Below are positions 1 to 53,592 of a stretch of 53,592 nucleotides of DNA, piece by piece; within the stretch, counting starts at the first letter, position 1; every line of letters starts with the position of its first letter. The notes beneath the pieces were generated by a model, which was not told where the DNA came from, ran no database searches, and worked only from the letters and a program-made list of their open reading frames with translations. The position numbers and the translations under genes were made by a program. The stretch is from a virus: positions 1 to 53,592 of the IMG/VR virus record IMGVR_UViG_3300043399_000721. One strand, given 5' to 3'.

Positions 1-1
1 T

Positions 2-184
2 CATGATTATTCTCGCTTGCCAAAGTATTCCGCATGGGAAATTATTTCCCTACGAAAGATGACTGAATGGAAAATTGAAAAGAAGTATCACAGTACCATC
101 CTCGATTTTCTTGAAGTCTCCTTACCAATCCTTTTCATCTTGATACCAGCGATGGTACTTGGTGATTGGAAAAGAAAAGATTAA
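2..184 (+). CDS. 3' end of a membrane protein gene (partial)
   Basis: The frame is open from the window edge to TAA at 182-184, giving the last 60 residues of a protein whose start lies outside the window. The fragment is charged (Lys/Glu-rich middle) and then has one hydrophobic stretch, roughly LEVSLPILFILIPAMVLG, followed by a short basic tail, so it is probably a C-terminally anchored membrane protein. No family recognised. A hairpin follows directly after the stop, which supports this being a real gene end. Confidence 0.6.
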   Translation, partial: HDYSRLPKYSAWEIISLRKMTEWKIEKKYHSTILDFLEVSLPILFILIPAMVLGDWKRKD

Positions 185-188
185 CACC

Positions 189-217
189 GTCATCAAAATG
201 GGTTTGATGACATTTTC
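189..217 (+). terminator. Candidate intrinsic terminator
   Basis: A perfect 9-bp inverted repeat (gtcatcaaa / tttgatgac, 5-nt loop) is followed by attttc. It sits between the partial first gene and the Shine-Dalgarno of the 266-aa gene. The stem is AT-rich, so termination may be weak. Confidence 0.45.
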
Positions 218-229
218 TAGGAGATATTT

Positions 230-1030
230 ATGGGTAAAAACAAAGAAACAGCTACAGCTCCAGGACTCGCTTCTGAAGTCGTATCAGCTCTCACTGAAGG
301 TCAGAAAGCGATCCTCGGCTCTATGGATGCTGATGGTGTAGCAGAACTTTCAACTATGACAATCGAAGAAGTTCAGCAGACGCTTGACCTCATCGCTTCT
401 CTTGGTTCATCAGCTAATATGGCCGGTGATGTTGAGTTCGTTGACGCTAAGCCTGAGCGCGAAGACATTGCCATCCTCACTGCTGGCTCCGCTGCTCTTC
501 GTGCAGGCACAAAGATTCGCGCTTACCTTCTCGGGACTGTTCACATCTTCTCTAAGTCAATGAAAGAGAACTGGAAAGAGTTCAAGACTGAGAAGCAGCT
601 CTACTTCTACAATTCTTACTACAAGTTCCGTGACATGAACGGCAAAGAGTTTGGTATCTGGGCATCGCCTACTCTTCGCGTACTCGAGAAGATTCCTACT
701 CACGCTTCTACTCCGGCACTCGTTGCTCAAGACCCTCTGGTTGAAATTTCTTACTTCGGTAAGATCGAAGGCAAAGAGCGTCTGAAGCAGGAATTCGGAC
801 TCGAGCTTTCTAAGGGTAATGCGGCCCATGTGTTCACTGTGCGCGTTCCAGCGAACGTCAAAGTTCAGAACTACATCAAAGGTTCCATTAACTCTCTTAA
901 CTCTCCGGTTCCTGTTGAGTCTTCTGCTGATACTTCAGTATCACGCGAAGAAGCTACTCGTCAGAACTACGAGAAGCTCATGGCGCTTCAGGGCGGCGAC
1001 CAGGGCGTAGCAGGTATTCTCGCTCAGTAA
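230..1030 (+). CDS. Hypothetical phage protein, OB-fold-like (possible ssDNA-binding)
   Basis: 266 aa with a good ribosome site (aggag, 5-6 nt before ATG). An acidic, helical N-terminal part (residues 1-75) precedes a beta-rich segment with the run FGIWASPTLR, and then LVEISYFGKIEG. This order resembles the short beta-strand core of phage ssDNA-binding proteins of OB-fold type, but I see no diagnostic motif and the role is an inference. The C-terminus is Ser/Glu-rich and probably flexible, ending GVAGILAQ. Codon use is more GC-rich and regular than in its neighbours, as in highly expressed genes. It is a single-gene unit between two hairpins. Function otherwise unknown. Confidence 0.85.
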   Translation: MGKNKETATAPGLASEVVSALTEGQKAILGSMDADGVAELSTMTIEEVQQTLDLIASLGSSANMAGDVEFVDAKPEREDIAILTAGSAALRAGTKIRAYLLGTVHIFSKSMKENWKEFKTEKQLYFYNSYYKFRDMNGKEFGIWASPTLRVLEKIPTHASTPALVAQDPLVEISYFGKIEGKERLKQEFGLELSKGNAAHVFTVRVPANVKVQNYIKGSINSLNSPVPVESSADTSVSREEATRQNYEKLMALQGGDQGVAGILAQ

Positions 1031-1039
1031 TTGAATTCA

Positions 1040-1070
1040 GGGGAAGGGGCGAATGCCTCTTCCCCTTTAA
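1040..1070 (+). terminator. Intrinsic terminator after the 266-aa gene
   Basis: The stem ggggaag/cttcccc is extended by ggc/gcc around a gaat loop and followed by tttaaataaaaa. It lies 10 nt after the stop codon, as expected of a rho-independent terminator. Confidence 0.75.
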
Positions 1071-1142
1071 ATAAAAATCAACTGTTTACACCTGCACAGT
1101 AAACAAAACAGAAAAGATCAGGGAATAGAGCAGCGGGTATTT

Positions 1143-1151
1143 TGGTATAAT
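1143..1151 (+). promoter_or_regulatory. Candidate extended -10 promoter
   Basis: TGGTATAAT (TGn plus consensus TATAAT at 1146-1151) with no recognisable -35. The expected start point is near 1158, at or next to the GTG of the following gene, so the message could be nearly leaderless. It would drive the operon of small genes from 1158 on. Confidence 0.5.
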
Positions 1152-1157
1152 CAAAGG

Positions 1158-1379
1158 GTGAAAAGAAATTATGAAGTTTTTCTTTCTTATACCGGAGAAA
1201 TCATCATCAAGAACGGTGAATCAATTTTGATTTATCGTTTTGAGGGTGAGGAGCAGCTATGTGCCTTTGCCACTGACGTTGAGCTTCACGACATGCTTTT
1301 GTTTCCCTTAAAGGAAGTTCCGGTAAAAATATGGAAAAGACACAAGAAAAGAATAAAGAAGTTCTTCTCAGAGAACTAG
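1158..1379 (+). CDS. Small hypothetical protein, basic C-terminus
   Basis: 73 aa starting at GTG 1158. An N-terminal beta-rich part (YEVFLSYTGEIIIKNG) is followed by a strongly basic tail (KRHKKRIKKFF). No family recognised. There is no clear Shine-Dalgarno at usable distance, and a consensus -10 ends 6 nt upstream, so a leaderless start is possible. It is the first gene of a compact operon and overlaps the next gene by 49 nt in another frame, more than usual. Confidence 0.6.
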   Translation: MKRNYEVFLSYTGEIIIKNGESILIYRFEGEEQLCAFATDVELHDMLLFPLKEVPVKIWKRHKKRIKKFFSEN

Positions 1380-1561
1380 CCTCTCACCCAGCTACTGCTC
1401 TTTCATTTATGAGGACGATGTTTTCGGCCTTGGAAATGTGTCATGAAGTTTTATATGATCTGACTTGGGAGAGGGGCGGAAAGCTTGATCCGATACAAGA
1501 AGAGTACGTCGTTAAATTAAACAGAATTGTAAGTGAAATTTTAGAAAAGCAGGAGGATTAG
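1331..1561 (+). CDS. Small hypothetical helical protein
   Basis: 76 aa, predicted mostly helical by composition, with charged ends. The start at 1331 has its purine-rich ribosome site (ggaag) about 12 nt upstream, which is far. A later start at 1409 (ATG AGG) would avoid the overlap with the preceding gene, so the N-terminus is uncertain. It ends one base before the next start (1563), within whose ribosome site (aggagg) its last codons lie. Function unknown. Confidence 0.6.
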   Translation: MEKTQEKNKEVLLRELASHPATALSFMRTMFSALEMCHEVLYDLTWERGGKLDPIQEEYVVKLNRIVSEILEKQED

Positions 1562-1562
1562 T

Positions 1563-2039
1563 ATGGATAGCAATATGAGAATTATCGAGAAGAGTAGGGA
1601 TATCTCAAGAAAATTAAGGTCTGCCACTGACATGACGCAAGCATCCACCATTTATGTTTCTTACTATGTGGCCGACAATGAATTGAAGTGGACGATCAGG
1701 CTCAACGGGATCGACAATAGAGTCAATGGTATTTCCCTAGGGGTGTGCTTTATGACTATTAAAGATGTTATGGCCAATCACAAGCTGTTATCCAAAAAGT
1801 CACTCGGCGTTCGCTGGCCTGGTATCCACGGATTAAACTCTTTGACAAAATTCATTGAAGGAGAGGTTTCTTCAAACTGGAAGGCCACAAATGAAGGCAT
1901 CATCGAAGTGGCAAAGAAATGGGAAGACAGGATTCGGACTCGTCTTAAAGATGAGGGCCAGATCAAAAATATTATTTTTAAGCCAGAAAACGCATTTCAA
2001 CCATTAACAGAAGGAGAGGTCCGTGAGTCACTTTTTTGA
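1563..2039 (+). CDS. Hypothetical protein
   Basis: 158 aa with a strong ribosome site (aggagg). A mixed alpha/beta protein with no transmembrane segment, signal peptide or motif I recognise. It overlaps the next gene by 17 nt, so the two are probably translationally coupled. Role unknown. Confidence 0.75.
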   Translation: MDSNMRIIEKSRDISRKLRSATDMTQASTIYVSYYVADNELKWTIRLNGIDNRVNGISLGVCFMTIKDVMANHKLLSKKSLGVRWPGIHGLNSLTKFIEGEVSSNWKATNEGIIEVAKKWEDRIRTRLKDEGQIKNIIFKPENAFQPLTEGEVRESLF

Positions 2040-2460
2040 TAAAGAATTTTGGATAGACGTATGGATTTGTCTTTCCGCTATGAGGAATGAGCTTCTGATA
2101 AACCTTATTGTCTCTATTTATATCTCCGTCGTAGCAAATCCATTTGCAGGCCTTGCCGTCGGAGTTTATATGAATTTGATGATTATCAATTTTGGTATTC
2201 ACAAGCTCCAGATCAACCAACTGGATACTCTCTCCAAGAAAGACAAGAACCTTAGACTTCTTTGCACTAAGATTCTTGATTCTATCCATGACGGAGTATC
2301 TGCGGCGCTGAAGAACCTTTCCACTAACCCTCAGGCCACAGAAACTTTTTTGATTATTATAAAAGAAAACCTGAACACTGTTCTTCATCAGATCAAGCTG
2401 GCAGAAAACGGTGTGACAAAAGAGGATTTCAAAAAGTTTACAGAAGAGAATAGCTTATGA
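2023..2460 (+). CDS. Putative membrane protein
   Basis: 145 aa, start GTG 2023 preceded by aaggagagg. Residues about 24-60 form a long hydrophobic region (LLINLIVSIYISVVANPF, then a second half), probably two close membrane passes. The rest is a soluble helical domain of about 80 residues. It ends with an ATGA overlap into the next membrane-protein gene. No family recognised. Confidence 0.7.
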   Translation: MSHFFDKEFWIDVWICLSAMRNELLINLIVSIYISVVANPFAGLAVGVYMNLMIINFGIHKLQINQLDTLSKKDKNLRLLCTKILDSIHDGVSAALKNLSTNPQATETFLIIIKENLNTVLHQIKLAENGVTKEDFKKFTEENSL

Positions 2461-2648
2461 TGTTTCAGGATATTCTTCAGCTAGTGATCTTCTTCTTTTC
2501 TCTTCTCTTGGTGGTTGCCGCAGTAATGATGGCCATACTTGGGATGGTCAATCGGAATCTCCTGATGTCGCTCATAACAGTGGCGCTGGTATGTGTCATT
2601 ATTTGGCTGCAAAGGATTTCTGCCTACCTAGATGGTGTGTCAAGATGA
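2457..2648 (+). CDS. Small two-helix membrane protein
   Basis: 63 aa with two hydrophobic helices (residues about 8-28 and 33-52) separated by a short basic turn (MVNRN), and almost nothing outside the membrane. ATGA overlaps link it to both neighbours. Size and topology are holin-like, but there is no lysis gene nearby in this arm, so I leave the function open. Confidence 0.65.
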   Translation: MMFQDILQLVIFFFSLLLVVAAVMMAILGMVNRNLLMSLITVALVCVIIWLQRISAYLDGVSR

Positions 2649-2935
2649 GGACTAACAAGTGTGGCGTCACAGAGGTAGCGCATTTGAGAACCGACAAAGA
2701 GAAGTACGACCAGGGCTGGGACAGAATCTTTGGCCAGAGGAGTAAGAGTGAAGAAATCGTTATTGAAGCTGAAAATCCTTCCCATGAGGAGGATCAACGA
2801 ATTAAAGAGCTTGCCCGGAGATCTTATCAGTCGTTGGATTGTGGGCAAGATACTGAAGGCTTTCCGGAATCATCAAGCTACGTTTACGGCTTCATGGAAG
2901 GTTACAAAAAGGCCCTTGCCGAACAAAGAAAGTGA
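2645..2935 (+). CDS. Hypothetical soluble protein
   Basis: 96 aa from ATG 2645, which overlaps the previous stop (ATGA). A longer reading from 2591 would lie on top of the preceding gene and is less likely. Charged, with DKEKYDQGWDRIFG near the start and a helical C-terminus (GFMEGYKKALAEQRK). No recognised family. Confidence 0.7.
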   Translation: MRTNKCGVTEVAHLRTDKEKYDQGWDRIFGQRSKSEEIVIEAENPSHEEDQRIKELARRSYQSLDCGQDTEGFPESSSYVYGFMEGYKKALAEQRK

Positions 2936-2975
2936 GTAGTAAGTTTATATCCATCAAATAACCAAGGAGTAGATT

Positions 2976-3080
2976 ATGAATGGAATCGGATCAGTTTGTA
3001 TTAAAAAAGAAACAATTTTTATTATGATCGATGGTCAGCAAGTACCAGCTCAATGTGCTTGCGCCAAATGTGAGAAATAA
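2976..3080 (+). CDS. 34-aa protein with Cys cluster
   Basis: ATG 2976 is preceded by aaggagtag, a near-ideal ribosome site, and reads 34 codons to TAA. The C-terminal half carries QCACAKCEK (CxCxxC), which could bind a metal. The stop is followed after one base by the next gene's ATG, so it fits the operon pattern. Short length keeps confidence moderate. Confidence 0.55.
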   Translation: MNGIGSVCIKKETIFIMIDGQQVPAQCACAKCEK

Positions 3081-3081
3081 T

Positions 3082-3258
3082 ATGCTTATTCAATTTACGA
3101 TTGGCCTGGGGTTGTTGGAGTTTGCTTGTCATTTTGCAGCGGCGCTTTGTTATATGTGGATAGGCTTCGTGCTTAAAAATGACGACATTTCTCCCTTCTT
3201 GTTTGCGTCTGTTTTTGTTGCGGCGATTGTGCTCAATATTATCGGAGCAAGCTTATGA
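3082..3258 (+). CDS. Small two-helix membrane protein
   Basis: 58 aa if started at ATG 3082, one base after the preceding small gene's stop. An upstream in-frame ATG at 3031 would overlap that gene and adds a polar leader. Two hydrophobic segments (about residues 4-27 and 35-57) flank the polar turn LKNDDISP. Ends with an ATGA overlap. Function unknown. Confidence 0.6.
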   Translation: MLIQFTIGLGLLEFACHFAAALCYMWIGFVLKNDDISPFLFASVFVAAIVLNIIGASL

Positions 3259-3491
3259 GCTGTCAGACTTCTAAGAATGTTCAGATTTGCCTTTTCCTTT
3301 GCTCTATGTCTTTTCTGTCAGGCATATACTTTGGGACTCAAGTGACTCTTGATCGCTTTCAGGATGAAAAAGCTCATAATGCAAAGATTCTGGAGAACTG
3401 CGTTCAGGTTATGACAGGTACTATTCCAAAACATCTTGATTTTTCTAAAAAGAAGAAGAAGAAGAAAGATGTGAAGATCGCAAAAAATTAA
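3255..3491 (+). CDS. Small membrane-anchored protein with poly-Lys tail
   Basis: 78 aa. The N-terminus has a hydrophobic stretch (CLFLCSMSFLSGIYFG), which could be an anchor or signal. A helical middle follows, and a run of seven lysines near the end. Its TAA (3489-3491) is also the last three bases of the 8-bp sequence duplicated at 41491-41498, so the mobile unit inserted exactly behind this gene without breaking it. In the uninterrupted genome the next gene would be the secreted protein now at 41513. Confidence 0.65.
   Translation: MSCQTSKNVQICLFLCSMSFLSGIYFGTQVTLDRFQDEKAHNAKILENCVQVMTGTIPKHLDFSKKKKKKKDVKIAKN
3484..3491. repeat. Left copy of 8-bp target-site duplication (aaaattaa)
   Basis: The 8 bp directly before repeat 1 are identical to the 8 bp directly after repeat 2 (41491-41498). 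Eight bases is the duplication length known for IS1595-family elements. The sequence is low-complexity, so chance identity is possible, but it abuts both repeat boundaries exactly. Confidence 0.8.
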
Positions 3492-3521
3492 GAGGAATAT
3501 TCTGGGTGTTGGGTTCTTTAA
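3492..3521 (+). pseudogene. 3' remnant (10 codons incl. stop) of the inner-phage 65-aa gene
   Basis: Reads EEYSGCWVL and stop, exactly the end of the intact gene at 38737-38934. In copy 1 the coding sequence upstream is missing and replaced by the outer-genome operon. This polarises the transfer: the repeat comes from the inner phage. Confidence 0.85.
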
Positions 3522-3539
3522 AGACCGATAAATAAATTT

Positions 3540-4262
3540 ATGAGGCACGAGATGGAGCATTGCAGTTGCTACGAGTATGGGTTTAATCTGTCACACATGG
3601 AGGCTAATCATGTTTCATGCGCTGACTGTGGTCGAATTGTTTACCGCAAATTGAACGCACTCTTTGTTGAGAAAGAAGGGGTTTATTCAAACCTCCCAAT
3701 GGTTGAAGCATGGGACATTGAAAGAAACGCAATGAATTGCAGGAATGAACTTCCCGCTGTTGCTCATCCCCCTTGTGAAAGATGGGGGCGGTACTGGTTC
3801 GGTGGCCCATCGGTAAAAGAACGGAAGAAACTTGGAGATGATGCCGGATGTTTTGCTTTTGCTCTCTGGTACGTTCGCACCTATGGCGGAATTTTAGAGC
3901 ATCCTGAAGCGTCTCATGCGTTTAAGTTTTTCGGTCTTCCGTTACCAGAAAGAAAAGGTGGATGGAGCTCGCCGGATATTTATGGCGGCCGTTCTTGTTG
4001 TGTTGAACAGGGGCACTATGGGCACCCGGCAAGAAAAGCTACTTGGCTTTATGCCGTGAAGACAGATTACCCGGACCTAATTTGGGGGCCATGCGAAGGA
4101 AAGATGAGAATGGACGAAGGTTTTCACTCAAAGGAGCAGGCCAAGGAAATGAGAGCTCGCCCTGACTATGTTCCGGTTAAAAGATTATCGGCATACGAGA
4201 GACTGGCAACACCAGTCGATTTCAGAGACTTACTAATTAATATTGCAAGAACGGCAAGGTAA
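3540..4262 (+). CDS. Phage protein with zinc-ribbon-like N-terminus and HPPC/EHP motifs (methyltransferase-like?), copy 1
   Basis: 240 aa. It matches, from memory, a phage protein family of unknown function with the run VAHPPCERWGRY (here 74-85), then GGILEHPEASHA (116-127), GGW, CCVEQGHYGH (153-162) and ARKATWLY. The PPC and EHP elements resemble motifs IV (PC) and VI (ENV) of cytosine methyltransferases, but there is no full SAM-binding motif I, so activity is doubtful. Residues 8-30 hold CxC and CxxC pairs that could form a zinc ribbon. The start may be ATG 3552 rather than 3540, because gagg lies 8 nt before 3552. It lies inside the repeat but outside the IS inverted ends. Confidence 0.85.
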   Translation: MRHEMEHCSCYEYGFNLSHMEANHVSCADCGRIVYRKLNALFVEKEGVYSNLPMVEAWDIERNAMNCRNELPAVAHPPCERWGRYWFGGPSVKERKKLGDDAGCFAFALWYVRTYGGILEHPEASHAFKFFGLPLPERKGGWSSPDIYGGRSCCVEQGHYGHPARKATWLYAVKTDYPDLIWGPCEGKMRMDEGFHSKEQAKEMRARPDYVPVKRLSAYERLATPVDFRDLLINIARTAR

Positions 4263-4271
4263 ATAATCTTA

Positions 4272-4295
4272 GGTAACTATCCCTTGACGACAAGT
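4272..4295 (+). repeat. Left terminal inverted repeat of the IS
   Basis: Starts GGTAACTATCCCTT. Matches the reverse complement of 6054-6077 at 20 of 24 positions; mismatches are at positions 6 and 15-17. The second copy is at 39685-39708. Confidence 0.85.
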
Positions 4296-4312
4296 AGGAA
4301 TTAGTTTATACT
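4284..4312 (+). promoter_or_regulatory. Promoter in the left IS end
   Basis: TTGACG (4284-4289), a 17-bp spacer and TATACT (4307-4312), with the expected start near 4319, just ahead of the ribosome site (agaggtag) of the methyltransferase gene. The -35 box lies in the inverted repeat, so transposase bound to the end could repress its own operon (inference). Confidence 0.75.
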
Positions 4313-4331
4313 GATTACAGAGAGGTAGAGT

Positions 4332-5144
4332 ATGCGAATTTTAAGTCTTTTTGATGGAATATCTTGTGGGCAAATAGCCTTAAACAAAGCCGGAATTTCA
4401 AATTATGACTATCTGGCTTCGGAAATAAATCCTTATGCTATTAAAGTTACACAGCATAATTTTCCAAAAACTATACAGCTTGGAGATGTAACCAAGATTA
4501 AAGGGACGGAATTAGGTAAAGTTGATTTATTGATTGGTGGAAGTCCTTGCCAAGGGTTTAGCTTTGCTGGGAATCAACTTAACTTTGAGGACGAAAGGTC
4601 TAAATTATTCTTTGAATACGTTCGACTTCTTGAGGAGACAAGCCCTAAATATTTTCTTTTAGAGAATGTTAAAATGATTAGGGAGAGCGAAGACATAATA
4701 ACTAAAATGTTGGGCGTTAAGCCTATTAAAATAAATAGTTCTCTTGTATCTGCACAAAACAGAGAGAGGCTGTATTGGACTAACTTACCCCATCCTACAA
4801 TTCAGGACAGAGGATTGGTTTTAAAGGATGTTTACGAACCTATTTCTGGCACCCCGTTAAGTGATACAACCGCTTCCAGACCTAGAACTATTCGTAATTA
4901 TAGGGGGTTAAATCAAAAATCTTCTTGTCTCTTGGCTACTATGTATAAGCTCAGTCAGAGTAATGGAATGACGGTCATTCAAGACAATGGAAAGTTACGC
5001 TGTATTACCCCCTTAGAGTGTGAAAGACTTCAAACCGTTCCTGATAACTATACTTCAATACTATCCAATACTAGAAGATACGAAGTGTTAGGTAATGGTT
5101 GGACAGTTGACGTTATAGTTGAATTTTTTAAGGGGTTGGCATGA
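4332..5144 (+). CDS. C5 cytosine DNA methyltransferase (transposon passenger), copy 1
   Basis: 270 aa, complete. Would transfer a methyl group from SAM to cytosine C5 in DNA. Motif I is LFDGISCGQ (6-14), motif IV GGSPCQGFSFAG (69-80) with catalytic C73, motif VI ENV (111-113), motif VIII QNRERLYW (142-149), motif IX RCITPLECERLQ (223-234), motif X GNGWTVDVI (254-262). The target-recognition region (about 150-220) is short, as in compact phage-type enzymes. No restriction endonuclease partner is present, so it may act as an orphan enzyme that protects DNA or affects transposition through methylation of the ends. It overlaps the transposase start by 4 nt. Confidence 0.95.
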   Translation: MRILSLFDGISCGQIALNKAGISNYDYLASEINPYAIKVTQHNFPKTIQLGDVTKIKGTELGKVDLLIGGSPCQGFSFAGNQLNFEDERSKLFFEYVRLLEETSPKYFLLENVKMIRESEDIITKMLGVKPIKINSSLVSAQNRERLYWTNLPHPTIQDRGLVLKDVYEPISGTPLSDTTASRPRTIRNYRGLNQKSSCLLATMYKLSQSNGMTVIQDNGKLRCITPLECERLQTVPDNYTSILSNTRRYEVLGNGWTVDVIVEFFKGLA

Positions 5145-6022
5145 GGTACACTATCAAAAATTTCATCAAAGACTTTCCAGACGATAAGACTTGCCTAGCC
5201 TTCATCTTTAAAAACCGTTACCCAAATGGACTAACTTGCCCTAAATGTGAAAAGACTTCATTTCATCCGGTCGAAGGTCGTAAGTCCTATGCTTGTTCAT
5301 GCGGTTATCAAACCTATCCGACTGAAGGAACTATCTTTCATAAATCACCTACGCCATTAACTCTTTGGTTTCATGCTATTTTCCTCATGTCTCAATCCAA
5401 AAATGGGGTAGCCGCTAAGGAATTAGAAAGACAGCTTGGAGTCACATATAAAACGGCTTGGAGAATGGCGAAACAAATTCGGATGCTTATGGGACAAAAT
5501 CCAGACCCATTAGGCGGTAATGAAATCATTGAAGCCGATGAAGCGTATATTGGCGGTGTTCGCAAGGGTAAACGAGGGAGAGGTGCCGCTGGTAAAACTC
5601 CTGTATTTGGAGTTGTTGAAAGGCAAGGTGAAATCAAAACTCAAGTAGTTAAAGACGTTAGGCAAGCGACAATTATTCCATTGTTTTCAAACATGGTGCC
5701 AGCACAAGCCGTTATTGTTACGGATGAATCAAGCATCTATAACAAGGTAACTAAACTAGGGCATTTGCACGAAACTATTAACCATGGAAACGGTCAGTAC
5801 GGTCGAGGAGATGTTCACACCAATACTATTGAAGGCTTTTGGTCACAGTTTAAGCGTTCGGTTCACGGGACTTTCCACGCTGTTTCACCGAAGTATTTGC
5901 AGTCTTACCTTGACGAGTTTTCTTTTCGCTACAACCATCGGAAGTCTTCGCAGTCTTTGCCTGTTTTGATGTTTTCAAGGGTTGGGACGCTTTTACCAAA
6001 AGACGAAAAAATTGCTTCATAA
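5141..6022 (+). CDS. IS1595-family transposase, copy 1
   Basis: 293 aa. An N-terminal zinc ribbon (CPKC at 33-36, CSC at 52-54) is followed by a helix-turn-helix region (about 85-115) and an ISXO2-like DDE catalytic domain: IEADEAYIGG (D133), VIVTDESS (D195), HTNTIEGFW (N228/E231) with FKRS shortly after. Length and order are those of the family. It starts within the methyltransferase stop (ATGA), so translation is coupled. Both copies are intact and identical, so mobility is plausible. Confidence 0.95.
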   Translation: MRYTIKNFIKDFPDDKTCLAFIFKNRYPNGLTCPKCEKTSFHPVEGRKSYACSCGYQTYPTEGTIFHKSPTPLTLWFHAIFLMSQSKNGVAAKELERQLGVTYKTAWRMAKQIRMLMGQNPDPLGGNEIIEADEAYIGGVRKGKRGRGAAGKTPVFGVVERQGEIKTQVVKDVRQATIIPLFSNMVPAQAVIVTDESSIYNKVTKLGHLHETINHGNGQYGRGDVHTNTIEGFWSQFKRSVHGTFHAVSPKYLQSYLDEFSFRYNHRKSSQSLPVLMFSRVGTLLPKDEKIAS

Positions 6023-6033
6023 GGATTTTTAAT

Positions 6034-6249
6034 ATGAATACGAAGGATGGTCAACTTGTCACTAAGGGATACTTACCTAAAGTTATGCGGGCAAGAAGCT
6101 ATGAGACCGGCTTATGTTATAACCATCTGCAAAGAAGCACTAAAAGAAGTGGAATAAGCGCGTCCGGTAAGCTCCATTCGGGATTTGGAATCGCTGACAG
6201 ACCGATTGTGCAACGTCTGTCTTCCATAATTATTCAATATACTGCATAA
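6034..6249 (+). other. Outward-reading ORF starting inside the IS right end (chimeric here)
   Basis: ATG 6034 is preceded by aaggattttt and reads 14 codons of IS sequence (MNTKDGQLVTKGYL) without stop through the inverted repeat, then 57 codons of flanking phage DNA that do not look protein-like. In copy 2 the same ATG reads in frame into a secreted-protein gene. Either a small IS-encoded leader or a chance frame; I do not call it a functional gene here. Confidence 0.35.
6054..6077 (-). repeat. Right terminal inverted repeat of the IS
   Basis: Read inward on the minus strand it starts GGTAAGTATCCCTT. It ends exactly where the two 2.6-kb repeats stop matching, as expected of a transposon end. 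The second copy is at 41467-41490. Confidence 0.85.
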
Positions 6250-6291
6250 TTAATCACAGAAAACATTCACAATACTCGATAAGAACTACCG
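6078..6291 (+). other. Junction region between IS and HNH gene
   Basis: About 210 bp without a convincing gene. An 18-codon frame from ATG 6101 (MRPAYVITICKEALKEVE) ends at 6157 and could be a tiny gene or the tail of something broken by the IS. A 7-bp inverted repeat (gacagac 6196-6202 / gtctgtc 6215-6221) is followed by ttccataatt and could be a weak terminator. This DNA would follow the 240-aa gene in the IS-free inner phage. Confidence 0.4.
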
Positions 6292-6570
6292 CTGAAAAAC
6301 TTTCAATCTGAACTCCCCTGTACCGTTTGTGGACTCTCTCTTCCCGGGATGGTTGCCTACCATCACGTCTACACTCGCAAGGCTTACCCTGAGCACACTG
6401 AGGAGAACTGGAACTTAATGCCCCTGTGCTCGCATCATCACGTTGAAACGCACCGGATCGGGACAGTCTCATTCTCTCGGAAGTATCCGCAAGCGCACAA
6501 CTGGCTGATAAGGAAAGGATGGGAGTTGCACTCCGGGAAATGGATTTATCCGCATCCGGGATCGGAATAA
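6292..6570 (+). CDS. HNH endonuclease, start codon uncertain
   Basis: The frame is open from 6283. It contains PCTVCG and then YHHVYTRKAYPEHTE and the core NLMPLCSHHHVETHRIG, a metal-binding HNH fold with paired cysteines. Typical of nucleases next to phage terminase genes, which take part in packaging-associated cleavage. The only ATG in frame (6349) would remove the CxxC, and no ATG, GTG or TTG exists between 6283 and it. CTG 6292 (LKNFQSELP) is the natural-looking beginning, so either CTG is used or a start was mutated. A start from 6349 gives 73 aa. Confidence 0.65.
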   Translation: MKNFQSELPCTVCGLSLPGMVAYHHVYTRKAYPEHTEENWNLMPLCSHHHVETHRIGTVSFSRKYPQAHNWLIRKGWELHSGKWIYPHPGSE

Positions 6571-6803
6571 ATAATCTCCGGGATAACCTCGTTGTCTGGC
6601 GTGCCAAGCTCCGCAGGATGCTCAACTACTACAAGAAGAAATCAGACAGCGAAGACCTTGCGCTTGTCCTGTGCTCATTCCCGTCGACCTCTGTTTATAT
6701 TTACAGCGCAACACAACTCACGTTTGAGCAGTGGCTAATGGAAGCTGAGACAATCATGAGTCAATGCTATCAAGCGGGATATCAGTACAAGGGGATGCTA
6801 TGA
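6540..6803 (+). CDS. Small hypothetical phage protein
   Basis: 87 aa from ATG 6540, overlapping the HNH gene by 31 nt; an upstream start at 6519 is also open. Contains NLVVWRAKLRRMLNYYKKK and a later amphipathic stretch. No recognised family. Its position between HNH and packaging genes is that of small accessory phage proteins. Confidence 0.5.
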   Translation: MDLSASGIGINNLRDNLVVWRAKLRRMLNYYKKKSDSEDLALVLCSFPSTSVYIYSATQLTFEQWLMEAETIMSQCYQAGYQYKGML

Positions 6804-6915
6804 AAACCCGTTGCTGACTAATTCCTAGACAGCCATTGTAATCTTTTCAACTCTTCACCTTGGTGCGTGTTGTTGGGTTATTATGCTCTCAGGACATTAA
6901 CCGCCGGGAGGCAAT

Positions 6916-7221
6916 ATGAACACCAGAGCAATAGCAAACAACGGAAAGCCAACAATCGACGAAGGAAACGAGCATTTTATTTGGTCTTATAATGAATCAA
7001 CTAAACAGGAAAATTTGCAAATAGCTACTCTTTACCTGTGCGACTCCTGCGGCACACCTTCGACAGTGAACTCGGTTTGGGTTCTAGTGGGTTATCAATT
7101 TCCAATAGGAGTTGGAGCTGCACTTAAACAAGCTAATGAAATAAAAGAAAAATTCGGTCTTTTAACCGAACTTGGAGCTAACGAAGATGGCGATGGTTTT
7201 TGCGAGAAATGCTATAAATGA
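6916..7221 (+). CDS. Hypothetical protein with two CxxC pairs
   Basis: 101 aa, ribosome site gggagg. LCDSCG (42-47) and FCEKCYK near the end form two CxxC pairs that could bind zinc. Overlaps the next gene by ATGA. About 110 bp of noncoding DNA precede it. Function unknown. Confidence 0.65.
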   Translation: MNTRAIANNGKPTIDEGNEHFIWSYNESTKQENLQIATLYLCDSCGTPSTVNSVWVLVGYQFPIGVGAALKQANEIKEKFGLLTELGANEDGDGFCEKCYK

Positions 7222-7400
7222 AATATATGATATTACTTATTTTGCTTTCCTGCGGGAAGAGTGAGAAGAGATGCGTTTCAATAGAAGAAGCGCGTCTTCG
7301 ATGCAAGGCCGATGTTGTCCGAGACTACTGGCCGGGAACAGCACCCGAGTCACTCATGAAACAGTGCGAGTACTACTACCCCGTAGAAGCATGTTATTGA
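7218..7400 (+). CDS. Small putative lipoprotein
   Basis: 60 aa. The N-terminus MKYMILLILLSCGKS has a short hydrophobic core ending in LLSC, a lipobox, so the mature protein would begin at Cys12 and be lipid-anchored. The remainder has four more Cys. Coupled to the preceding gene. Function unknown; some phages carry such lipoproteins for exclusion or lysis, but nothing here decides. Confidence 0.6.
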   Translation: MKYMILLILLSCGKSEKRCVSIEEARLRCKADVVRDYWPGTAPESLMKQCEYYYPVEACY

Positions 7401-7426
7401 CTCCCGATGTAAACACACTTTAAACT
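7397..7426 (+). promoter_or_regulatory. Candidate promoter for the packaging/head operon
   Basis: TTGACT (7397-7402), 18-bp spacer, TAAACT (7421-7426; 4 of 6 to consensus). It is the only good -35-like box ahead of the long rightward structural operon. Confidence 0.4.
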
Positions 7427-7464
7427 GAGGTTAAGAGTCGGTGACTCGAAACATTTAACTCAGT
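7424..7464 (+). promoter_or_regulatory. Nested inverted repeat in the operon leader
   Basis: Outer arms actgag-g-ttaa and ttaa-ctcagt enclose an inner hairpin gagtc-ggt-gactc. It lies directly after the candidate promoter and before the first gene of the operon, so it could be an operator or an RNA leader structure. Confidence 0.45.
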
Positions 7465-7473
7465 GAGTAACTT

Positions 7474-7656
7474 GTGGAAGAAATCGGCGCAATAAGCGCA
7501 TTGCTATCAGCAATTAAAACTCGTGTTGATGGCTCAGTCAGCATCACCCTCGAAGCAAATCCATCAGAGATCGAAGTGATAAACAAATTGTTGCAGTGCT
7601 ACCTGATCGACAAGCGCTTGTTCACTGTCGCGTTCATTAGGACTGACAATGAGTAA
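7474..7656 (+). CDS. Small hypothetical protein before TerS
   Basis: 60 aa from GTG 7474 with only a weak ribosome site. Hydrophilic, mixed alpha/beta (SVSITLEANPSEIEVINKLL). Overlaps the terminase small-subunit gene by 8 nt. Function unknown. Confidence 0.5.
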   Translation: MEEIGAISALLSAIKTRVDGSVSITLEANPSEIEVINKLLQCYLIDKRLFTVAFIRTDNE

Positions 7657-8077
7657 GATGGGAAGACCTCACGGATACGATCCGAAGCACGTAACCGAGA
7701 TGCTAGAGTTCTTTCAGAACTGGGAAGAGTTCCGAGAAGTCGAAAAAACTGTCATTGTCGGTGGTCGGGTAACAAAGATCAAGGAAAGACTCGCAAACTA
7801 TCCTCCGACTCTGAACAAGTACGCCATCAAGCTTGGCATTGACCGCCACACACTGAAGAGATGGGCCGAAGAAAATCCTGACTTTTATGCCACATATAAA
7901 GCTTGCAAGATAATCCAGGAGGAATGGCTCTCCGATCGTGCGACCACAGGAGAGTATCACGCAGGGTTCACTAAGCTCATGCTGGTGAATCATTCGGACA
8001 TCAAGGATAGGGTTACTCACGAAGTGCATGATGCAGCGATAAAAATAAATATCGACTCAAGCGACAGCAATTTATGA
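7649..8077 (+). CDS. Terminase small subunit
   Basis: 142 aa. The helix-turn-helix-like segment [20 protein letters not shown], then [39 protein letters not shown], is the pattern of phage small terminases that bind packaging sites and hand DNA to the large subunit. Gene order (TerS, TerL, portal) supports it. Codons are more GC-rich than in the two genes that follow, which hints at mosaic origin. The stop overlaps the homing-endonuclease start (ATGA). Confidence 0.85.
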
Positions 8078-8568
8078 GCGAGTCATGGAAAGCGTTGGAC
8101 GGGTTTGATTATGAAATATCAAGCAATGGCAGAGTAAGGCATTTTAAAAACGGCTTAAAGAAATTAAGCGTTCATAGAAATGGATACTCCTCGGTTTCGC
8201 TATGGAAAAATGGCAAAGAAAAAAGAGAGCTTATCCACAGGCTTGTTGCAAAAAAATTTCTCGGCAATATTGATGGAATGGAAATTAATCATAAAGATTT
8301 TAATAAACTCAATAACAGAGTTGAAAATTTAGAAATTGTAACCAAAAAGCAAAACACTATTCACGCAAAACACGGGAAAAGATTTACTGGAAATAGAAAT
8401 GTTTCAGGGTCAAAGAATCCTGCATCAAAAATAGATGAGGAACAAGTAAGAAAAATAAGAGCCATGAAAGATTCCGGCGCAAGATATAAAGAAATTATAG
8501 AGCAATTTGGTATTAAGAAATCACAGCTATGGAACATAATTTCTGGAAAATCATGGAAGAATGCATAA
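8074..8568 (+). CDS. Free-standing HNH homing endonuclease (NUMOD4 type)
   Basis: 164 aa. Residues 1-55 match the NUMOD4 pattern ([20 protein letters not shown]). The HNH core is [20 protein letters not shown]. The C-terminal 45 residues ([15 protein letters not shown] to [12 protein letters not shown]) form a helix-turn-helix for DNA recognition. It sits between TerS and TerL, overlapping both by a few bases, so it was inserted or grown without breaking either. Such enzymes cut phage lacking the insertion and spread by repair. AT-richer than TerS. Confidence 0.9.
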
Positions 8569-9826
8569 GTTTACAAAAACAGAAAAACAAAATCAGGCGA
8601 TAAAAAAACTCTCTGGCATAGCAAGACACATCATGCTTTACGGAGGATCAAGGTCAGGAAAAACATTTATTTCTGTTTACGCAATAATAGTCAGAGCATG
8701 CAAAGTAAAATCAAGGCACGCTATCCTTCGCCTAAATTTCAACCACATCAAAACATCTATATGGCTTGATACTCTTCCTAAGGTTTTAAAAATTGCCTTT
8801 CCTGATCTTTCTGTTGAATGGAACAAAACAGACTACTACATAACATTTCCAAATGGGTCAGAGATATGGATCGCTGGCCTTGATGATGAAAAGAGAGTTG
8901 AAAAGATTCTTGGTAAGGAATACTCAACAATTTACTTTAACGAGTGTTCGCAGATTCCATACAAGTCTATTCAGATTGCTCTTACAAGACTTGCAGAAAA
9001 GAATGAATTAAGAAAGAAAGCATACTACGATGAGAACCCACCATCAAAAAAACATTGGTCTTATTGGCTGTTTATAAAAAAGCTTGATCCAATAGACAAC
9101 GTTCCCGTCGAAGATGATAAGTACGAATCAATTTTAATGAATCCTGGAGACAATCTACAGAATATTGACGAAGAGTACATTTCCGAAGTGCTAAACAATC
9201 TTTCAGAAGCACAAAAGAAAAGGTTCAGGGATGGCGAATTCGCCTCGGACGATGACGGAGTTGCTTACTATTCTTTCGACAGGGAAAAGCACGTTCAACA
9301 GATAGAAAACAAATTACTACTTGGACAAAGGCTTGTCGGAATGGATTTTAACGTCCAGCCCATGACTGCCGTTGTCGCTCATTACACAAGTGGCAGGTTT
9401 TATATTTTCCAGGAAGTGTTTTTAGAGAACTCGGATACATTTAAAATGTCAGATTTCCTTATTAAAAACGGACATAAGGGAGCCAGCATTTATCCAGATT
9501 CAACCGGGAAGAACAGAAAGACATCGGGGAAATCCGATCATCACATTTTACAAGAGTCAGGCTTTAGGGTTCAATATACAAGAAACCCAATGGTTATTGA
9601 TAGGGTTAATAATATAAACAGACTCCTCATGGACGGTAAGATTATTATTTCTCCTAACTGCAAAAAACTAATAAACGACTTGGAAAAGGTTTCCTGGAAA
9701 GATGGTCAACTCGATCAAAAGTCGGACAAGATGCTTACCCACATATCGGATGCGCTCGGTTATTTATGTTGGGCGATCGAACCGCTATTAGAAAAACAAC
9801 CAGAATCTAAATTTACTCAACTATAG
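8561..9826 (+). CDS. terL: Terminase large subunit
   Basis: 421 aa, the ATP-driven packaging motor and nuclease. Walker A GGSRSGKT (28-35); Walker [11 protein letters not shown] (about 124-133); coupling region with [12 protein letters not shown]. The C-terminal RNase H-like nuclease has [20 protein letters not shown] and [12 protein letters not shown] carrying the acidic metal ligands. Length is usual for the PBSX/Terminase_3-type group. The start at ATG 8561 lies inside the end of the homing endonuclease gene; codon use of both is AT-rich, unlike TerS and portal. Confidence 0.95.
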
Positions 9827-9833
9827 GATCAAT

Positions 9834-11177
9834 ATGCTCAAGCAAAGAAGAAAGGAAATCATCGACTACGTTAAGGACAATGCTTCGTTCCTGAGAACCA
9901 ACACAGAGGCACTCGACATTTACGAGGGAAATCTTCGCCCATACGTTGATGACATTCTCCGCAAGAGTCTTTCTCCTACCTATTACGGATCAATCAAGGA
10001 CAGGATTCTCCCGATCAACATTCTTCAACGTTTCGTCGATAAGGTTGCTACAACATATGCCAAGCCGCCAATCAGACACAGCGACGACGCACGAACGCAG
10101 GACTTCGTTGAGTATTACGATAAAGCACTTGCGATCAACAACTCTGGTAACATTGCCGATGCCTACTCTCACCTGTTCAAAGGCTTTGCTTGGGAGCCAT
10201 ACATCAACAAGAATGGAAAACCTGCGCTGAGAGAGCTTCCGTTTAACTCTTTCCTTGTGATGTCCGACTCGATGGTCAACCCGGAGGAAGAGACAATCTT
10301 CATCAAGCTCATGGGCAAGAAAGGACAAGACGAAGATTCGATGCTTCTCTTTGTTTACACCGATCAAGAGTTCGATGCTTTTTATCTTAACGGCAACGAA
10401 GCATCCGAGTATCTGGTGGACAACGAAGGGATCAACGTCATCGGAACCATTCCGTTTGTTTACGGCAAGAGACAGAAGAACAGGTTAATGCCCGTGCTCG
10501 ATACCGATATGCTTGCGATCACGAAGTCTATTCCATGCATGCTGACCGATGCGTCTGGCGCACAAATGTATCAGGCGTTCTCAATCATTTACGGGATTGA
10601 TATTTCTGCAGAGAATTTGAAAATGTCACCGAACGCACTATGGTCTATCAAGTCAGATCGGGAGAGTGACAAGAATCCACAACTTGGAGTTCTCACTCCG
10701 TCCGCTGATACCGATAAGGTTCTCTCATTTATCACAACCACGTTTACGCTATGGCTCGAGACAAAAGGTGTTCGCACCGGATCAACAGGACAAACAAGCG
10801 GATCAAATCTTTCTTCTGGGATCGCGAAGATCATCGACGAGATGGACGTATGGGAACTAAAGAAGAAGTCACAAGCATGGTTCAAGCAAGACGAAGAAGA
10901 ACTCTGGAACGTGAAACTTCCTAAGATTCACAACTATTGGATCAAGTCTGGCATGATTTCTCCGGCCATGGTTCCACCAATTCAGCCAGAAGAGCTTGAT
11001 GTTGATGTGGTGTTTGAAGAACCAAAACCGATGATCTCAAGAGTAGAAGAAATTTCTAATATCCGGTCAGAGCTTGAACTCGGAACGATGACCATGAAAC
11101 AAGCTATTAAACAACTTCATCCAAACCTAGAGCACTACGAGATTGAAGAAGTAATGGCAAACAGAGTCATGATGTAA
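9834..11177 (+). CDS. Portal protein
   Basis: 447 aa directly after TerL. N-terminal helical part, then the run RFVDKVATTYAKPPIR, typical of portal proteins in which the chain enters the stem region, and a long acidic C-terminus (VDVVFEEPKPM). Forms the dodecameric DNA gate at a capsid vertex. Identification rests on position, length and this pattern; no single decisive motif. Confidence 0.8.
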   Translation: MLKQRRKEIIDYVKDNASFLRTNTEALDIYEGNLRPYVDDILRKSLSPTYYGSIKDRILPINILQRFVDKVATTYAKPPIRHSDDARTQDFVEYYDKALAINNSGNIADAYSHLFKGFAWEPYINKNGKPALRELPFNSFLVMSDSMVNPEEETIFIKLMGKKGQDEDSMLLFVYTDQEFDAFYLNGNEASEYLVDNEGINVIGTIPFVYGKRQKNRLMPVLDTDMLAITKSIPCMLTDASGAQMYQAFSIIYGIDISAENLKMSPNALWSIKSDRESDKNPQLGVLTPSADTDKVLSFITTTFTLWLETKGVRTGSTGQTSGSNLSSGIAKIIDEMDVWELKKKSQAWFKQDEEELWNVKLPKIHNYWIKSGMISPAMVPPIQPEELDVDVVFEEPKPMISRVEEISNIRSELELGTMTMKQAIKQLHPNLEHYEIEEVMANRVMM

Positions 11178-11178
11178 G

Positions 11179-11700
11179 ATGGCAAAATATTCGGTTAAAA
11201 TTCCATTCACTAGATCGATCAAGGTTAAGGATAGGCAGAAGATTGCCGATGCTTTTTTGACTCACATCATAGGAAGGACGCTTGCTGGTTACGATAAAGA
11301 GAACGAGCGTTTTGCTGGTTACACTAAACAATATGCAGAGTTTAAAGGTGTAGGACGCAGGGATGTTGATCTTACCTTATCTGGTGAGATGCTTGATCAA
11401 TTAAAGGTTCTAAAGATAGATGCTCGTGGTGTCGAGATAGGTTATCGTGGCAGTAAAGAGCTTATCGGTAAGGTTGAGGGTAATATCCTTGGTACATATG
11501 GTCAGCCGGATCCAATTCCAGGTAAAGCTCGGGATTTTCTCGGAATTGATGACAACGATGCTGAAATGATTGTCGAAGCATACGCAGATGAAGACTTGTC
11601 AGAACTCACAGAAGAAGAACTAGATATTATTGCTCGTGAAGCTGCGCGTGAGATTCTGGGTGATATTGACTTCTTTGGAGATGATGATGGCGAAGCCTGA
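11179..11700 (+). CDS. Head-tail joining / morphogenesis protein (Mu gpG-like)
   Basis: 173 aa. The run DLTLSGEMLDQLKVLKID, and an earlier segment in which RFAGYTKQYAEFKG precedes a Lys/Gly turn, resemble phage virion morphogenesis proteins that finish heads or tails. The acidic C-terminus (EEELDIIAREAAREIL, then FFGDDDG) is unusual and may bind a partner. Located between portal and scaffold. The exact role is an inference. Confidence 0.6.
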   Translation: MAKYSVKIPFTRSIKVKDRQKIADAFLTHIIGRTLAGYDKENERFAGYTKQYAEFKGVGRRDVDLTLSGEMLDQLKVLKIDARGVEIGYRGSKELIGKVEGNILGTYGQPDPIPGKARDFLGIDDNDAEMIVEAYADEDLSELTEEELDIIAREAAREILGDIDFFGDDDGEA

Positions 11701-12178
11701 GGATGTCCTGAAGAAGGTAGGAGATAGACTCAAGATCAAGATTCGTCTTGCTAAGAATGCTGCTGCCAGAGAGCTTGCTGGACTTATTCCAGAGCTAGTC
11801 AAGATTAGAACTCGTGGCGCAGGAGATGGTGTTAATGGCCCACTAAAAGATTTAGAAAGCTCCACCATCAAGTACCGTGAGCGATACGATGATAACCTTC
11901 ATCCCGAGACAACTCCTACAACATCGAACCTCACCGCCACTGGACAGTTACTTGACTCACTCAAGGGGCGGAACGTAGGATCAAAGGTAATAGTAGAGCC
12001 GAAAGGTAGGAGAACTCAGGAGCTTTCTGGTGAAAGATCAAGAAAGACAAATAAACAAGTTTTGAAATACGTCGAAGATGGTGGGCGAGTCTTTAATGAG
12101 CTTAACCATGGTGAGCGTGCCGAGATCATTGAGACTGCTACACAGATTATTAAGGATGAACTTAAGGGTGTCACTTGA
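11687..12178 (+). CDS. Head-tail joining / neck protein
   Basis: 163 aa if started at ATG 11687, 6 nt after ggag; two more in-frame ATGs (11681, 11684) precede it. Basic N-terminal helix, then LIPELVKIRTRGAG and TSNLTATGQLLDSL, a pattern of HK97-gp10-like tail completion proteins. Shares the SG.ML/TGQLLDSL idea with the preceding gene, so both may be related neck components. Overlaps the previous gene by 14 nt. Confidence 0.6.
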   Translation: MAKPEDVLKKVGDRLKIKIRLAKNAAARELAGLIPELVKIRTRGAGDGVNGPLKDLESSTIKYRERYDDNLHPETTPTTSNLTATGQLLDSLKGRNVGSKVIVEPKGRRTQELSGERSRKTNKQVLKYVEDGGRVFNELNHGERAEIIETATQIIKDELKGVT

Positions 12179-12207
12179 CACCAGTAATCAACAGGGAGAA
12201 TATATTT

Positions 12208-12798
12208 ATGTCGGATCAAGTGGTCAGTGACCAATCTCAAAGCAACGGTGTTGCTCCTGAGCCTAAGACGAGTGATGTTGTTAAGTATGAAACCTATAAA
12301 AGGGTTTTGTCCGAAGCAAAAATGCTCAAAGAGAAGGTAAGGGAGTACGAAACAACTCTCCAACAAACTCAAGAGCAAAAACTGAAAGAGCAGAATGAAT
12401 GGAAGGCACTCGCTGAGCAATACAAAGCGAAGCTAGATCAGACATCTAATGTTCTTCAGGAGCAGGAAAGAAGCATCGTCAACGGTCTTAAGTATCATGA
12501 ATTTGAGAAGCATCTGGGCGGAAAACTGAAGAATCAGGACTATGCCACATTTGTAGATTTTGATCGGATCGTATTGAACCCGGAGACTAAGAAAGTTGAT
12601 GAGGATTCAGCCAAGGCAGTGGCCGCAGACTTCGTTAAGAGACATTCCTCACTGGTAGAATTTGCCGGACAAGGAAGACTTCCCAACGATGCTCCTAAAG
12701 GTTTCTCTCCTGGCGAAAAATCCGTTAGCGACATGAAGGATCCAAAAGAAATTCAAAAACATATCCTTGAGCTTGCTGCACAAGGACTAATTAAATAG
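12208..12798 (+). CDS. Scaffolding protein
   Basis: 196 aa from ATG 12208 (ribosome site agggaga); an upstream TTG at 12175 is less likely. The N-terminal third is polar; residues about 30-95 are a long charged helix rich in Glu, Gln and Lys (coiled coil). The middle reads NGLKYHEFEKHLGG and DYATFVDFDRIVLN, like DUF4355-type phage scaffold proteins. Lies immediately before the capsid gene, as scaffolds usually do. Confidence 0.75.
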   Translation: MSDQVVSDQSQSNGVAPEPKTSDVVKYETYKRVLSEAKMLKEKVREYETTLQQTQEQKLKEQNEWKALAEQYKAKLDQTSNVLQEQERSIVNGLKYHEFEKHLGGKLKNQDYATFVDFDRIVLNPETKKVDEDSAKAVAADFVKRHSSLVEFAGQGRLPNDAPKGFSPGEKSVSDMKDPKEIQKHILELAAQGLIK

Positions 12799-12808
12799 GA
12801 GCTACTAA

Positions 12809-13663
12809 ATGGACGTTATCACAGGCAATACCCAGCTCGGGAATACAAAACAAGACCTAATTGCCGCAATGGTACAGCGTGAACTCGCTTTCCGTGCAAA
12901 ACTTCTTCCATTCTTCACTGACCTTTCTCCAATGGTTGGCAAAGGAATGCAATCTATCTCTATCCCTAAACTCTCCTCTTTCGCTGTCGCTGACCGTGCC
13001 GAAGGTGTTGCGGGTGAGATTTCTGCTCTCTCAACAGGTGTTGATAAACTTGAGCTTAACCAGAATCTTTATGTTTCTTGGTTGATCGACAGCATGACAG
13101 CAACTCAGTCTAACATTCCTGCTCAGCTTCTTTTCGCTCAGCGTGCTGCTGCTGCTCAAGCTCGCAAAATCGACGAGCTTATTATCGCTGAACTCGGTGC
13201 GATTGCTCATGCTTTCGTCAACGTAGGTGCTGATGCAAACGTAACTTACGCTAACCTCACTACTATGGTTCGTGAACTCGAAGAAAATGAAGCTATGATG
13301 GAAGATTGTGTATGGCTCGTTTCTCCTGCGCAGAAAGAAGCTATCTTCAATCTCGCTGAATTTAAGAACCAGTATCAGTTTGGTCAGGCAACACTCCCAA
13401 GTGGTGTTATCGGAACAATTCTTGGAATTCCAGTAGTCATGCACTCTGGTCTCGCCTCTGTTCAGGTTTACCTCGCTGAGAAGTCTGGTCTTGCTTACGC
13501 ATTTCAGAAGACTGCTTCTTACGCTGAAGAGAACGAAATTGCTTACGGTGTTGGCGCTAAACGTGCTGCCGTTGATCAACTCTTTGGTCTTAAGGGTATG
13601 CAGCTTGGCCAGAAAGGTGCTGCTGCAGGCAAGTCTCCACTGGTTATCGGTCTCAACGACTAG
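12809..13663 (+). CDS. Major capsid protein (HK97-type fold likely)
   Basis: 284 aa with a strong ribosome site (aggagc). Ala/Leu-rich N-terminal helix, then SPMVGKGMQSISIPKLSS, a central domain with CVWLVSPAQKEAIFNL, and PSGVIGTILGIPVVMHSGL, a pattern typical of HK97-fold shells in which a beta-hairpin carries the conserved G-x-P/GIPV. Position after scaffold and strongly optimised codons support the most abundant virion protein. No protease gene is seen, so the shell probably matures without cleavage by a phage-encoded enzyme. Confidence 0.85.
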   Translation: MDVITGNTQLGNTKQDLIAAMVQRELAFRAKLLPFFTDLSPMVGKGMQSISIPKLSSFAVADRAEGVAGEISALSTGVDKLELNQNLYVSWLIDSMTATQSNIPAQLLFAQRAAAAQARKIDELIIAELGAIAHAFVNVGADANVTYANLTTMVRELEENEAMMEDCVWLVSPAQKEAIFNLAEFKNQYQFGQATLPSGVIGTILGIPVVMHSGLASVQVYLAEKSGLAYAFQKTASYAEENEIAYGVGAKRAAVDQLFGLKGMQLGQKGAAAGKSPLVIGLND

Positions 13664-13679
13664 TTTCAAAATCATTGAC

Positions 13680-13710
13680 GAGGGTGCGGTGAAAGCCGTA
13701 CCCTCTTATT
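13680..13710 (+). terminator. Hairpin after the capsid gene
   Basis: gagggt ... accctc arms with a partly paired centre (gcgg/gccg) followed by ttatt. Might terminate part of the transcripts so that capsid mRNA exceeds downstream messages. Confidence 0.5.
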
Positions 13711-13920
13711 ATGAATAAGAAACCATCGCACATAAAGCACTTCCTAAAGAGCAGAAGCCCGGAAATGCTCAAGGCGATGATGCTAAAGAATAGTGTTGAG
13801 AAAAGACACTATTTTGATTACTTCATTGTCCACGATGGACAGTTCTGGTTTGCTTGGTACGAGTGGGACACTGACTATACTACGGATGTGAATGATGAAA
13901 TCATCTCTGAAGGACCGTGA
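13711..13920 (+). CDS. Small hypothetical protein
   Basis: 69 aa, basic N-terminal half and aromatic C-terminal half (FWFAWYEWDTDYTTD). No clear ribosome site, since the start lies at the foot of the terminator-like hairpin. Overlaps the next gene by 29 nt. Function unknown. Confidence 0.5.
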   Translation: MNKKPSHIKHFLKSRSPEMLKAMMLKNSVEKRHYFDYFIVHDGQFWFAWYEWDTDYTTDVNDEIISEGP

Positions 13921-14158
13921 GTTTGATAAATTCCGTCCCGCCCCGAATGATAAATCCTCTATTTCAGTAACTGCCGACACACCCATACCGGTTGATTCAT
14001 CCGGCGTTTATTGGGATGAAATCACAACTACCTTTCCGTCTTCAACTCAGGAATTGTTTACTTATAAAAAAGATGCTGTAATTGTTCAAACTGTATTGGT
14101 AACGTATCAGGCAACGGACAAGAAAACGATAATCTCCATGGTTCGAGAGAGGTTCTAA
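13892..14158 (+). CDS. Hypothetical virion-module protein
   Basis: 88 aa. Contains TPIPVDSSGVYWDEITTTF and a beta-rich C-terminus (YKKDAVIVQTVLVTYQA), a pattern I associate with small phage proteins placed just before fibre genes. Shares a single base with the next gene (TAATG). Function unknown. Confidence 0.65.
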   Translation: MMKSSLKDREFDKFRPAPNDKSSISVTADTPIPVDSSGVYWDEITTTFPSSTQELFTYKKDAVIVQTVLVTYQATDKKTIISMVRERF

Positions 14159-14346
14159 TGCCTTGGCGTTTTGATCCTCAAGCTGTTGATCTTGTCTTCG
14201 TTAGCTTCGGAACACAACAAATAGTCTCTGGTGAGGTTAGCTTCGGTGAAGAGATTGGAAGTGACCTTTTACTTGATACCGGAGAAAGAACAAACGATAC
14301 GTCTATAGTCGACGGCGGTCTAAGGGTAATCGATGGCAGTATTTAA
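14158..14346 (+). CDS. Small hypothetical protein, beta-rich
   Basis: 62 aa with alternating short beta-like stretches (LVFVSFGTQQIVSGEVSFG). Start overlaps the previous stop; end overlaps the next gene by 14 nt. Probably a minor virion or fibre accessory protein, by position only. Confidence 0.55.
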   Translation: MPWRFDPQAVDLVFVSFGTQQIVSGEVSFGEEIGSDLLLDTGERTNDTSIVDGGLRVIDGSI

Positions 14347-14713
14347 AGTCCCAAAAATTACTACAGCACAAAGAGAATCCTTGGTTCTTTCTGCGGCGGA
14401 GATAGTATTTGATACTGACTCTGCCGTCTACTTCGGAGGAAACGATGTATCGATGGGCGGTTTCCCTCTAGGTGCTAGTGGTGGAACATCAAACGTAGAA
14501 ACATTTATTCTTGATTCTCAAGATATTACAAATAAAAAAGTGATTTTATCATCCGAGCCTTTTTATCCATCATCGGTTCAACTTACTGTTGCTGGTGGTA
14601 TCCAGCAGATAAATGGGATTGATTTTGAGGTAGTTGGAACTGAATTAAGATGGGATGGTTTAGGGCTTGATAACTTTCTCGAAGTAAACGACACTTTAAT
14701 AATTCAATTCTAA
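14333..14713 (+). CDS. Fibre-associated protein (N-terminal fibre-domain type)
   Basis: 126 aa. KITTAQRESLVLSAAEIVFD at residues 7-26 is close to the short entry segment of many phage fibre proteins (mature fibre chains that begin with this trimerising motif). A beta-sandwich-like half follows (VQLTVAGGIQQINGIDFEVV). Likely a small attachment or capsid-decorating fibre encoded just before the large fibre. Confidence 0.65.
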   Translation: MAVFKVPKITTAQRESLVLSAAEIVFDTDSAVYFGGNDVSMGGFPLGASGGTSNVETFILDSQDITNKKVILSSEPFYPSSVQLTVAGGIQQINGIDFEVVGTELRWDGLGLDNFLEVNDTLIIQF

Positions 14714-14728
14714 CAATGGAGTGCATGG

Positions 14729-17320
14729 ATGGCGCAACTAATTAAAAAGAGATTTCTCTCAAGCGAGATTATTTCTTATTTCGACGATCAAATTGATTCG
14801 GTAGAGCAAGGACTTGCTCAGGAGCTTTTGGATAGGGCTTCCGGTGATGAGTCAACTCTTCAGGCAGCTAAAGATTATACAGACGCAGAAGTTCTTGCCG
14901 AAGCTGGTCTTCGTGCTTCTGGTGATGCTGCACTTGATACACGTATTACAACTCTCGAGGGTCAAGTCGGTGATGATCTCCAAGCGGCAATTGCTGCTCT
15001 TCAGGCAGTAGACTCTGGACTTCAGTCTCAGATTGATGCTCTTGAGGGCTTTGGTTATGACCAGGTAGTTTACGTAGCTAAGGGTGGTCTTGATACTAAC
15101 ACAGGAAAGCAGCACTCTCCTTTCTTGACTATTGCTGCTGCAATGAGCGCAATTACAGACGCTTCCCCTACAAAGCGTTATGTAATTAAACTTCAAGCAG
15201 GAACATACACAGAATCATCTTTAGCACTTAAGCCAAACGTCTTTGTTATCGGTGACAGCATGTATTCTACAAGAATTAGTGGCGCGGTATCGCTTCACAG
15301 TTCTTTTACTGGTTCTGCTGATAACAGGTCAGGTTTTGCTGGTGTTACAATCAACTCCGCTGTTGATTTTAACTGGGCAACAGTAACATCTGCTGCAGGT
15401 AAGATTTACTGCCGTGATGTTCAATTTGTTTCAACAGTGAACATGTATGGCCACAACAACGCTATTGCGCAAGCACAGTACACAAACTGTATTTTCTTTG
15501 GCGCACTTACAATCAGCGGTATTAATGTTGGCGTATTTAGTAACAACATCTGCTTTGGAAACATTACCCTTTCACAACATCCTAATGGTGGGATGGCGAC
15601 AATTCTCACAGCAACAGGCGGTTACTGTGCAGGAACAATTACTCAGACTGCCTCTGTAAATGACTTTAACAGAAGATCGGCATCGTTCCTTAGGGGCTTC
15701 AACTCTGAAAAGCTCGTTATCAACGGGCCATCGGCATACGCTGATGTAGACCTGATTTCTCAAGGCAAACAGACTCCTGACATCCTTAATGGGGCAAGCC
15801 TTGTCCCTATGACTCCATCTGTGAACTATAACCTTACAACGCAGATGATTGTTCCTAAGGCAACAAATTCTCACAACATGGGAGATTGGGGCAAGCAGTG
15901 GACTTGGAACTTTGGTTATGTCCACGCATCAACTGGCACTGATTTGTTACTTATTTCCTATCCGTCTTCTTATAGTCCCGACTCTGCCGGTAAATCCATC
16001 GGCATTTACACTGATGGCGCTGGCCTTCAGGAAAATGTAGACGGCGGTAGTATTGAACTCGCAACAGCGGCCGTTTCTGGAACTGGTGTGCGTGGGAAAA
16101 TCACTCTCGACGCAAGAGAAATTGACGTAACCAGTAAGCAAATTAAAAATCTTGCCGACGGTACTTTTGCAACGGATGCTGTAAACAAGGGACAACTCGA
16201 ATCTGCCATTGCAGCTATTCCTCCGGTAGACCTTTCTGGTTACTACACAAAGCCAGAAGTGGATGGTATCGAATCTGGTCTTCAGTCTCAGATTGACACA
16301 GAAAAGGGTCGAATTGATGCTATCCTTCTTGCATCGGATGCTGATAAAGACAGTTTCAAGGAAATCGTCGATATCATCAATTCTGTTGACACAGAAAACG
16401 ATGAAGCATTTGCTGGCTATGTTCTCTCTAACGACGCTCGGGTAACTGAAGTCGAAGGCAATCTTGCTCAGGAAGTATCTGACAGACAAGCAGCAATTTC
16501 AGCGGTTGAGCAATCAATCAGTGACCTTGCTTCTACAGCTACTCAAGAATTTGCAGACCTCCACGGTGCAGTTATTGTTACTACATCTGAAGGAGTAGCT
16601 CAGGGGCTTCAGTCTCAGCACTCCTACCTTTTCGTAGGCTCTCAGGCGCATACTCTTAAGCTGCCAGATTTTGCCGACCTTACAGTAGGTGAAATCTTTT
16701 ATGTAACTAACCGCTCGACTCAGTCTATTTCTGTAAAGCGTCACGATGAAGCTGTGTTCCCTGGTACGCCTATTTCTGCTTATCTGGTGGGCCCAGGACA
16801 AAGAGGGGCTTTCACTTATTTTGGCGGCGGCGGATTCGGTCTTGCTGCATCAATGGTCTTTGGTGTTGATGGGTCACAGAACGCATCCGGACTTAAGATT
16901 GTAAACCTTGGTGATGGTGTCGCCGCTGGTGACGCTGTAAACAAGGGTCAGCTTGATGCTCTTGAATCTTCTGCAGTTTCGGCCCTTGGTGCAATTCAAG
17001 ATGAGGTTGATGCTGTTGAGTTTAGTGTTTCGGCCATTGACTCTCGTGTGCAAGCACTTGAAGCGCAGGTTGATGGTCCTTCATTCTTTAATAGTTCTGC
17101 TGTAATTGGCGAAGAGCTTGCCTACCTTGATCTTGATCGTGAATACATTAAACTCATGTCTGTGGCCGTCGGAAGACTTGCCATCCACGAGGGAGAGGAC
17201 TTCACAGTGTCAGTTGTTGCTGGCAAAACTCGACTCACATGGATTGGATCACTTGCTAATCCAAGCGGAACAGAAAAGATGGAGAAAGGCGATAAAGTAT
17301 TTTGGGTCGGAGCTTACTAA
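14729..17320 (+). CDS. Large fibre with beta-helix domain
   Basis: 863 aa. Residues 1-105 are coiled-coil-like with repeats of the type SGDxALDxRI and LxSQIDALE. Residues about 110-420 form a right-handed beta-helix of pectate-lyase type starting YVAKGGLDTNTG, with GTYTESSLALKPNVFVIG. Further coiled coil (about 490-600) and a beta-rich tip end the chain (EKGDKVFWVGAY). The helix and following region are strongly similar to the 997-aa fibre on the minus strand of the outer genome. Receptor binding is the likely role; no catalytic residues could be assigned. The gene is unusually placed, between capsid and tail genes. Confidence 0.85.
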   Translation: MAQLIKKRFLSSEIISYFDDQIDSVEQGLAQELLDRASGDESTLQAAKDYTDAEVLAEAGLRASGDAALDTRITTLEGQVGDDLQAAIAALQAVDSGLQSQIDALEGFGYDQVVYVAKGGLDTNTGKQHSPFLTIAAAMSAITDASPTKRYVIKLQAGTYTESSLALKPNVFVIGDSMYSTRISGAVSLHSSFTGSADNRSGFAGVTINSAVDFNWATVTSAAGKIYCRDVQFVSTVNMYGHNNAIAQAQYTNCIFFGALTISGINVGVFSNNICFGNITLSQHPNGGMATILTATGGYCAGTITQTASVNDFNRRSASFLRGFNSEKLVINGPSAYADVDLISQGKQTPDILNGASLVPMTPSVNYNLTTQMIVPKATNSHNMGDWGKQWTWNFGYVHASTGTDLLLISYPSSYSPDSAGKSIGIYTDGAGLQENVDGGSIELATAAVSGTGVRGKITLDAREIDVTSKQIKNLADGTFATDAVNKGQLESAIAAIPPVDLSGYYTKPEVDGIESGLQSQIDTEKGRIDAILLASDADKDSFKEIVDIINSVDTENDEAFAGYVLSNDARVTEVEGNLAQEVSDRQAAISAVEQSISDLASTATQEFADLHGAVIVTTSEGVAQGLQSQHSYLFVGSQAHTLKLPDFADLTVGEIFYVTNRSTQSISVKRHDEAVFPGTPISAYLVGPGQRGAFTYFGGGGFGLAASMVFGVDGSQNASGLKIVNLGDGVAAGDAVNKGQLDALESSAVSALGAIQDEVDAVEFSVSAIDSRVQALEAQVDGPSFFNSSAVIGEELAYLDLDREYIKLMSVAVGRLAIHEGEDFTVSVVAGKTRLTWIGSLANPSGTEKMEKGDKVFWVGAY

Positions 17321-17330
17321 GGAGAATTTT

Positions 17331-17420
17331 ATGAATAAACCGCAACCGCCAATTCCACCAAGCAAACCAGAAAACCCACAACCAAAACCAGTTTCTGTAG
17401 AGCCAAGCGTAGAACCGTAG
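17331..17420 (+). CDS. 29-aa proline-rich peptide
   Basis: ATG 17331 follows a strong ribosome site (aaggag) and reads 29 codons rich in Pro, Lys and Ser (PPIPPSKPENPQPKP) to TAG. A terminator follows at once. Proline-rich phage peptides of this size can be assembly or decoration factors, but the role is unknown. A longer frame crossing this region in a different phase is not a gene. Confidence 0.55.
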   Translation: MNKPQPPIPPSKPENPQPKPVSVEPSVEP

Positions 17421-17428
17421 ACTAATCA

Positions 17429-17456
17429 GGGAGGGGAGAAATCTCCTCCCTTTCTT
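17429..17456 (+). terminator. Intrinsic terminator after the fibre unit
   Basis: gggagg/cctccc stem with additional inner pairs and a gaaa loop, followed by tttctt. Separates the head/fibre unit from the tail genes. Confidence 0.75.
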
Positions 17457-17467
17457 CAGGATGAACG

Positions 17468-18301
17468 ATGAATAAACGAGTTTTCTTTTCTGATAATGGA
17501 GTCCTCAGGGACTTCTCGGTAAATTTAAACAAGTATGATTCAACCGAATCAGTATTTGATTACAAAACAGGAGAAGATTACTTTTTTATCGGTTCACGTT
17601 TACCATTTAACCAACTTTATTTTAAGCTCGTCACACTAAATGAGCTACCGGCCAATATGTATGTAGAGGTATGGGACGGCTCACAATGGCAGTTTGTTAA
17701 TGAAGTCATTGATGAAACAGGCGCCTTCTCAGACTCTGGTTATATTACCTTCTACCCTGACCGTGATTATGGATGGGATCTTGCCGACACAGCAAGCACC
17801 GGTGAGGTAGTGGAAGGGCTTGAGTCAGTTAAGATTTACGATCGTTACTGGCTTAGACTTAGCTTTGACGCTGACCTAACAGAGGGTGTATCACTCTCGT
17901 GGCTTGGGAATATCTTTTCAGATGATGGTGACTTGGGTGCAGAGTATCCAGATCTCATTAAGACAAACGTGCTTTCCTCATTTAAGTCAGGCAAGACTAA
18001 CTGGGAGGAACAACACGTTCGTGCTGCTTATATCATTGAGCAGGACTTGATTATAAACAAAGTTGCAATATCCCCTGAGCAAATTCTTGATCGGGAAGAC
18101 TACAGACTTGCGTCAGTTCAGAAGACAGCGGAAATTATCTTTAATGCCTTCGGTGACGACTTTACTGATAATAAACAAAGAGCAAAAGAAGAGTATCAGC
18201 GCAGAATTTCTGCACCCAATAAGAAAATCGATCGTAATGCTAACGCTGTTGAAGACCGTTATGAGACTATGAATGAGTCTTCGGGTTGGTTACAAAGATG
18301 A
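17468..18301 (+). CDS. Hypothetical virion protein
   Basis: 277 aa. Beta-rich first 160 residues (for example NMYVEVWDGSQWQFVNEV, DRYWLRLSFDADL) look like a jelly-roll or carbohydrate-binding-like fold. The C-terminal 100 residues are helical (QRAKEEYQRRISAPNKK). Lies just before the tail terminator gene. Could be a neck or collar component; not recognised. Confidence 0.65.
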   Translation: MNKRVFFSDNGVLRDFSVNLNKYDSTESVFDYKTGEDYFFIGSRLPFNQLYFKLVTLNELPANMYVEVWDGSQWQFVNEVIDETGAFSDSGYITFYPDRDYGWDLADTASTGEVVEGLESVKIYDRYWLRLSFDADLTEGVSLSWLGNIFSDDGDLGAEYPDLIKTNVLSSFKSGKTNWEEQHVRAAYIIEQDLIINKVAISPEQILDREDYRLASVQKTAEIIFNAFGDDFTDNKQRAKEEYQRRISAPNKKIDRNANAVEDRYETMNESSGWLQR

Positions 18302-18750
18302 GCAAGGTAAGCACAATATACGACAGGCTGTTGGTTGAGCTTGCTGCCTTATATCCTACCAAAACTAGAATCCCCTATGCCTACTCGCTGCCGGATAACA
18401 ATGCCAGGTTTCTGGTGGATGGCTATGGTCTAACCATTGGCCCTTCCAGTTTCGAGCAGTTCGAGTTTTGTGACTTTATGAATACTAGAGAGGTGAACGT
18501 GGTTCTCACTAAGGAAGTATTCAGAACAGACTCCGACGCATCTGTAATTGATTCAATTACTAAGGCAATATTAGAGAATGTGTACGAGGTGCAGAAACTA
18601 TTCTACTCTTATAATGAGCTTGGTATTCCAAACGATATTGCAAAGGTTGATATTGGTTCGGTTTCAGCAGTTGAGGAAGTCATCTCTGGGAAGCAATCTT
18701 TCTTGAGCATGACTGCATCGTTTAACTTTTATATTATAGAGAAACTTTAA
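18298..18750 (+). CDS. Tail terminator / completion-like protein
   Basis: 150 aa from ATG 18298, which overlaps the previous stop (ATGA); an in-frame TTG upstream (18286) is unlikely. Mixed alpha/beta chain of the right size for a siphophage tail terminator, positioned directly before the tube gene. The assignment rests mainly on position. Confidence 0.6.
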   Translation: MSKVSTIYDRLLVELAALYPTKTRIPYAYSLPDNNARFLVDGYGLTIGPSSFEQFEFCDFMNTREVNVVLTKEVFRTDSDASVIDSITKAILENVYEVQKLFYSYNELGIPNDIAKVDIGSVSAVEEVISGKQSFLSMTASFNFYIIEKL

Positions 18751-18759
18751 GGAGATATT

Positions 18760-20253
18760 ATGACTGTTGGATTGCAAAGAGCGACGGTGTTTGCTCTCAA
18801 AAAAGAAGTAAGCGCAGGCGACTATTTGCCACCAAGTGCAGGGAGTGACTTTGTTCCACTTCGTCCGGGTAATACTTTAAACTTTGCTCCCGAGCAGCTT
18901 GAGTCTGATGAGCTTCTTAATGATATTGGTGCAGCAAAGTCTTTCGTAGGTAAGGAAGCTGTTTCAGGATCACACTCTGCATACCTTCGTCATTCTGGTG
19001 TTGAAGGACAAGAGCCTGAACTTGGCGTTCTTTATGAGTCAATCATGGGAACAAAAGCAGTAGCAGGATCAGAGTTTGCTGCAGTAGCAGGGTCCACTAC
19101 AACAGTCGTAAAAGTTGCTGATGGTACTCAATTTGTTGTTGGCCAGTCGCTTCTTATCAAAGATGCCTCTGCCGGATACTCAATCCGTAACATTAAAAGT
19201 ATTTCAACCAATGATCTTGAGCTTAACTTTGCCCTTTCATCTGCTCCTGTTGCGGGGATTAATCTTGGAAAGTCAGTAACATATATTCCTGCCCCTCAAG
19301 GTCACCCTACATTCTCAACAACTAAATATCTTGGTAATGGACACGCTATTGAAGCATCTGCAGGGAATACTGTAACTGAGCTTTCTATTACTGCAGACGC
19401 AAACGGATTTGGTGAAGCAAGCTTCTCTTATGCAGGAACTAAATACTTCTTTAATCCAATCGTTGTTGATGCATCTTCTAAGTTTCTTGATCTGACCGAT
19501 GATACTGGAACACTTTCTGTTTCAGTTCCTGAGAAGATTTATAAAACTCCTATTGAACTTGCTGATGCACTTCAAACAGCACTTAATGATGCATCTACCG
19601 AGTCATACACAGTAACTTACTCAAACGTTTCAGGTAAATTTACTATTTCTTCAGGCTCTGACGTTCTTGATCTTCTCTGGGATTCTGGCTCAAATTCTGC
19701 AAATACTATCGGATCTAAGCTAGGATTTGATGTTTCTGCTGATGATACAGGGTCTGTTTCATATACATCCGATAATGCGCAATCATTTGCATCTGGAATT
19801 GCTCCGGAATACGATGCTGCAGATGCTATTATTATTAAGGGTGCTGAGCTTTTCATCGGAGATCAAGCAGACAATCTTTGTATCTGTGCTCAATCAGTGT
19901 CACTTACTATTTCTAAAACTGTCGAGGACGTTGACTGTATCTGCGAAGAAACAGGTGTTAAAGAGAAAATTCCTACTGCTAGAACCGCAGAGATGAGTGT
20001 AACAGCCGTTCTCAATAAATATGACGCAAGTCTTCTCGATGCGCTTCTGAAGAACAAAGGCATCTCTGCTATGCTTAATGCAGGACCTAAAGTTGGTGGT
20101 AACTGGGCAGCAGGAAAATGCTTTAATAGTTATCTTCAGAACTGTACTGTTGCATCATATACAACTGCTGGTGATAGCTTCATTCAAGCTGAAATCACAC
20201 TTCGTGGTTATGTAACAACAAGCTCTAAAGATATTTACCTCAATTTCGTGTAG
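18760..20253 (+). CDS. Major tail tube protein
   Basis: 497 aa with ribosome site aaggaga. N-terminal part of tube type (VFALKKEVSAGDYLPPSAGS), central Ser/Thr/Gly-rich beta domains (about 100-370) that look inserted or Ig-like, and a C-terminal tube-like half (SVSLTISKTVEDVDCICEE). Highly optimised codons fit an abundant virion protein. Followed by the chaperone and tape measure as in most long-tailed phages. Confidence 0.75.
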   Translation: MTVGLQRATVFALKKEVSAGDYLPPSAGSDFVPLRPGNTLNFAPEQLESDELLNDIGAAKSFVGKEAVSGSHSAYLRHSGVEGQEPELGVLYESIMGTKAVAGSEFAAVAGSTTTVVKVADGTQFVVGQSLLIKDASAGYSIRNIKSISTNDLELNFALSSAPVAGINLGKSVTYIPAPQGHPTFSTTKYLGNGHAIEASAGNTVTELSITADANGFGEASFSYAGTKYFFNPIVVDASSKFLDLTDDTGTLSVSVPEKIYKTPIELADALQTALNDASTESYTVTYSNVSGKFTISSGSDVLDLLWDSGSNSANTIGSKLGFDVSADDTGSVSYTSDNAQSFASGIAPEYDAADAIIIKGAELFIGDQADNLCICAQSVSLTISKTVEDVDCICEETGVKEKIPTARTAEMSVTAVLNKYDASLLDALLKNKGISAMLNAGPKVGGNWAAGKCFNSYLQNCTVASYTTAGDSFIQAEITLRGYVTTSSKDIYLNFV

Positions 20254-20261
20254 GTTATTTA

Positions 20262-20555
20262 ATGAAATGGCTCGAGAAAAAGACTGATAAAGGTGTGCTG
20301 AAGTATAGGATGCCGAACGTTGTTGAAGGATATGAGTTTCTATCTATGATTGAAGCTGCTACCGATGCGTCTGGATTTTTTCGTGCAAAAGCAAAATTTA
20401 TCGCTAATCTCGGGCCATTACTTGATTTCTCCGGGTGTGGATATTCTACCTATGGAGAACTTCTTGATGATAAAAAAGCAATGATGCACCCATTGTCTGA
20501 GATTTCACAAGAGGTCTTTGATGACATTACGGAAGCTTTGCAAAAAAAAACTTAA
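20262..20555 (+). CDS. Tail assembly chaperone, short form (gpG-like)
   Basis: 97 aa, between tube and tape measure, the standard site of the G/GT chaperone pair. Helical, acidic. It ends just after a run of nine A (20542-20550), where a -1 shift opens a longer frame. The short form would be the major product. Confidence 0.8.
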   Translation: MKWLEKKTDKGVLKYRMPNVVEGYEFLSMIEAATDASGFFRAKAKFIANLGPLLDFSGCGYSTYGELLDDKKAMMHPLSEISQEVFDDITEALQKKT

Positions 20556-20794
20556 TTACTGATGCTATATCTGCGGTTAAAAATAACCTACAGATTAATG
20601 ATCTTGAGAAGTTAATAGGTGATAAAAAACAAGCTCAAGATATAATGAAAGTAGTTAGGACTGTTCAAAAATATTGTTATTACGCAAACTCACTTGAGAT
20701 AGGTATAACATACAGACCAACGGATTTGAGTTTTAGTGAATCAATGCTGTTTTCTTGGATTAAGGATGGACTGAGCAATGGCAGAAAAACTTGA
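20262..20794 (+). CDS. Tail assembly chaperone, -1 frameshift product (gpGT-like)
   Basis: After a -1 slip on the A run the frame continues from 20549 (NLITDAISAVKNN) for 81 codons to TGA 20792-20794, giving about 177 aa. The extension is helical and lacks any start or ribosome site of its own. It overlaps the tape-measure start (20778). In lambda-like phages the GT form recruits the tape measure; the arrangement here is the same. The slip itself is inferred. Confidence 0.75.
20543..20549 (+). promoter_or_regulatory. Slippery heptamer for -1 frameshifting
   Basis: A AAA AAA in the zero frame (codons AAA 20544 and AAA 20547) inside a nine-A run, six bases before the zero-frame stop. This is a classical dnaX-type slippery site. 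I see no strong hairpin just downstream. Confidence 0.7.
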
Positions 20795-22703
20795 GTTTGA
20801 CCTAAAAGTAGGATCAAACGAACTACAAAAAGCTATCTCAGATGCAACTACTGGTTCTAAGAAGCTTGGCGACACAATCTCGACGGCACTTGGAACATTC
20901 GGTGGAAGCCTAGCATTAAAAGCATTTGGAGCGCTTGGAACTGCCATAAATAATGCCACTGGATTTATTGAAGATTCAGTAAAAGCGGCCGCAGAACAAG
21001 AATCTGCGTTCAATAAACTTGCTCAGTCATTGCGAATTACAGGTGAATACTCACAACAAGCAATTAATGACTTTGCTGCTTTCGCTTCACAGTTACAAAA
21101 AACATCAGTTTTCGGTGATGAAGTAGTTATCAGCCAGATCGCTATTGCTAAGTCTCTGGGAGCAACAAATGATCAAGCAAAGCAATTGGTTCAGGCAGCG
21201 GCCAACCTTTCCGCTACATTTGGTGGAACATTAGAAGAAAACGTATTCAAACTCGGTAAGACGCTTGGCGGTGTTGTATCTAAAGAGCTTAAAGTTGTAA
21301 TTCCAGAGCTTAAGTCACTTACTGATGAGGCAATTAAAGCTGGTGCAGCTATTCAGCTTGTAAATGATAAGTTTGCTGGTGCAGCAGCCGCAGAAATTAA
21401 CACGTATGCTGGTGGAACAACAGCTCTTAAAAATGCCTTTAGTGATCTTCAGGAAGAGATTGGTTCATTCATCACTAACTCATCAACTGTTAATACTCTC
21501 ATCAAGGGTTTAACTGGAATTTTCCAATCATTAACAAGTTCAGTATTTAACTTTAGAAAAGAATTTCAAGGAATTAATACAGAAACAGAAAAAAATCAGA
21601 AAAAACTATCTGACTTAGGATATGAATATAATCGACTCAAGGATGCAATTGATCAGGCAAGAAAGCCTGTTTTCGATCTAAATGCTGCCCTCGCTACCAA
21701 AGAAGCTCTGCAAGCATCTGGTGTAAAAAATATTCAGGAAGCAGAAATAAGGTTATCTCAAATCCTTCAGGAAAGACTTGCTCTTAGACAAAAGATTAAT
21801 GCAGAAGAATCTGTTACTCCAAAGGCAAAAGCAGTAGCAGACACATCAACTGCACAAGAGATTCAAAGGATCAAAGAGCTTGAAGCTCAGAAAACAATGA
21901 TCATTTCTCAGGCAGAACTTGATCGTCAAAACGCTTTGGTAGAAGCAGCTAATGTTAGAATAGCTAATGAACAAACAAGACAGGAAGCTGAACTTCAAAG
22001 ATCTCTTGCTTATGAAGAACAAAAAAGACAAATTGAACAAGATTTCGCCTTGGCAAAAGCTGATTTAATTCAAAATGATGCAGTAAGAGCTGCTGAAATT
22101 GAAAGAATTAATGCCGAGAATCAACTTAAGATTGTTCAGAATAAAAATAAATCAATCGTTGAAAGTGAAAAACTTCGTTACCAACAACTACAAGACTCAG
22201 CTTTTTATTTTAAAAAGTATGAAGATAAAACAAACAAAGAACGATTAACTGATCTTCAGTCTACATTTGGTCAAATCGCAACATTGTCTCAATCAGGAAA
22301 CAAAACGCTTTCTGCAATTGGTAAATCTGCTGCGATAGCAAATGCAACTATTGATGGGTATGCAGCAGTACAAAAAGCTCTTGCATCGGCACCGCCACCA
22401 GTAAACTTTGCTCTTGCAGCTGCAGTAGGCGCAGCAACAGCGGCAAACGTATCTAAAATTGCAGGAGTAAACTTTCAGGAAGGTGGATTTGTACCACCTC
22501 CGGGAGCATCAAAAGGACCTGACAATCAGCTTGCATCAATAAGAACAGGTGAAATGATCCTAAACGCAGAAGATCAAAGAACATTGCTCACCGCTATCAA
22601 GTCTGGCAATATGGGTATGGGTAATATCGTTATTGAAATTGATGGTAGGGAAATCGCAAAGGTAGTTAGAAACCAAGTTAGATCAGGATATCAAATCGCA
22701 TGA
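20778..22703 (+). CDS. Tape measure protein
   Basis: 641 aa. N-terminal helical region, Gly/Ala-rich hydrophobic segments (about 35-60), TMP-type core GEYSQQAINDFAAFASQLQ and GTLEENVFKLGKTLGG. A long charged coiled coil spans about 340-480. A second hydrophobic Ala-rich part follows (about 520-560). The C-terminal run RTGEMILNAEDQRTLLTAI is a common tape-measure ending. Sets tail length; the size predicts a tail of around 90-100 nm by the usual residue-to-length rule (inference). Confidence 0.9.
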   Translation: MAEKLEFDLKVGSNELQKAISDATTGSKKLGDTISTALGTFGGSLALKAFGALGTAINNATGFIEDSVKAAAEQESAFNKLAQSLRITGEYSQQAINDFAAFASQLQKTSVFGDEVVISQIAIAKSLGATNDQAKQLVQAAANLSATFGGTLEENVFKLGKTLGGVVSKELKVVIPELKSLTDEAIKAGAAIQLVNDKFAGAAAAEINTYAGGTTALKNAFSDLQEEIGSFITNSSTVNTLIKGLTGIFQSLTSSVFNFRKEFQGINTETEKNQKKLSDLGYEYNRLKDAIDQARKPVFDLNAALATKEALQASGVKNIQEAEIRLSQILQERLALRQKINAEESVTPKAKAVADTSTAQEIQRIKELEAQKTMIISQAELDRQNALVEAANVRIANEQTRQEAELQRSLAYEEQKRQIEQDFALAKADLIQNDAVRAAEIERINAENQLKIVQNKNKSIVESEKLRYQQLQDSAFYFKKYEDKTNKERLTDLQSTFGQIATLSQSGNKTLSAIGKSAAIANATIDGYAAVQKALASAPPPVNFALAAAVGAATAANVSKIAGVNFQEGGFVPPPGASKGPDNQLASIRTGEMILNAEDQRTLLTAIKSGNMGMGNIVIEIDGREIAKVVRNQVRSGYQIA

Positions 22704-23458
22704 ATGGATTCGAGATATATGCAAACAATCTGATTTACCAAGCTAAAATCACGGCATCGACTGAGAACGCTCAATTTCCAATATCAAACATTCTTGATCC
22801 ACGCACATCTAAGGTTTTCAGGACTATCGCATCAACTGGAACAATTATTTTCGATTTCAATGAGAAGTCTGAGATTGATTCGTTTTTTATCGTAGGCGAT
22901 AAGCGAAACGGTCTTGGCGTTCACACGATTACTCTTGAGTTCAATCATTTAAACGAATGGGTGACTCCTCCTGAATCTGTATCTGTAACCATAGATGCAG
23001 AGTACAATTCAGGGTTTATTGAGTTTACCAAAAAAGAATATCGCTTCTGCCGCATGGTTATTACATCAACACTTTCTTACTGCGAGATTGCAAATATCTT
23101 TCTTGGAAATAAGCTCGATCTTGGACGGTCAATTAACTTTAATTGGTCAATCAGGGATAATGAACTAAGCAATAAACAGACAAATAGATATGGTCAGGTG
23201 TTCTCGGATATTATTGGAAAGCAGCGCACGGTTAATGCTGGATTGTCTTTGCTCGACAAAGATCAGCTAGATAAAATCAATTATGTTATCGACTTCTATG
23301 GTGAGACACGACCGTTCTTTGTGCGGATCGGTTGTGATAACATGGTAAATAACAATCTAAGGTTCTCAGGATTTTATTACTTCAATGAAATTCCACAGAT
23401 TAGCAACTCATCATTTGGAAGATATAATCTTTCGATGACTCTTGTGGAGGCAACATGA
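22700..23458 (+). CDS. Distal tail protein-like
   Basis: 252 aa, ATGA overlap with the tape measure. Two beta-rich halves: residues 1-145 look like a galactose-binding-type sandwich (TIIFDFNEKSEIDSFFIVG), the rest like a tail-tip tube domain (GRSINFNWSIRDNELSN, GLSLLDKDQLDKINYVIDF). Position after the tape measure fits the Dit-type hub. Confidence 0.7.
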   Translation: MNGFEIYANNLIYQAKITASTENAQFPISNILDPRTSKVFRTIASTGTIIFDFNEKSEIDSFFIVGDKRNGLGVHTITLEFNHLNEWVTPPESVSVTIDAEYNSGFIEFTKKEYRFCRMVITSTLSYCEIANIFLGNKLDLGRSINFNWSIRDNELSNKQTNRYGQVFSDIIGKQRTVNAGLSLLDKDQLDKINYVIDFYGETRPFFVRIGCDNMVNNNLRFSGFYYFNEIPQISNSSFGRYNLSMTLVEAT

Positions 23459-23901
23459 GTGTTGTTCTTGTTGAAACACTTCAGGATGAACTTTCGCAAA
23501 ATATTTCGTTTACAGGCGAGGATAGAATTGAAATTGCTGCTTTTATCCCTTATCTCTACATTCATAATCTTTATGGTGCAACTTTCACCTTTGAGATTCT
23601 CAGAGATTCTGCCAGCATTTTCTCGCAGGATTTCACGTCAGAAGAAATAAACCAATCAATAAATGGGTACTATGCGCACATTTTTTACCCAATTGTTCCG
23701 TCAAATCCTGTTCAAATAGAGCCGGGAGACTACATTTTTAAGATAAAAAGAAAGTCAGGCTATTTTGCTGGTTCGAACTTCATCGGATGGTGTAAACAAT
23801 ATTATGATGTTCAAAATGAAATGAGTTACATCCCAAGTAGTGACGAAGAGAATACTTTTGCAATAAGATTTAAAATATACCGTGAAGGGATTAAACAATG
23901 A
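23455..23901 (+). CDS. Tail tip protein, hypothetical
   Basis: 148 aa, coupled by ATGA at both ends. Beta-rich with a jelly-roll-like pattern (ATFTFEILRDSASIFSQDF). Small tail-tip or adaptor protein by position; not recognised. Confidence 0.55.
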   Translation: MSVVLVETLQDELSQNISFTGEDRIEIAAFIPYLYIHNLYGATFTFEILRDSASIFSQDFTSEEINQSINGYYAHIFYPIVPSNPVQIEPGDYIFKIKRKSGYFAGSNFIGWCKQYYDVQNEMSYIPSSDEENTFAIRFKIYREGIKQ

Positions 23902-24317
23902 GAACAGTCACATTTGCAGACGGATTTGTTTCAACATCTGCACCAATAGTGGAAGGAATTGAGCAAGAAACATATCTAATTGAAAATAACCAATTGGCAA
24001 CTGACTTGTTTTCAATTGACGCCACACAATATAAGTCAGCTTTTATTGATTTCGAATTAAGCAGATCAGATGATGTTTCAAGTTATATCCAAACAGGATC
24101 ACTTGTTCTTTTTTACGATGGTACAAGTTGGAATTACTCAATTCTCATGACTCAAAACGATGACATTTTAGCAGAAACTATTGTTGAACCATATAATGTT
24201 GTCTTAACATTTACAACATCAGGAGATGTTGGCACTCTTAGATATGCAAGCGGATCAATGTTTTCCAGCTACACTGGTCAATTAAAAGCAATCGTTTCTA
24301 AGGTAAAGGTAGTTTAA
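23898..24317 (+). CDS. Tail tip protein, hypothetical
   Basis: 139 aa, ATGA overlap. All-beta composition (SAFIDFELSRSDDVSSYIQT). No family recognised. The stop is directly followed by the start of the next gene. Confidence 0.55.
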   Translation: MRTVTFADGFVSTSAPIVEGIEQETYLIENNQLATDLFSIDATQYKSAFIDFELSRSDDVSSYIQTGSLVLFYDGTSWNYSILMTQNDDILAETIVEPYNVVLTFTTSGDVGTLRYASGSMFSSYTGQLKAIVSKVKVV

Positions 24318-26906
24318 ATGAAGGCATTTATTCTCATTATTTTCTCACTTTTCTTATTTGATGCAACTTCACAGATTCCATACAACAAACTTGAAAAGCT
24401 TAAGGTTAGCGACATTGTAGCTAAAAAGCTTAGCGTTGAATCAACTACCATTGGTTCTATTCCATGCCCAGTGATGACAAATTCTCAAATGGAAGCAATT
24501 GGTCTCCCACTTTCAGGTTCATGTGTATTTAATACAAACACAGATAAGCTTCATGTTTATGATGGATCTGCTTGGGTTGAGGTTGGATCAGGTGGTGGGG
24601 CAGGTGGAGGAATTTCCAACTGGGAAACTGCAAAGCTTTATAAAGTTAATGACGTAGTAATTGAGTCATTAAAGATTTATCAATGTAATACAGAGCACAC
24701 ATCCGGAGTGTTTGCTACCGATATTGCGAAATGGGATCTTATCTCCGGTGTCACTCTTGGAGATGCAACAGGGCTTTTAGATGCTTCTAAGATCGGCTCC
24801 GCTGATGTTGATAACACAGAGTTTGGTTATCTTAATAACGTAACATCTTCCATTCAAACGCAACTCAATAGCAAAGAGCCAACAATCACAACTCTTCCGA
24901 TAGCAAAGGGTGGAACAAACTCATCAACTGCTCTTTCTGGTCAAACAATCATGGTTTCAGATGGAACAAAGATTGTTCAAGGACCAGCAGGAACTACAAG
25001 CACTGTTCTTCATGGAAATGCTTCTGGCGCACCATCATACTCTGCAGTCTCTCTTACTGGTGATGTGTCTGGTGTTCTTCCGCTTGCTAATGGTGGAACA
25101 AATAAGAACATGACTGCTGTCAACGGCGGTATTATTTACACTGACGCTGACTCGCAAGAAGTTCTTGCCGCCGGAGCTAACGGACAAGTTCTTCAATCAA
25201 ATGGCGCATCGCCACCTTCGTGGGTGAATAAATCAATTTCAGGTAAATCCGAAGAAAATACCTCTGTTTCAGTTGAGGAAATTCAAACACCAAACTGGCA
25301 GCTTACGAACACCGCCGATGGTAAATACTTAATTGAAACAGGAAATAGTAACCTTCTTAACAACCCATCATTTGAAGATAAGTTTTTTGATTCAGGGTGG
25401 ACACAAACAGTCGGATCACTTTCCGAAGAAACAACAATAAAAATTCATGGAAAAAAGTCATATAAAGCAACACTATCTTCACAGACACTAAATATCTATC
25501 AAGACTCTACGCTTTATGCTTCTCAGTTTGCTGACGGCGTTCAGGGTGTCGCATGGGTAAGGGTTAAAACGTCACTTTCTGGAATTTCAGTCTGTTCAAG
25601 AAACGCAGGTGTCACTTCAACCAACTGTGCAAGCGTAAACAATGACAACAAGTGGATGCTTTACAAGGTTCCGTTTGTTCTTGGTGGAACCTCTAACGGT
25701 ATTGCCATTGTTTCAAGCGGTTCCATCACAGGCGAGGTTATTATTGATGATGCTTATGTCGGAACGGATGCAGGAATTGCGGATGTTAGCACTTGCAACG
25801 ATGTAAACTGCGAAACTGAGTTTAGTTTACAAGCTTCAAATGCTGGTGCAGTTCTTTCTGAAAACTTAGACTGGATAGCAAGCTCATCCGTAACAGATAC
25901 ATCAAGGTACTCTTACACCTTTACTTCTGGAATATTTACTGTTGCACCTAGCTGTGTGGTTTCTGCCGAGCAAGGATCAACAACTGGAGCTTTGGCAAAA
26001 ATTGAATCAATAACAGCTACCGCCGTCACGGTTCGCTTATACAATTCCCCAAACACAAATCTTGCCAATCCTCATAAAATAATTTGTCAAAAACAGGGTG
26101 TTGATTATCTGAATGCTAAGGCAAGAGCAAGCGGTCAAGTCTTCGCCACAAACTGCGGAGCTAATTGTGAGAACGTATTTAGTGCAAAAGTTTCAATCAC
26201 TGGTGCTGTATCGAGTGAGAATTTAGATTTTATAAATAGCTGCTCATTGGCAACATCAACTTTTACATGCACTTTTAATAGTGGTGTATTTACTGTTCCT
26301 CCTGTTTGTAGTCTTGTTACAAACTCAGGGTCGGCCTCTGCGGTGAGGATAAATGCTGCAACAACATCATCCCAATTACAAGCGACTACATTTACAACCA
26401 CAACAGCCGCCGCAACTGCGTATGCTTTTGAAGTGATCTGCCAAAAACAAGGCGCAGACTACACATCATCTCGTCAGATTATCGGTTCATTTAAAGAAGT
26501 GGTAACTGCTCCGGGGATTAATAAGCCGAAGACTTGTTACGCATCTTACGGCGGAGCTAGTGCGACGCTGGCATCCCCAACTGTTTGCTCGACTGGAACC
26601 TGTGTTGAAGTAGAAGACACCTGTGGCGTATTTACTCCTCCATCGTTTACAGTCACGGGAAACTATAGTGGTCTAACCATAGCCAATGGAGCGTTTGCTA
26701 ATAATTCCTCAATAACTTGTGATTGTAAATCATTCTCAACAACCACAGGAATTGTAAGTCAGTGTGAAACTGCCTTCAAAACTTCTGGTCAAACGTGGTC
26801 AACAAACTCAAGCGGCGGCGGTGTTTGGGACATTTGGAGTTTTGGATCAACTGGCGGTTCGGCCAATAGTTATTTCAGAGTAAGATGCGAAGGACAAGCA
26901 CCATGA
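24318..26906 (+). CDS. Large tail fibre / adhesin with N-terminal signal-like segment
   Basis: 862 aa. It begins MKAFILIIFSLFLFDATSQ, a clear secretory-type signal with a cleavage-like ATSQ. A fibre repeat region follows with TTLPIAKGGTNSS and VLPLANGGTNK, a motif frequent in phage fibres and bacterial surface adhesins. A carbohydrate-binding-like sandwich starts NLLNNPSFEDKFFDSGW. Two copies of a Cys-containing module come next (CEN/CET...LDW/LDF...CxxxxxQG), then a Cys-rich tip. A signal peptide is odd for a virion protein and suggests gene exchange with a host adhesin or a non-virion surface role. Confidence 0.75.
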   Translation: MKAFILIIFSLFLFDATSQIPYNKLEKLKVSDIVAKKLSVESTTIGSIPCPVMTNSQMEAIGLPLSGSCVFNTNTDKLHVYDGSAWVEVGSGGGAGGGISNWETAKLYKVNDVVIESLKIYQCNTEHTSGVFATDIAKWDLISGVTLGDATGLLDASKIGSADVDNTEFGYLNNVTSSIQTQLNSKEPTITTLPIAKGGTNSSTALSGQTIMVSDGTKIVQGPAGTTSTVLHGNASGAPSYSAVSLTGDVSGVLPLANGGTNKNMTAVNGGIIYTDADSQEVLAAGANGQVLQSNGASPPSWVNKSISGKSEENTSVSVEEIQTPNWQLTNTADGKYLIETGNSNLLNNPSFEDKFFDSGWTQTVGSLSEETTIKIHGKKSYKATLSSQTLNIYQDSTLYASQFADGVQGVAWVRVKTSLSGISVCSRNAGVTSTNCASVNNDNKWMLYKVPFVLGGTSNGIAIVSSGSITGEVIIDDAYVGTDAGIADVSTCNDVNCETEFSLQASNAGAVLSENLDWIASSSVTDTSRYSYTFTSGIFTVAPSCVVSAEQGSTTGALAKIESITATAVTVRLYNSPNTNLANPHKIICQKQGVDYLNAKARASGQVFATNCGANCENVFSAKVSITGAVSSENLDFINSCSLATSTFTCTFNSGVFTVPPVCSLVTNSGSASAVRINAATTSSQLQATTFTTTTAAATAYAFEVICQKQGADYTSSRQIIGSFKEVVTAPGINKPKTCYASYGGASATLASPTVCSTGTCVEVEDTCGVFTPPSFTVTGNYSGLTIANGAFANNSSITCDCKSFSTTTGIVSQCETAFKTSGQTWSTNSSGGGVWDIWSFGSTGGSANSYFRVRCEGQAP

Positions 26907-27400
26907 AAATAAAAGTATTAGTTAAAGAAAAGATCATTGTTTCTCCTTACGTTGCTCCGGTTCTAGCAGAAGACGGTTCAGTTATTACCGAAGAGTCAAA
27001 AGAAGTAGTTCAAGCAGGAAACAAGATTGACGAATCAGGCATACTTTCATCACAGCAGGAAGTGGATTTCTTTATCTCTCAACGTCCTCAATACGTTTGC
27101 GAAGTGGTTGACGCCTCCAATGAATACGCCGCTGCTCAAGGTCTTGAGTACGCTAAGAAGGCCATGGAATGTGGTAAGTCTGCTCAAGCACTCATGCTTG
27201 TTCGCAACGCTGCCAAGAACCTCACAACTGAGCAAGTAAAACAAATCGTCGCTACCTACGCACCAATCAAAGCACTCCTTGACACTGGTTCACTTCAATC
27301 GGCGGTGGAAGAGATTGGAAAGATTCAGGCCGACGGAGTTCTGGTGACAGAAGAAGATAAGGCAGCGATCACCGCTCACATCGGACAGTGTAAACCATGA
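26903..27400 (+). CDS. Hypothetical tail-region protein
   Basis: 165 aa from ATG 26903, which overlaps the preceding TGA. Beta-rich N-terminus (KIKVLVKEKIIVSPYVAPVL), then helices with Lys/Glu. Follows the fibre gene and overlaps the next membrane gene. Could be a fibre-assembly helper; unknown. Confidence 0.6.
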   Translation: MKIKVLVKEKIIVSPYVAPVLAEDGSVITEESKEVVQAGNKIDESGILSSQQEVDFFISQRPQYVCEVVDASNEYAAAQGLEYAKKAMECGKSAQALMLVRNAAKNLTTEQVKQIVATYAPIKALLDTGSLQSAVEEIGKIQADGVLVTEEDKAAITAHIGQCKP

Positions 27401-27615
27401 AGAACGTCACCATCATTATCCTTGTTGTAACTGTCTTTGGCCTGATTGGCTGGGACATTTATGCAATGATATATGGTGGTCACGAAACAACAATAAGTAG
27501 TGTTGTTGTAAATTCTTCTTATACATTTCCTGCAATACCATTTGCTGCTGGGTTTCTTATGGGACACCTATTTTGGCGAATGAAGTCAAATAAAGATACA
27601 GATAAATCAGGATGA
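27397..27615 (+). CDS. Small two-helix membrane protein, holin-like
   Basis: 72 aa, ATGA overlap. First helix about 5-28 (IIILVVTVFGLIGWDIYAMI), a polar loop with GGHETTISS, second helix about 44-62 (FAAGFLMGHLFW), then a charged tail. Similar small proteins are common in tail/lysis regions of phages; holin function is plausible but unproven. Confidence 0.6.
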   Translation: MKNVTIIILVVTVFGLIGWDIYAMIYGGHETTISSVVVNSSYTFPAIPFAAGFLMGHLFWRMKSNKDTDKSG

Positions 27616-27618
27616 TTT

Positions 27619-27786
27619 ATGAATAATGACCAAGAATGGCGAACTCATTTGTTTACTGAGATCAAAGAACTTAGAAAGGAAGTGGGAGAAATAAAGCAAG
27701 AGATGATTTCACTTAAGATCAAAGTTGCAAGCGTTAGCTCTGTTCTTGGTGCAATAGTTTCTTATGTTACCCATAAGCTAATGTGA
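27619..27786 (+). CDS. 55-aa coiled-coil membrane peptide (XhlA-like)
   Basis: Starts ATG 27619 a few bases after the previous stop. Charged helix (EIKELRKEVGEIKQEMIS) followed by a hydrophobic segment (SVSSVLGAIVSYV), the layout of XhlA/haemolysin-type small lysis proteins. Ends with an overlap into GTG 27783. Confidence 0.6.
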   Translation: MNNDQEWRTHLFTEIKELRKEVGEIKQEMISLKIKVASVSSVLGAIVSYVTHKLM

Positions 27787-30335
27787 ATTATACACAAGCG
27801 TCTAATTTACCAAGTAGTGAAAAGATTTCTTTAGTAACATGTGATGCTAATCGCAGAGCGAAACTTTTTACATTATATTCAGGTAACACATATTTTGCAG
27901 AATATGATCAATTTTGCATTGGCGTGAAAAATAGTTCTACTGTCTTTGATGCTGGATCAAATAAAAATACACTTAATGTTAATGAGTTTTTTTACGATGC
28001 AAGCGCAAAAAGACTTTATATAAATTGTGGTGAAAATCCTGCTGAAAATGAAATTATCATCACTCATAGATTTTTCTTTTCAACTACTCCATTGATACTT
28101 CCATACGACCTTTTAAATGGAATTGATGTAGAATGGCAGCCGATTGTCTCTCAAATAGCATCTATCGGCCAGCAACTTGATGACGAAAACACCGGTATTG
28201 TTCTTGAGTCTCAGAGCAGTGTTACGTTTTTAAATAACCATGGATTCTTTGATTCAATATTTGATTCTCTTATATTCGAGAATCAACCAATTGTTTTTTA
28301 CTCTTGGTTTGGGGATCTTCCAAAGTCACAAATAAAGAAGATTTTTCAAGGAGTAATAGAATCAAAATCATTTAACTCCAATCAAGTCCGCTTTAACGTA
28401 AAAGATCAGGTTTATAAGCTAAGGTCATCTTTAAAGTCAGATACGTATTCAGGTGTTAATGTACCTGAAGATATGCGTGGTAAACCAAAAAGAAGAATCT
28501 ACGGTAAACTTAGGCAGCTTAAAACAGTTCCAACTGACATTATTGGATTGGGTTATCCTATTTCTGGAACAATTTCTGCAACAGTAGGGTCAAGTGTTTT
28601 AACTGGAACTGGTACTTCATTTTTAACTGATATTAAGCAGGAAGATGAATTGATTATTATAACAGATAATGGAGAAGTAAAATTCTCAATTGAATCTGTT
28701 TCATCAAACACGTCTGCAACAATTACAAGTGATTCAGAAGTTTCATTTATTTCTTATCCAGCTGTTCTTGTTCCGGGACATGGAAGCAGGTTAAAAAATA
28801 GAACGTGGAGCATTTGTGGACACAAAATAAGAAGATCAGAACAAAATATTCTTTCGGTTGTGAACGCTAGAACATTTGAGTTAGCTGATACTTCTGAATT
28901 TTATCCGGGAGACATTGTTTATATTACTAGTGTTTCTGGATCATTTACAGTTGCAAGAAAAAATTCAAATACCATCACATTGTCTCAGGATGTTTTTCCT
29001 ATTCCAGAAGTAGGAAATTTACTTTTTAGAGAAGCTGTTTCAAATGTGTATGCTGATACAAAAAAGCTTCTTATTAATAGAGACTATTTAGTTGTAACAT
29101 CTGACTATGAGTCATACATATTGCTTGATGAATATGCAGAGTTCAATGTAGCAAAAGAAACTAGATCGACAAATAACTTTGAGTTTAAAAACAACGATAG
29201 AGAAGTAAAGTCTTCAACTACTCCTGATTTAAGAACTATTGTAAACGTTGGTGATTTTATACGCCCAGAATCTCAGCCAACTCAATCACCAGAATACTTA
29301 AATTGGTATGAGGTTTCGTCTGTTTCTGAAAAGTCCATTTTATTAACTAGGCCGTATAATAATGGAACTGGAACAAACAGCAACCATATTTGCATTGTTC
29401 GTAGAATTGAAATAATTAATGACGATTCAAATGTGTTGGTTGATTGTTATGGAATGGATCGTGGAAACAAGTGGATTAAAACGGCATCTGACGCAGTTCT
29501 TGATTTGGTTGTAAACGATTCAGGATTTACAAACATAAATACAGATTCGTTTAACTTGGCGGATTCGGATTGTGACTATGTTTTATCAATGGCAATTCCT
29601 GATCTTGGTGAAGATATGCCAAAAGTAAGGGATGTTATTGAGAAAATAAATAATTCAGTATTTGGTTCACTATTCTTTGATATTGATCAAAACTTGTCAT
29701 ACTCAATCGTTAATACAAGAAAGCCAAATAATATAAAAGAAGTTAAGGATGACGATATTCTAAATTGGTCTGTTAATACAGAACAAAGAATAGTTAGCGA
29801 TATAGTCGCTAAGTATCGTCCTTATGTTGATGTTATAAGTGGTGATGATTCGTTTGAAACAATTTCATTTGGAAATCCATTCGTTGATGATCTTATTGGT
29901 ATTGATGAGGAGCAGAATACTACTCTTTATTTATACGACACCATCGACGCTGACACAGTAGTTAAGCGTCTTGCTCTTTATCGCTCTTTATCTGGATCAA
30001 TTATAAACATTTCTGGGAAAGCAAGCTTTTTTGATTCTTCTGTTAATGATATGGTGATGCTTGATCTTGACCGTATTTATCGCCGTTACGGTGGAGCATC
30101 ATACAAAAAAATTGGAATTATATCAGGTATAAAGAAATCTCAGTATGGGGCCGAGGTAAGCATTAATGACTTGGGCAATATCTTCAACAGATGCCCAGCT
30201 ATTGGACCATCTAATATGTCCGTGTTTACAGAATCTGAAGATAATGAAAAGATCAAGTACGGGTTTATTTTAGACTCAACTACTCTTATCCCGGGTGATG
30301 ACGAAAGCTATCTCGGGTCTGGGTTAATAGGTTAA
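27783..30335 (+). CDS. Tail tip / baseplate hub protein
   Basis: 850 aa from GTG 27783. Beta-rich hub-like chain: VEWQPIVSQIASIGQQLDDE near residue 120, a segment RGKPKRRIYGKLRQL near 230, then a long set of beta domains and the run FGSLFFDIDQNLSYSIVN (about 630-650), like the DUF-type tail-tip proteins that follow fibre genes in small siphophages. AT-rich codons contrast with the preceding genes. Likely the central tip protein; no lysozyme or peptidase motif seen. Confidence 0.65.
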   Translation: MNYTQASNLPSSEKISLVTCDANRRAKLFTLYSGNTYFAEYDQFCIGVKNSSTVFDAGSNKNTLNVNEFFYDASAKRLYINCGENPAENEIIITHRFFFSTTPLILPYDLLNGIDVEWQPIVSQIASIGQQLDDENTGIVLESQSSVTFLNNHGFFDSIFDSLIFENQPIVFYSWFGDLPKSQIKKIFQGVIESKSFNSNQVRFNVKDQVYKLRSSLKSDTYSGVNVPEDMRGKPKRRIYGKLRQLKTVPTDIIGLGYPISGTISATVGSSVLTGTGTSFLTDIKQEDELIIITDNGEVKFSIESVSSNTSATITSDSEVSFISYPAVLVPGHGSRLKNRTWSICGHKIRRSEQNILSVVNARTFELADTSEFYPGDIVYITSVSGSFTVARKNSNTITLSQDVFPIPEVGNLLFREAVSNVYADTKKLLINRDYLVVTSDYESYILLDEYAEFNVAKETRSTNNFEFKNNDREVKSSTTPDLRTIVNVGDFIRPESQPTQSPEYLNWYEVSSVSEKSILLTRPYNNGTGTNSNHICIVRRIEIINDDSNVLVDCYGMDRGNKWIKTASDAVLDLVVNDSGFTNINTDSFNLADSDCDYVLSMAIPDLGEDMPKVRDVIEKINNSVFGSLFFDIDQNLSYSIVNTRKPNNIKEVKDDDILNWSVNTEQRIVSDIVAKYRPYVDVISGDDSFETISFGNPFVDDLIGIDEEQNTTLYLYDTIDADTVVKRLALYRSLSGSIINISGKASFFDSSVNDMVMLDLDRIYRRYGGASYKKIGIISGIKKSQYGAEVSINDLGNIFNRCPAIGPSNMSVFTESEDNEKIKYGFILDSTTLIPGDDESYLGSGLIG

Positions 30336-30339
30336 AACT

Positions 30340-30849
30340 ATGGCATTTTTAACAATTCCATCATCGGCAACAGACGTTGGTGCGCCGATTACAAAAGACC
30401 TTATGGATAAGCTCCGCACAAACGGAGAAGACCATGAAGTCAGAATTTCAGCAATGGAAGCAAATTCTTCAGTTGTTTATATTGTAAATGGCGACATGAG
30501 TTTTGCTGGATTTGATATAAGCAATCCGAATATATTTTATTACAAGGCAAAGACTTCAATTATTATTACTGATTTCCGAGTTCAACTGTTTTCAAAAGAT
30601 GGTATTTCTTCTGGGTTTTTATCGTTTGATCTTCAGAAATCTATAAATACAAATGATGTGAACTTTTCAACTATTCTTTCCAGTAATCTTTCTATTAACT
30701 TTGCTTCGGCGTCTGACTATAGTGAGTTTACGGCAACATTAGATGGATTAAAGACAACAATTGCAATCGGAAGTGTTCTCAGAATCAAGGTAACAGAATT
30801 ACCAACAGGTTTTCGTGGGCAAGTTCTTATTTCAGTAGGAGCGCAATAA
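30340..30849 (+). CDS. Small fibre/tip protein, hypothetical
   Basis: 169 aa. Starts MAFLTIPSSATDVGAPITKD, a short entry peptide followed by a helix (LMDKLRTNGEDHEVRISAME), typical of fibre heads that trimerise, then a beta-sandwich. Probably a receptor-binding accessory. Shares TAATG with the next gene. Confidence 0.6.
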   Translation: MAFLTIPSSATDVGAPITKDLMDKLRTNGEDHEVRISAMEANSSVVYIVNGDMSFAGFDISNPNIFYYKAKTSIIITDFRVQLFSKDGISSGFLSFDLQKSINTNDVNFSTILSSNLSINFASASDYSEFTATLDGLKTTIAIGSVLRIKVTELPTGFRGQVLISVGAQ

Positions 30850-31397
30850 TGTCATTTTTAAATCCATCGCTCAGCGGACAGTCTGTATTTAATCTTCCGA
30901 TTATATTTACTGCAACATACTCGTCACCATCTACAATTCTTTTAAATGGTGGCGGTGTTTTATCTGGTTTTTCTTCTACTCAGTTTGCTTCCTACAATGC
31001 GGTTAATGGTGTTGTTGATATTCTGCAAACAGGTAAGTATAGAGTAAGCATGGTTGCTTATGCCAAATGCAATATGGCGCACACTACTGGGTTTGGAAAT
31101 TTCTCATTTGTTGCAGGATCAACAATTCTTTACACTATACAAAAAAACTATACGGCAAACACATTTGCATCAAATACACTTCCACTTTGGTTTTGGTATA
31201 ATCGTTCTACGAGTACACTAGATAGAACTTCTCCTGTTGCTGCTGCAAACGCTGGTTACAATTTTGAAGGAACAATCATTCATTCATCTGAGCTTATTCT
31301 GAATAGGAATGATACAGTTTATCTTAACTGCACATTGACAGCTGGTACATTTACTGGCGCATTTGATGGTTATATTCAAGTAGAGCAACTTGCATGA
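30849..31397 (+). CDS. Small fibre/tip protein (C1q/jelly-roll-like)
   Basis: 182 aa. All-beta with FNLPIIFTATYSSPST and VVDILQTGKYRVSMVAYAK, the pattern of C1q/TNF-like trimeric knobs often found at phage tail tips (gain of position-specific receptor binding). Ends in ATGA overlap with the endolysin gene. Confidence 0.6.
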   Translation: MSFLNPSLSGQSVFNLPIIFTATYSSPSTILLNGGGVLSGFSSTQFASYNAVNGVVDILQTGKYRVSMVAYAKCNMAHTTGFGNFSFVAGSTILYTIQKNYTANTFASNTLPLWFWYNRSTSTLDRTSPVAAANAGYNFEGTIIHSSELILNRNDTVYLNCTLTAGTFTGAFDGYIQVEQLA

Positions 31398-31780
31398 TCA
31401 CACTATCTGAATACCTCATGGGAAGAGATAAAGATTTCCCTCTCGATATGCTTCAAGCAAGAAATGCCGCTGAACTTTTATCTAGGGTAAATTGGCTTTT
31501 TGGTACTCTTGAAATTCATGCAAAGGTAAGCTCTGGTTATCGACCATCGTACATTAACAAAAAGATTGGTGGTGCTAAGATGAGCACTCACACTGTTTGC
31601 GCTGGCATTGATTTACACGATCACGATGGTATGCTTGCAGCAAGACTTCTCGATCATCTCGACCTTTTGGAAGCCGCTGGCCTCTGGATGGAAAATCCAG
31701 ACTACACGAAGAACAGCAACGGATCGGGATGGGTTCACTTAGACACAAAGCAAAGAAAAAACCGGGTGTTTATCCCTTAG
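31394..31780 (+). CDS. Endolysin, peptidase M15 family
   Basis: 128 aa. Contains SGYRPSYIN (47-55), STHTVCAGIDLHD (64-76) and GWVHLD (112-117). Likely zinc ligands are H66, D73 and H115, the M15 D-Ala-D-Ala carboxypeptidase/L-Ala-D-Glu endopeptidase arrangement, which cleaves peptidoglycan cross-link peptides. No signal peptide, so it needs the neighbouring small membrane proteins for release. Coupled to the tip-protein gene by ATGA. Confidence 0.9.
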   Translation: MITLSEYLMGRDKDFPLDMLQARNAAELLSRVNWLFGTLEIHAKVSSGYRPSYINKKIGGAKMSTHTVCAGIDLHDHDGMLAARLLDHLDLLEAAGLWMENPDYTKNSNGSGWVHLDTKQRKNRVFIP

Positions 31781-31788
31781 GAGTTATC

Positions 31789-32022
31789 ATGGAAGAATTT
31801 ATCTTAAAAGTTTCTGAGTTTCTCACTTCTGCAATGGGAGCTTCTGCTACTGTTGCCGTCATTCTTGAGTTTGCTTTCCGCTTGCTCCCGTCTAAAAAGC
31901 CGCTGTCTATCCTTCACGTTGTTGGAAAGTTCGCTCGCGCTTGCGGAGAGATTCTTGTGAAGTGCGCTGACTTCCTCGACAAGGTTCTCCCTCAGGTCAT
32001 CAAGGAAGAAGAACAGAAGTGA
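31789..32022 (+). CDS. Small membrane protein, holin candidate
   Basis: 77 aa from ATG 31789 (ribosome site taggag). One hydrophobic helix (about 13-34, ASATVAVILEFAFRLL) and an amphipathic helical C-terminus with Cys. Located between endolysin and spanin-like genes, the usual site of a holin. Confidence 0.6.
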   Translation: MEEFILKVSEFLTSAMGASATVAVILEFAFRLLPSKKPLSILHVVGKFARACGEILVKCADFLDKVLPQVIKEEEQK

Positions 32023-32276
32023 AGATCATTTCCGCTGTCATCGCATTGGCCAAGGCAATCCCGATCATTGAAAAATGGTTGAGCTTGCTTATGGCCCAAT
32101 ACTATCAGTGGAAAAAAGAAGAAATTAAAAAACAAACTGCACAAAATGTTGACCTTGGAATCAAGGAACAAGACCAAAGGAAGATTGAAGATGAAACTCA
32201 TTCGGGAGTTTACTCAGGCCGCGGTGATATTCGTTCTTCTCTTCCTGATGTCTTGCGTGACAAGGAGAAGCATTAA
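32019..32276 (+). CDS. Inner-membrane spanin candidate (Rz-like)
   Basis: 85 aa from GTG 32019 (GTGA overlap). N-terminal hydrophobic helix (about 2-28) and a charged coiled-coil half (WKKEEIKKQTAQNVD). A lipoprotein gene starts inside its 3' end in another frame, the hallmark of Rz/Rz1 pairs. Family membership is inferred from this architecture, not similarity. Confidence 0.6.
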   Translation: MKIISAVIALAKAIPIIEKWLSLLMAQYYQWKKEEIKKQTAQNVDLGIKEQDQRKIEDETHSGVYSGRGDIRSSLPDVLRDKEKH

Positions 32277-32469
32277 GGCCTATCTCTGGATAAACAATCT
32301 TCCTGCTCCTCCGGAAGTTTGCGAAAGAGAACCATTGCTCAAAGACTACGGATTATACAGAAGACTTAACAACGGGAACTTTGAGTTTCTTTCTGTGTGT
32401 GATCCTCGCATCAAAGAGTTCTATTCCATGCACAAGGACGATCTTGCAAGAATCCTGAGCGAGAAATGA
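32191..32469 (+). CDS. Outer-membrane spanin candidate (Rz1-like lipoprotein)
   Basis: 92 aa from ATG 32191, nested 86 nt into the preceding gene. Signal MKLIREFTQAAVIFVLLFLM ending in LMSC: lipobox with Cys22. The mature part has NNLPAPPEVCERE, a Pro-containing stretch typical of outer spanins. Together with the preceding gene it would disrupt the outer membrane, hence a Gram-negative host. Confidence 0.65.
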   Translation: MKLIREFTQAAVIFVLLFLMSCVTRRSIKAYLWINNLPAPPEVCEREPLLKDYGLYRRLNNGNFEFLSVCDPRIKEFYSMHKDDLARILSEK

Positions 32470-32609
32470 AGAAGACCACTCCAAAAAACGTACAAGTTGA
32501 ATATTGGGTTGAGAAATATTTCCAAGCAAAGACAGACGGCGATCAGAAGAAAATGAAAATGTACGCTGATCTTATAAGAAAGCTCGGCGGTAAGGTTCCA
32601 AAGATTTAA
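32466..32609 (+). CDS. 47-aa basic protein at end of the late operon
   Basis: ATG 32466 overlaps the preceding stop (ATGA) and reads 47 codons rich in Lys (KTTPKNVQVEYWVEKYF, DQKKMKMYADLIRKLGGK). Its 3' end overlaps the convergent nuclease gene by 38 nt. Function unknown. Confidence 0.55.
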   Translation: MKKTTPKNVQVEYWVEKYFQAKTDGDQKKMKMYADLIRKLGGKVPKI

Positions 32610-32976
32610 AAAGATCAAGCTGTTCCTCAACGATTGTCACCGAGTCAGCGATAAACGCAATCCCGTTATTCTTTCTTACCTTCGAGATAAAAAATCTCTG
32701 ATCTTCAGAAGCGAGCTTTGAAAGTTCCTCCTGTGTCCGGTGTTTAATGGTGTTGGTGCGCTTTGAGATATAAGGTTTTTTCACTTCAATGGCGATAAAC
32801 ACACCGTTGTAAATTCCGATTATGTCACTCACACCCTTGATGTGATGCGGATTGAAACTCTTGCGGTATATCCCTTTCGTCGGATCAAATATGCCTGTAC
32901 TCTGAACCTTGAAAACAAAAAAACCTTTCTTGTTCAGGAACGAGAGAATCTGATTCTCAATTTGCTTCTCAGTCAT
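32572..32976 (-). CDS. VRR-NUC domain nuclease
   Basis: 134 aa. E7 in the first helix, then GVSDIIGIYNGVFIAIEVKK with D51, E64 and K66 (D...ExK of the PD-(D/E)XK fold), and a GIAF element near the end. Small stand-alone VRR-NUC proteins are thought to cut branched DNA, in line with the recombination genes further upstream on the same strand. Last gene of the leftward operon. Confidence 0.85.
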   Translation of the reverse strand: MTEKQIENQILSFLNKKGFFVFKVQSTGIFDPTKGIYRKSFNPHHIKGVSDIIGIYNGVFIAIEVKKPYISKRTNTIKHRTQEELSKLASEDQRFFISKVRKNNGIAFIADSVTIVEEQLDLFKSLEPYRRAFL

Positions 32977-32977
32977 T

Positions 32978-32998
32978 TTGACACACCCTAAATTAATT
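32978..32998. repeat. 21-bp motif, copy 1 (operator candidate)
   Basis: Begins TTGACACAC and continues CTAAATT; agrees with 36473-36493 at 19 of 21 positions. Lies one base from the start codon of the VRR-NUC gene, in opposite orientation to it. Confidence 0.45.
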
Positions 32999-33036
32999 CG
33001 GACAATGAAGGTGAGGTTCCCATCTCAATTCTGTCG

Positions 33037-33079
33037 GGGCAAGGTGGAGTCATGGATGACTAAGTCTTGCCCTTTCTTT
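33037..33079 (+). terminator. Nested hairpin, possible terminator
   Basis: gggcaag (33037-33043) pairs cttgccc (33066-33072); agtcat/atgact pairs inside. T-rich tail tttctttat follows on the plus strand. It could stop rightward transcripts that run past the late operon before they enter the leftward block. Confidence 0.5.
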
Positions 33080-33512
33080 ATCCGTAAATATCGCGAACGT
33101 ATCTCATGAACAGGTTGGCCGCTTTGTAGGGTACAGTGTTCAGGTTGTAAATGTTAGGACGATTACCCTTATGAGTAAAGCCAACAATGTGACAACTCTC
33201 ATGATACAAGTTCTGCACACGATCCATCAAAGATAAATCAAGTTTACGAGTGTTCACAAAAATCTTGTTTAACTCAGCGTAACCGATCGCCGCAGAGAAC
33301 GGGTTGAATGATTTGTATGGAACAATTGTCACGGTCATGGTTCGCATTGTCTCCGGGAGAATCTTGGAAATCTCTTTCGGAGAAAGAAGTGTGTGATTGA
33401 ACTTCTCTTGCTTGGCAACGCTTAAAAGAAACTCGCTGTCAGCGTAGTGTTTCATCACAATCGAAGCGGCCCTGCGAATTGTTTCGTCGTTAAGCTCAAC
33501 GTAAATTTTCAT
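33078..33512 (-). CDS. Predicted zinc metallopeptidase with metzincin motif
   Basis: 144 aa from ATG 33512; an upstream start at 33623 is open but overlaps another small gene. HESCHIVGFTH at 104-114 is a perfect HExxHxxGxxH, the metzincin zinc-binding signature with E105 as catalytic base. No signal peptide, so it would act in the cytoplasm. It lies in the leftward early block rather than with virion genes, so a role against a host protein is conceivable (inference). The rest shows no family I know. Confidence 0.65.
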   Translation of the reverse strand: MKIYVELNDETIRRAASIVMKHYADSEFLLSVAKQEKFNHTLLSPKEISKILPETMRTMTVTIVPYKSFNPFSAAIGYAELNKIFVNTRKLDLSLMDRVQNLYHESCHIVGFTHKGNRPNIYNLNTVPYKAANLFMRYVRDIYG

Positions 33513-33660
33513 TAAACCATCCGATAAATTCAAAATTGTCCAACTGTACTGGTTCAATAAGTTTTTTGGTTTTATAATCAGGGTTGTGCCAAAGCAGGGT
33601 TCCGTATCCATGAGGGGTAACAAGAAATATTATCCCGGTTTCTTCGTGCATAAATATCAT
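33496..33660 (-). CDS. 54-aa hypothetical protein
   Basis: ATG 33660 follows aggag at proper distance and reads 54 codons (HEETGIIFLVTPHGYGTLLW early on) to TGA, overlapping the metallopeptidase start by 17 nt. Fits the overlapping-operon style. No family recognised. Confidence 0.6.
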   Translation of the reverse strand: MIFMHEETGIIFLVTPHGYGTLLWHNPDYKTKKLIEPVQLDNFEFIGWFNENLR

Positions 33661-33661
33661 T

Positions 33662-33754
33662 TCATACTCCTAGTGGTGAATGGTAAGCAATCACGATGCT
33701 ACATATAAGAACAACGATGAAATAAACAAACATGATTATATTTTCTGCGCTCAT
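33662..33754 (-). CDS. 30-aa one-helix membrane peptide
   Basis: ATG 33754 overlaps the previous stop; 30 codons, nearly all one hydrophobic helix (IIMFVYFIVVLICSIVIA). Its last codons contain the ribosome site of the next gene. Short, but well embedded in the operon. Confidence 0.5.
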   Translation of the reverse strand: MSAENIIMFVYFIVVLICSIVIAYHSPLGV

Positions 33755-33906
33755 CTTCTCAATACCTCCAAACAATTTTGAAGCTTCTGGTTGTTCATTT
33801 CCAAAGTGAAGCGAACCTGATCGCGGGTTTCCCGAGTGCCATTCATGAGTCCGATGTTGAACCCAGTAAAGAACATTGCTCCCGCAAGAAAGATTTTAAA
33901 GAACAC
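33751..33906 (-). CDS. 51-aa membrane-anchored peptide
   Basis: GTG 33906 is preceded by aaaggagag, a strong ribosome site; the frame extends upstream to ATG 33957 but without such a site. One hydrophobic helix (FKIFLAGAMFFTGFNIGL), then a soluble helix (ETRDQVRFTLEMNNQKLQN). Overlaps both neighbours. Confidence 0.6.
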   Translation of the reverse strand: MFFKIFLAGAMFFTGFNIGLMNGTRETRDQVRFTLEMNNQKLQNCLEVLRR

Positions 33907-34162
33907 CGCTCTCTCCTTTGAGGGACAGGACAAGTTGGCGATTGAATTCCCAAGCATCCATTAGTTCGCGCTTCTCTTTCTGCATCCGTCTAGCAATGTA
34001 CTGGTATTTGTTGTCAAGGATGCGAGAAGTAAGTGTTGAAACTTTTTCCTCGATTTCTTTCATGCGCGTTTCCGCAATGGAAATCAATTCTGGAGTAAGG
34101 TCTTTCTGTTTTTTTGGGGTTGGTTTGTCGGAAAGATAATTCTTGAATTGGTTGGCTTTCAT
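33896..34162 (-). CDS. Helical hypothetical protein
   Basis: 88 aa, ribosome site aaagga. Predicted long charged helices (SIAETRMKEIEEKVSTLTSR). Its ribosome site lies in one arm of a hairpin (34168-34208), so translation may be controlled. Function unknown. Confidence 0.65.
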   Translation of the reverse strand: MKANQFKNYLSDKPTPKKQKDLTPELISIAETRMKEIEEKVSTLTSRILDNKYQYIARRMQKEKRELMDAWEFNRQLVLSLKGESGVL

Positions 34163-34167
34163 TGAGT

Positions 34168-34208
34168 GGTGTCCTTTCAGATGAAGCTACGTCATCGGAA
34201 AGAACACC
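34168..34208 (-). promoter_or_regulatory. Hairpin covering the ribosome site of the 88-aa gene
   Basis: Arms ggtgt/acacc, ctttc/gaaag and gatga/tcatc are nested around a 7-nt loop. On the minus strand the gaaagga Shine-Dalgarno falls in the stem, so the structure could hide it. Confidence 0.45.
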
Positions 34209-34232
34209 GAACACAGAGAATTTAGGAAAAAT

Positions 34233-34589
34233 TTAGAATATCCATTTTATCGGAGTCTTTGCATCCATTACCTCAAGGAGGTTGGAGTTGCTTGGCGATG
34301 CGTAGCGCACTCCGCCAAGCTCCCCGGCGAACTTGTATGTTGCTCCGTCAAGCGTGCAGAAGAGAGTCCCGATGTCTTTGAGGTCACCAAACTCCTGCAT
34401 GGTCACGCCCTCAATCCGGGCGGCGAAGACCTCAATCAGGCGCGGAAGAATCTCGGCGGGTGCGCGAAGATTGTGAATAAACTCTTCAAAAACTTTCTCC
34501 TCACTCTTGTAAGATAAAAGAGTGTCCTTTGCGCTGGTTGGATTTTTTTGAATTTGCTCTGCTAACTGGTAAAGCTCTCTTGTTTTCAT
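34233..34589 (-). CDS. Hypothetical protein of the recombination block
   Basis: 118 aa from ATG 34589 (ggag at proper distance). N-terminal helical, C-terminal beta part (IGTLFCTLDGATYKFAGEL). Overlaps the 3' end of the exonuclease gene by 89 nt, an unusually long overlap. Function unknown. Confidence 0.65.
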   Translation of the reverse strand: MKTRELYQLAEQIQKNPTSAKDTLLSYKSEEKVFEEFIHNLRAPAEILPRLIEVFAARIEGVTMQEFGDLKDIGTLFCTLDGATYKFAGELGGVRYASPSNSNLLEVMDAKTPIKWIF

Positions 34590-35172
34590 TCGTGACTCCG
34601 TGGTCAAGGTTGTATAAATCTTCCCGGGTTGTCCGAGAAAGAAAGCGTTTCATAATCGCAATGCAAGCGAGCGCGTCCGATCGTGCGTTGTGATGTTGAA
34701 GCTCGATACCCAAACTATCACACACCGCTGAGAGTGAAAGAGACTGTGAATTTATTTCGTGTTGGAAAAGTTTGCAGAGGGAGTGGGTTGAAAATGGTTT
34801 CACCCGGGCAATCGAATAGTACGCACTGGTTCCAAGGTTCAAGAGATTGATGCGCAGCACTGCCCAATCGTAATAGACAAGCTTGCCGAACATGACGGCG
34901 TTGCTGTGGCACCAAAACTCTGTGATTCTGTGCTCCTTAAACCACGCGATAATCTTCTCCGCCTCCTTCTCGAAACGAGGATACCGGGCGCACTCTTCCC
35001 TTGAGATTCCATGCACAGCATATGCTTCCTCTGAATAGCGGTATGGGTTGCACCTGATTTTAAGCTCACTCACTATTTCAAGATCGTCGTTCAATGCAAA
35101 GAATTGTGCATCCAAAATCTCTGCATCGAACACGTTCTTTGATGTTGTCTCAAAATCTGCAACACAAATCAT
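34501..35172 (-). CDS. DnaQ-like 3'-5' exonuclease (DEDDh)
   Basis: 223 aa from ATG 35172 (TGATG overlap with ERF). ADFETTS gives D6 and E8; YYDW gives D102; HHNARSDALACIA gives H161 and D166: the DEDDh set of RNase T/DnaQ-type exonucleases. Next to the ERF annealing protein it would supply resection of DNA ends for recombination. The C-terminal 30 residues are basic and overlap the next gene. Confidence 0.85.
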   Translation of the reverse strand: MICVADFETTSKNVFDAEILDAQFFALNDDLEIVSELKIRCNPYRYSEEAYAVHGISREECARYPRFEKEAEKIIAWFKEHRITEFWCHSNAVMFGKLVYYDWAVLRINLLNLGTSAYYSIARVKPFSTHSLCKLFQHEINSQSLSLSAVCDSLGIELQHHNARSDALACIAIMKRFLSRTTREDLYNLDHGVTNENKRALPVSRANSKKSNQRKGHSFILQE

Positions 35173-35699
35173 CACTGTCTCTTTGGTTGATTCTGCTCGA
35201 TCAGTTTAGAAGCTTCCGCCTTGCTGATATTCGCGGCGAATTTAATCCCCAGACGGGTGAGCAATCCTTTCTGTGCGTCAGATGCTAAAACCTGCACCTG
35301 AGCCGTTTCTGTGCGATTGGCTAACGGTTGAGAGGCATGGTTAGCATCGTCGTCTTCTTCTTTGGTGCTAATCCCAAGGAGAGCTTGCAACTGATAACGC
35401 TTGTAATACGATAAAAGAGAACCAAAACGCTGGGGGTCAGCAAGCTGCGGAAGGATCATTTCTGAGATCATTTCCTCACCTGATTCGTGGACTAGGCGCG
35501 TTATCAGAATGGTCTTGTCTCCCTCGACACGCATCGGTTGAAGAATCGCCAAGCCGTTCGCCGCGAGAATCGGACGAACCGCATCGAGTATCCCGGAGAG
35601 TGACAGGTAATCGCTCTTAAAAAAGGGGTTCTCTGAGTCCTTCGCTACGGGTTTAAGCTGTGCGTGAAACTTAACGAGTGCGCTGTTTAGTGCTTTCAT
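35172..35699 (-). CDS. erf: ERF-family single-strand annealing protein
   Basis: 175 aa. LVKFHAQLKPVAKDSENPFF, SDYLSLSGILDAVRPILA, NGLAILQPM, and FGSLLSYYKRYQLQALLGIS followed by EEDDDAN are the ERF signatures. Mediates annealing for phage recombination and genome circularisation. Start ATG 35699 has ggag 5 nt upstream. Confidence 0.95.
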   Translation of the reverse strand: MKALNSALVKFHAQLKPVAKDSENPFFKSDYLSLSGILDAVRPILAANGLAILQPMRVEGDKTILITRLVHESGEEMISEMILPQLADPQRFGSLLSYYKRYQLQALLGISTKEEDDDANHASQPLANRTETAQVQVLASDAQKGLLTRLGIKFAANISKAEASKLIEQNQPKRQ

Positions 35700-35847
35700 A
35701 CTTCTCCATTTGGTTTAAAACCTTATCAAGTACCTTAACTTTGTTCTTATCCTCGCACCGACACTTTGTTGCGGCGACAACCTGATCGTCCTCATACAAC
35801 AAGGAATATTCTGCTTTGCAATAGTCGCATATCAGTATCTCTTCCAT
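35671..35847 (-). CDS. 58-aa zinc-finger-like protein, first gene of the leftward operon
   Basis: ATG 35847 follows cggagg, the best ribosome site of the block. Contains CDYC (7-10) and CRC (29-31), then a basic helical tail. Overlaps the ERF start by 29 nt. Possible small zinc-binding regulator; unknown. Confidence 0.65.
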   Translation of the reverse strand: MEEILICDYCKAEYSLLYEDDQVVAATKCRCEDKNKVKVLDKVLNQMEKYESTKQRTR

Positions 35848-35981
35848 GTTTACCTCCGTTAGTGTCGATCTATTTACTACGCTATAACGTCAAGCGAAAG
35901 TATAATTTTTAGATAGTCAGTCGCAGATCAATATAAGATTTCGCTACATTAATTTAAACTTTAGCTTCCGTGTAATCTTTA

Positions 35982-36180
35982 CTATACCTAAAGCACGGCC
36001 CTGCGGGATTGCCTATTCGCCGCTCACGTTGCCAACTGGAAAGGTCGTACATGGTTGCGTGCTCTACTCAGAATAGGCCTTGTAAACTTCGGCTCCGGAA
36101 AGCATACTAAGCTTTAAGGTTATAGAAGCGAACGAGGACAGGATAGATAAACCCTAAGTTAATTTCTTAAAGGTTGTTTC
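35982..36180 (+). ncRNA. Candidate structured noncoding RNA
   Basis: Two distant segments, 35982-35994 and 36111-36125, pair over 13 bp with two single-base bulges (ctata, cct, aaagc against gctttaaggttatag). Inside, gcctattc (36011-36018) pairs perfectly with gaataggc (36071-36078). Within that, cacg/cgtg and caac/gttg pair. The result is a rod with a large asymmetric internal loop that has a small hairpin on its 3' side. A hairpin with U-rich tail ends it at about 36180, giving roughly 190 nt. The layout recalls 6S RNA, but I cannot show homology. A -10-like taatct lies at 35973-35978. Confidence 0.5.
36148..36180 (+). terminator. Terminator-like hairpin after the RNA candidate
   Basis: aacc/ggtt and taag/ctta stems around ttaattt, then gtttctatctt. 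AT-rich, hence uncertain. Confidence 0.4.
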
Positions 36181-36256
36181 TATCTTACTTCTCTTCTTGT
36201 TCCTTCTTCCTAAAAGCATTTCATCCTTTCTAGTTAGTAAGTAATAGGAGCAGGTG

Positions 36257-36466
36257 ATGAAGAAAATTGTTCAGTATCTTCATGTGAATAAGAGAATGGG
36301 TAAGTGGACAGTTCACAACTCCCGGGGATGCTTTCACTTCGATCATGTTGAGCTTAAAGTTCCATGTGAGACAGTTTACCAACCCCACAAGAAAACCAAC
36401 CCCAAGTTCTTTCTCAGGTGTAAGGGAACACTTGTCTTAAAGGGTGACATTGCCGAGATCATTTAG
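36257..36466 (+). CDS. Small hypothetical protein, first rightward gene
   Basis: 69 aa from ATG 36257, 6 nt after ggag (GTG 36254 is in frame just before). Basic, with beta-like stretches (QYLHVNKRMGKWTVHNSRG). First gene downstream of the RNA candidate. Unknown function. Confidence 0.65.
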   Translation: MKKIVQYLHVNKRMGKWTVHNSRGCFHFDHVELKVPCETVYQPHKKTNPKFFLRCKGTLVLKGDIAEII

Positions 36467-36472
36467 GGCGAT

Positions 36473-36493
36473 TTGACACACACTAAATTTATT
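36473..36493. repeat. 21-bp motif, copy 2 (operator candidate)
   Basis: Begins TTGACACAC and agrees with 32978-32998 at 19 of 21 positions. Here it points toward the exonuclease gene at 36508. A weaker relative (ttgttacacttta) lies at 37510 before the HExxH gene. Confidence 0.45.
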
Positions 36494-36507
36494 GAAACGA
36501 TTTGGTC

Positions 36508-37476
36508 ATGGATAAAGTCACTTTCCACGATTTGGTTCAATCGTTAAAGAATCTCGCCAAGGAACTGGGAAGGACTCCTACTCTGCTCGAGTTTGCTAAC
36601 ATCCATTCCCGGCGACAAATCGACAAGTTTAAGTACAGTAAGATTGTTTCCGCTGCAGGTCTTGAACCAAACAAATACTCTCAGTCAACTGATCCGGTAG
36701 AAGTTGTTATTCGTCCTCCTAAGATTCTCGTGTTTGACTTGGAAGTCTCGACGAAGATTGTCCACACTTATCAGATGTACGATGTGAATCATTCTCCTGA
36801 TCACGTCATTCAAGACTTTTACATTCTTTCGTTTGCAGCGAAGTGGATCGGATCAGATGAAGTCATCTACATGGACATTCGGAACGCTCGCCCGAAGAAT
36901 AATGACCTTTCGCTCTTGAAGAAACTGCACGCCCTGATAGATGAAGCTGATTTCGTCGTCGGTCACAACATGGGACGATTTGATCTTCCCACGATTAAGT
37001 CGCGATTCATTATGAATGATCTTCCTCCAGTGAGGGATGTTCCGGTGATTGATACTCTGAGGATCGCCCGGAAGCACTTCAAGTTTACCTCGAACAAACT
37101 TTCTGAACTGGCGAAGTATCTCAAGTGTAAAAACGAGAAAGATTCACACTCAGAGTTTCCCGGAATAAGTCTTTTTACCGAGGCGATGAAAGGAAACAAG
37201 CGTGCTTTTGAGTCAATGGAGCACTACTGCAAAATGGATGTTGTAGTGACGGAGCAAATATTTCATAAGCTCGCTCCGTGGGAGAAGACCATCAACTTCC
37301 AATCGTTTTATCAGGAAGCTGTTTGTTCATGCGGCAATAAACAATTCTACAAGAACGGGCTGAAGTATCAGCGATCAGGAATTTTCCAAATATGGAGATG
37401 CTCGGTTTGTCAGAAGACGTTCATTGATAAACACAATCACCTAAACAAAGACATCAAGAAAGGGTTACTGAGTTAG
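36508..37476 (+). CDS. RNase H-like DEDDy exonuclease with zinc ribbon
   Basis: 322 aa. N-terminal helical domain (1-60, RTPTLLEFANIHS) of winged-helix/homeodomain type. The exonuclease domain has LVFDLEVS (D77, E79), VGHNMGRFDLPT (153-162, D159) and YCKMDVVV (Y240, D244), as in PolB-exonuclease/YprB-like proteins. The C-terminal zinc ribbon has CSCG (273-276) and CSVC (298-301). Probably processes phage DNA or RNA ends. The start has no strong ribosome site; TTG 36502 is possible. Confidence 0.8.
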   Translation: MDKVTFHDLVQSLKNLAKELGRTPTLLEFANIHSRRQIDKFKYSKIVSAAGLEPNKYSQSTDPVEVVIRPPKILVFDLEVSTKIVHTYQMYDVNHSPDHVIQDFYILSFAAKWIGSDEVIYMDIRNARPKNNDLSLLKKLHALIDEADFVVGHNMGRFDLPTIKSRFIMNDLPPVRDVPVIDTLRIARKHFKFTSNKLSELAKYLKCKNEKDSHSEFPGISLFTEAMKGNKRAFESMEHYCKMDVVVTEQIFHKLAPWEKTINFQSFYQEAVCSCGNKQFYKNGLKYQRSGIFQIWRCSVCQKTFIDKHNHLNKDIKKGLLS

Positions 37477-37525
37477 TAGGTCTTAAACTTCTCGCGTTCC
37501 TGAGCGTGCTTGTTACACTTTAGGT

Positions 37526-37828
37526 ATGAGAAGACTTCCTAAATTCGTTCACATTTTAGGCCGCAAAATTCCAGTTCGATTAGTTTCCAAGGCGGAACTT
37601 GATAAACTTTATCAGGGTGCGGGTGCGCTCTTTGATGCTGAGAAGAGATTGATCATGATCGACAAGGATGCCCCGATTGAGATACAGCGAATGTACCTCT
37701 TCCATGAAATGCACCATGCGATGCACTCGATCGTTGGGCTTGATCAGTTTATTCCCGGGGAGATTCTGGAAATACTCTGTCAGTCAGGAGCTTCCTTTCT
37801 GGAAGACTTCGAGAAGCACTTCCGGTGA
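37526..37828 (+). CDS. HExxH metallopeptidase-like protein (ImmA/IrrE type?)
   Basis: 100 aa. LFHEMHHAMHS carries HExxH (60-64) preceded by a beta strand (RLIMIDKDAP), the order seen in ImmA/IrrE peptidases, which cleave Cro/CI-type repressors. A repressor gene lies two genes downstream, which fits that model, but the protein is short. No ribosome site is visible just before ATG 37526. Confidence 0.65.
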   Translation: MRRLPKFVHILGRKIPVRLVSKAELDKLYQGAGALFDAEKRLIMIDKDAPIEIQRMYLFHEMHHAMHSIVGLDQFIPGEILEILCQSGASFLEDFEKHFR

Positions 37829-38064
37829 ACGGCAAGGTTCTCTTTATCAACACGCTTTACTTCCCGGATACCGAGGAAAGGGTACGCCTTCAAAAGCTGC
37901 AGGATCGGCTGAATAGCGCACGAATCGAGCTTACGTTTGCAACCCGTAACTATCCTCCGGGAGAACGCTTTCTCGCCTTTCAGCGTTATCACAATGGGTT
38001 CAGATATAAATGGCTAATTTATAACGGATTTAAAAAGAAAGATGAAAATTTAGATTCCCTATAG
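37825..38064 (+). CDS. Small hypothetical protein
   Basis: 79 aa from GTG 37825 (GTGA overlap). Starts with a beta strand (GKVLFINTLYF), then charged helix. Unknown; coupled to the HExxH gene. Confidence 0.6.
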   Translation: MNGKVLFINTLYFPDTEERVRLQKLQDRLNSARIELTFATRNYPPGERFLAFQRYHNGFRYKWLIYNGFKKKDENLDSL

Positions 38065-38119
38065 GAGATCAATAAAGATAAGTTTTCCTTCACAGCAATT
38101 TACTACAGGAGGAAAACAA

Positions 38120-38410
38120 ATGATTCGTAAATCAACTCACCTTGCCAAGTTCATGAAGGACAAGCGCGAAGCACTCGGACTCTCTCAGAAGCAACTTTCA
38201 GTTTCGATGGGATTCTCAAAAAACGGCGGTCCTCAGTATATCTCCAACACTGAGCGCGGAACTTGTCAGTTCCCGATCAAACACCTCCCGAAACTTTCCG
38301 CTGCACTCAGCACCGACCTTGATGAACTCAAGAAACTCATCGTGTCGGATTACGAGCTTTTTATTTCTCAAGCAATCGAGAAAAAAAATGAAGACACAAC
38401 AATCGCTTAG
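38120..38410 (+). CDS. Cro/CI-type (XRE) transcriptional regulator
   Basis: 96 aa with strong ribosome site (aggagga). Helix-turn-helix from about residue 10 to 65: FMKDKREALGLSQKQLSVSM, then YISNTERGT as the recognition part. Single-domain, so Cro-like rather than a full CI. The fast-translated, well-optimised codons suggest real use. Candidate binding sites are the 21-bp motifs at 32978 and 36473 (inference). Confidence 0.85.
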   Translation: MIRKSTHLAKFMKDKREALGLSQKQLSVSMGFSKNGGPQYISNTERGTCQFPIKHLPKLSAALSTDLDELKKLIVSDYELFISQAIEKKNEDTTIA

Positions 38411-38753
38411 CACTCCTGAACTCTGGGTGACAGAGCGCGGGGAAGTGTATCTCAACAACGAGAAGAAAATAAACATCGTGGTCTTTCACGACTACGGGAT
38501 TCGCGGCCCAATCGTGAACTTCCGCAAAGGAAAGTCGGTGAGACAAGTATCAGTCTACCGCATGATGTATGAGGTGTTTGTTCTCGGAAGAAGACTCTCC
38601 CGGAGCGAGCATATCGAACCGATTGACGGGAACGATGGTAACTGTGAGATCACAAATCTCAGACTGAATCACGTTCGTTTCTCGGATCGCATCCGGGCAA
38701 CTAACGAAGAATCTTACTTTACATGGATGGGTATTGATGAAGTCTACTGTTAG
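38388..38753 (+). CDS. HNH-like / AP2-type phage protein
   Basis: 121 aa from ATG 38388, overlapping the regulator by 23 nt. Residues 60-100 (SVYRMMYEVFVLGR, HIEPIDGNDGNCEITNLRL) follow the NUMOD4/HNH_3 layout, in which I-DGN...N...NLRL is the metal-binding finger. The usual first His pair is altered, so activity is uncertain. Confidence 0.6.
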   Translation: MKTQQSLSTPELWVTERGEVYLNNEKKINIVVFHDYGIRGPIVNFRKGKSVRQVSVYRMMYEVFVLGRRLSRSEHIEPIDGNDGNCEITNLRLNHVRFSDRIRATNEESYFTWMGIDEVYC

Positions 38754-38934
38754 GCGAGCAGAGATGATTAGAATGGCATTAGCTTCATTAATGAAAGACT
38801 TGGGTGAGGAAGAGAAGCTCGACTTCCTCACTGAGGTTTTTCTGATCACAGAGGATATTCGGCACGAACTGTGTTATCCCGAGGAAGAGCTAACGGAAGA
38901 ACCCGAGGAATATTCTGGGTGTTGGGTTCTTTAA
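38737..38934 (+). CDS. 65-aa acidic protein spanning the left repeat boundary
   Basis: 65 aa from ATG 38737 (TTG 38734 also in frame). Helical and very acidic toward the end. Its last 10 codons (38905-38934) lie in the 2.6-kb repeat. The intact gene here, against only its tail in copy 1, shows this location is the original one. Function unknown. Confidence 0.7.
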   Translation: MKSTVRRAEMIRMALASLMKDLGEEEKLDFLTEVFLITEDIRHELCYPEEELTEEPEEYSGCWVL

Positions 38935-38952
38935 AGACCGATAAATAAATTT

Positions 38953-39675
38953 ATGAGGCACGAGATGGAGCATTGCAGTTGCTACGAGTATGGGTTTAAT
39001 CTGTCACACATGGAGGCTAATCATGTTTCATGCGCTGACTGTGGTCGAATTGTTTACCGCAAATTGAACGCACTCTTTGTTGAGAAAGAAGGGGTTTATT
39101 CAAACCTCCCAATGGTTGAAGCATGGGACATTGAAAGAAACGCAATGAATTGCAGGAATGAACTTCCCGCTGTTGCTCATCCCCCTTGTGAAAGATGGGG
39201 GCGGTACTGGTTCGGTGGCCCATCGGTAAAAGAACGGAAGAAACTTGGAGATGATGCCGGATGTTTTGCTTTTGCTCTCTGGTACGTTCGCACCTATGGC
39301 GGAATTTTAGAGCATCCTGAAGCGTCTCATGCGTTTAAGTTTTTCGGTCTTCCGTTACCAGAAAGAAAAGGTGGATGGAGCTCGCCGGATATTTATGGCG
39401 GCCGTTCTTGTTGTGTTGAACAGGGGCACTATGGGCACCCGGCAAGAAAAGCTACTTGGCTTTATGCCGTGAAGACAGATTACCCGGACCTAATTTGGGG
39501 GCCATGCGAAGGAAAGATGAGAATGGACGAAGGTTTTCACTCAAAGGAGCAGGCCAAGGAAATGAGAGCTCGCCCTGACTATGTTCCGGTTAAAAGATTA
39601 TCGGCATACGAGAGACTGGCAACACCAGTCGATTTCAGAGACTTACTAATTAATATTGCAAGAACGGCAAGGTAA
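38953..39675 (+). CDS. HPPC/EHP phage protein, copy 2 (native location)
   Basis: 240 aa, identical to the gene at 3540-4262: Cys pairs (residues 8-30), HPPC at 76-79, EHP at 120-122. Here it follows intact inner-phage genes in the same orientation, 18 nt after the 65-aa gene, so it is probably an ordinary phage gene later picked up by the mobile unit. A start at 38965 has the better ribosome site. Confidence 0.85.
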   Translation: MRHEMEHCSCYEYGFNLSHMEANHVSCADCGRIVYRKLNALFVEKEGVYSNLPMVEAWDIERNAMNCRNELPAVAHPPCERWGRYWFGGPSVKERKKLGDDAGCFAFALWYVRTYGGILEHPEASHAFKFFGLPLPERKGGWSSPDIYGGRSCCVEQGHYGHPARKATWLYAVKTDYPDLIWGPCEGKMRMDEGFHSKEQAKEMRARPDYVPVKRLSAYERLATPVDFRDLLINIARTAR

Positions 39676-39696
39676 ATAATCTTAGGTAACTATCCC

Positions 39697-39725
39697 TTGA
39701 CGACAAGTAGGAATTAGTTTATACT
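39697..39725 (+). promoter_or_regulatory. Promoter in the left IS end, copy 2
   Basis: Same TTGACG, 17-bp spacer, TATACT arrangement as at 4284-4312. Confidence 0.75.
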
Positions 39726-39744
39726 GATTACAGAGAGGTAGAGT

Positions 39745-40557
39745 ATGCGAATTTTAAGTCTTTTTGATGGAATATCTTGTGGGCAAATAGCCTTAAACAA
39801 AGCCGGAATTTCAAATTATGACTATCTGGCTTCGGAAATAAATCCTTATGCTATTAAAGTTACACAGCATAATTTTCCAAAAACTATACAGCTTGGAGAT
39901 GTAACCAAGATTAAAGGGACGGAATTAGGTAAAGTTGATTTATTGATTGGTGGAAGTCCTTGCCAAGGGTTTAGCTTTGCTGGGAATCAACTTAACTTTG
40001 AGGACGAAAGGTCTAAATTATTCTTTGAATACGTTCGACTTCTTGAGGAGACAAGCCCTAAATATTTTCTTTTAGAGAATGTTAAAATGATTAGGGAGAG
40101 CGAAGACATAATAACTAAAATGTTGGGCGTTAAGCCTATTAAAATAAATAGTTCTCTTGTATCTGCACAAAACAGAGAGAGGCTGTATTGGACTAACTTA
40201 CCCCATCCTACAATTCAGGACAGAGGATTGGTTTTAAAGGATGTTTACGAACCTATTTCTGGCACCCCGTTAAGTGATACAACCGCTTCCAGACCTAGAA
40301 CTATTCGTAATTATAGGGGGTTAAATCAAAAATCTTCTTGTCTCTTGGCTACTATGTATAAGCTCAGTCAGAGTAATGGAATGACGGTCATTCAAGACAA
40401 TGGAAAGTTACGCTGTATTACCCCCTTAGAGTGTGAAAGACTTCAAACCGTTCCTGATAACTATACTTCAATACTATCCAATACTAGAAGATACGAAGTG
40501 TTAGGTAATGGTTGGACAGTTGACGTTATAGTTGAATTTTTTAAGGGGTTGGCATGA
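39745..40557 (+). CDS. C5 cytosine DNA methyltransferase, copy 2
   Basis: 270 aa, identical to the gene at 4332-5144, including catalytic C73 and all motifs. Driven by the promoter in the IS end. Two active copies on one molecule would double dosage if the joined genome is real. Confidence 0.95.
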   Translation: MRILSLFDGISCGQIALNKAGISNYDYLASEINPYAIKVTQHNFPKTIQLGDVTKIKGTELGKVDLLIGGSPCQGFSFAGNQLNFEDERSKLFFEYVRLLEETSPKYFLLENVKMIRESEDIITKMLGVKPIKINSSLVSAQNRERLYWTNLPHPTIQDRGLVLKDVYEPISGTPLSDTTASRPRTIRNYRGLNQKSSCLLATMYKLSQSNGMTVIQDNGKLRCITPLECERLQTVPDNYTSILSNTRRYEVLGNGWTVDVIVEFFKGLA

Positions 40558-41435
40558 GGTACACTATCAAAAATTTCATCAAAGACTTTCCAGACGATAA
40601 GACTTGCCTAGCCTTCATCTTTAAAAACCGTTACCCAAATGGACTAACTTGCCCTAAATGTGAAAAGACTTCATTTCATCCGGTCGAAGGTCGTAAGTCC
40701 TATGCTTGTTCATGCGGTTATCAAACCTATCCGACTGAAGGAACTATCTTTCATAAATCACCTACGCCATTAACTCTTTGGTTTCATGCTATTTTCCTCA
40801 TGTCTCAATCCAAAAATGGGGTAGCCGCTAAGGAATTAGAAAGACAGCTTGGAGTCACATATAAAACGGCTTGGAGAATGGCGAAACAAATTCGGATGCT
40901 TATGGGACAAAATCCAGACCCATTAGGCGGTAATGAAATCATTGAAGCCGATGAAGCGTATATTGGCGGTGTTCGCAAGGGTAAACGAGGGAGAGGTGCC
41001 GCTGGTAAAACTCCTGTATTTGGAGTTGTTGAAAGGCAAGGTGAAATCAAAACTCAAGTAGTTAAAGACGTTAGGCAAGCGACAATTATTCCATTGTTTT
41101 CAAACATGGTGCCAGCACAAGCCGTTATTGTTACGGATGAATCAAGCATCTATAACAAGGTAACTAAACTAGGGCATTTGCACGAAACTATTAACCATGG
41201 AAACGGTCAGTACGGTCGAGGAGATGTTCACACCAATACTATTGAAGGCTTTTGGTCACAGTTTAAGCGTTCGGTTCACGGGACTTTCCACGCTGTTTCA
41301 CCGAAGTATTTGCAGTCTTACCTTGACGAGTTTTCTTTTCGCTACAACCATCGGAAGTCTTCGCAGTCTTTGCCTGTTTTGATGTTTTCAAGGGTTGGGA
41401 CGCTTTTACCAAAAGACGAAAAAATTGCTTCATAA
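40554..41435 (+). CDS. IS1595-family transposase, copy 2
   Basis: 293 aa, identical to the gene at 5141-6022, with intact zinc ribbon and catalytic residues D133, D195 and N228/E231. Coupled to the methyltransferase by ATGA. Confidence 0.95.
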   Translation: MRYTIKNFIKDFPDDKTCLAFIFKNRYPNGLTCPKCEKTSFHPVEGRKSYACSCGYQTYPTEGTIFHKSPTPLTLWFHAIFLMSQSKNGVAAKELERQLGVTYKTAWRMAKQIRMLMGQNPDPLGGNEIIEADEAYIGGVRKGKRGRGAAGKTPVFGVVERQGEIKTQVVKDVRQATIIPLFSNMVPAQAVIVTDESSIYNKVTKLGHLHETINHGNGQYGRGDVHTNTIEGFWSQFKRSVHGTFHAVSPKYLQSYLDEFSFRYNHRKSSQSLPVLMFSRVGTLLPKDEKIAS

Positions 41436-41490
41436 GGATTTTTAATATGAATACGAAGGATGGTCAACTTGTCACTAAGGGATACTTACC

Positions 41491-41498
41491 AAAATTAA
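41491..41498. repeat. Right copy of 8-bp target-site duplication (aaaattaa)
   Basis: Directly after repeat 2 and identical to 3484-3491. Followed by acatggagacc and the ATG of the secreted-protein gene, so joining 3491 to 41499 restores ordinary operon spacing. Confidence 0.8.
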
Positions 41499-41512
41499 AC
41501 ATGGAGACCATT

Positions 41513-41887
41513 ATGAAACTTATTCTCATCGCCTTTGTTTTCGCCATTATGACTCTCTCATTTTCTCGGGCATCCTGTGACATTGAGACACTTAAAAAAG
41601 ACGCCCTGGTGCCATTTTCCATGCCCATGAAGGTTGATGGCTATTTCACGGGGACAGGGATCGCTACCTTTACCGATGTTATCTACCCGGACTACCCAGT
41701 AACGATCAAGGATGAGAGCTATCTCATTTTGGTTATGAAGGTGGACATCAAGTTTCCTCACGAGGAGAAACCCCTCAAGAGAAAATTCATGACGATCCGT
41801 CCAGTGGACATGGCATCCTGCACTCTGGGGCAATTTGAAATGGGTGATGTTTTTGGAAGCTCAGTAAGTGAAGAGAAATTGCCATAA
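41513..41887 (+). CDS. Secreted/periplasmic hypothetical protein
   Basis: 124 aa from ATG 41513 with ribosome site ggaga. Clear signal peptide MKLILIAFVFAIMTLSFSRA with a likely cut near SRAS. The rest is beta-rich (DGYFTGTGIATFTDVIYP). The frame also extends upstream into the IS to ATG 41447, which would put 22 extra residues ahead of the signal; I prefer the short form. Before insertion it followed the 78-aa gene ending at 3491. Function unknown. Confidence 0.7.
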   Translation: MKLILIAFVFAIMTLSFSRASCDIETLKKDALVPFSMPMKVDGYFTGTGIATFTDVIYPDYPVTIKDESYLILVMKVDIKFPHEEKPLKRKFMTIRPVDMASCTLGQFEMGDVFGSSVSEEKLP

Positions 41888-41897
41888 TTGATCATAC

Positions 41898-41972
41898 AGG
41901 GGTGTCGGCAAGTGGTAAGCCAACTGATTTTGATTCAGTCATACGCAGGTTCGATCCCTGCCTCCCCTACCA
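41898..41972 (+). tRNA. tRNA-Gln (anticodon TTG)
   Basis: 75 nt with encoded CCA (41970-41972). Acceptor aggggtg/ctcccct has one mismatch; D arm ggc/gcc; anticodon arm actga-ttttgat-tcagt with TTG in the loop; T arm gcagg-ttcgatc-cctgc. Reads CAA (and CAG by wobble). tRNA genes within small-gene operons are typical of larger phages. Confidence 0.93.
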
Positions 41973-41991
41973 TTTAAAAAGGAGTAGAACC

Positions 41992-42153
41992 ATGAGAACA
42001 AGTGACATCATTCTTGTCATAATTTTATTTTTTGTCGCCTGTACGCTAGTCAAGGAGTCAAACGAAGACGTTTATGACTGCGATAGGGCCGGAGGAGTTC
42101 TTTCAAGAGGCGTCTGCATCAAGAAAGAGTCAATTATTAAAAATAGGGAGTAG
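41992..42153 (+). CDS. Small putative lipoprotein
   Basis: 53 aa from ATG 41992 (ribosome site aggag). Hydrophobic N-terminus SDIILVIILFFVACTL; FVAC could serve as a lipobox with Cys16. Two further Cys in the mature part. A longer frame from 41902 would overlap the tRNA and is rejected. Confidence 0.6.
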   Translation: MRTSDIILVIILFFVACTLVKESNEDVYDCDRAGGVLSRGVCIKKESIIKNRE

Positions 42154-42155
42154 AT

Positions 42156-42368
42156 ATGAATCGAGAACTGGAAGGCGGTCATTATTTATCCCCAGACGGG
42201 TCAAAGATCGTTGAAATACGAAAAATCCGCGAGGGTCAGGATTACAAGTTTCAGCATAGATACATGTTCAATGCCGGATTTCTTCAAAGGGCCGAGTCAG
42301 AAGCTTGGATAAGACGGAATTTACGGGGCTGGATACGTTTAGATACTAAATCGGGAAAGCGAAGATAA
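42156..42368 (+). CDS. Small hypothetical protein
   Basis: 70 aa, ribosome site gggag. Charged, with beta-like start (GHYLSPDGSKIVEIRKI) and basic end. Followed within 2 nt by the hairpin array. Unknown function. Confidence 0.65.
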   Translation: MNRELEGGHYLSPDGSKIVEIRKIREGQDYKFQHRYMFNAGFLQRAESEAWIRRNLRGWIRLDTKSGKRR

Positions 42369-42369
42369 A

Positions 42370-42426
42370 GCATCCTTCGGATGCCAAAGGCGGATTCTCC
42401 GCCCAAAGAAGCCTCTCCGAGGCTTC
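42370..42426. repeat. Three tandem triloop hairpins (left array)
   Basis: gcatcc-ttc-ggatgc (42370-42384), ggcgga-ttc-tccgcc (42389-42403) and gaagcctc-tcc-gaggcttc (42408-42426), each a perfect stem with a 3-nt loop. The spacers are both caaa. It ends just before the ribosome site of the four-helix-bundle gene. Confidence 0.85.
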
Positions 42427-42444
42427 CAATTCAGGAGAAATGAT

Positions 42445-42798
42445 ATGAAAGAGTTTAGCTCGCAAGTCTTTAAAGATTCAGTGAATTTGTCACAAACAAT
42501 CCTGAGAATGGTAGGAGCAATGGACAATACGCTAAAGTTTACGATTGGGCAGCAGATGATCCGTTCATCAGTATCAATCCCTTCTAATATATCAGAAGGA
42601 TTCGGAAGAAACTCGGATGCTCAAATATTAAACTTTCTCAATATTGCTCACGGCTCATGCTGTGAACTAATTTCTCAAATCATGATTATTGATGGCATGA
42701 TTATCGGAGATTCAACATTTGTTGCGGAAGAACTTATGAAAGATACTTTATCAATAAAAGATCAATTAAGGAGACTTTGTGTTCACTACAAGAAATAA
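42445..42798 (+). CDS. Four-helix-bundle protein (23S rRNA-IVS / Avd-like family)
   Basis: 117 aa, ribosome site aggaga. FTIGQQMIRSSVSIPSNISE followed by GFGRNSD and FLNIAHGSCCELISQIMI are the signature of the four-helix-bundle family found in 23S rRNA intervening sequences and as Avd in diversity-generating retroelements. Forms a pentameric barrel that binds nucleic acid in known members. No reverse transcriptase is in view. It is flanked on both sides by hairpin arrays of inverse orientation, so gene plus arrays may travel as a unit. Confidence 0.85.
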   Translation: MKEFSSQVFKDSVNLSQTILRMVGAMDNTLKFTIGQQMIRSSVSIPSNISEGFGRNSDAQILNFLNIAHGSCCELISQIMIIDGMIIGDSTFVAEELMKDTLSIKDQLRRLCVHYKK

Positions 42799-42799
42799 C

Positions 42800-42808
42800 T
42801 GTTATAAT
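42800..42808 (+). promoter_or_regulatory. Candidate extended -10 promoter
   Basis: TGTTATAAT (TGn plus consensus TATAAT at 42803-42808) right after the four-helix-bundle stop. The start point would lie in the right hairpin array, giving the next gene a structured leader. Confidence 0.5.
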
Positions 42809-42814
42809 GGCTTG

Positions 42815-42865
42815 GCGGGCGCCGCCCGCTTTGGCGCCAAAGGCGCTTTGGACTCCGAAGGAGTC
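42815..42865. repeat. Three tandem triloop hairpins (right array)
   Basis: gcgggc-gcc-gcccgc (42815-42829), gcgcc-aaa-ggcgc (42834-42846) and gactcc-gaa-ggagtc (42851-42865). Spacers are tttg, the reverse complement of the caaa spacers in the left array, so the two arrays face each other. The last stem contains the ribosome site of the next gene. Confidence 0.85.
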
Positions 42866-42869
42866 TTCT

Positions 42870-43283
42870 ATGAGTGAACAAGGGGTATTCCGCATGAACA
42901 ATTCAGAATTATTTGATCAGTTTTTTAAAAAGTTTATTGAAGAAAAATTTCCTGGGGTTGATCTTCAGGCACCAGGCCTGAAGCAAATGAAAGAATTTCT
43001 TCGCTTTGGATTTAAAGGTGCTTGTATCTTTAAGGACGATGAAGTGAAGGCCCTTAAAGAGGAAATCTCTCGTTTAGAAGTATCCGTGCATAATGAGCAG
43101 ACAAAGCTCATTGAAATGGAAGCTCAATATTGCAAAGACAAAGCACTTCTCATTAAAGGTCTCAAGTTTTACGCTGGCCAGAAGGGTCATGGTGCTTTTG
43201 AGCAAGATGGCTCCAAGAAGAGGGCGCTGGGTGAGTATGCTTCAACGATCTTGAAGAAGGTTGATGCTGGAGAGGATGCTTAA
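42870..43283 (+). CDS. Helical hypothetical protein
   Basis: 137 aa from ATG 42870, with ggag 6 nt upstream inside the last hairpin stem. A coiled-coil region (VKALKEEISRLEVSVHNEQ) is followed by a Lys/Gly stretch and a basic tail. The frame is open upstream to 42777, but that part would translate the hairpins. Function unknown. Confidence 0.65.
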   Translation: MSEQGVFRMNNSELFDQFFKKFIEEKFPGVDLQAPGLKQMKEFLRFGFKGACIFKDDEVKALKEEISRLEVSVHNEQTKLIEMEAQYCKDKALLIKGLKFYAGQKGHGAFEQDGSKKRALGEYASTILKKVDAGEDA

Positions 43284-43289
43284 TCAAGG

Positions 43290-43505
43290 TTAAGCGGATT
43301 TCTTAATGTTCAGATAAAAGTTTGTAGCATTGTTAGCAATAACGAGAACCCCTGAAAGAAGTAAAGCTGATTTCAGGGGTTTTTCATTTGTGCGCATGGA
43401 AGCATAGATAAGTAATGGCCCTAGAAAGAGGACATCAACGACTCGAAGAAATTGAGACTTCTGAATTTCGGTTAAGTTTGAGTTATTATCTATTTCTCGA
43501 AACAT
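43290..43505 (-). CDS. Small membrane protein
   Basis: 71 aa, minus strand, ribosome site gaggga. One or two hydrophobic stretches (VLFLGPLLIYAS; ALLLSGVLVIANNA). Last gene of a leftward three-gene group; ends against the rightward gene. Unknown. Confidence 0.6.
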   Translation of the reverse strand: MFREIDNNSNLTEIQKSQFLRVVDVLFLGPLLIYASMRTNEKPLKSALLLSGVLVIANNATNFYLNIKKSA

Positions 43506-43511
43506 CTTCCC

Positions 43512-44156
43512 TCACTTCTTTTTTCTCGCCTTCTTGGTCGCTTTTCTGGCCGCTGCTGCGGCCTTTTTAGTATTCTTCACCCACTTGCCCATCTTGCCTT
43601 TTTTCTTCTTTCTTGTGGCCTCTTCTTCTTCTGGGTCGAGTTCTTCCCACGCTTCTTCTGGGAGGTAGCGATCTTTCTTTTTGCTGCCTGGGGCGTACTG
43701 CCACTTTGCCCTGGTCCATGTCGCCAGATCGTTATCAGCTCTCTTTGGCCCTAGATACTCTCCACCGCGATCCTTGTAGAGCTTTACTGCATATTGCATG
43801 GCCCTTGCGCTATGGCCACCCATTTTCTTAACAGCGTCTTTTTTTACTTTTTCCCAGAGCTTTTCGTCAGTACGAGTAGCAACCTTGCGAGGATTCTCTT
43901 TATGGATACGTGCCAGCTTGGAATAATAACGAGGGTCTTCGGCAAGATGATCCAAGGCGATCTCTTCTGCGATGTCCTCATCGTCAGTATGCTCCATCTC
44001 GACCTTGAGCCCTTTTTTGAATTCCTCCGGATCAACATCATCCGGATCAAGATCATCCCCCAGGCCACCAAGAAGTTTCTGATCACCTCGAAAAACAAAA
44101 TATCCTAAAGTGAGACCGAGTGAGACGAGAAGAATATTTTTAAGGACAGAATTCAT
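43512..44156 (-). CDS. Membrane-anchored Lys-rich protein with DUF5872-like region
   Basis: 214 aa. N-terminal anchor (ILLVSLGLTLGYFVF), an acidic linker, then KVEMEHTDDEDIAEEIALDH (DUF5661-like). A segment YLGPKRADNDLATWTRAKW followed by DRYLPEEAWEELDPEEEEAT matches, from memory, DUF5872, found in large phages and large eukaryotic viruses. The last 35 residues are mostly Lys and Ala, as in DNA-binding tails. Could tether DNA or bind nucleic acid at a membrane or in the virion (inference). Confidence 0.7.
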   Translation of the reverse strand: MNSVLKNILLVSLGLTLGYFVFRGDQKLLGGLGDDLDPDDVDPEEFKKGLKVEMEHTDDEDIAEEIALDHLAEDPRYYSKLARIHKENPRKVATRTDEKLWEKVKKDAVKKMGGHSARAMQYAVKLYKDRGGEYLGPKRADNDLATWTRAKWQYAPGSKKKDRYLPEEAWEELDPEEEEATRKKKKGKMGKWVKNTKKAAAAARKATKKARKKK

Positions 44157-44689
44157 GCGATTCCTTTTGCCTTAATTATACCAAAAGAATCCACCGACAC
44201 CTCGTCTGCATGAAGAACTTTTTTCCCGTCGGTTGTAATAAACTGACTGGTCTTATAAGGATCGTAAGTCAGGAGTTTCCCGGAAATAGTGGACTTGGTA
44301 TCCACCAGCTCTCCCTCGATATAGGCATGGACGTTTTTTCTTCTGTCTTCTAAGACTTTCTTTCTCCCTCCCTGGTTCACCCGAAACCTGGCGTTTCTCA
44401 AACGAACTTTGTTTGGATGCGAGGTGATGCGCCAGCCCTTCTCCGTCTTTTCCTGCGCAGAAAAGGTGCCTGTGTTTACATTTCTGTAAACTCGGACGAG
44501 CTTCAGAGCCTTCTTCACCCTAGAAGGAGGGGATTTCTTCTTCTTCTTTGCCTTCCTAGAGCGTTTTCTGGCCGGAGATGGGTTGGGTGCAAGGGTAATG
44601 TCTCGAGAGCTATTATCGCCCGATACAAGGTACATAACAGCGCCAAGACCAAGAAGAATAAAGATGAGTTTAAAAGACTTCGCTTCCAT
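44153..44689 (-). CDS. Membrane-anchored basic protein
   Basis: 178 aa, ATGA overlap with the following gene. Anchor KLIFILLGLGAVMYLVSG, then a dense basic stretch (RKRSRKAKKKKK) and a beta-rich domain of about 110 residues. Same design as the neighbouring 214-aa protein, so they may work together. Not recognised. Confidence 0.65.
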   Translation of the reverse strand: MEAKSFKLIFILLGLGAVMYLVSGDNSSRDITLAPNPSPARKRSRKAKKKKKSPPSRVKKALKLVRVYRNVNTGTFSAQEKTEKGWRITSHPNKVRLRNARFRVNQGGRKKVLEDRRKNVHAYIEGELVDTKSTISGKLLTYDPYKTSQFITTDGKKVLHADEVSVDSFGIIKAKGIA

Positions 44690-44754
44690 AATCCCATGAT
44701 CTCATAAATTCGAGAGAGGAACTGGGAAAAATAAAGATTACCCGACTTTAGTTA

Positions 44755-45036
44755 TCACTTTAGAAGCTCTTTCACCTTATTAAGAAAGACTTCAAACTCA
44801 TTCAATTCTGGGCGTAAATGCTTGATCAATTTTTTCAAATCATTTATTCGATAAGTTTTAGACTTTGGATCAGCAATAACAAAAGGCTCAAACCCTCCCG
44901 ATAACTTACTCAATGTGGGGTAGATATATGAACTCGGGAGAGATACATTGAAATTTCTTATTACCCAAAGATCAATGTCTTTTCCCGAGCACGGACCTAA
45001 TTCTGCTAATGGCCACTAAAAACAATAACTCACCAT
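44755..45036 (-). pseudogene. Broken small gene (in-frame amber) or unusual start
   Basis: A frame of 86 codons (45015 down to stop 44757-44755) encodes a convincing protein with GKDIDLWVIRNFNVSLPSSY and LNEFEVFLNKVKELLK, like a small winged-helix regulator. The only in-frame ATG (45036) is separated from it by TAG at 45018-45016. So it is either a pseudogene, a read-through gene, or starts at a later TTG. This is the only content I see in the 400 bp between 44690 and 45085. Confidence 0.5.
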
Positions 45037-45085
45037 ACTGTCTTACGGCCTTTTTTGTGCTGAAAAAAATCATACATGCTCCTCT

Positions 45086-47722
45086 TTACACTTCTTCGCC
45101 GTTGTTCGGTGTCCCGAACGGTTCCATTCTTACAATTCCATTAACGGACCGGCTGTTAATCAAGCACGGCTGAGAGAAGAGAACAAAGTATCCTATCCCG
45201 TCGGCCAGAATGGACTGAATTTTTGTTTCGTATGTTGGACCTAAAACTTCTGTGCCCATGGATGATCCGCTAATATTAGGGTCTTGGTTAATAGGCACGG
45301 TTCTGGTCACTGAATTATCTCCCACACCGTAATAAGCAAGGTATGAAAAGCTTGCAGGCACACTAATGAGTCCAGCAATTTCATTCAGTGTCGGATTATA
45401 AGTCACATATCTAAAAATGTCAGTCGTTGTTGGCTGTGAAGGATCAATCGTCAATAAAGACTCATTTGAAATCTTTAAATATGATTTACCGTCAAACTGG
45501 AATGGTGATTCAAAAAATTGAAGGTTAGATGCCGGAAGGTCGGCCACTAGAATAATATTGTTGGAAGAAATTTGATAGGCCATGATTCGGCCATTAAAGC
45601 TTCCAGCAAAGCCCAGCGATGCAGCAGTTATAAATTCGCACGATGCTGGAGAGTTAAGATTCACTCTCATGAGCTGACTGGGAATGATGTCATTGCCTCT
45701 AATGACATTCGTGTAGATATAGTTTTCAGAAGAACTGATAAATACTGTTCTCCCAAGACCACCCGTAAAATTTTCAGCAAAAGACGGTTGAAAGCTTTGA
45801 TCAATGAGCTTGGTGTTAAGGTTAATGCGGCAAAGAATTGTGGGAAGATTGTATGATCCTGCGCTGTCAGTTATGGCCCATGTTGAACCAACGGCCCCTG
45901 TTCTTGCGACATAGAGCCATTCTCCTGAAATGAACATACATTCCATGGATTGATAAGCAAATGTGGGCCAGCCGGAATCTTGAACTCCGGTCGTAGCGCC
46001 CACCACATAAAGGTAATCATTCGATCCAGTCCCGGTCCACTTCCTTAAAAAAAGCTTATTTGGGACAAGTGGAGAGCTAAGAAGAGGATGAGGACATTCT
46101 GCGCCTACGATTGGATCAATATTACTAACTATTGAAGTGAGTTCTCTGGTCGATTTATCAATAGTCGCAATACCCTTGGCGAATTTAGTCGTAAGGGGTG
46201 TCTTTATATTTATGACTTGAGCAAACACTTGCGGATAGTTTCCGGCCTGCCCTCTATATGCCAGTCCATGAGCAGAAAGGAGATTATCGACAATTTCAAT
46301 AAGACGGCATTCAGTACCGAGTATGAATCCTAAAAATAATAGGTCTTCAGAGCCATTTGAAGCGTTTACTTTAGAAATAACTCCGCCTGTCTTCACATAG
46401 TAAACATTTGTATTAGTTGCTACAAATAGTTCGCCAGTGGTGTTGGTCACTGTGAACGCTAGATCGCGAACAATAGAATAGTTAAACTTTTTAATTTGTC
46501 CTTGATGGGTGACATACAGGGCATCAGATGATGTTGCCATGTTGCCGATGGAGGTTGCGCCAAACCCACAATCAATGGGTGATACCCATGAATTTGTTGA
46601 TGCCTCCCATTTTGAGATAAAACACTGTCCATTGTAATATTGAATAAAGATCGTAGATTTATCTGGAGATATGGCCCATTGTCCATTAACAAAGGGCGCA
46701 CCGGGAAGAACTGGTGTTGAAGGAAATGAAGCAGGAATCCCTGTGAGCTTATTGATCTTTAAAATTTCTCCATTTGGATAGCTTGTTCCAGCGTAAGAAT
46801 AAGCAAATGTCACCACATGGCCAGCGTCAAAATCTTCCATTCTTAAACCAGCATAGTTAGATACTGAATTATTCCAAAGCTCAGTATTAGAACTTATTGA
46901 GTAGCCTGAGCATACGCCGAGACCAATAAAGATTGCGGTATTTGACGCTTCATCAATAACCATCCCGTCAAACTGATAGGTTCCCGCATTTGGATTGACA
47001 GAAAACTTAGTGTCGCAAAGCCATGTGACATTTCCTGTAGCGGCGTCGATCTCCACAAGACGTTGAGGATTTGCTGGATATCCAGGGCCCACGGTTATAG
47101 GCGGAAGAGTATATCCCATGAATGCTGTACCGTAAGAACCTATGGCCCAAACTTTTGACTTATCTTCCTTGATCTTGAAGAAAGATGTTTTCCAGTTACT
47201 AATTTTTGTGTTTATGCTTTCGGGAAATTGTCCTGTATCAGTTGTAACTATTGCTTGAAATGAAGATGGGGAGCCATAGTAAGTCGAACTTTCTTCAGAA
47301 ATGTAGAGATTGTCCGGAGATACACCAAGCTGATAATTTGAGAATCCGGCGAGAAGTGGGAAAAAAGAGTTATCAACAGAAAAAACCAGCGTGTAGTTAT
47401 TTACATCAGGAATCTGATCTCTTTCGAGCCTATATCTTCCATATTGCTGATCATAAATTGAAATGTTGGCCAGGATGAATCTTCTTCTAGCAAGTTCAGC
47501 AAAAAAGCCTTGCCCTGATATTGTTTCATTTCCGTCCGGGATGAGAGGAATAAGACAAATTTCATTTGAAACAGCACTAACATAAGTCAGAATGACTCTA
47601 TTCCAGTTCGCAATATTTTTAAAGAATGGCTGAGTGACCAGAGCGATCAAGTCAGTTGTGTTGAGTTGATATGTCTGGGAGATCCCTCTGGCGGGTGTAC
47701 TGGGAATGGTAATTAGTGCCAT
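45086..47722 (-). CDS. Large beta-propeller-like tail tip / adhesin protein
   Basis: 878 aa from ATG 47722 (ribosome site aggag); the longer frame to 47782 would run into the terminator. Residues 1-115 (MALITIPSTPARGIS, then ILTYVSAVSNEICLIPLIPD and FILANISIYDQQYGRYRL) match the N-terminus of the adjacent 273-aa protein. The rest has repeated blade-like units (for example FDGMVIDEASNTAIFIG, TGEILKINKLTG-type runs) such as are found in propellers that bind surface polymers. Probably a receptor-binding or host-range protein. Confidence 0.7.
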   Translation of the reverse strand: MALITIPSTPARGISQTYQLNTTDLIALVTQPFFKNIANWNRVILTYVSAVSNEICLIPLIPDGNETISGQGFFAELARRRFILANISIYDQQYGRYRLERDQIPDVNNYTLVFSVDNSFFPLLAGFSNYQLGVSPDNLYISEESSTYYGSPSSFQAIVTTDTGQFPESINTKISNWKTSFFKIKEDKSKVWAIGSYGTAFMGYTLPPITVGPGYPANPQRLVEIDAATGNVTWLCDTKFSVNPNAGTYQFDGMVIDEASNTAIFIGLGVCSGYSISSNTELWNNSVSNYAGLRMEDFDAGHVVTFAYSYAGTSYPNGEILKINKLTGIPASFPSTPVLPGAPFVNGQWAISPDKSTIFIQYYNGQCFISKWEASTNSWVSPIDCGFGATSIGNMATSSDALYVTHQGQIKKFNYSIVRDLAFTVTNTTGELFVATNTNVYYVKTGGVISKVNASNGSEDLLFLGFILGTECRLIEIVDNLLSAHGLAYRGQAGNYPQVFAQVINIKTPLTTKFAKGIATIDKSTRELTSIVSNIDPIVGAECPHPLLSSPLVPNKLFLRKWTGTGSNDYLYVVGATTGVQDSGWPTFAYQSMECMFISGEWLYVARTGAVGSTWAITDSAGSYNLPTILCRINLNTKLIDQSFQPSFAENFTGGLGRTVFISSSENYIYTNVIRGNDIIPSQLMRVNLNSPASCEFITAASLGFAGSFNGRIMAYQISSNNIILVADLPASNLQFFESPFQFDGKSYLKISNESLLTIDPSQPTTTDIFRYVTYNPTLNEIAGLISVPASFSYLAYYGVGDNSVTRTVPINQDPNISGSSMGTEVLGPTYETKIQSILADGIGYFVLFSQPCLINSRSVNGIVRMEPFGTPNNGEEV

Positions 47723-47739
47723 TATTAAGCTCCTGAAAT

Positions 47740-47766
47740 TAAAAAGGGGAGGGTTTCCCCTCCCCT
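47740..47766 (-). terminator. Intrinsic terminator (minus strand)
   Basis: On the minus strand aaggggaggg pairs with ccctcccctt around aaa, followed by tttttaat. Separates the 273-aa gene from the 878-aa gene. Confidence 0.8.
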
Positions 47767-47807
47767 TGAATTGTACCATCAATAATAGCTTCGTGAAAGC
47801 TTGTCTA

Positions 47808-48629
47808 TTAGCTTACTCTGACGGTGTTAATAACTGTTCCTGCAAGCCTCACACACGCATAAATTGTTCCGGAATTCGTCCATGTATTATGGAGGGTTTC
47901 ATTAACATAGAAGGATATGGTGCTTCCTGTGCGTGAAAACGTGTAAGTATTGAGTCCTGCTGGGGCGGTGAATCCAGAACCACCAGGAATATTAAACGGC
48001 GCAAAGGATGTTGATCCATCTCCTGAGATATAATAAACCTGTACTGGATCGCTCGGATCATATTCTGGCAACGGGCTAAAGCCAAAAGAAAACAAACTCA
48101 GCAGTTGAGAGCTATCAAATTTATAATAAAACTCAAAATCCCCAGTAAGGGCCTCTCCTTTAGCATAGTATTCCTGCGGGTATGGAGCATTTCTCTCCAG
48201 GCCACCATTATCTAAGGTTGTATAGGGTATATCGTTGTAGGTCGGAAGCCATATCCAGAAGTCACCCACTGGAGGAACTACTCCAAATGAAATGTCGTAA
48301 GATGCTACCGACGGAATCTCGGCCCTACTAAAGATGAGTCTTCCGTTCTGCTTATCGTAGATCGTAATATTTGAAACTTGAAAGTTATCCCTTGCCTCTG
48401 GTGAGAAAAATCCTGGAGCAACAGAAATATCTCCCGAAATATTAGGCACAAAGCTAATCATCGAGAGCTGGTTTGAAACGGAGCTAACATAAGTCAGAAG
48501 AACTTTCTTCCAATTATTCTTGTCCTGAAAATATTCGTCGCTAATGAGAGCGACGAGTGCGGCCTGATCAAGAGAGTAGTTTTGTAACTCATCTTTTGCA
48601 GGTGCTACTGGTAAAGTTAAAAGAGACAT
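47808..48629 (-). CDS. Tail tip protein with shared N-terminal module and lectin-like C-terminus
   Basis: 273 aa, ribosome site aaagga. Residues 1-115 are paralogous to the N-terminus of the 878-aa protein (LLTYVSSVSNQLSMISFVP, SNITIYDKQNGRLIFS). The C-terminal half is a beta-sandwich (GDFEFYYKFDSSQLLSLFSF, TYTFSRTGSTISFYVN) of concanavalin/laminin-G appearance. Modular exchange of tips on a common attachment domain. Confidence 0.7.
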   Translation of the reverse strand: MSLLTLPVAPAKDELQNYSLDQAALVALISDEYFQDKNNWKKVLLTYVSSVSNQLSMISFVPNISGDISVAPGFFSPEARDNFQVSNITIYDKQNGRLIFSRAEIPSVASYDISFGVVPPVGDFWIWLPTYNDIPYTTLDNGGLERNAPYPQEYYAKGEALTGDFEFYYKFDSSQLLSLFSFGFSPLPEYDPSDPVQVYYISGDGSTSFAPFNIPGGSGFTAPAGLNTYTFSRTGSTISFYVNETLHNTWTNSGTIYACVRLAGTVINTVRVS

Positions 48630-48642
48630 AATTTTCCTTTGG

Positions 48643-48672
48643 TAAAAAAGAGGGGAGAAAACTCTCCCCTTT
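48643..48672 (-). terminator. Intrinsic terminator (minus strand)
   Basis: On the minus strand aggggaga-type arms pair around tttt and are followed by cttttttacc. Between the 997-aa and 273-aa genes. Confidence 0.8.
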
Positions 48673-48683
48673 CGTCATCAAAC

Positions 48684-51677
48684 TTACGCTTTAACGTAGT
48701 TAAAATAAATAATCTGATCTTGCTCCAGAGGAGAAGCCCCTGCTGACGCTGATGGCCCTTGGAAGATGAGGCGAGTGACTGATCCAGAGTTATCCTGCTG
48801 GAAGTCAGCGTCAGCGTCAGCACCAAGAACCACGATCAAGTTTACGCGATCAGAAGAACAGATGACTGATCCAAGGCTTGCCTTGAAAGAAAGATCAATA
48901 TACTGGTTTGAAATATCGGCAGCAGAAAGGACAACTTTCTGAACTTCATAATCAGTACCAGCAGCGATTCTTGAATCAACGTATGCCTTAGTAGCAGCGT
49001 CTTGAGCAAGAGATGGATCAGCAAGATTAGAAATCTTGGCATTAAGCATATCGACTGAACCATCAATCTGTCTGAAGGCCGGACGGATTTCAAGATCAAC
49101 TTCGCCACGGAAGGCCGGAGATTCAATTCCAAGGCTTTCAACCATGTACTGAACACCATTAACAGCAGCACCAGAATCAGAACCGAATGAAGAAGTTAAA
49201 ACTTGTTCAGAAGGACTCTGAGGGCCTACGTTAAGGCCTGAGACAGTAAGGAGCTTAAATCTTGGAAGCTCAGGGTGAGCTACTGGCTCCTGACCAAAGT
49301 AAACGATACACTTCTGTCCTACTGCTGGAGAAGCACCGTCAAATCCAGAGTAAACCTGACGTGATTTAGCAAAGCCTGGGATTGCGTCGCCAGAGCCAGT
49401 TGGTACTGTATAGACTGCTAGAATCGGAGATCGTACAACATCAAAAGTCATCACTGCGTAAGCAGAGAAGTCTCCAAGTGTAATATTCGCCTGGTTTAGA
49501 CCATCGAAGAAATACCAGTTAATCTTCTGGCCAGCAACAGAGTTCTTGTAATACCAACCATGACGAGGATTAGTCGATGAAGTTGGGTCAAGCTGTCCTG
49601 GTTGTCCGTCAGCATAAACAGAGGCAAAGCTATTGTATGCACTAGCAGCAATTATTTCGCTTCTCTCTTCAAGAACGATAACTTCTGCTTGAATAGCATC
49701 CATTTCCGACTCAAGGGTATCAACTCTTCCATCAAGAGAGATAATATCTGCTTGAGCTTGATCCATTTCAGATTCAAGAGTAGAGACTTTAGGCTCAAGA
49801 ATATCAAGTCTGCCATCAAGAGAAATAATGCTTGCTTGAGCAGCATCCATTTCTGATTCAAGAGTAGAAACCTTTGGCTCAAGAATATCAAGTCGTCCAT
49901 CGAGAGATAAAATGTCTGATTGAGCTTGAGACATTTGAGGAATGAGAACATTCACATCTGTCTGAAGCGCTAGGATCGCTGATTGAGCGGCATCCATTTC
50001 AGATTCAAGAGTATCAACTCTACCATCGAGAGAAATAATATCTGCTTGGGCCGTATCCATTTCAGATTCAAGAGTAGAAATTCTGCTTATAACAGCAGGA
50101 GCAACTTGAAGTTGGTTAGAGCCATTGATTGAAATGGTTGAGCTATCAACGAGAGCGTTTACTTCACCAGAAGAAATGGAGATCGCGTCACCTCCAACGA
50201 GGCCAGCGCCAGAAATCTGTGCATCTACATAGGCCTTAGATGCCGCATCTTGTGGATCAGTAGGATCAGCGATATCAACGATCTTATTTGATTGCATATC
50301 AAGCTGAGAGTTGATTTCTACGATCCGTGAAGAAAGGGCAATTTTACCACGAACGCCAGTACCAGAAACTGCCGCTGTTTCAAGAGAAATATCACCACCG
50401 TTTACATTAGATTGAAGGCCATAGGCATCAGACTGGATAAAGATGGATTTACCTGTAGTGTCTCCGGCAGGATCGTATGATGCTGCGACAGACGCCAGGT
50501 ACATGTCAGTACCGGAAGACGCATGAACGTAAGCGAAATTGAAGAACCATTGAGTTCCCCAGTCACCGCTGTTATGAGCATTAGTGGTCTTCGGCTTGAT
50601 CATTTGAGTTGAGAGGTCTTGAGAAAGCTTAGGAATCAGAGGAACAAGGTTTCCGCCGTTAGGATTCTGCGCTCCCTGCTTAGAGCCGGATACAAGATCA
50701 AAGTCGGCATAAGAAGAAGGACCATCAACGATCAGGTTTTCAGACTGGAAGCTTCTCAGGAAGGATGCGCAACGTCTTCCGAAGTCATTAACAGTAGTCG
50801 TCTGGGTTAAGTTTGTGCAATATCCGCCTGTAGCATTAAGAATTGTGGCCATACCACCATTAGGATGCTGGTTCAGGTTGATGTTGCTATAACAAATGTT
50901 ATTAGAGAAGACACCGACGTTAATACCTGAAATGGTGATGGCACCAAAGAAGATTGTTCCATCAAACTGCGCTTGAGCAATAGCATTGTTGTAACCATAC
51001 ATGTTCAACGTAGAAACAAACTGACAGCGGCTAAAGTAAAGTTTACCAGCAGCAGAGGTTACAGTTGTCCAGTTGAAGTTAGCGGCAGAAAGGAAAGTCA
51101 CTTCCACAGCACCCGATCTGTTATCAAAGCTGCTGTTAGCCGAGAACGACGCATCCATGGATACTGCGCCTGTGATACGAACTGACTCACGGCTTTGTCC
51201 AATAAGATAGACGTTTGGCTTAATAGATACTGATGCTTCTGTATAATTTCCGGCCTGGATTAGGATGGCGTATCTCTTTGACGGAGAGTTGTCCGAAATA
51301 GCTGCCATGGCCGCTGAAACTGTGAGAAATGGATTGTGTTGTGACCCATCCCCGGTCAGATCATTTCCTGATTTAGCAACATAGATTTCCTGGGCATAGT
51401 CAAAAGTCTCCAGGGCGTCAAGACGGGCATCAAGTGCTGTCTGGATAGCATCTACTTGTTGCTTTGATACGGCCTGAAGTGCTTCGACAGCATCACCCGG
51501 AAGGTATGGCTGCTTGAGAAGCTGAAGCTGGTTAGAGGAATCAAGCTTAAGAAGGTCTTGGCTTGAAAGCCCGTCAGCAGCTTTTGATTTAAGAGCTAGA
51601 TTGTTTTCAAGGTCAATCTGAACCGAGCCTACTTGGTCCGTTCCGATATACTTTTTAGAAAGTTTAGTCTCTGACAT
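48684..51677 (-). CDS. Large fibre with beta-helix and coiled-coil repeats
   Basis: 997 aa, ribosome site ggaga. An N-terminal attachment segment is followed by a beta-helix of pectate-lyase type (about 95-400) beginning IYVAKSGNDLTGDG. Strong similarity to the inner phage 863-aa fibre holds through this domain (for example QFVSTLNMYGYNNAIAQAQF, ISGINVGVFSNNIC). A coiled-coil array of LESEMDxAQ/LDGRxDxLE units (about 540-690) comes next. The C-terminal tip resembles that of the 580-aa neighbour (ISNQYIDLSFKA). Likely receptor-binding fibre. Confidence 0.88.
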   Translation of the reverse strand: MSETKLSKKYIGTDQVGSVQIDLENNLALKSKAADGLSSQDLLKLDSSNQLQLLKQPYLPGDAVEALQAVSKQQVDAIQTALDARLDALETFDYAQEIYVAKSGNDLTGDGSQHNPFLTVSAAMAAISDNSPSKRYAILIQAGNYTEASVSIKPNVYLIGQSRESVRITGAVSMDASFSANSSFDNRSGAVEVTFLSAANFNWTTVTSAAGKLYFSRCQFVSTLNMYGYNNAIAQAQFDGTIFFGAITISGINVGVFSNNICYSNINLNQHPNGGMATILNATGGYCTNLTQTTTVNDFGRRCASFLRSFQSENLIVDGPSSYADFDLVSGSKQGAQNPNGGNLVPLIPKLSQDLSTQMIKPKTTNAHNSGDWGTQWFFNFAYVHASSGTDMYLASVAASYDPAGDTTGKSIFIQSDAYGLQSNVNGGDISLETAAVSGTGVRGKIALSSRIVEINSQLDMQSNKIVDIADPTDPQDAASKAYVDAQISGAGLVGGDAISISSGEVNALVDSSTISINGSNQLQVAPAVISRISTLESEMDTAQADIISLDGRVDTLESEMDAAQSAILALQTDVNVLIPQMSQAQSDILSLDGRLDILEPKVSTLESEMDAAQASIISLDGRLDILEPKVSTLESEMDQAQADIISLDGRVDTLESEMDAIQAEVIVLEERSEIIAASAYNSFASVYADGQPGQLDPTSSTNPRHGWYYKNSVAGQKINWYFFDGLNQANITLGDFSAYAVMTFDVVRSPILAVYTVPTGSGDAIPGFAKSRQVYSGFDGASPAVGQKCIVYFGQEPVAHPELPRFKLLTVSGLNVGPQSPSEQVLTSSFGSDSGAAVNGVQYMVESLGIESPAFRGEVDLEIRPAFRQIDGSVDMLNAKISNLADPSLAQDAATKAYVDSRIAAGTDYEVQKVVLSAADISNQYIDLSFKASLGSVICSSDRVNLIVVLGADADADFQQDNSGSVTRLIFQGPSASAGASPLEQDQIIYFNYVKA
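49668..50090 (-). repeat. Tandem coiled-coil repeats in the fibre gene
   Basis: Several near-identical units coding STLESEMDxAQADIISLDG and RLDILEPKV, visible at DNA level as recurring ctcaag/atcaag blocks. Unit number may vary by slippage, changing fibre length. Confidence 0.75.
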
Positions 51678-51691
51678 ATTTTCTCCTCTTG

Positions 51692-51721
51692 AGAAAAAGA
51701 GAGGGGCACATGGCCCCTCTC
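51692..51721 (-). terminator. Intrinsic terminator (minus strand)
   Basis: gagagggg pairs cccctctc around a short loop; on the minus strand followed by tttttctc. Separates the last fibre gene from the 997-aa fibre gene. Confidence 0.8.
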
Positions 51722-51773
51722 AGTAAGTGATAAATATGGCCAGACGATTAACGCCTGGCCGGAGGGAAACAAA

Positions 51774-53592
51774 TTAGTCGATCACACACTGGATATAGAG
51801 GGTCTGACCTGCTTCAAGGGCCTCTGCTCCAGCGGAAGCAGAAGGTCCACCGGGGATGAAAGTGATACGAGTCATACCACCTGCACCACCAGTAAGATCA
51901 ACACTGTAATCCAGACCTTCCCAGAGCCATACTCGCTGACTTACACCGATCTGACAAGATTGAGCAAGAGCTACAACCGAAAGATCAACGTACTGGTTAG
52001 TAATGTCACCAGCAGAAAGCGTGATAGCTTGCTTGTGGAAATCTGTACCAGCAGAAATCTGAGCATCTACGTAGGCCTTTGTCGCTGCATCTTGTGCTGC
52101 AACAGGATCAGCAAGATCAATGATCTTGTTAGACTGCATATCAAGCTGAGAGTTGATTTCAACAATGCGAGAAGTAATAGCGATCTTACCACGCACACCT
52201 GAAACAACTGAACCAGTCGAAATGAAAATGTCTCCAGATGCTCCTGAGCCAGCATTGTTACCAGTTTGAATATTTACAAGTCCAGTAGCGGCAAAAGAAG
52301 CAGCATTGGTGATAGCACCAGAAGTAACCACTGCATTACCAGTAGCACCTGTTCCGGAGTTCTGACCTGAAGTAAGAATGGCAAGGCCTGAAGCAAAGCT
52401 TCCTGTTCCCGCACCAGAGCTAACAACAACTGAACCAGACACAGCAGCAGACTGAGGAGCGGTAGCAAATGCAAATGCTCCTGTTCCAATTGGCCCTGAC
52501 TTCAGGGAAACAATGCTTACACCGGCAGGAATAGCTGTGGTTTCAAGGTTGTCAAGGTTAGTGTTTGCCTTACCTTCAAAGGCCGTGATCGCCTGACCGA
52601 GAGGAATTGCATCAGAGAGTTCAGAAGCTTCACCAACACCTGTGATTCTCTGGCCGCTCATATCCAGAACACCTGTCATTGGACGAGTGCCATCAAGCTT
52701 CAGGAAGGTGAGGTCTTCAGCTTCAAGCGCAGTAATATCACTTTCAGCAGTATCCATGCGTCCTTCGAGGGCATTGATGTCGCTTTCAGCAGTATCCATA
52801 CGGCCCTCAAGGGCGATGATGTCTGCCTGAGCAGTATCCATCTCGGACTCAAGTGTGCCAATTCTTCCCATGACTGCTGGATCAACACGAAGCTGATTGC
52901 TACCATCAAGAGAAATAGTCGTATTGTCGTATCTGACGTTAAATTCAGTACCGTCAAGTGAGAGGCCATCACCAGCGGTGTATGTACCAGCTCCGGAGAA
53001 CTGAACAAACTGAACTGGATCAGTACCAACAACAGCTACAACATCAATTTCAACCCATCCAGTATCAGCATACTGAGTACCATCTTGAACGAATACAAAG
53101 TCACCGCCGGCCATTTCGGCTGGGGTATTGTAGTCCAGGGCGCGGGTGAAGACTGTGCCGAGGGAGCCGTTAGAGCCAACAGTATAAATACCGTTATGGG
53201 CCTTATTGACCTGACCGTTGACGATTACTCGGTCGCCAGCGATGAATGTGTAGCCATCATAAGCTGTGAGTGCAACGGAGAGAGTCAGTGTAGCACCAAC
53301 ACCATCAGCGCCGTTATCGTAGCTGACTGTACCGCCTGAAGCAGACTCGAGGGTTTGGTTAATGATGACTTTTGCTGGAGCATGAACGTGAAGACCTTCT
53401 GCTACTGCGTCCACGTATTGCTTATTGGCCGCATCACGAGCATCAACAGGATCAGCAAGGCCAGTGATCTTGTGGTGAACGCCGATAGAAGGCATCATGC
53501 TGAGATCACCTGTCATGGCGCGAGAACCGTCGAGCTTAACAAATGTCAGGTCTTCGGCCTGAAGATCAGAAATGTCGGACTCAACCGCATCC
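51774..53592 (-). CDS. Tail fibre protein, 5' end outside the window (partial)
   Basis: At least 605 codons; the frame stays open to the window edge, so the internal ATG at 53516 is not the likely start. It shows the fibre motif LTFVKLDGSRAMTGDLSM and NKQYVDAVAEGLHVHAPAK (attachment to a short-repeat stalk), then AGDRVIVNGQ, a coiled-coil with LEGRMDTAESDI repeats, a Ser/Gly/Ala-rich beta region, and a C-terminal tip homologous to the 997-aa fibre (RIVEINSQLDMQSNKI). Probably a long fibre of the outer phage. Confidence 0.85.
   Translation of the reverse strand, partial: DAVESDISDLQAEDLTFVKLDGSRAMTGDLSMMPSIGVHHKITGLADPVDARDAANKQYVDAVAEGLHVHAPAKVIINQTLESASGGTVSYDNGADGVGATLTLSVALTAYDGYTFIAGDRVIVNGQVNKAHNGIYTVGSNGSLGTVFTRALDYNTPAEMAGGDFVFVQDGTQYADTGWVEIDVVAVVGTDPVQFVQFSGAGTYTAGDGLSLDGTEFNVRYDNTTISLDGSNQLRVDPAVMGRIGTLESEMDTAQADIIALEGRMDTAESDINALEGRMDTAESDITALEAEDLTFLKLDGTRPMTGVLDMSGQRITGVGEASELSDAIPLGQAITAFEGKANTNLDNLETTAIPAGVSIVSLKSGPIGTGAFAFATAPQSAAVSGSVVVSSGAGTGSFASGLAILTSGQNSGTGATGNAVVTSGAITNAASFAATGLVNIQTGNNAGSGASGDIFISTGSVVSGVRGKIAITSRIVEINSQLDMQSNKIIDLADPVAAQDAATKAYVDAQISAGTDFHKQAITLSAGDITNQYVDLSVVALAQSCQIGVSQRVWLWEGLDYSVDLTGGAGGMTRITFIPGGPSASAGAEALEAGQTLYIQCVID
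52705..52865 (-). repeat. Short tandem repeats in the partial fibre gene
   Basis: Repeated units coding ALEGRMDTAESDI, related to the repeats at 49668-50090 and probably exchanged between the two genes. Confidence 0.65.

Follow-up and report, generated by a model that had tools for sequence, protein, structure and literature searches.

Neighbouring genes can be captured by a lone insertion sequence (IS). This process, described for the most part in the IS1380 family, is responsible for the spread of several resistance genes (PMC9330008). In the transposable modules (TMos) formed by ISPme1 and ISEcp1, members of this family, a single IS moves together with adjacent DNA of variable length and produces the normal target duplication; only one end of such a unit is a true end, and the transposase misreads as the second end a sequence outside the IS that merely resembles the inverted repeat (PMC9330008, PMC3281130). 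For capture of the TMo type, PMC9330008 lists IS1380 members and possibly one IS3 member only. In a described ISEcp1 unit, the 12-bp repeats are imperfect, with five mismatches, and the duplications are 5 bp long (PMC11123474).

Here we analyze an IMG/VR virus record of 53,592 bases that comes from a metagenomic collection and is referred to in its entirety as the window. The record carries a footprint comparable to that of the TMos, associated with an IS1595-family element. The best overall explanation, to which we assign a probability of about 0.68, is that an enlarged IS1595 unit moved from a ~35-kb phage into a second phage-like replicon.

The repeated unit and its insertion sequence

The window contains an exact direct repeat of 2,586 bp, and each of its two copies consists of 780 bp of phage DNA on the left and a 1,806-bp IS1595-family element on the right (Table 1). 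The earlier note had placed the start of the repeat at 3492 and the true left inverted repeat at 4272, and the coordinates of the exact repeat and of the IS bear out both positions. The transposase is an IS1595-type DDE enzyme with a zinc ribbon (NF033547, 220 bits against a cut-off of 75, with PF12762 and PF12760 likewise above their cut-offs), and terminal inverted repeats that resemble those of relatives are present at both ends of the element, 4272 and 6077. The sequence previously quoted as the IS end, ggtaagtatccc, does belong to the element but is its right end, read inward from 6077, the left end being GGTAACTATCCCTTGACGACAAGTA. The 780 bp on the left lie outside the IS and include a complete gene for a 240-aa protein of phrog_12600, a common phage family the function of which is unknown.

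Table 1. Features of the window that bear on the enlarged mobile unit
Feature	Position	Strand	Evidence or remarks
8-bp target duplication AAAATTAA, left copy	3484..3491	+	Identical to 41491-41498; chance 2.9e-5
Copy A of the putative mobile unit (780 bp of phage DNA and IS)	3492..6077	+	100% identical to 38905-41490
Putative surrogate left end GAGGAATATTCT, joined to target	3492..3503	+	6/12 identical to IS right end; PWM rank (see text)
240-aa phage gene (phrog_12600), apparently captured	3540..4262	+	phrog_12600, E=4.5e-52; at least 80 relatives in IMG/VR
IS1595-family insertion sequence, copy A, 1,806 bp	4272..6077	+	Inverted repeats; Pfam and NCBIfam matches
True left inverted repeat GGTAACTATCCCTTGACGACAAGTA	4272..4296	+	24/25 against ends of relatives
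Passenger C5-cytosine DNA methyltransferase	4332..5144	+	PF00145, 3e-46; TIGR00675
IS1595-family transposase	5141..6022	+	PF12762, 4.7e-43; PF12760; NF033547, 2.9e-65
True right inverted repeat GGTAAGTATCCCTTAGTGACAAGTT	6053..6077	-	Compared with ends of relatives
Probable donor phage, unique part	6078..38904	+	Terminase, portal, major head and tail proteins, ERF; 6078-10138 identical to L140
65-codon donor gene, intact across the left boundary of the unit (38905)	38737..38934	+	In-frame ORF
Copy B of the putative mobile unit, 2,586 bp	38905..41490	+	100% identical to 3492-6077
8-bp target duplication AAAATTAA, right copy	41491..41498	+	Identical to 3484-3491

In nine relatives of the IS, the normal inverted repeats are flanked by perfect 8-bp duplications, so that 8 bp is the duplication length made by such transposases. 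The flanks of the IS in the donor arrangement (4264-4271 and 6078-6085, TAATCTTA and TAAAGTTA, respectively) match at six of eight positions and thus form no perfect 8-bp duplication at the inverted repeats, and six close relatives, L099 among them, likewise have none. The missing duplication is compatible with membership in the IS1595 family, the duplication being a trait of fresh insertions. Among the closest relatives, with transposases 68-77% identical, the inverted repeats are intact and the 8-bp flanks differ (4-6 matches of 8), the perfect duplications being found in more distant members; the differing flanks may be due to recombination of one copy with another, to deletions next to the IS or to ends that are displaced. 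No further close relatives of the IS were found in the two phyla that were searched, to which the genomes of L099 and of another close relative belong (titled Lokiarchaeota and Rhabdochlamydiaceae, respectively).

Target duplication and extent of the putative mobile unit

A perfect 8-bp repeat, AAAATTAA, stands at the outer edges of the two copies. The earlier note had the duplication start at 3492, together with the repeat. It is present at the outer left edge of copy A but brackets the pair of copies (3492-41490) rather than a single one. The window has one other occurrence of the same 8 bp, at 1610, and the frequency of identical 8-mers at two randomly chosen positions of the outer DNA is 2.9e-5. 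The genes of the recipient at the target are intact, and the ORF at 3255-3491 retains its stop codon.

The left copy of the duplication adjoins the larger unit and is separated by 780 bp from the true left inverted repeat. Because AAAATTAA lies at the outer edges and its 8 bp is the length typical of the family, the mobile unit appears to run from the true right end of the IS past its true left end to a site 780 bp farther out. Both the position and the length of the duplication accordingly back the earlier proposal that the unit exceeded the IS, that it combined the true right end with a non-canonical left end, and that a phage gene had been captured.

Normal two-ended cointegration followed by recombination, considered as a source of this arrangement, is ruled out because it would put AAAATTAA beside 4272 in copy A, where it is absent, the duplication and the true left end being separated by 780 bp.

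Probable donor and recipient DNA

The unique DNA between the copies (32,827 bp) and one unit together amount to a circle of 35,413 bp. This inner phage is most likely the donor, because the reading frame of the 65-codon gene continues over the boundary at 38905, as had been pointed out before, because the 240-aa gene lies upstream of the terminase in two relatives, the same as in the inner phage, and because the donor-side flanks, GAAGAACCC and TAAAGTTA, show no duplication. The crossing gene and the lack of a duplication at the boundary also rule out the reverse case, in which the inner phage would have received the unit from elsewhere. Searches for homologues of the 65-aa protein and for relatives of the donor exonuclease gene found none.

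The stretch of the donor next to the IS is present, letter for letter, in L140, which comes from another sample and stops exactly 127 bp inside the IS. A break at this point resembles the k-mer overlap that marks a branch in an assembly, which suggests that, in the sample of L140 too, the IS has more than one right flank. The identity between L140 and the window extends over 4,188 bp and is followed by 120 differing positions in the portal gene (10139-10933), a sharp mosaic boundary.

The outer DNA (1-3491 and 41499-53592) contains tail-fibre-like genes and small genes of phage type, and its tetranucleotide bias is close to that of the donor (r=0.78, compared with 0.84 for parts of the donor among themselves and values no higher than 0.62 for other contigs). 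The outer DNA is therefore probably another phage, with the same or a similar host. Searches with two outer proteins yielded no relatives of the outer replicon, an exact pattern search detected no empty target site, and the outer junction did not turn up in any independent contig. The earlier note had named a relative of the outer genome with the full upstream gene as the case that would speak for recombination; no such relative was found, nor any outer-genome relative of any kind.

Several other features of the outer part were observed. The ORF at 41447-41887 starts inside the right end of the IS and reads in frame through the inverted repeat, which gives a recipient gene an N-terminal extension. 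A gene for a four-helix bundle of the 23S rRNA intervening-sequence family (PF05635) is located at 42445-42798 and is preceded by short GC-rich hairpins (42370-42440). The tail-fibre-like genes contain repeats of 63 and 84 bp (21 and 28 codons) at 49685-50078 and 52760-52859, respectively.

Origin of the joined record

The movement of the enlarged unit can be tentatively reconstructed from one well-defined footprint and one candidate repeat of it, L099. An IS1595-family element would have been resident in the genome of a ~35-kb tailed phage, just after the 240-aa gene, and transposition would have combined its true right end with a left end that is non-canonical and lies 780 bp beyond the true left inverted repeat. 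The transposase would have made both junctions, joining the true right end and the site at 3492 to the two strands of the 8-bp target, so that insertion into AAAATTAA of a second phage-like replicon duplicated those 8 bp. With a donor in circular or concatemeric form, a one-ended or replicative event would then be expected to yield a product in the order target, unit, donor, unit, target. Provided that the assembly is right, the record has the arrangement of a replicative cointegrate, with the donor between direct copies of the unit and AAAATTAA at the outer edges. Against this explanation counts the rare event that is required for the left end to be passed over, since the two true ends of the IS both seem functional.

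The fusion of the two replicons might instead be an assembly product, for which the chances fall just short of even: the donor circle would have been present in the sample alongside a recipient into which only the 2,586-bp unit had inserted, and the assembler would have walked from the recipient through the common repeat into the donor and then through the repeat back into the recipient. Short-read assemblers can resolve such shared-repeat loops into one contig. The metagenomic origin of the record, the letter-for-letter identity of the two copies, the length of the exact repeat, which is too great for short reads to span, and the break of L140 with its k-mer-sized overlap at a branch all favor this possibility. 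Nevertheless, the principal finding would remain, in that the recipient would still carry the enlarged unit between perfect 8-bp repeats; an enlarged unit is required whether the fusion of donor and recipient is physical or was made by the assembler.

The left end

The choice of the left site is a separate matter. The earlier note regarded the first 12 bases of the repeat as a look-alike of the IS end. The agreement in purine/pyrimidine class with the right end of the IS at 11 of 12 positions is correct and is equalled by 0.4% of the 12-mers in the window; the identity, however, is limited to six of the 12 positions, a level equalled by 5% of the 12-mers. Scoring of all donor positions with a PWM built from 34 family ends puts the site in the top 1-5% when 12 bp are compared, but only in the top 5-12% with 14 bp and in the top 17-28% with 20-25 bp. 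The degree of match between the ends is similar to that in the ISEcp1 unit mentioned above (PMC11123474). No hairpin beyond chance expectation was detected at the boundary of the unit, and a search of IMG/VR with the 21-mer at this end gave one chance match only, in an unrelated protein. Taken alone, that is, without L099, the evidence for a look-alike end is weak.

The case for a look-alike is raised by L099, a candidate second unit that came from a search among those relatives whose normal IS ends are without a duplication, in which about six candidates were seen. L099 is a short contig of a MAG titled Lokiarchaeota. In this contig, 406 bp together with the IS (268-2073) lie between perfect ATAAAAAA repeats, the whole stretch covering 260-2081. 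The outer end, GGGAATATT, has GGAATATT in common with GAGGAATATT of the window, at an offset of one base; the chance of such sharing is about 5e-4 per candidate, for a comparison that was picked after the sequence had been seen. When the flanks of the L099 unit are joined, they form a 71-aa frame with a weak match across the join to one phage family (PHROG, E=0.034), which is obtained neither with the parts alone nor with the unjoined version; beyond this match, searches yielded no homologue of the restored gene. The length of the restored ORF was dropped as evidence, given that random joins do equally well. Judged from these sequence features, L099 is possibly a second enlarged unit and is best treated as a lead. 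With L099 and the ranking over 12 bp on one side, and the limited identity and the ranking over 20-25 bp on the other, we consider it slightly better than an even bet that the left end is a misread look-alike.

Alternatively, the left terminus could be arbitrary, as in one-ended transposition of the Tn3 family, where one end is fixed, the other one is variable, and more than one donor length may go in. We regard this as a real possibility, if somewhat below even odds. In its favor, the inserted stretch, 3492-41490, equals one donor circle plus 2,586 bp, and over 20-25 bp, the left end is no better than 17-28% of the donor positions; conversely, the high rank of the first 12 bp and the similar sequence at the start of the possible second case, L099, argue against it. 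The assembly artifact and the arbitrary terminus each alter one step of the best explanation, so that their probabilities do not exclude that of the best explanation.

Two further explanations involve recombination. The 2,586-bp unit could have entered the outer replicon first, with a circular donor phage that carried the same unit integrated later by homologous recombination; this would produce the identical final sequence, and the phage encodes an ERF annealing protein, but the route is longer by a step than a fusion by one-ended or replicative transposition and still requires the enlarged unit, which makes it improbable. Least likely, the 8-bp match is a coincidence and 3492 marks the end of an illegitimate or homologous recombination event between two phages, a suggestion to which the AT-rich DNA and the failure to find an empty site lend some substance, against a chance of 2.9e-5 that the 8 bp adjoining the pair of copies on either side would match perfectly, the agreement of its length with that of the family's duplication, and the coincidence of the right boundary with the exact IS end.

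Implications

If the movement of an enlarged IS1595 unit is the correct explanation, the footprint of capture extends to another transposase family and to exchange between phage genomes, which would imply that more elements are able to build new mobile units and would provide a homology-free route to phage mosaicism. The footprint is exact enough for testing in transposition assays. The broader generalization, that phage IS1595 transposases regularly accept degenerate left ends (GG-AA-TAT-like) and so give rise to capture of neighbouring phage genes by a single IS, to fusion of entire phage genomes with other replicons by transposition and to mosaic phages without homology, appears rather unlikely.

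Comparison with known systems

No example of such capture by an IS1595 element or in a phage was found in the literature covered, which included few subscription journals. The element itself is similar to other members of the IS1595 family in its transposase, inverted repeats starting with GG, 8-bp duplications and the presence of a passenger gene; however, in those relatives that show a duplication, both ends are at the inverted repeats, whereas the left end of the unit in the window is not.

The record resembles the replicative cointegrates of the Tn3 and IS26/IS6 families in that direct repeats of the unit are located at both junctions between donor and recipient and a single target duplication is found at the outer edges. 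Unlike in these cointegrates, the repeated unit is larger than the IS, and the replicative mode is, for IS1595, a proposal.

The closest parallel is with the TMos, in which, as in the window, a single IS and flanking DNA behave as one unit with a target duplication, here AAAATTAA, at the outer edges. The differences are that the TMos depend on an IS1380 transposase, whereas the unit in the window has an IS1595-family transposase and an 8-bp duplication; that its additional DNA comes from the left-end side, upstream of the methyltransferase gene; and that the donor is a phage, the recipient is phage-like and the record includes a fusion with the donor. The unit in the window thus works like a TMo but, its transposase being of the IS1595 family, falls outside the IS1380 TMo group as defined.
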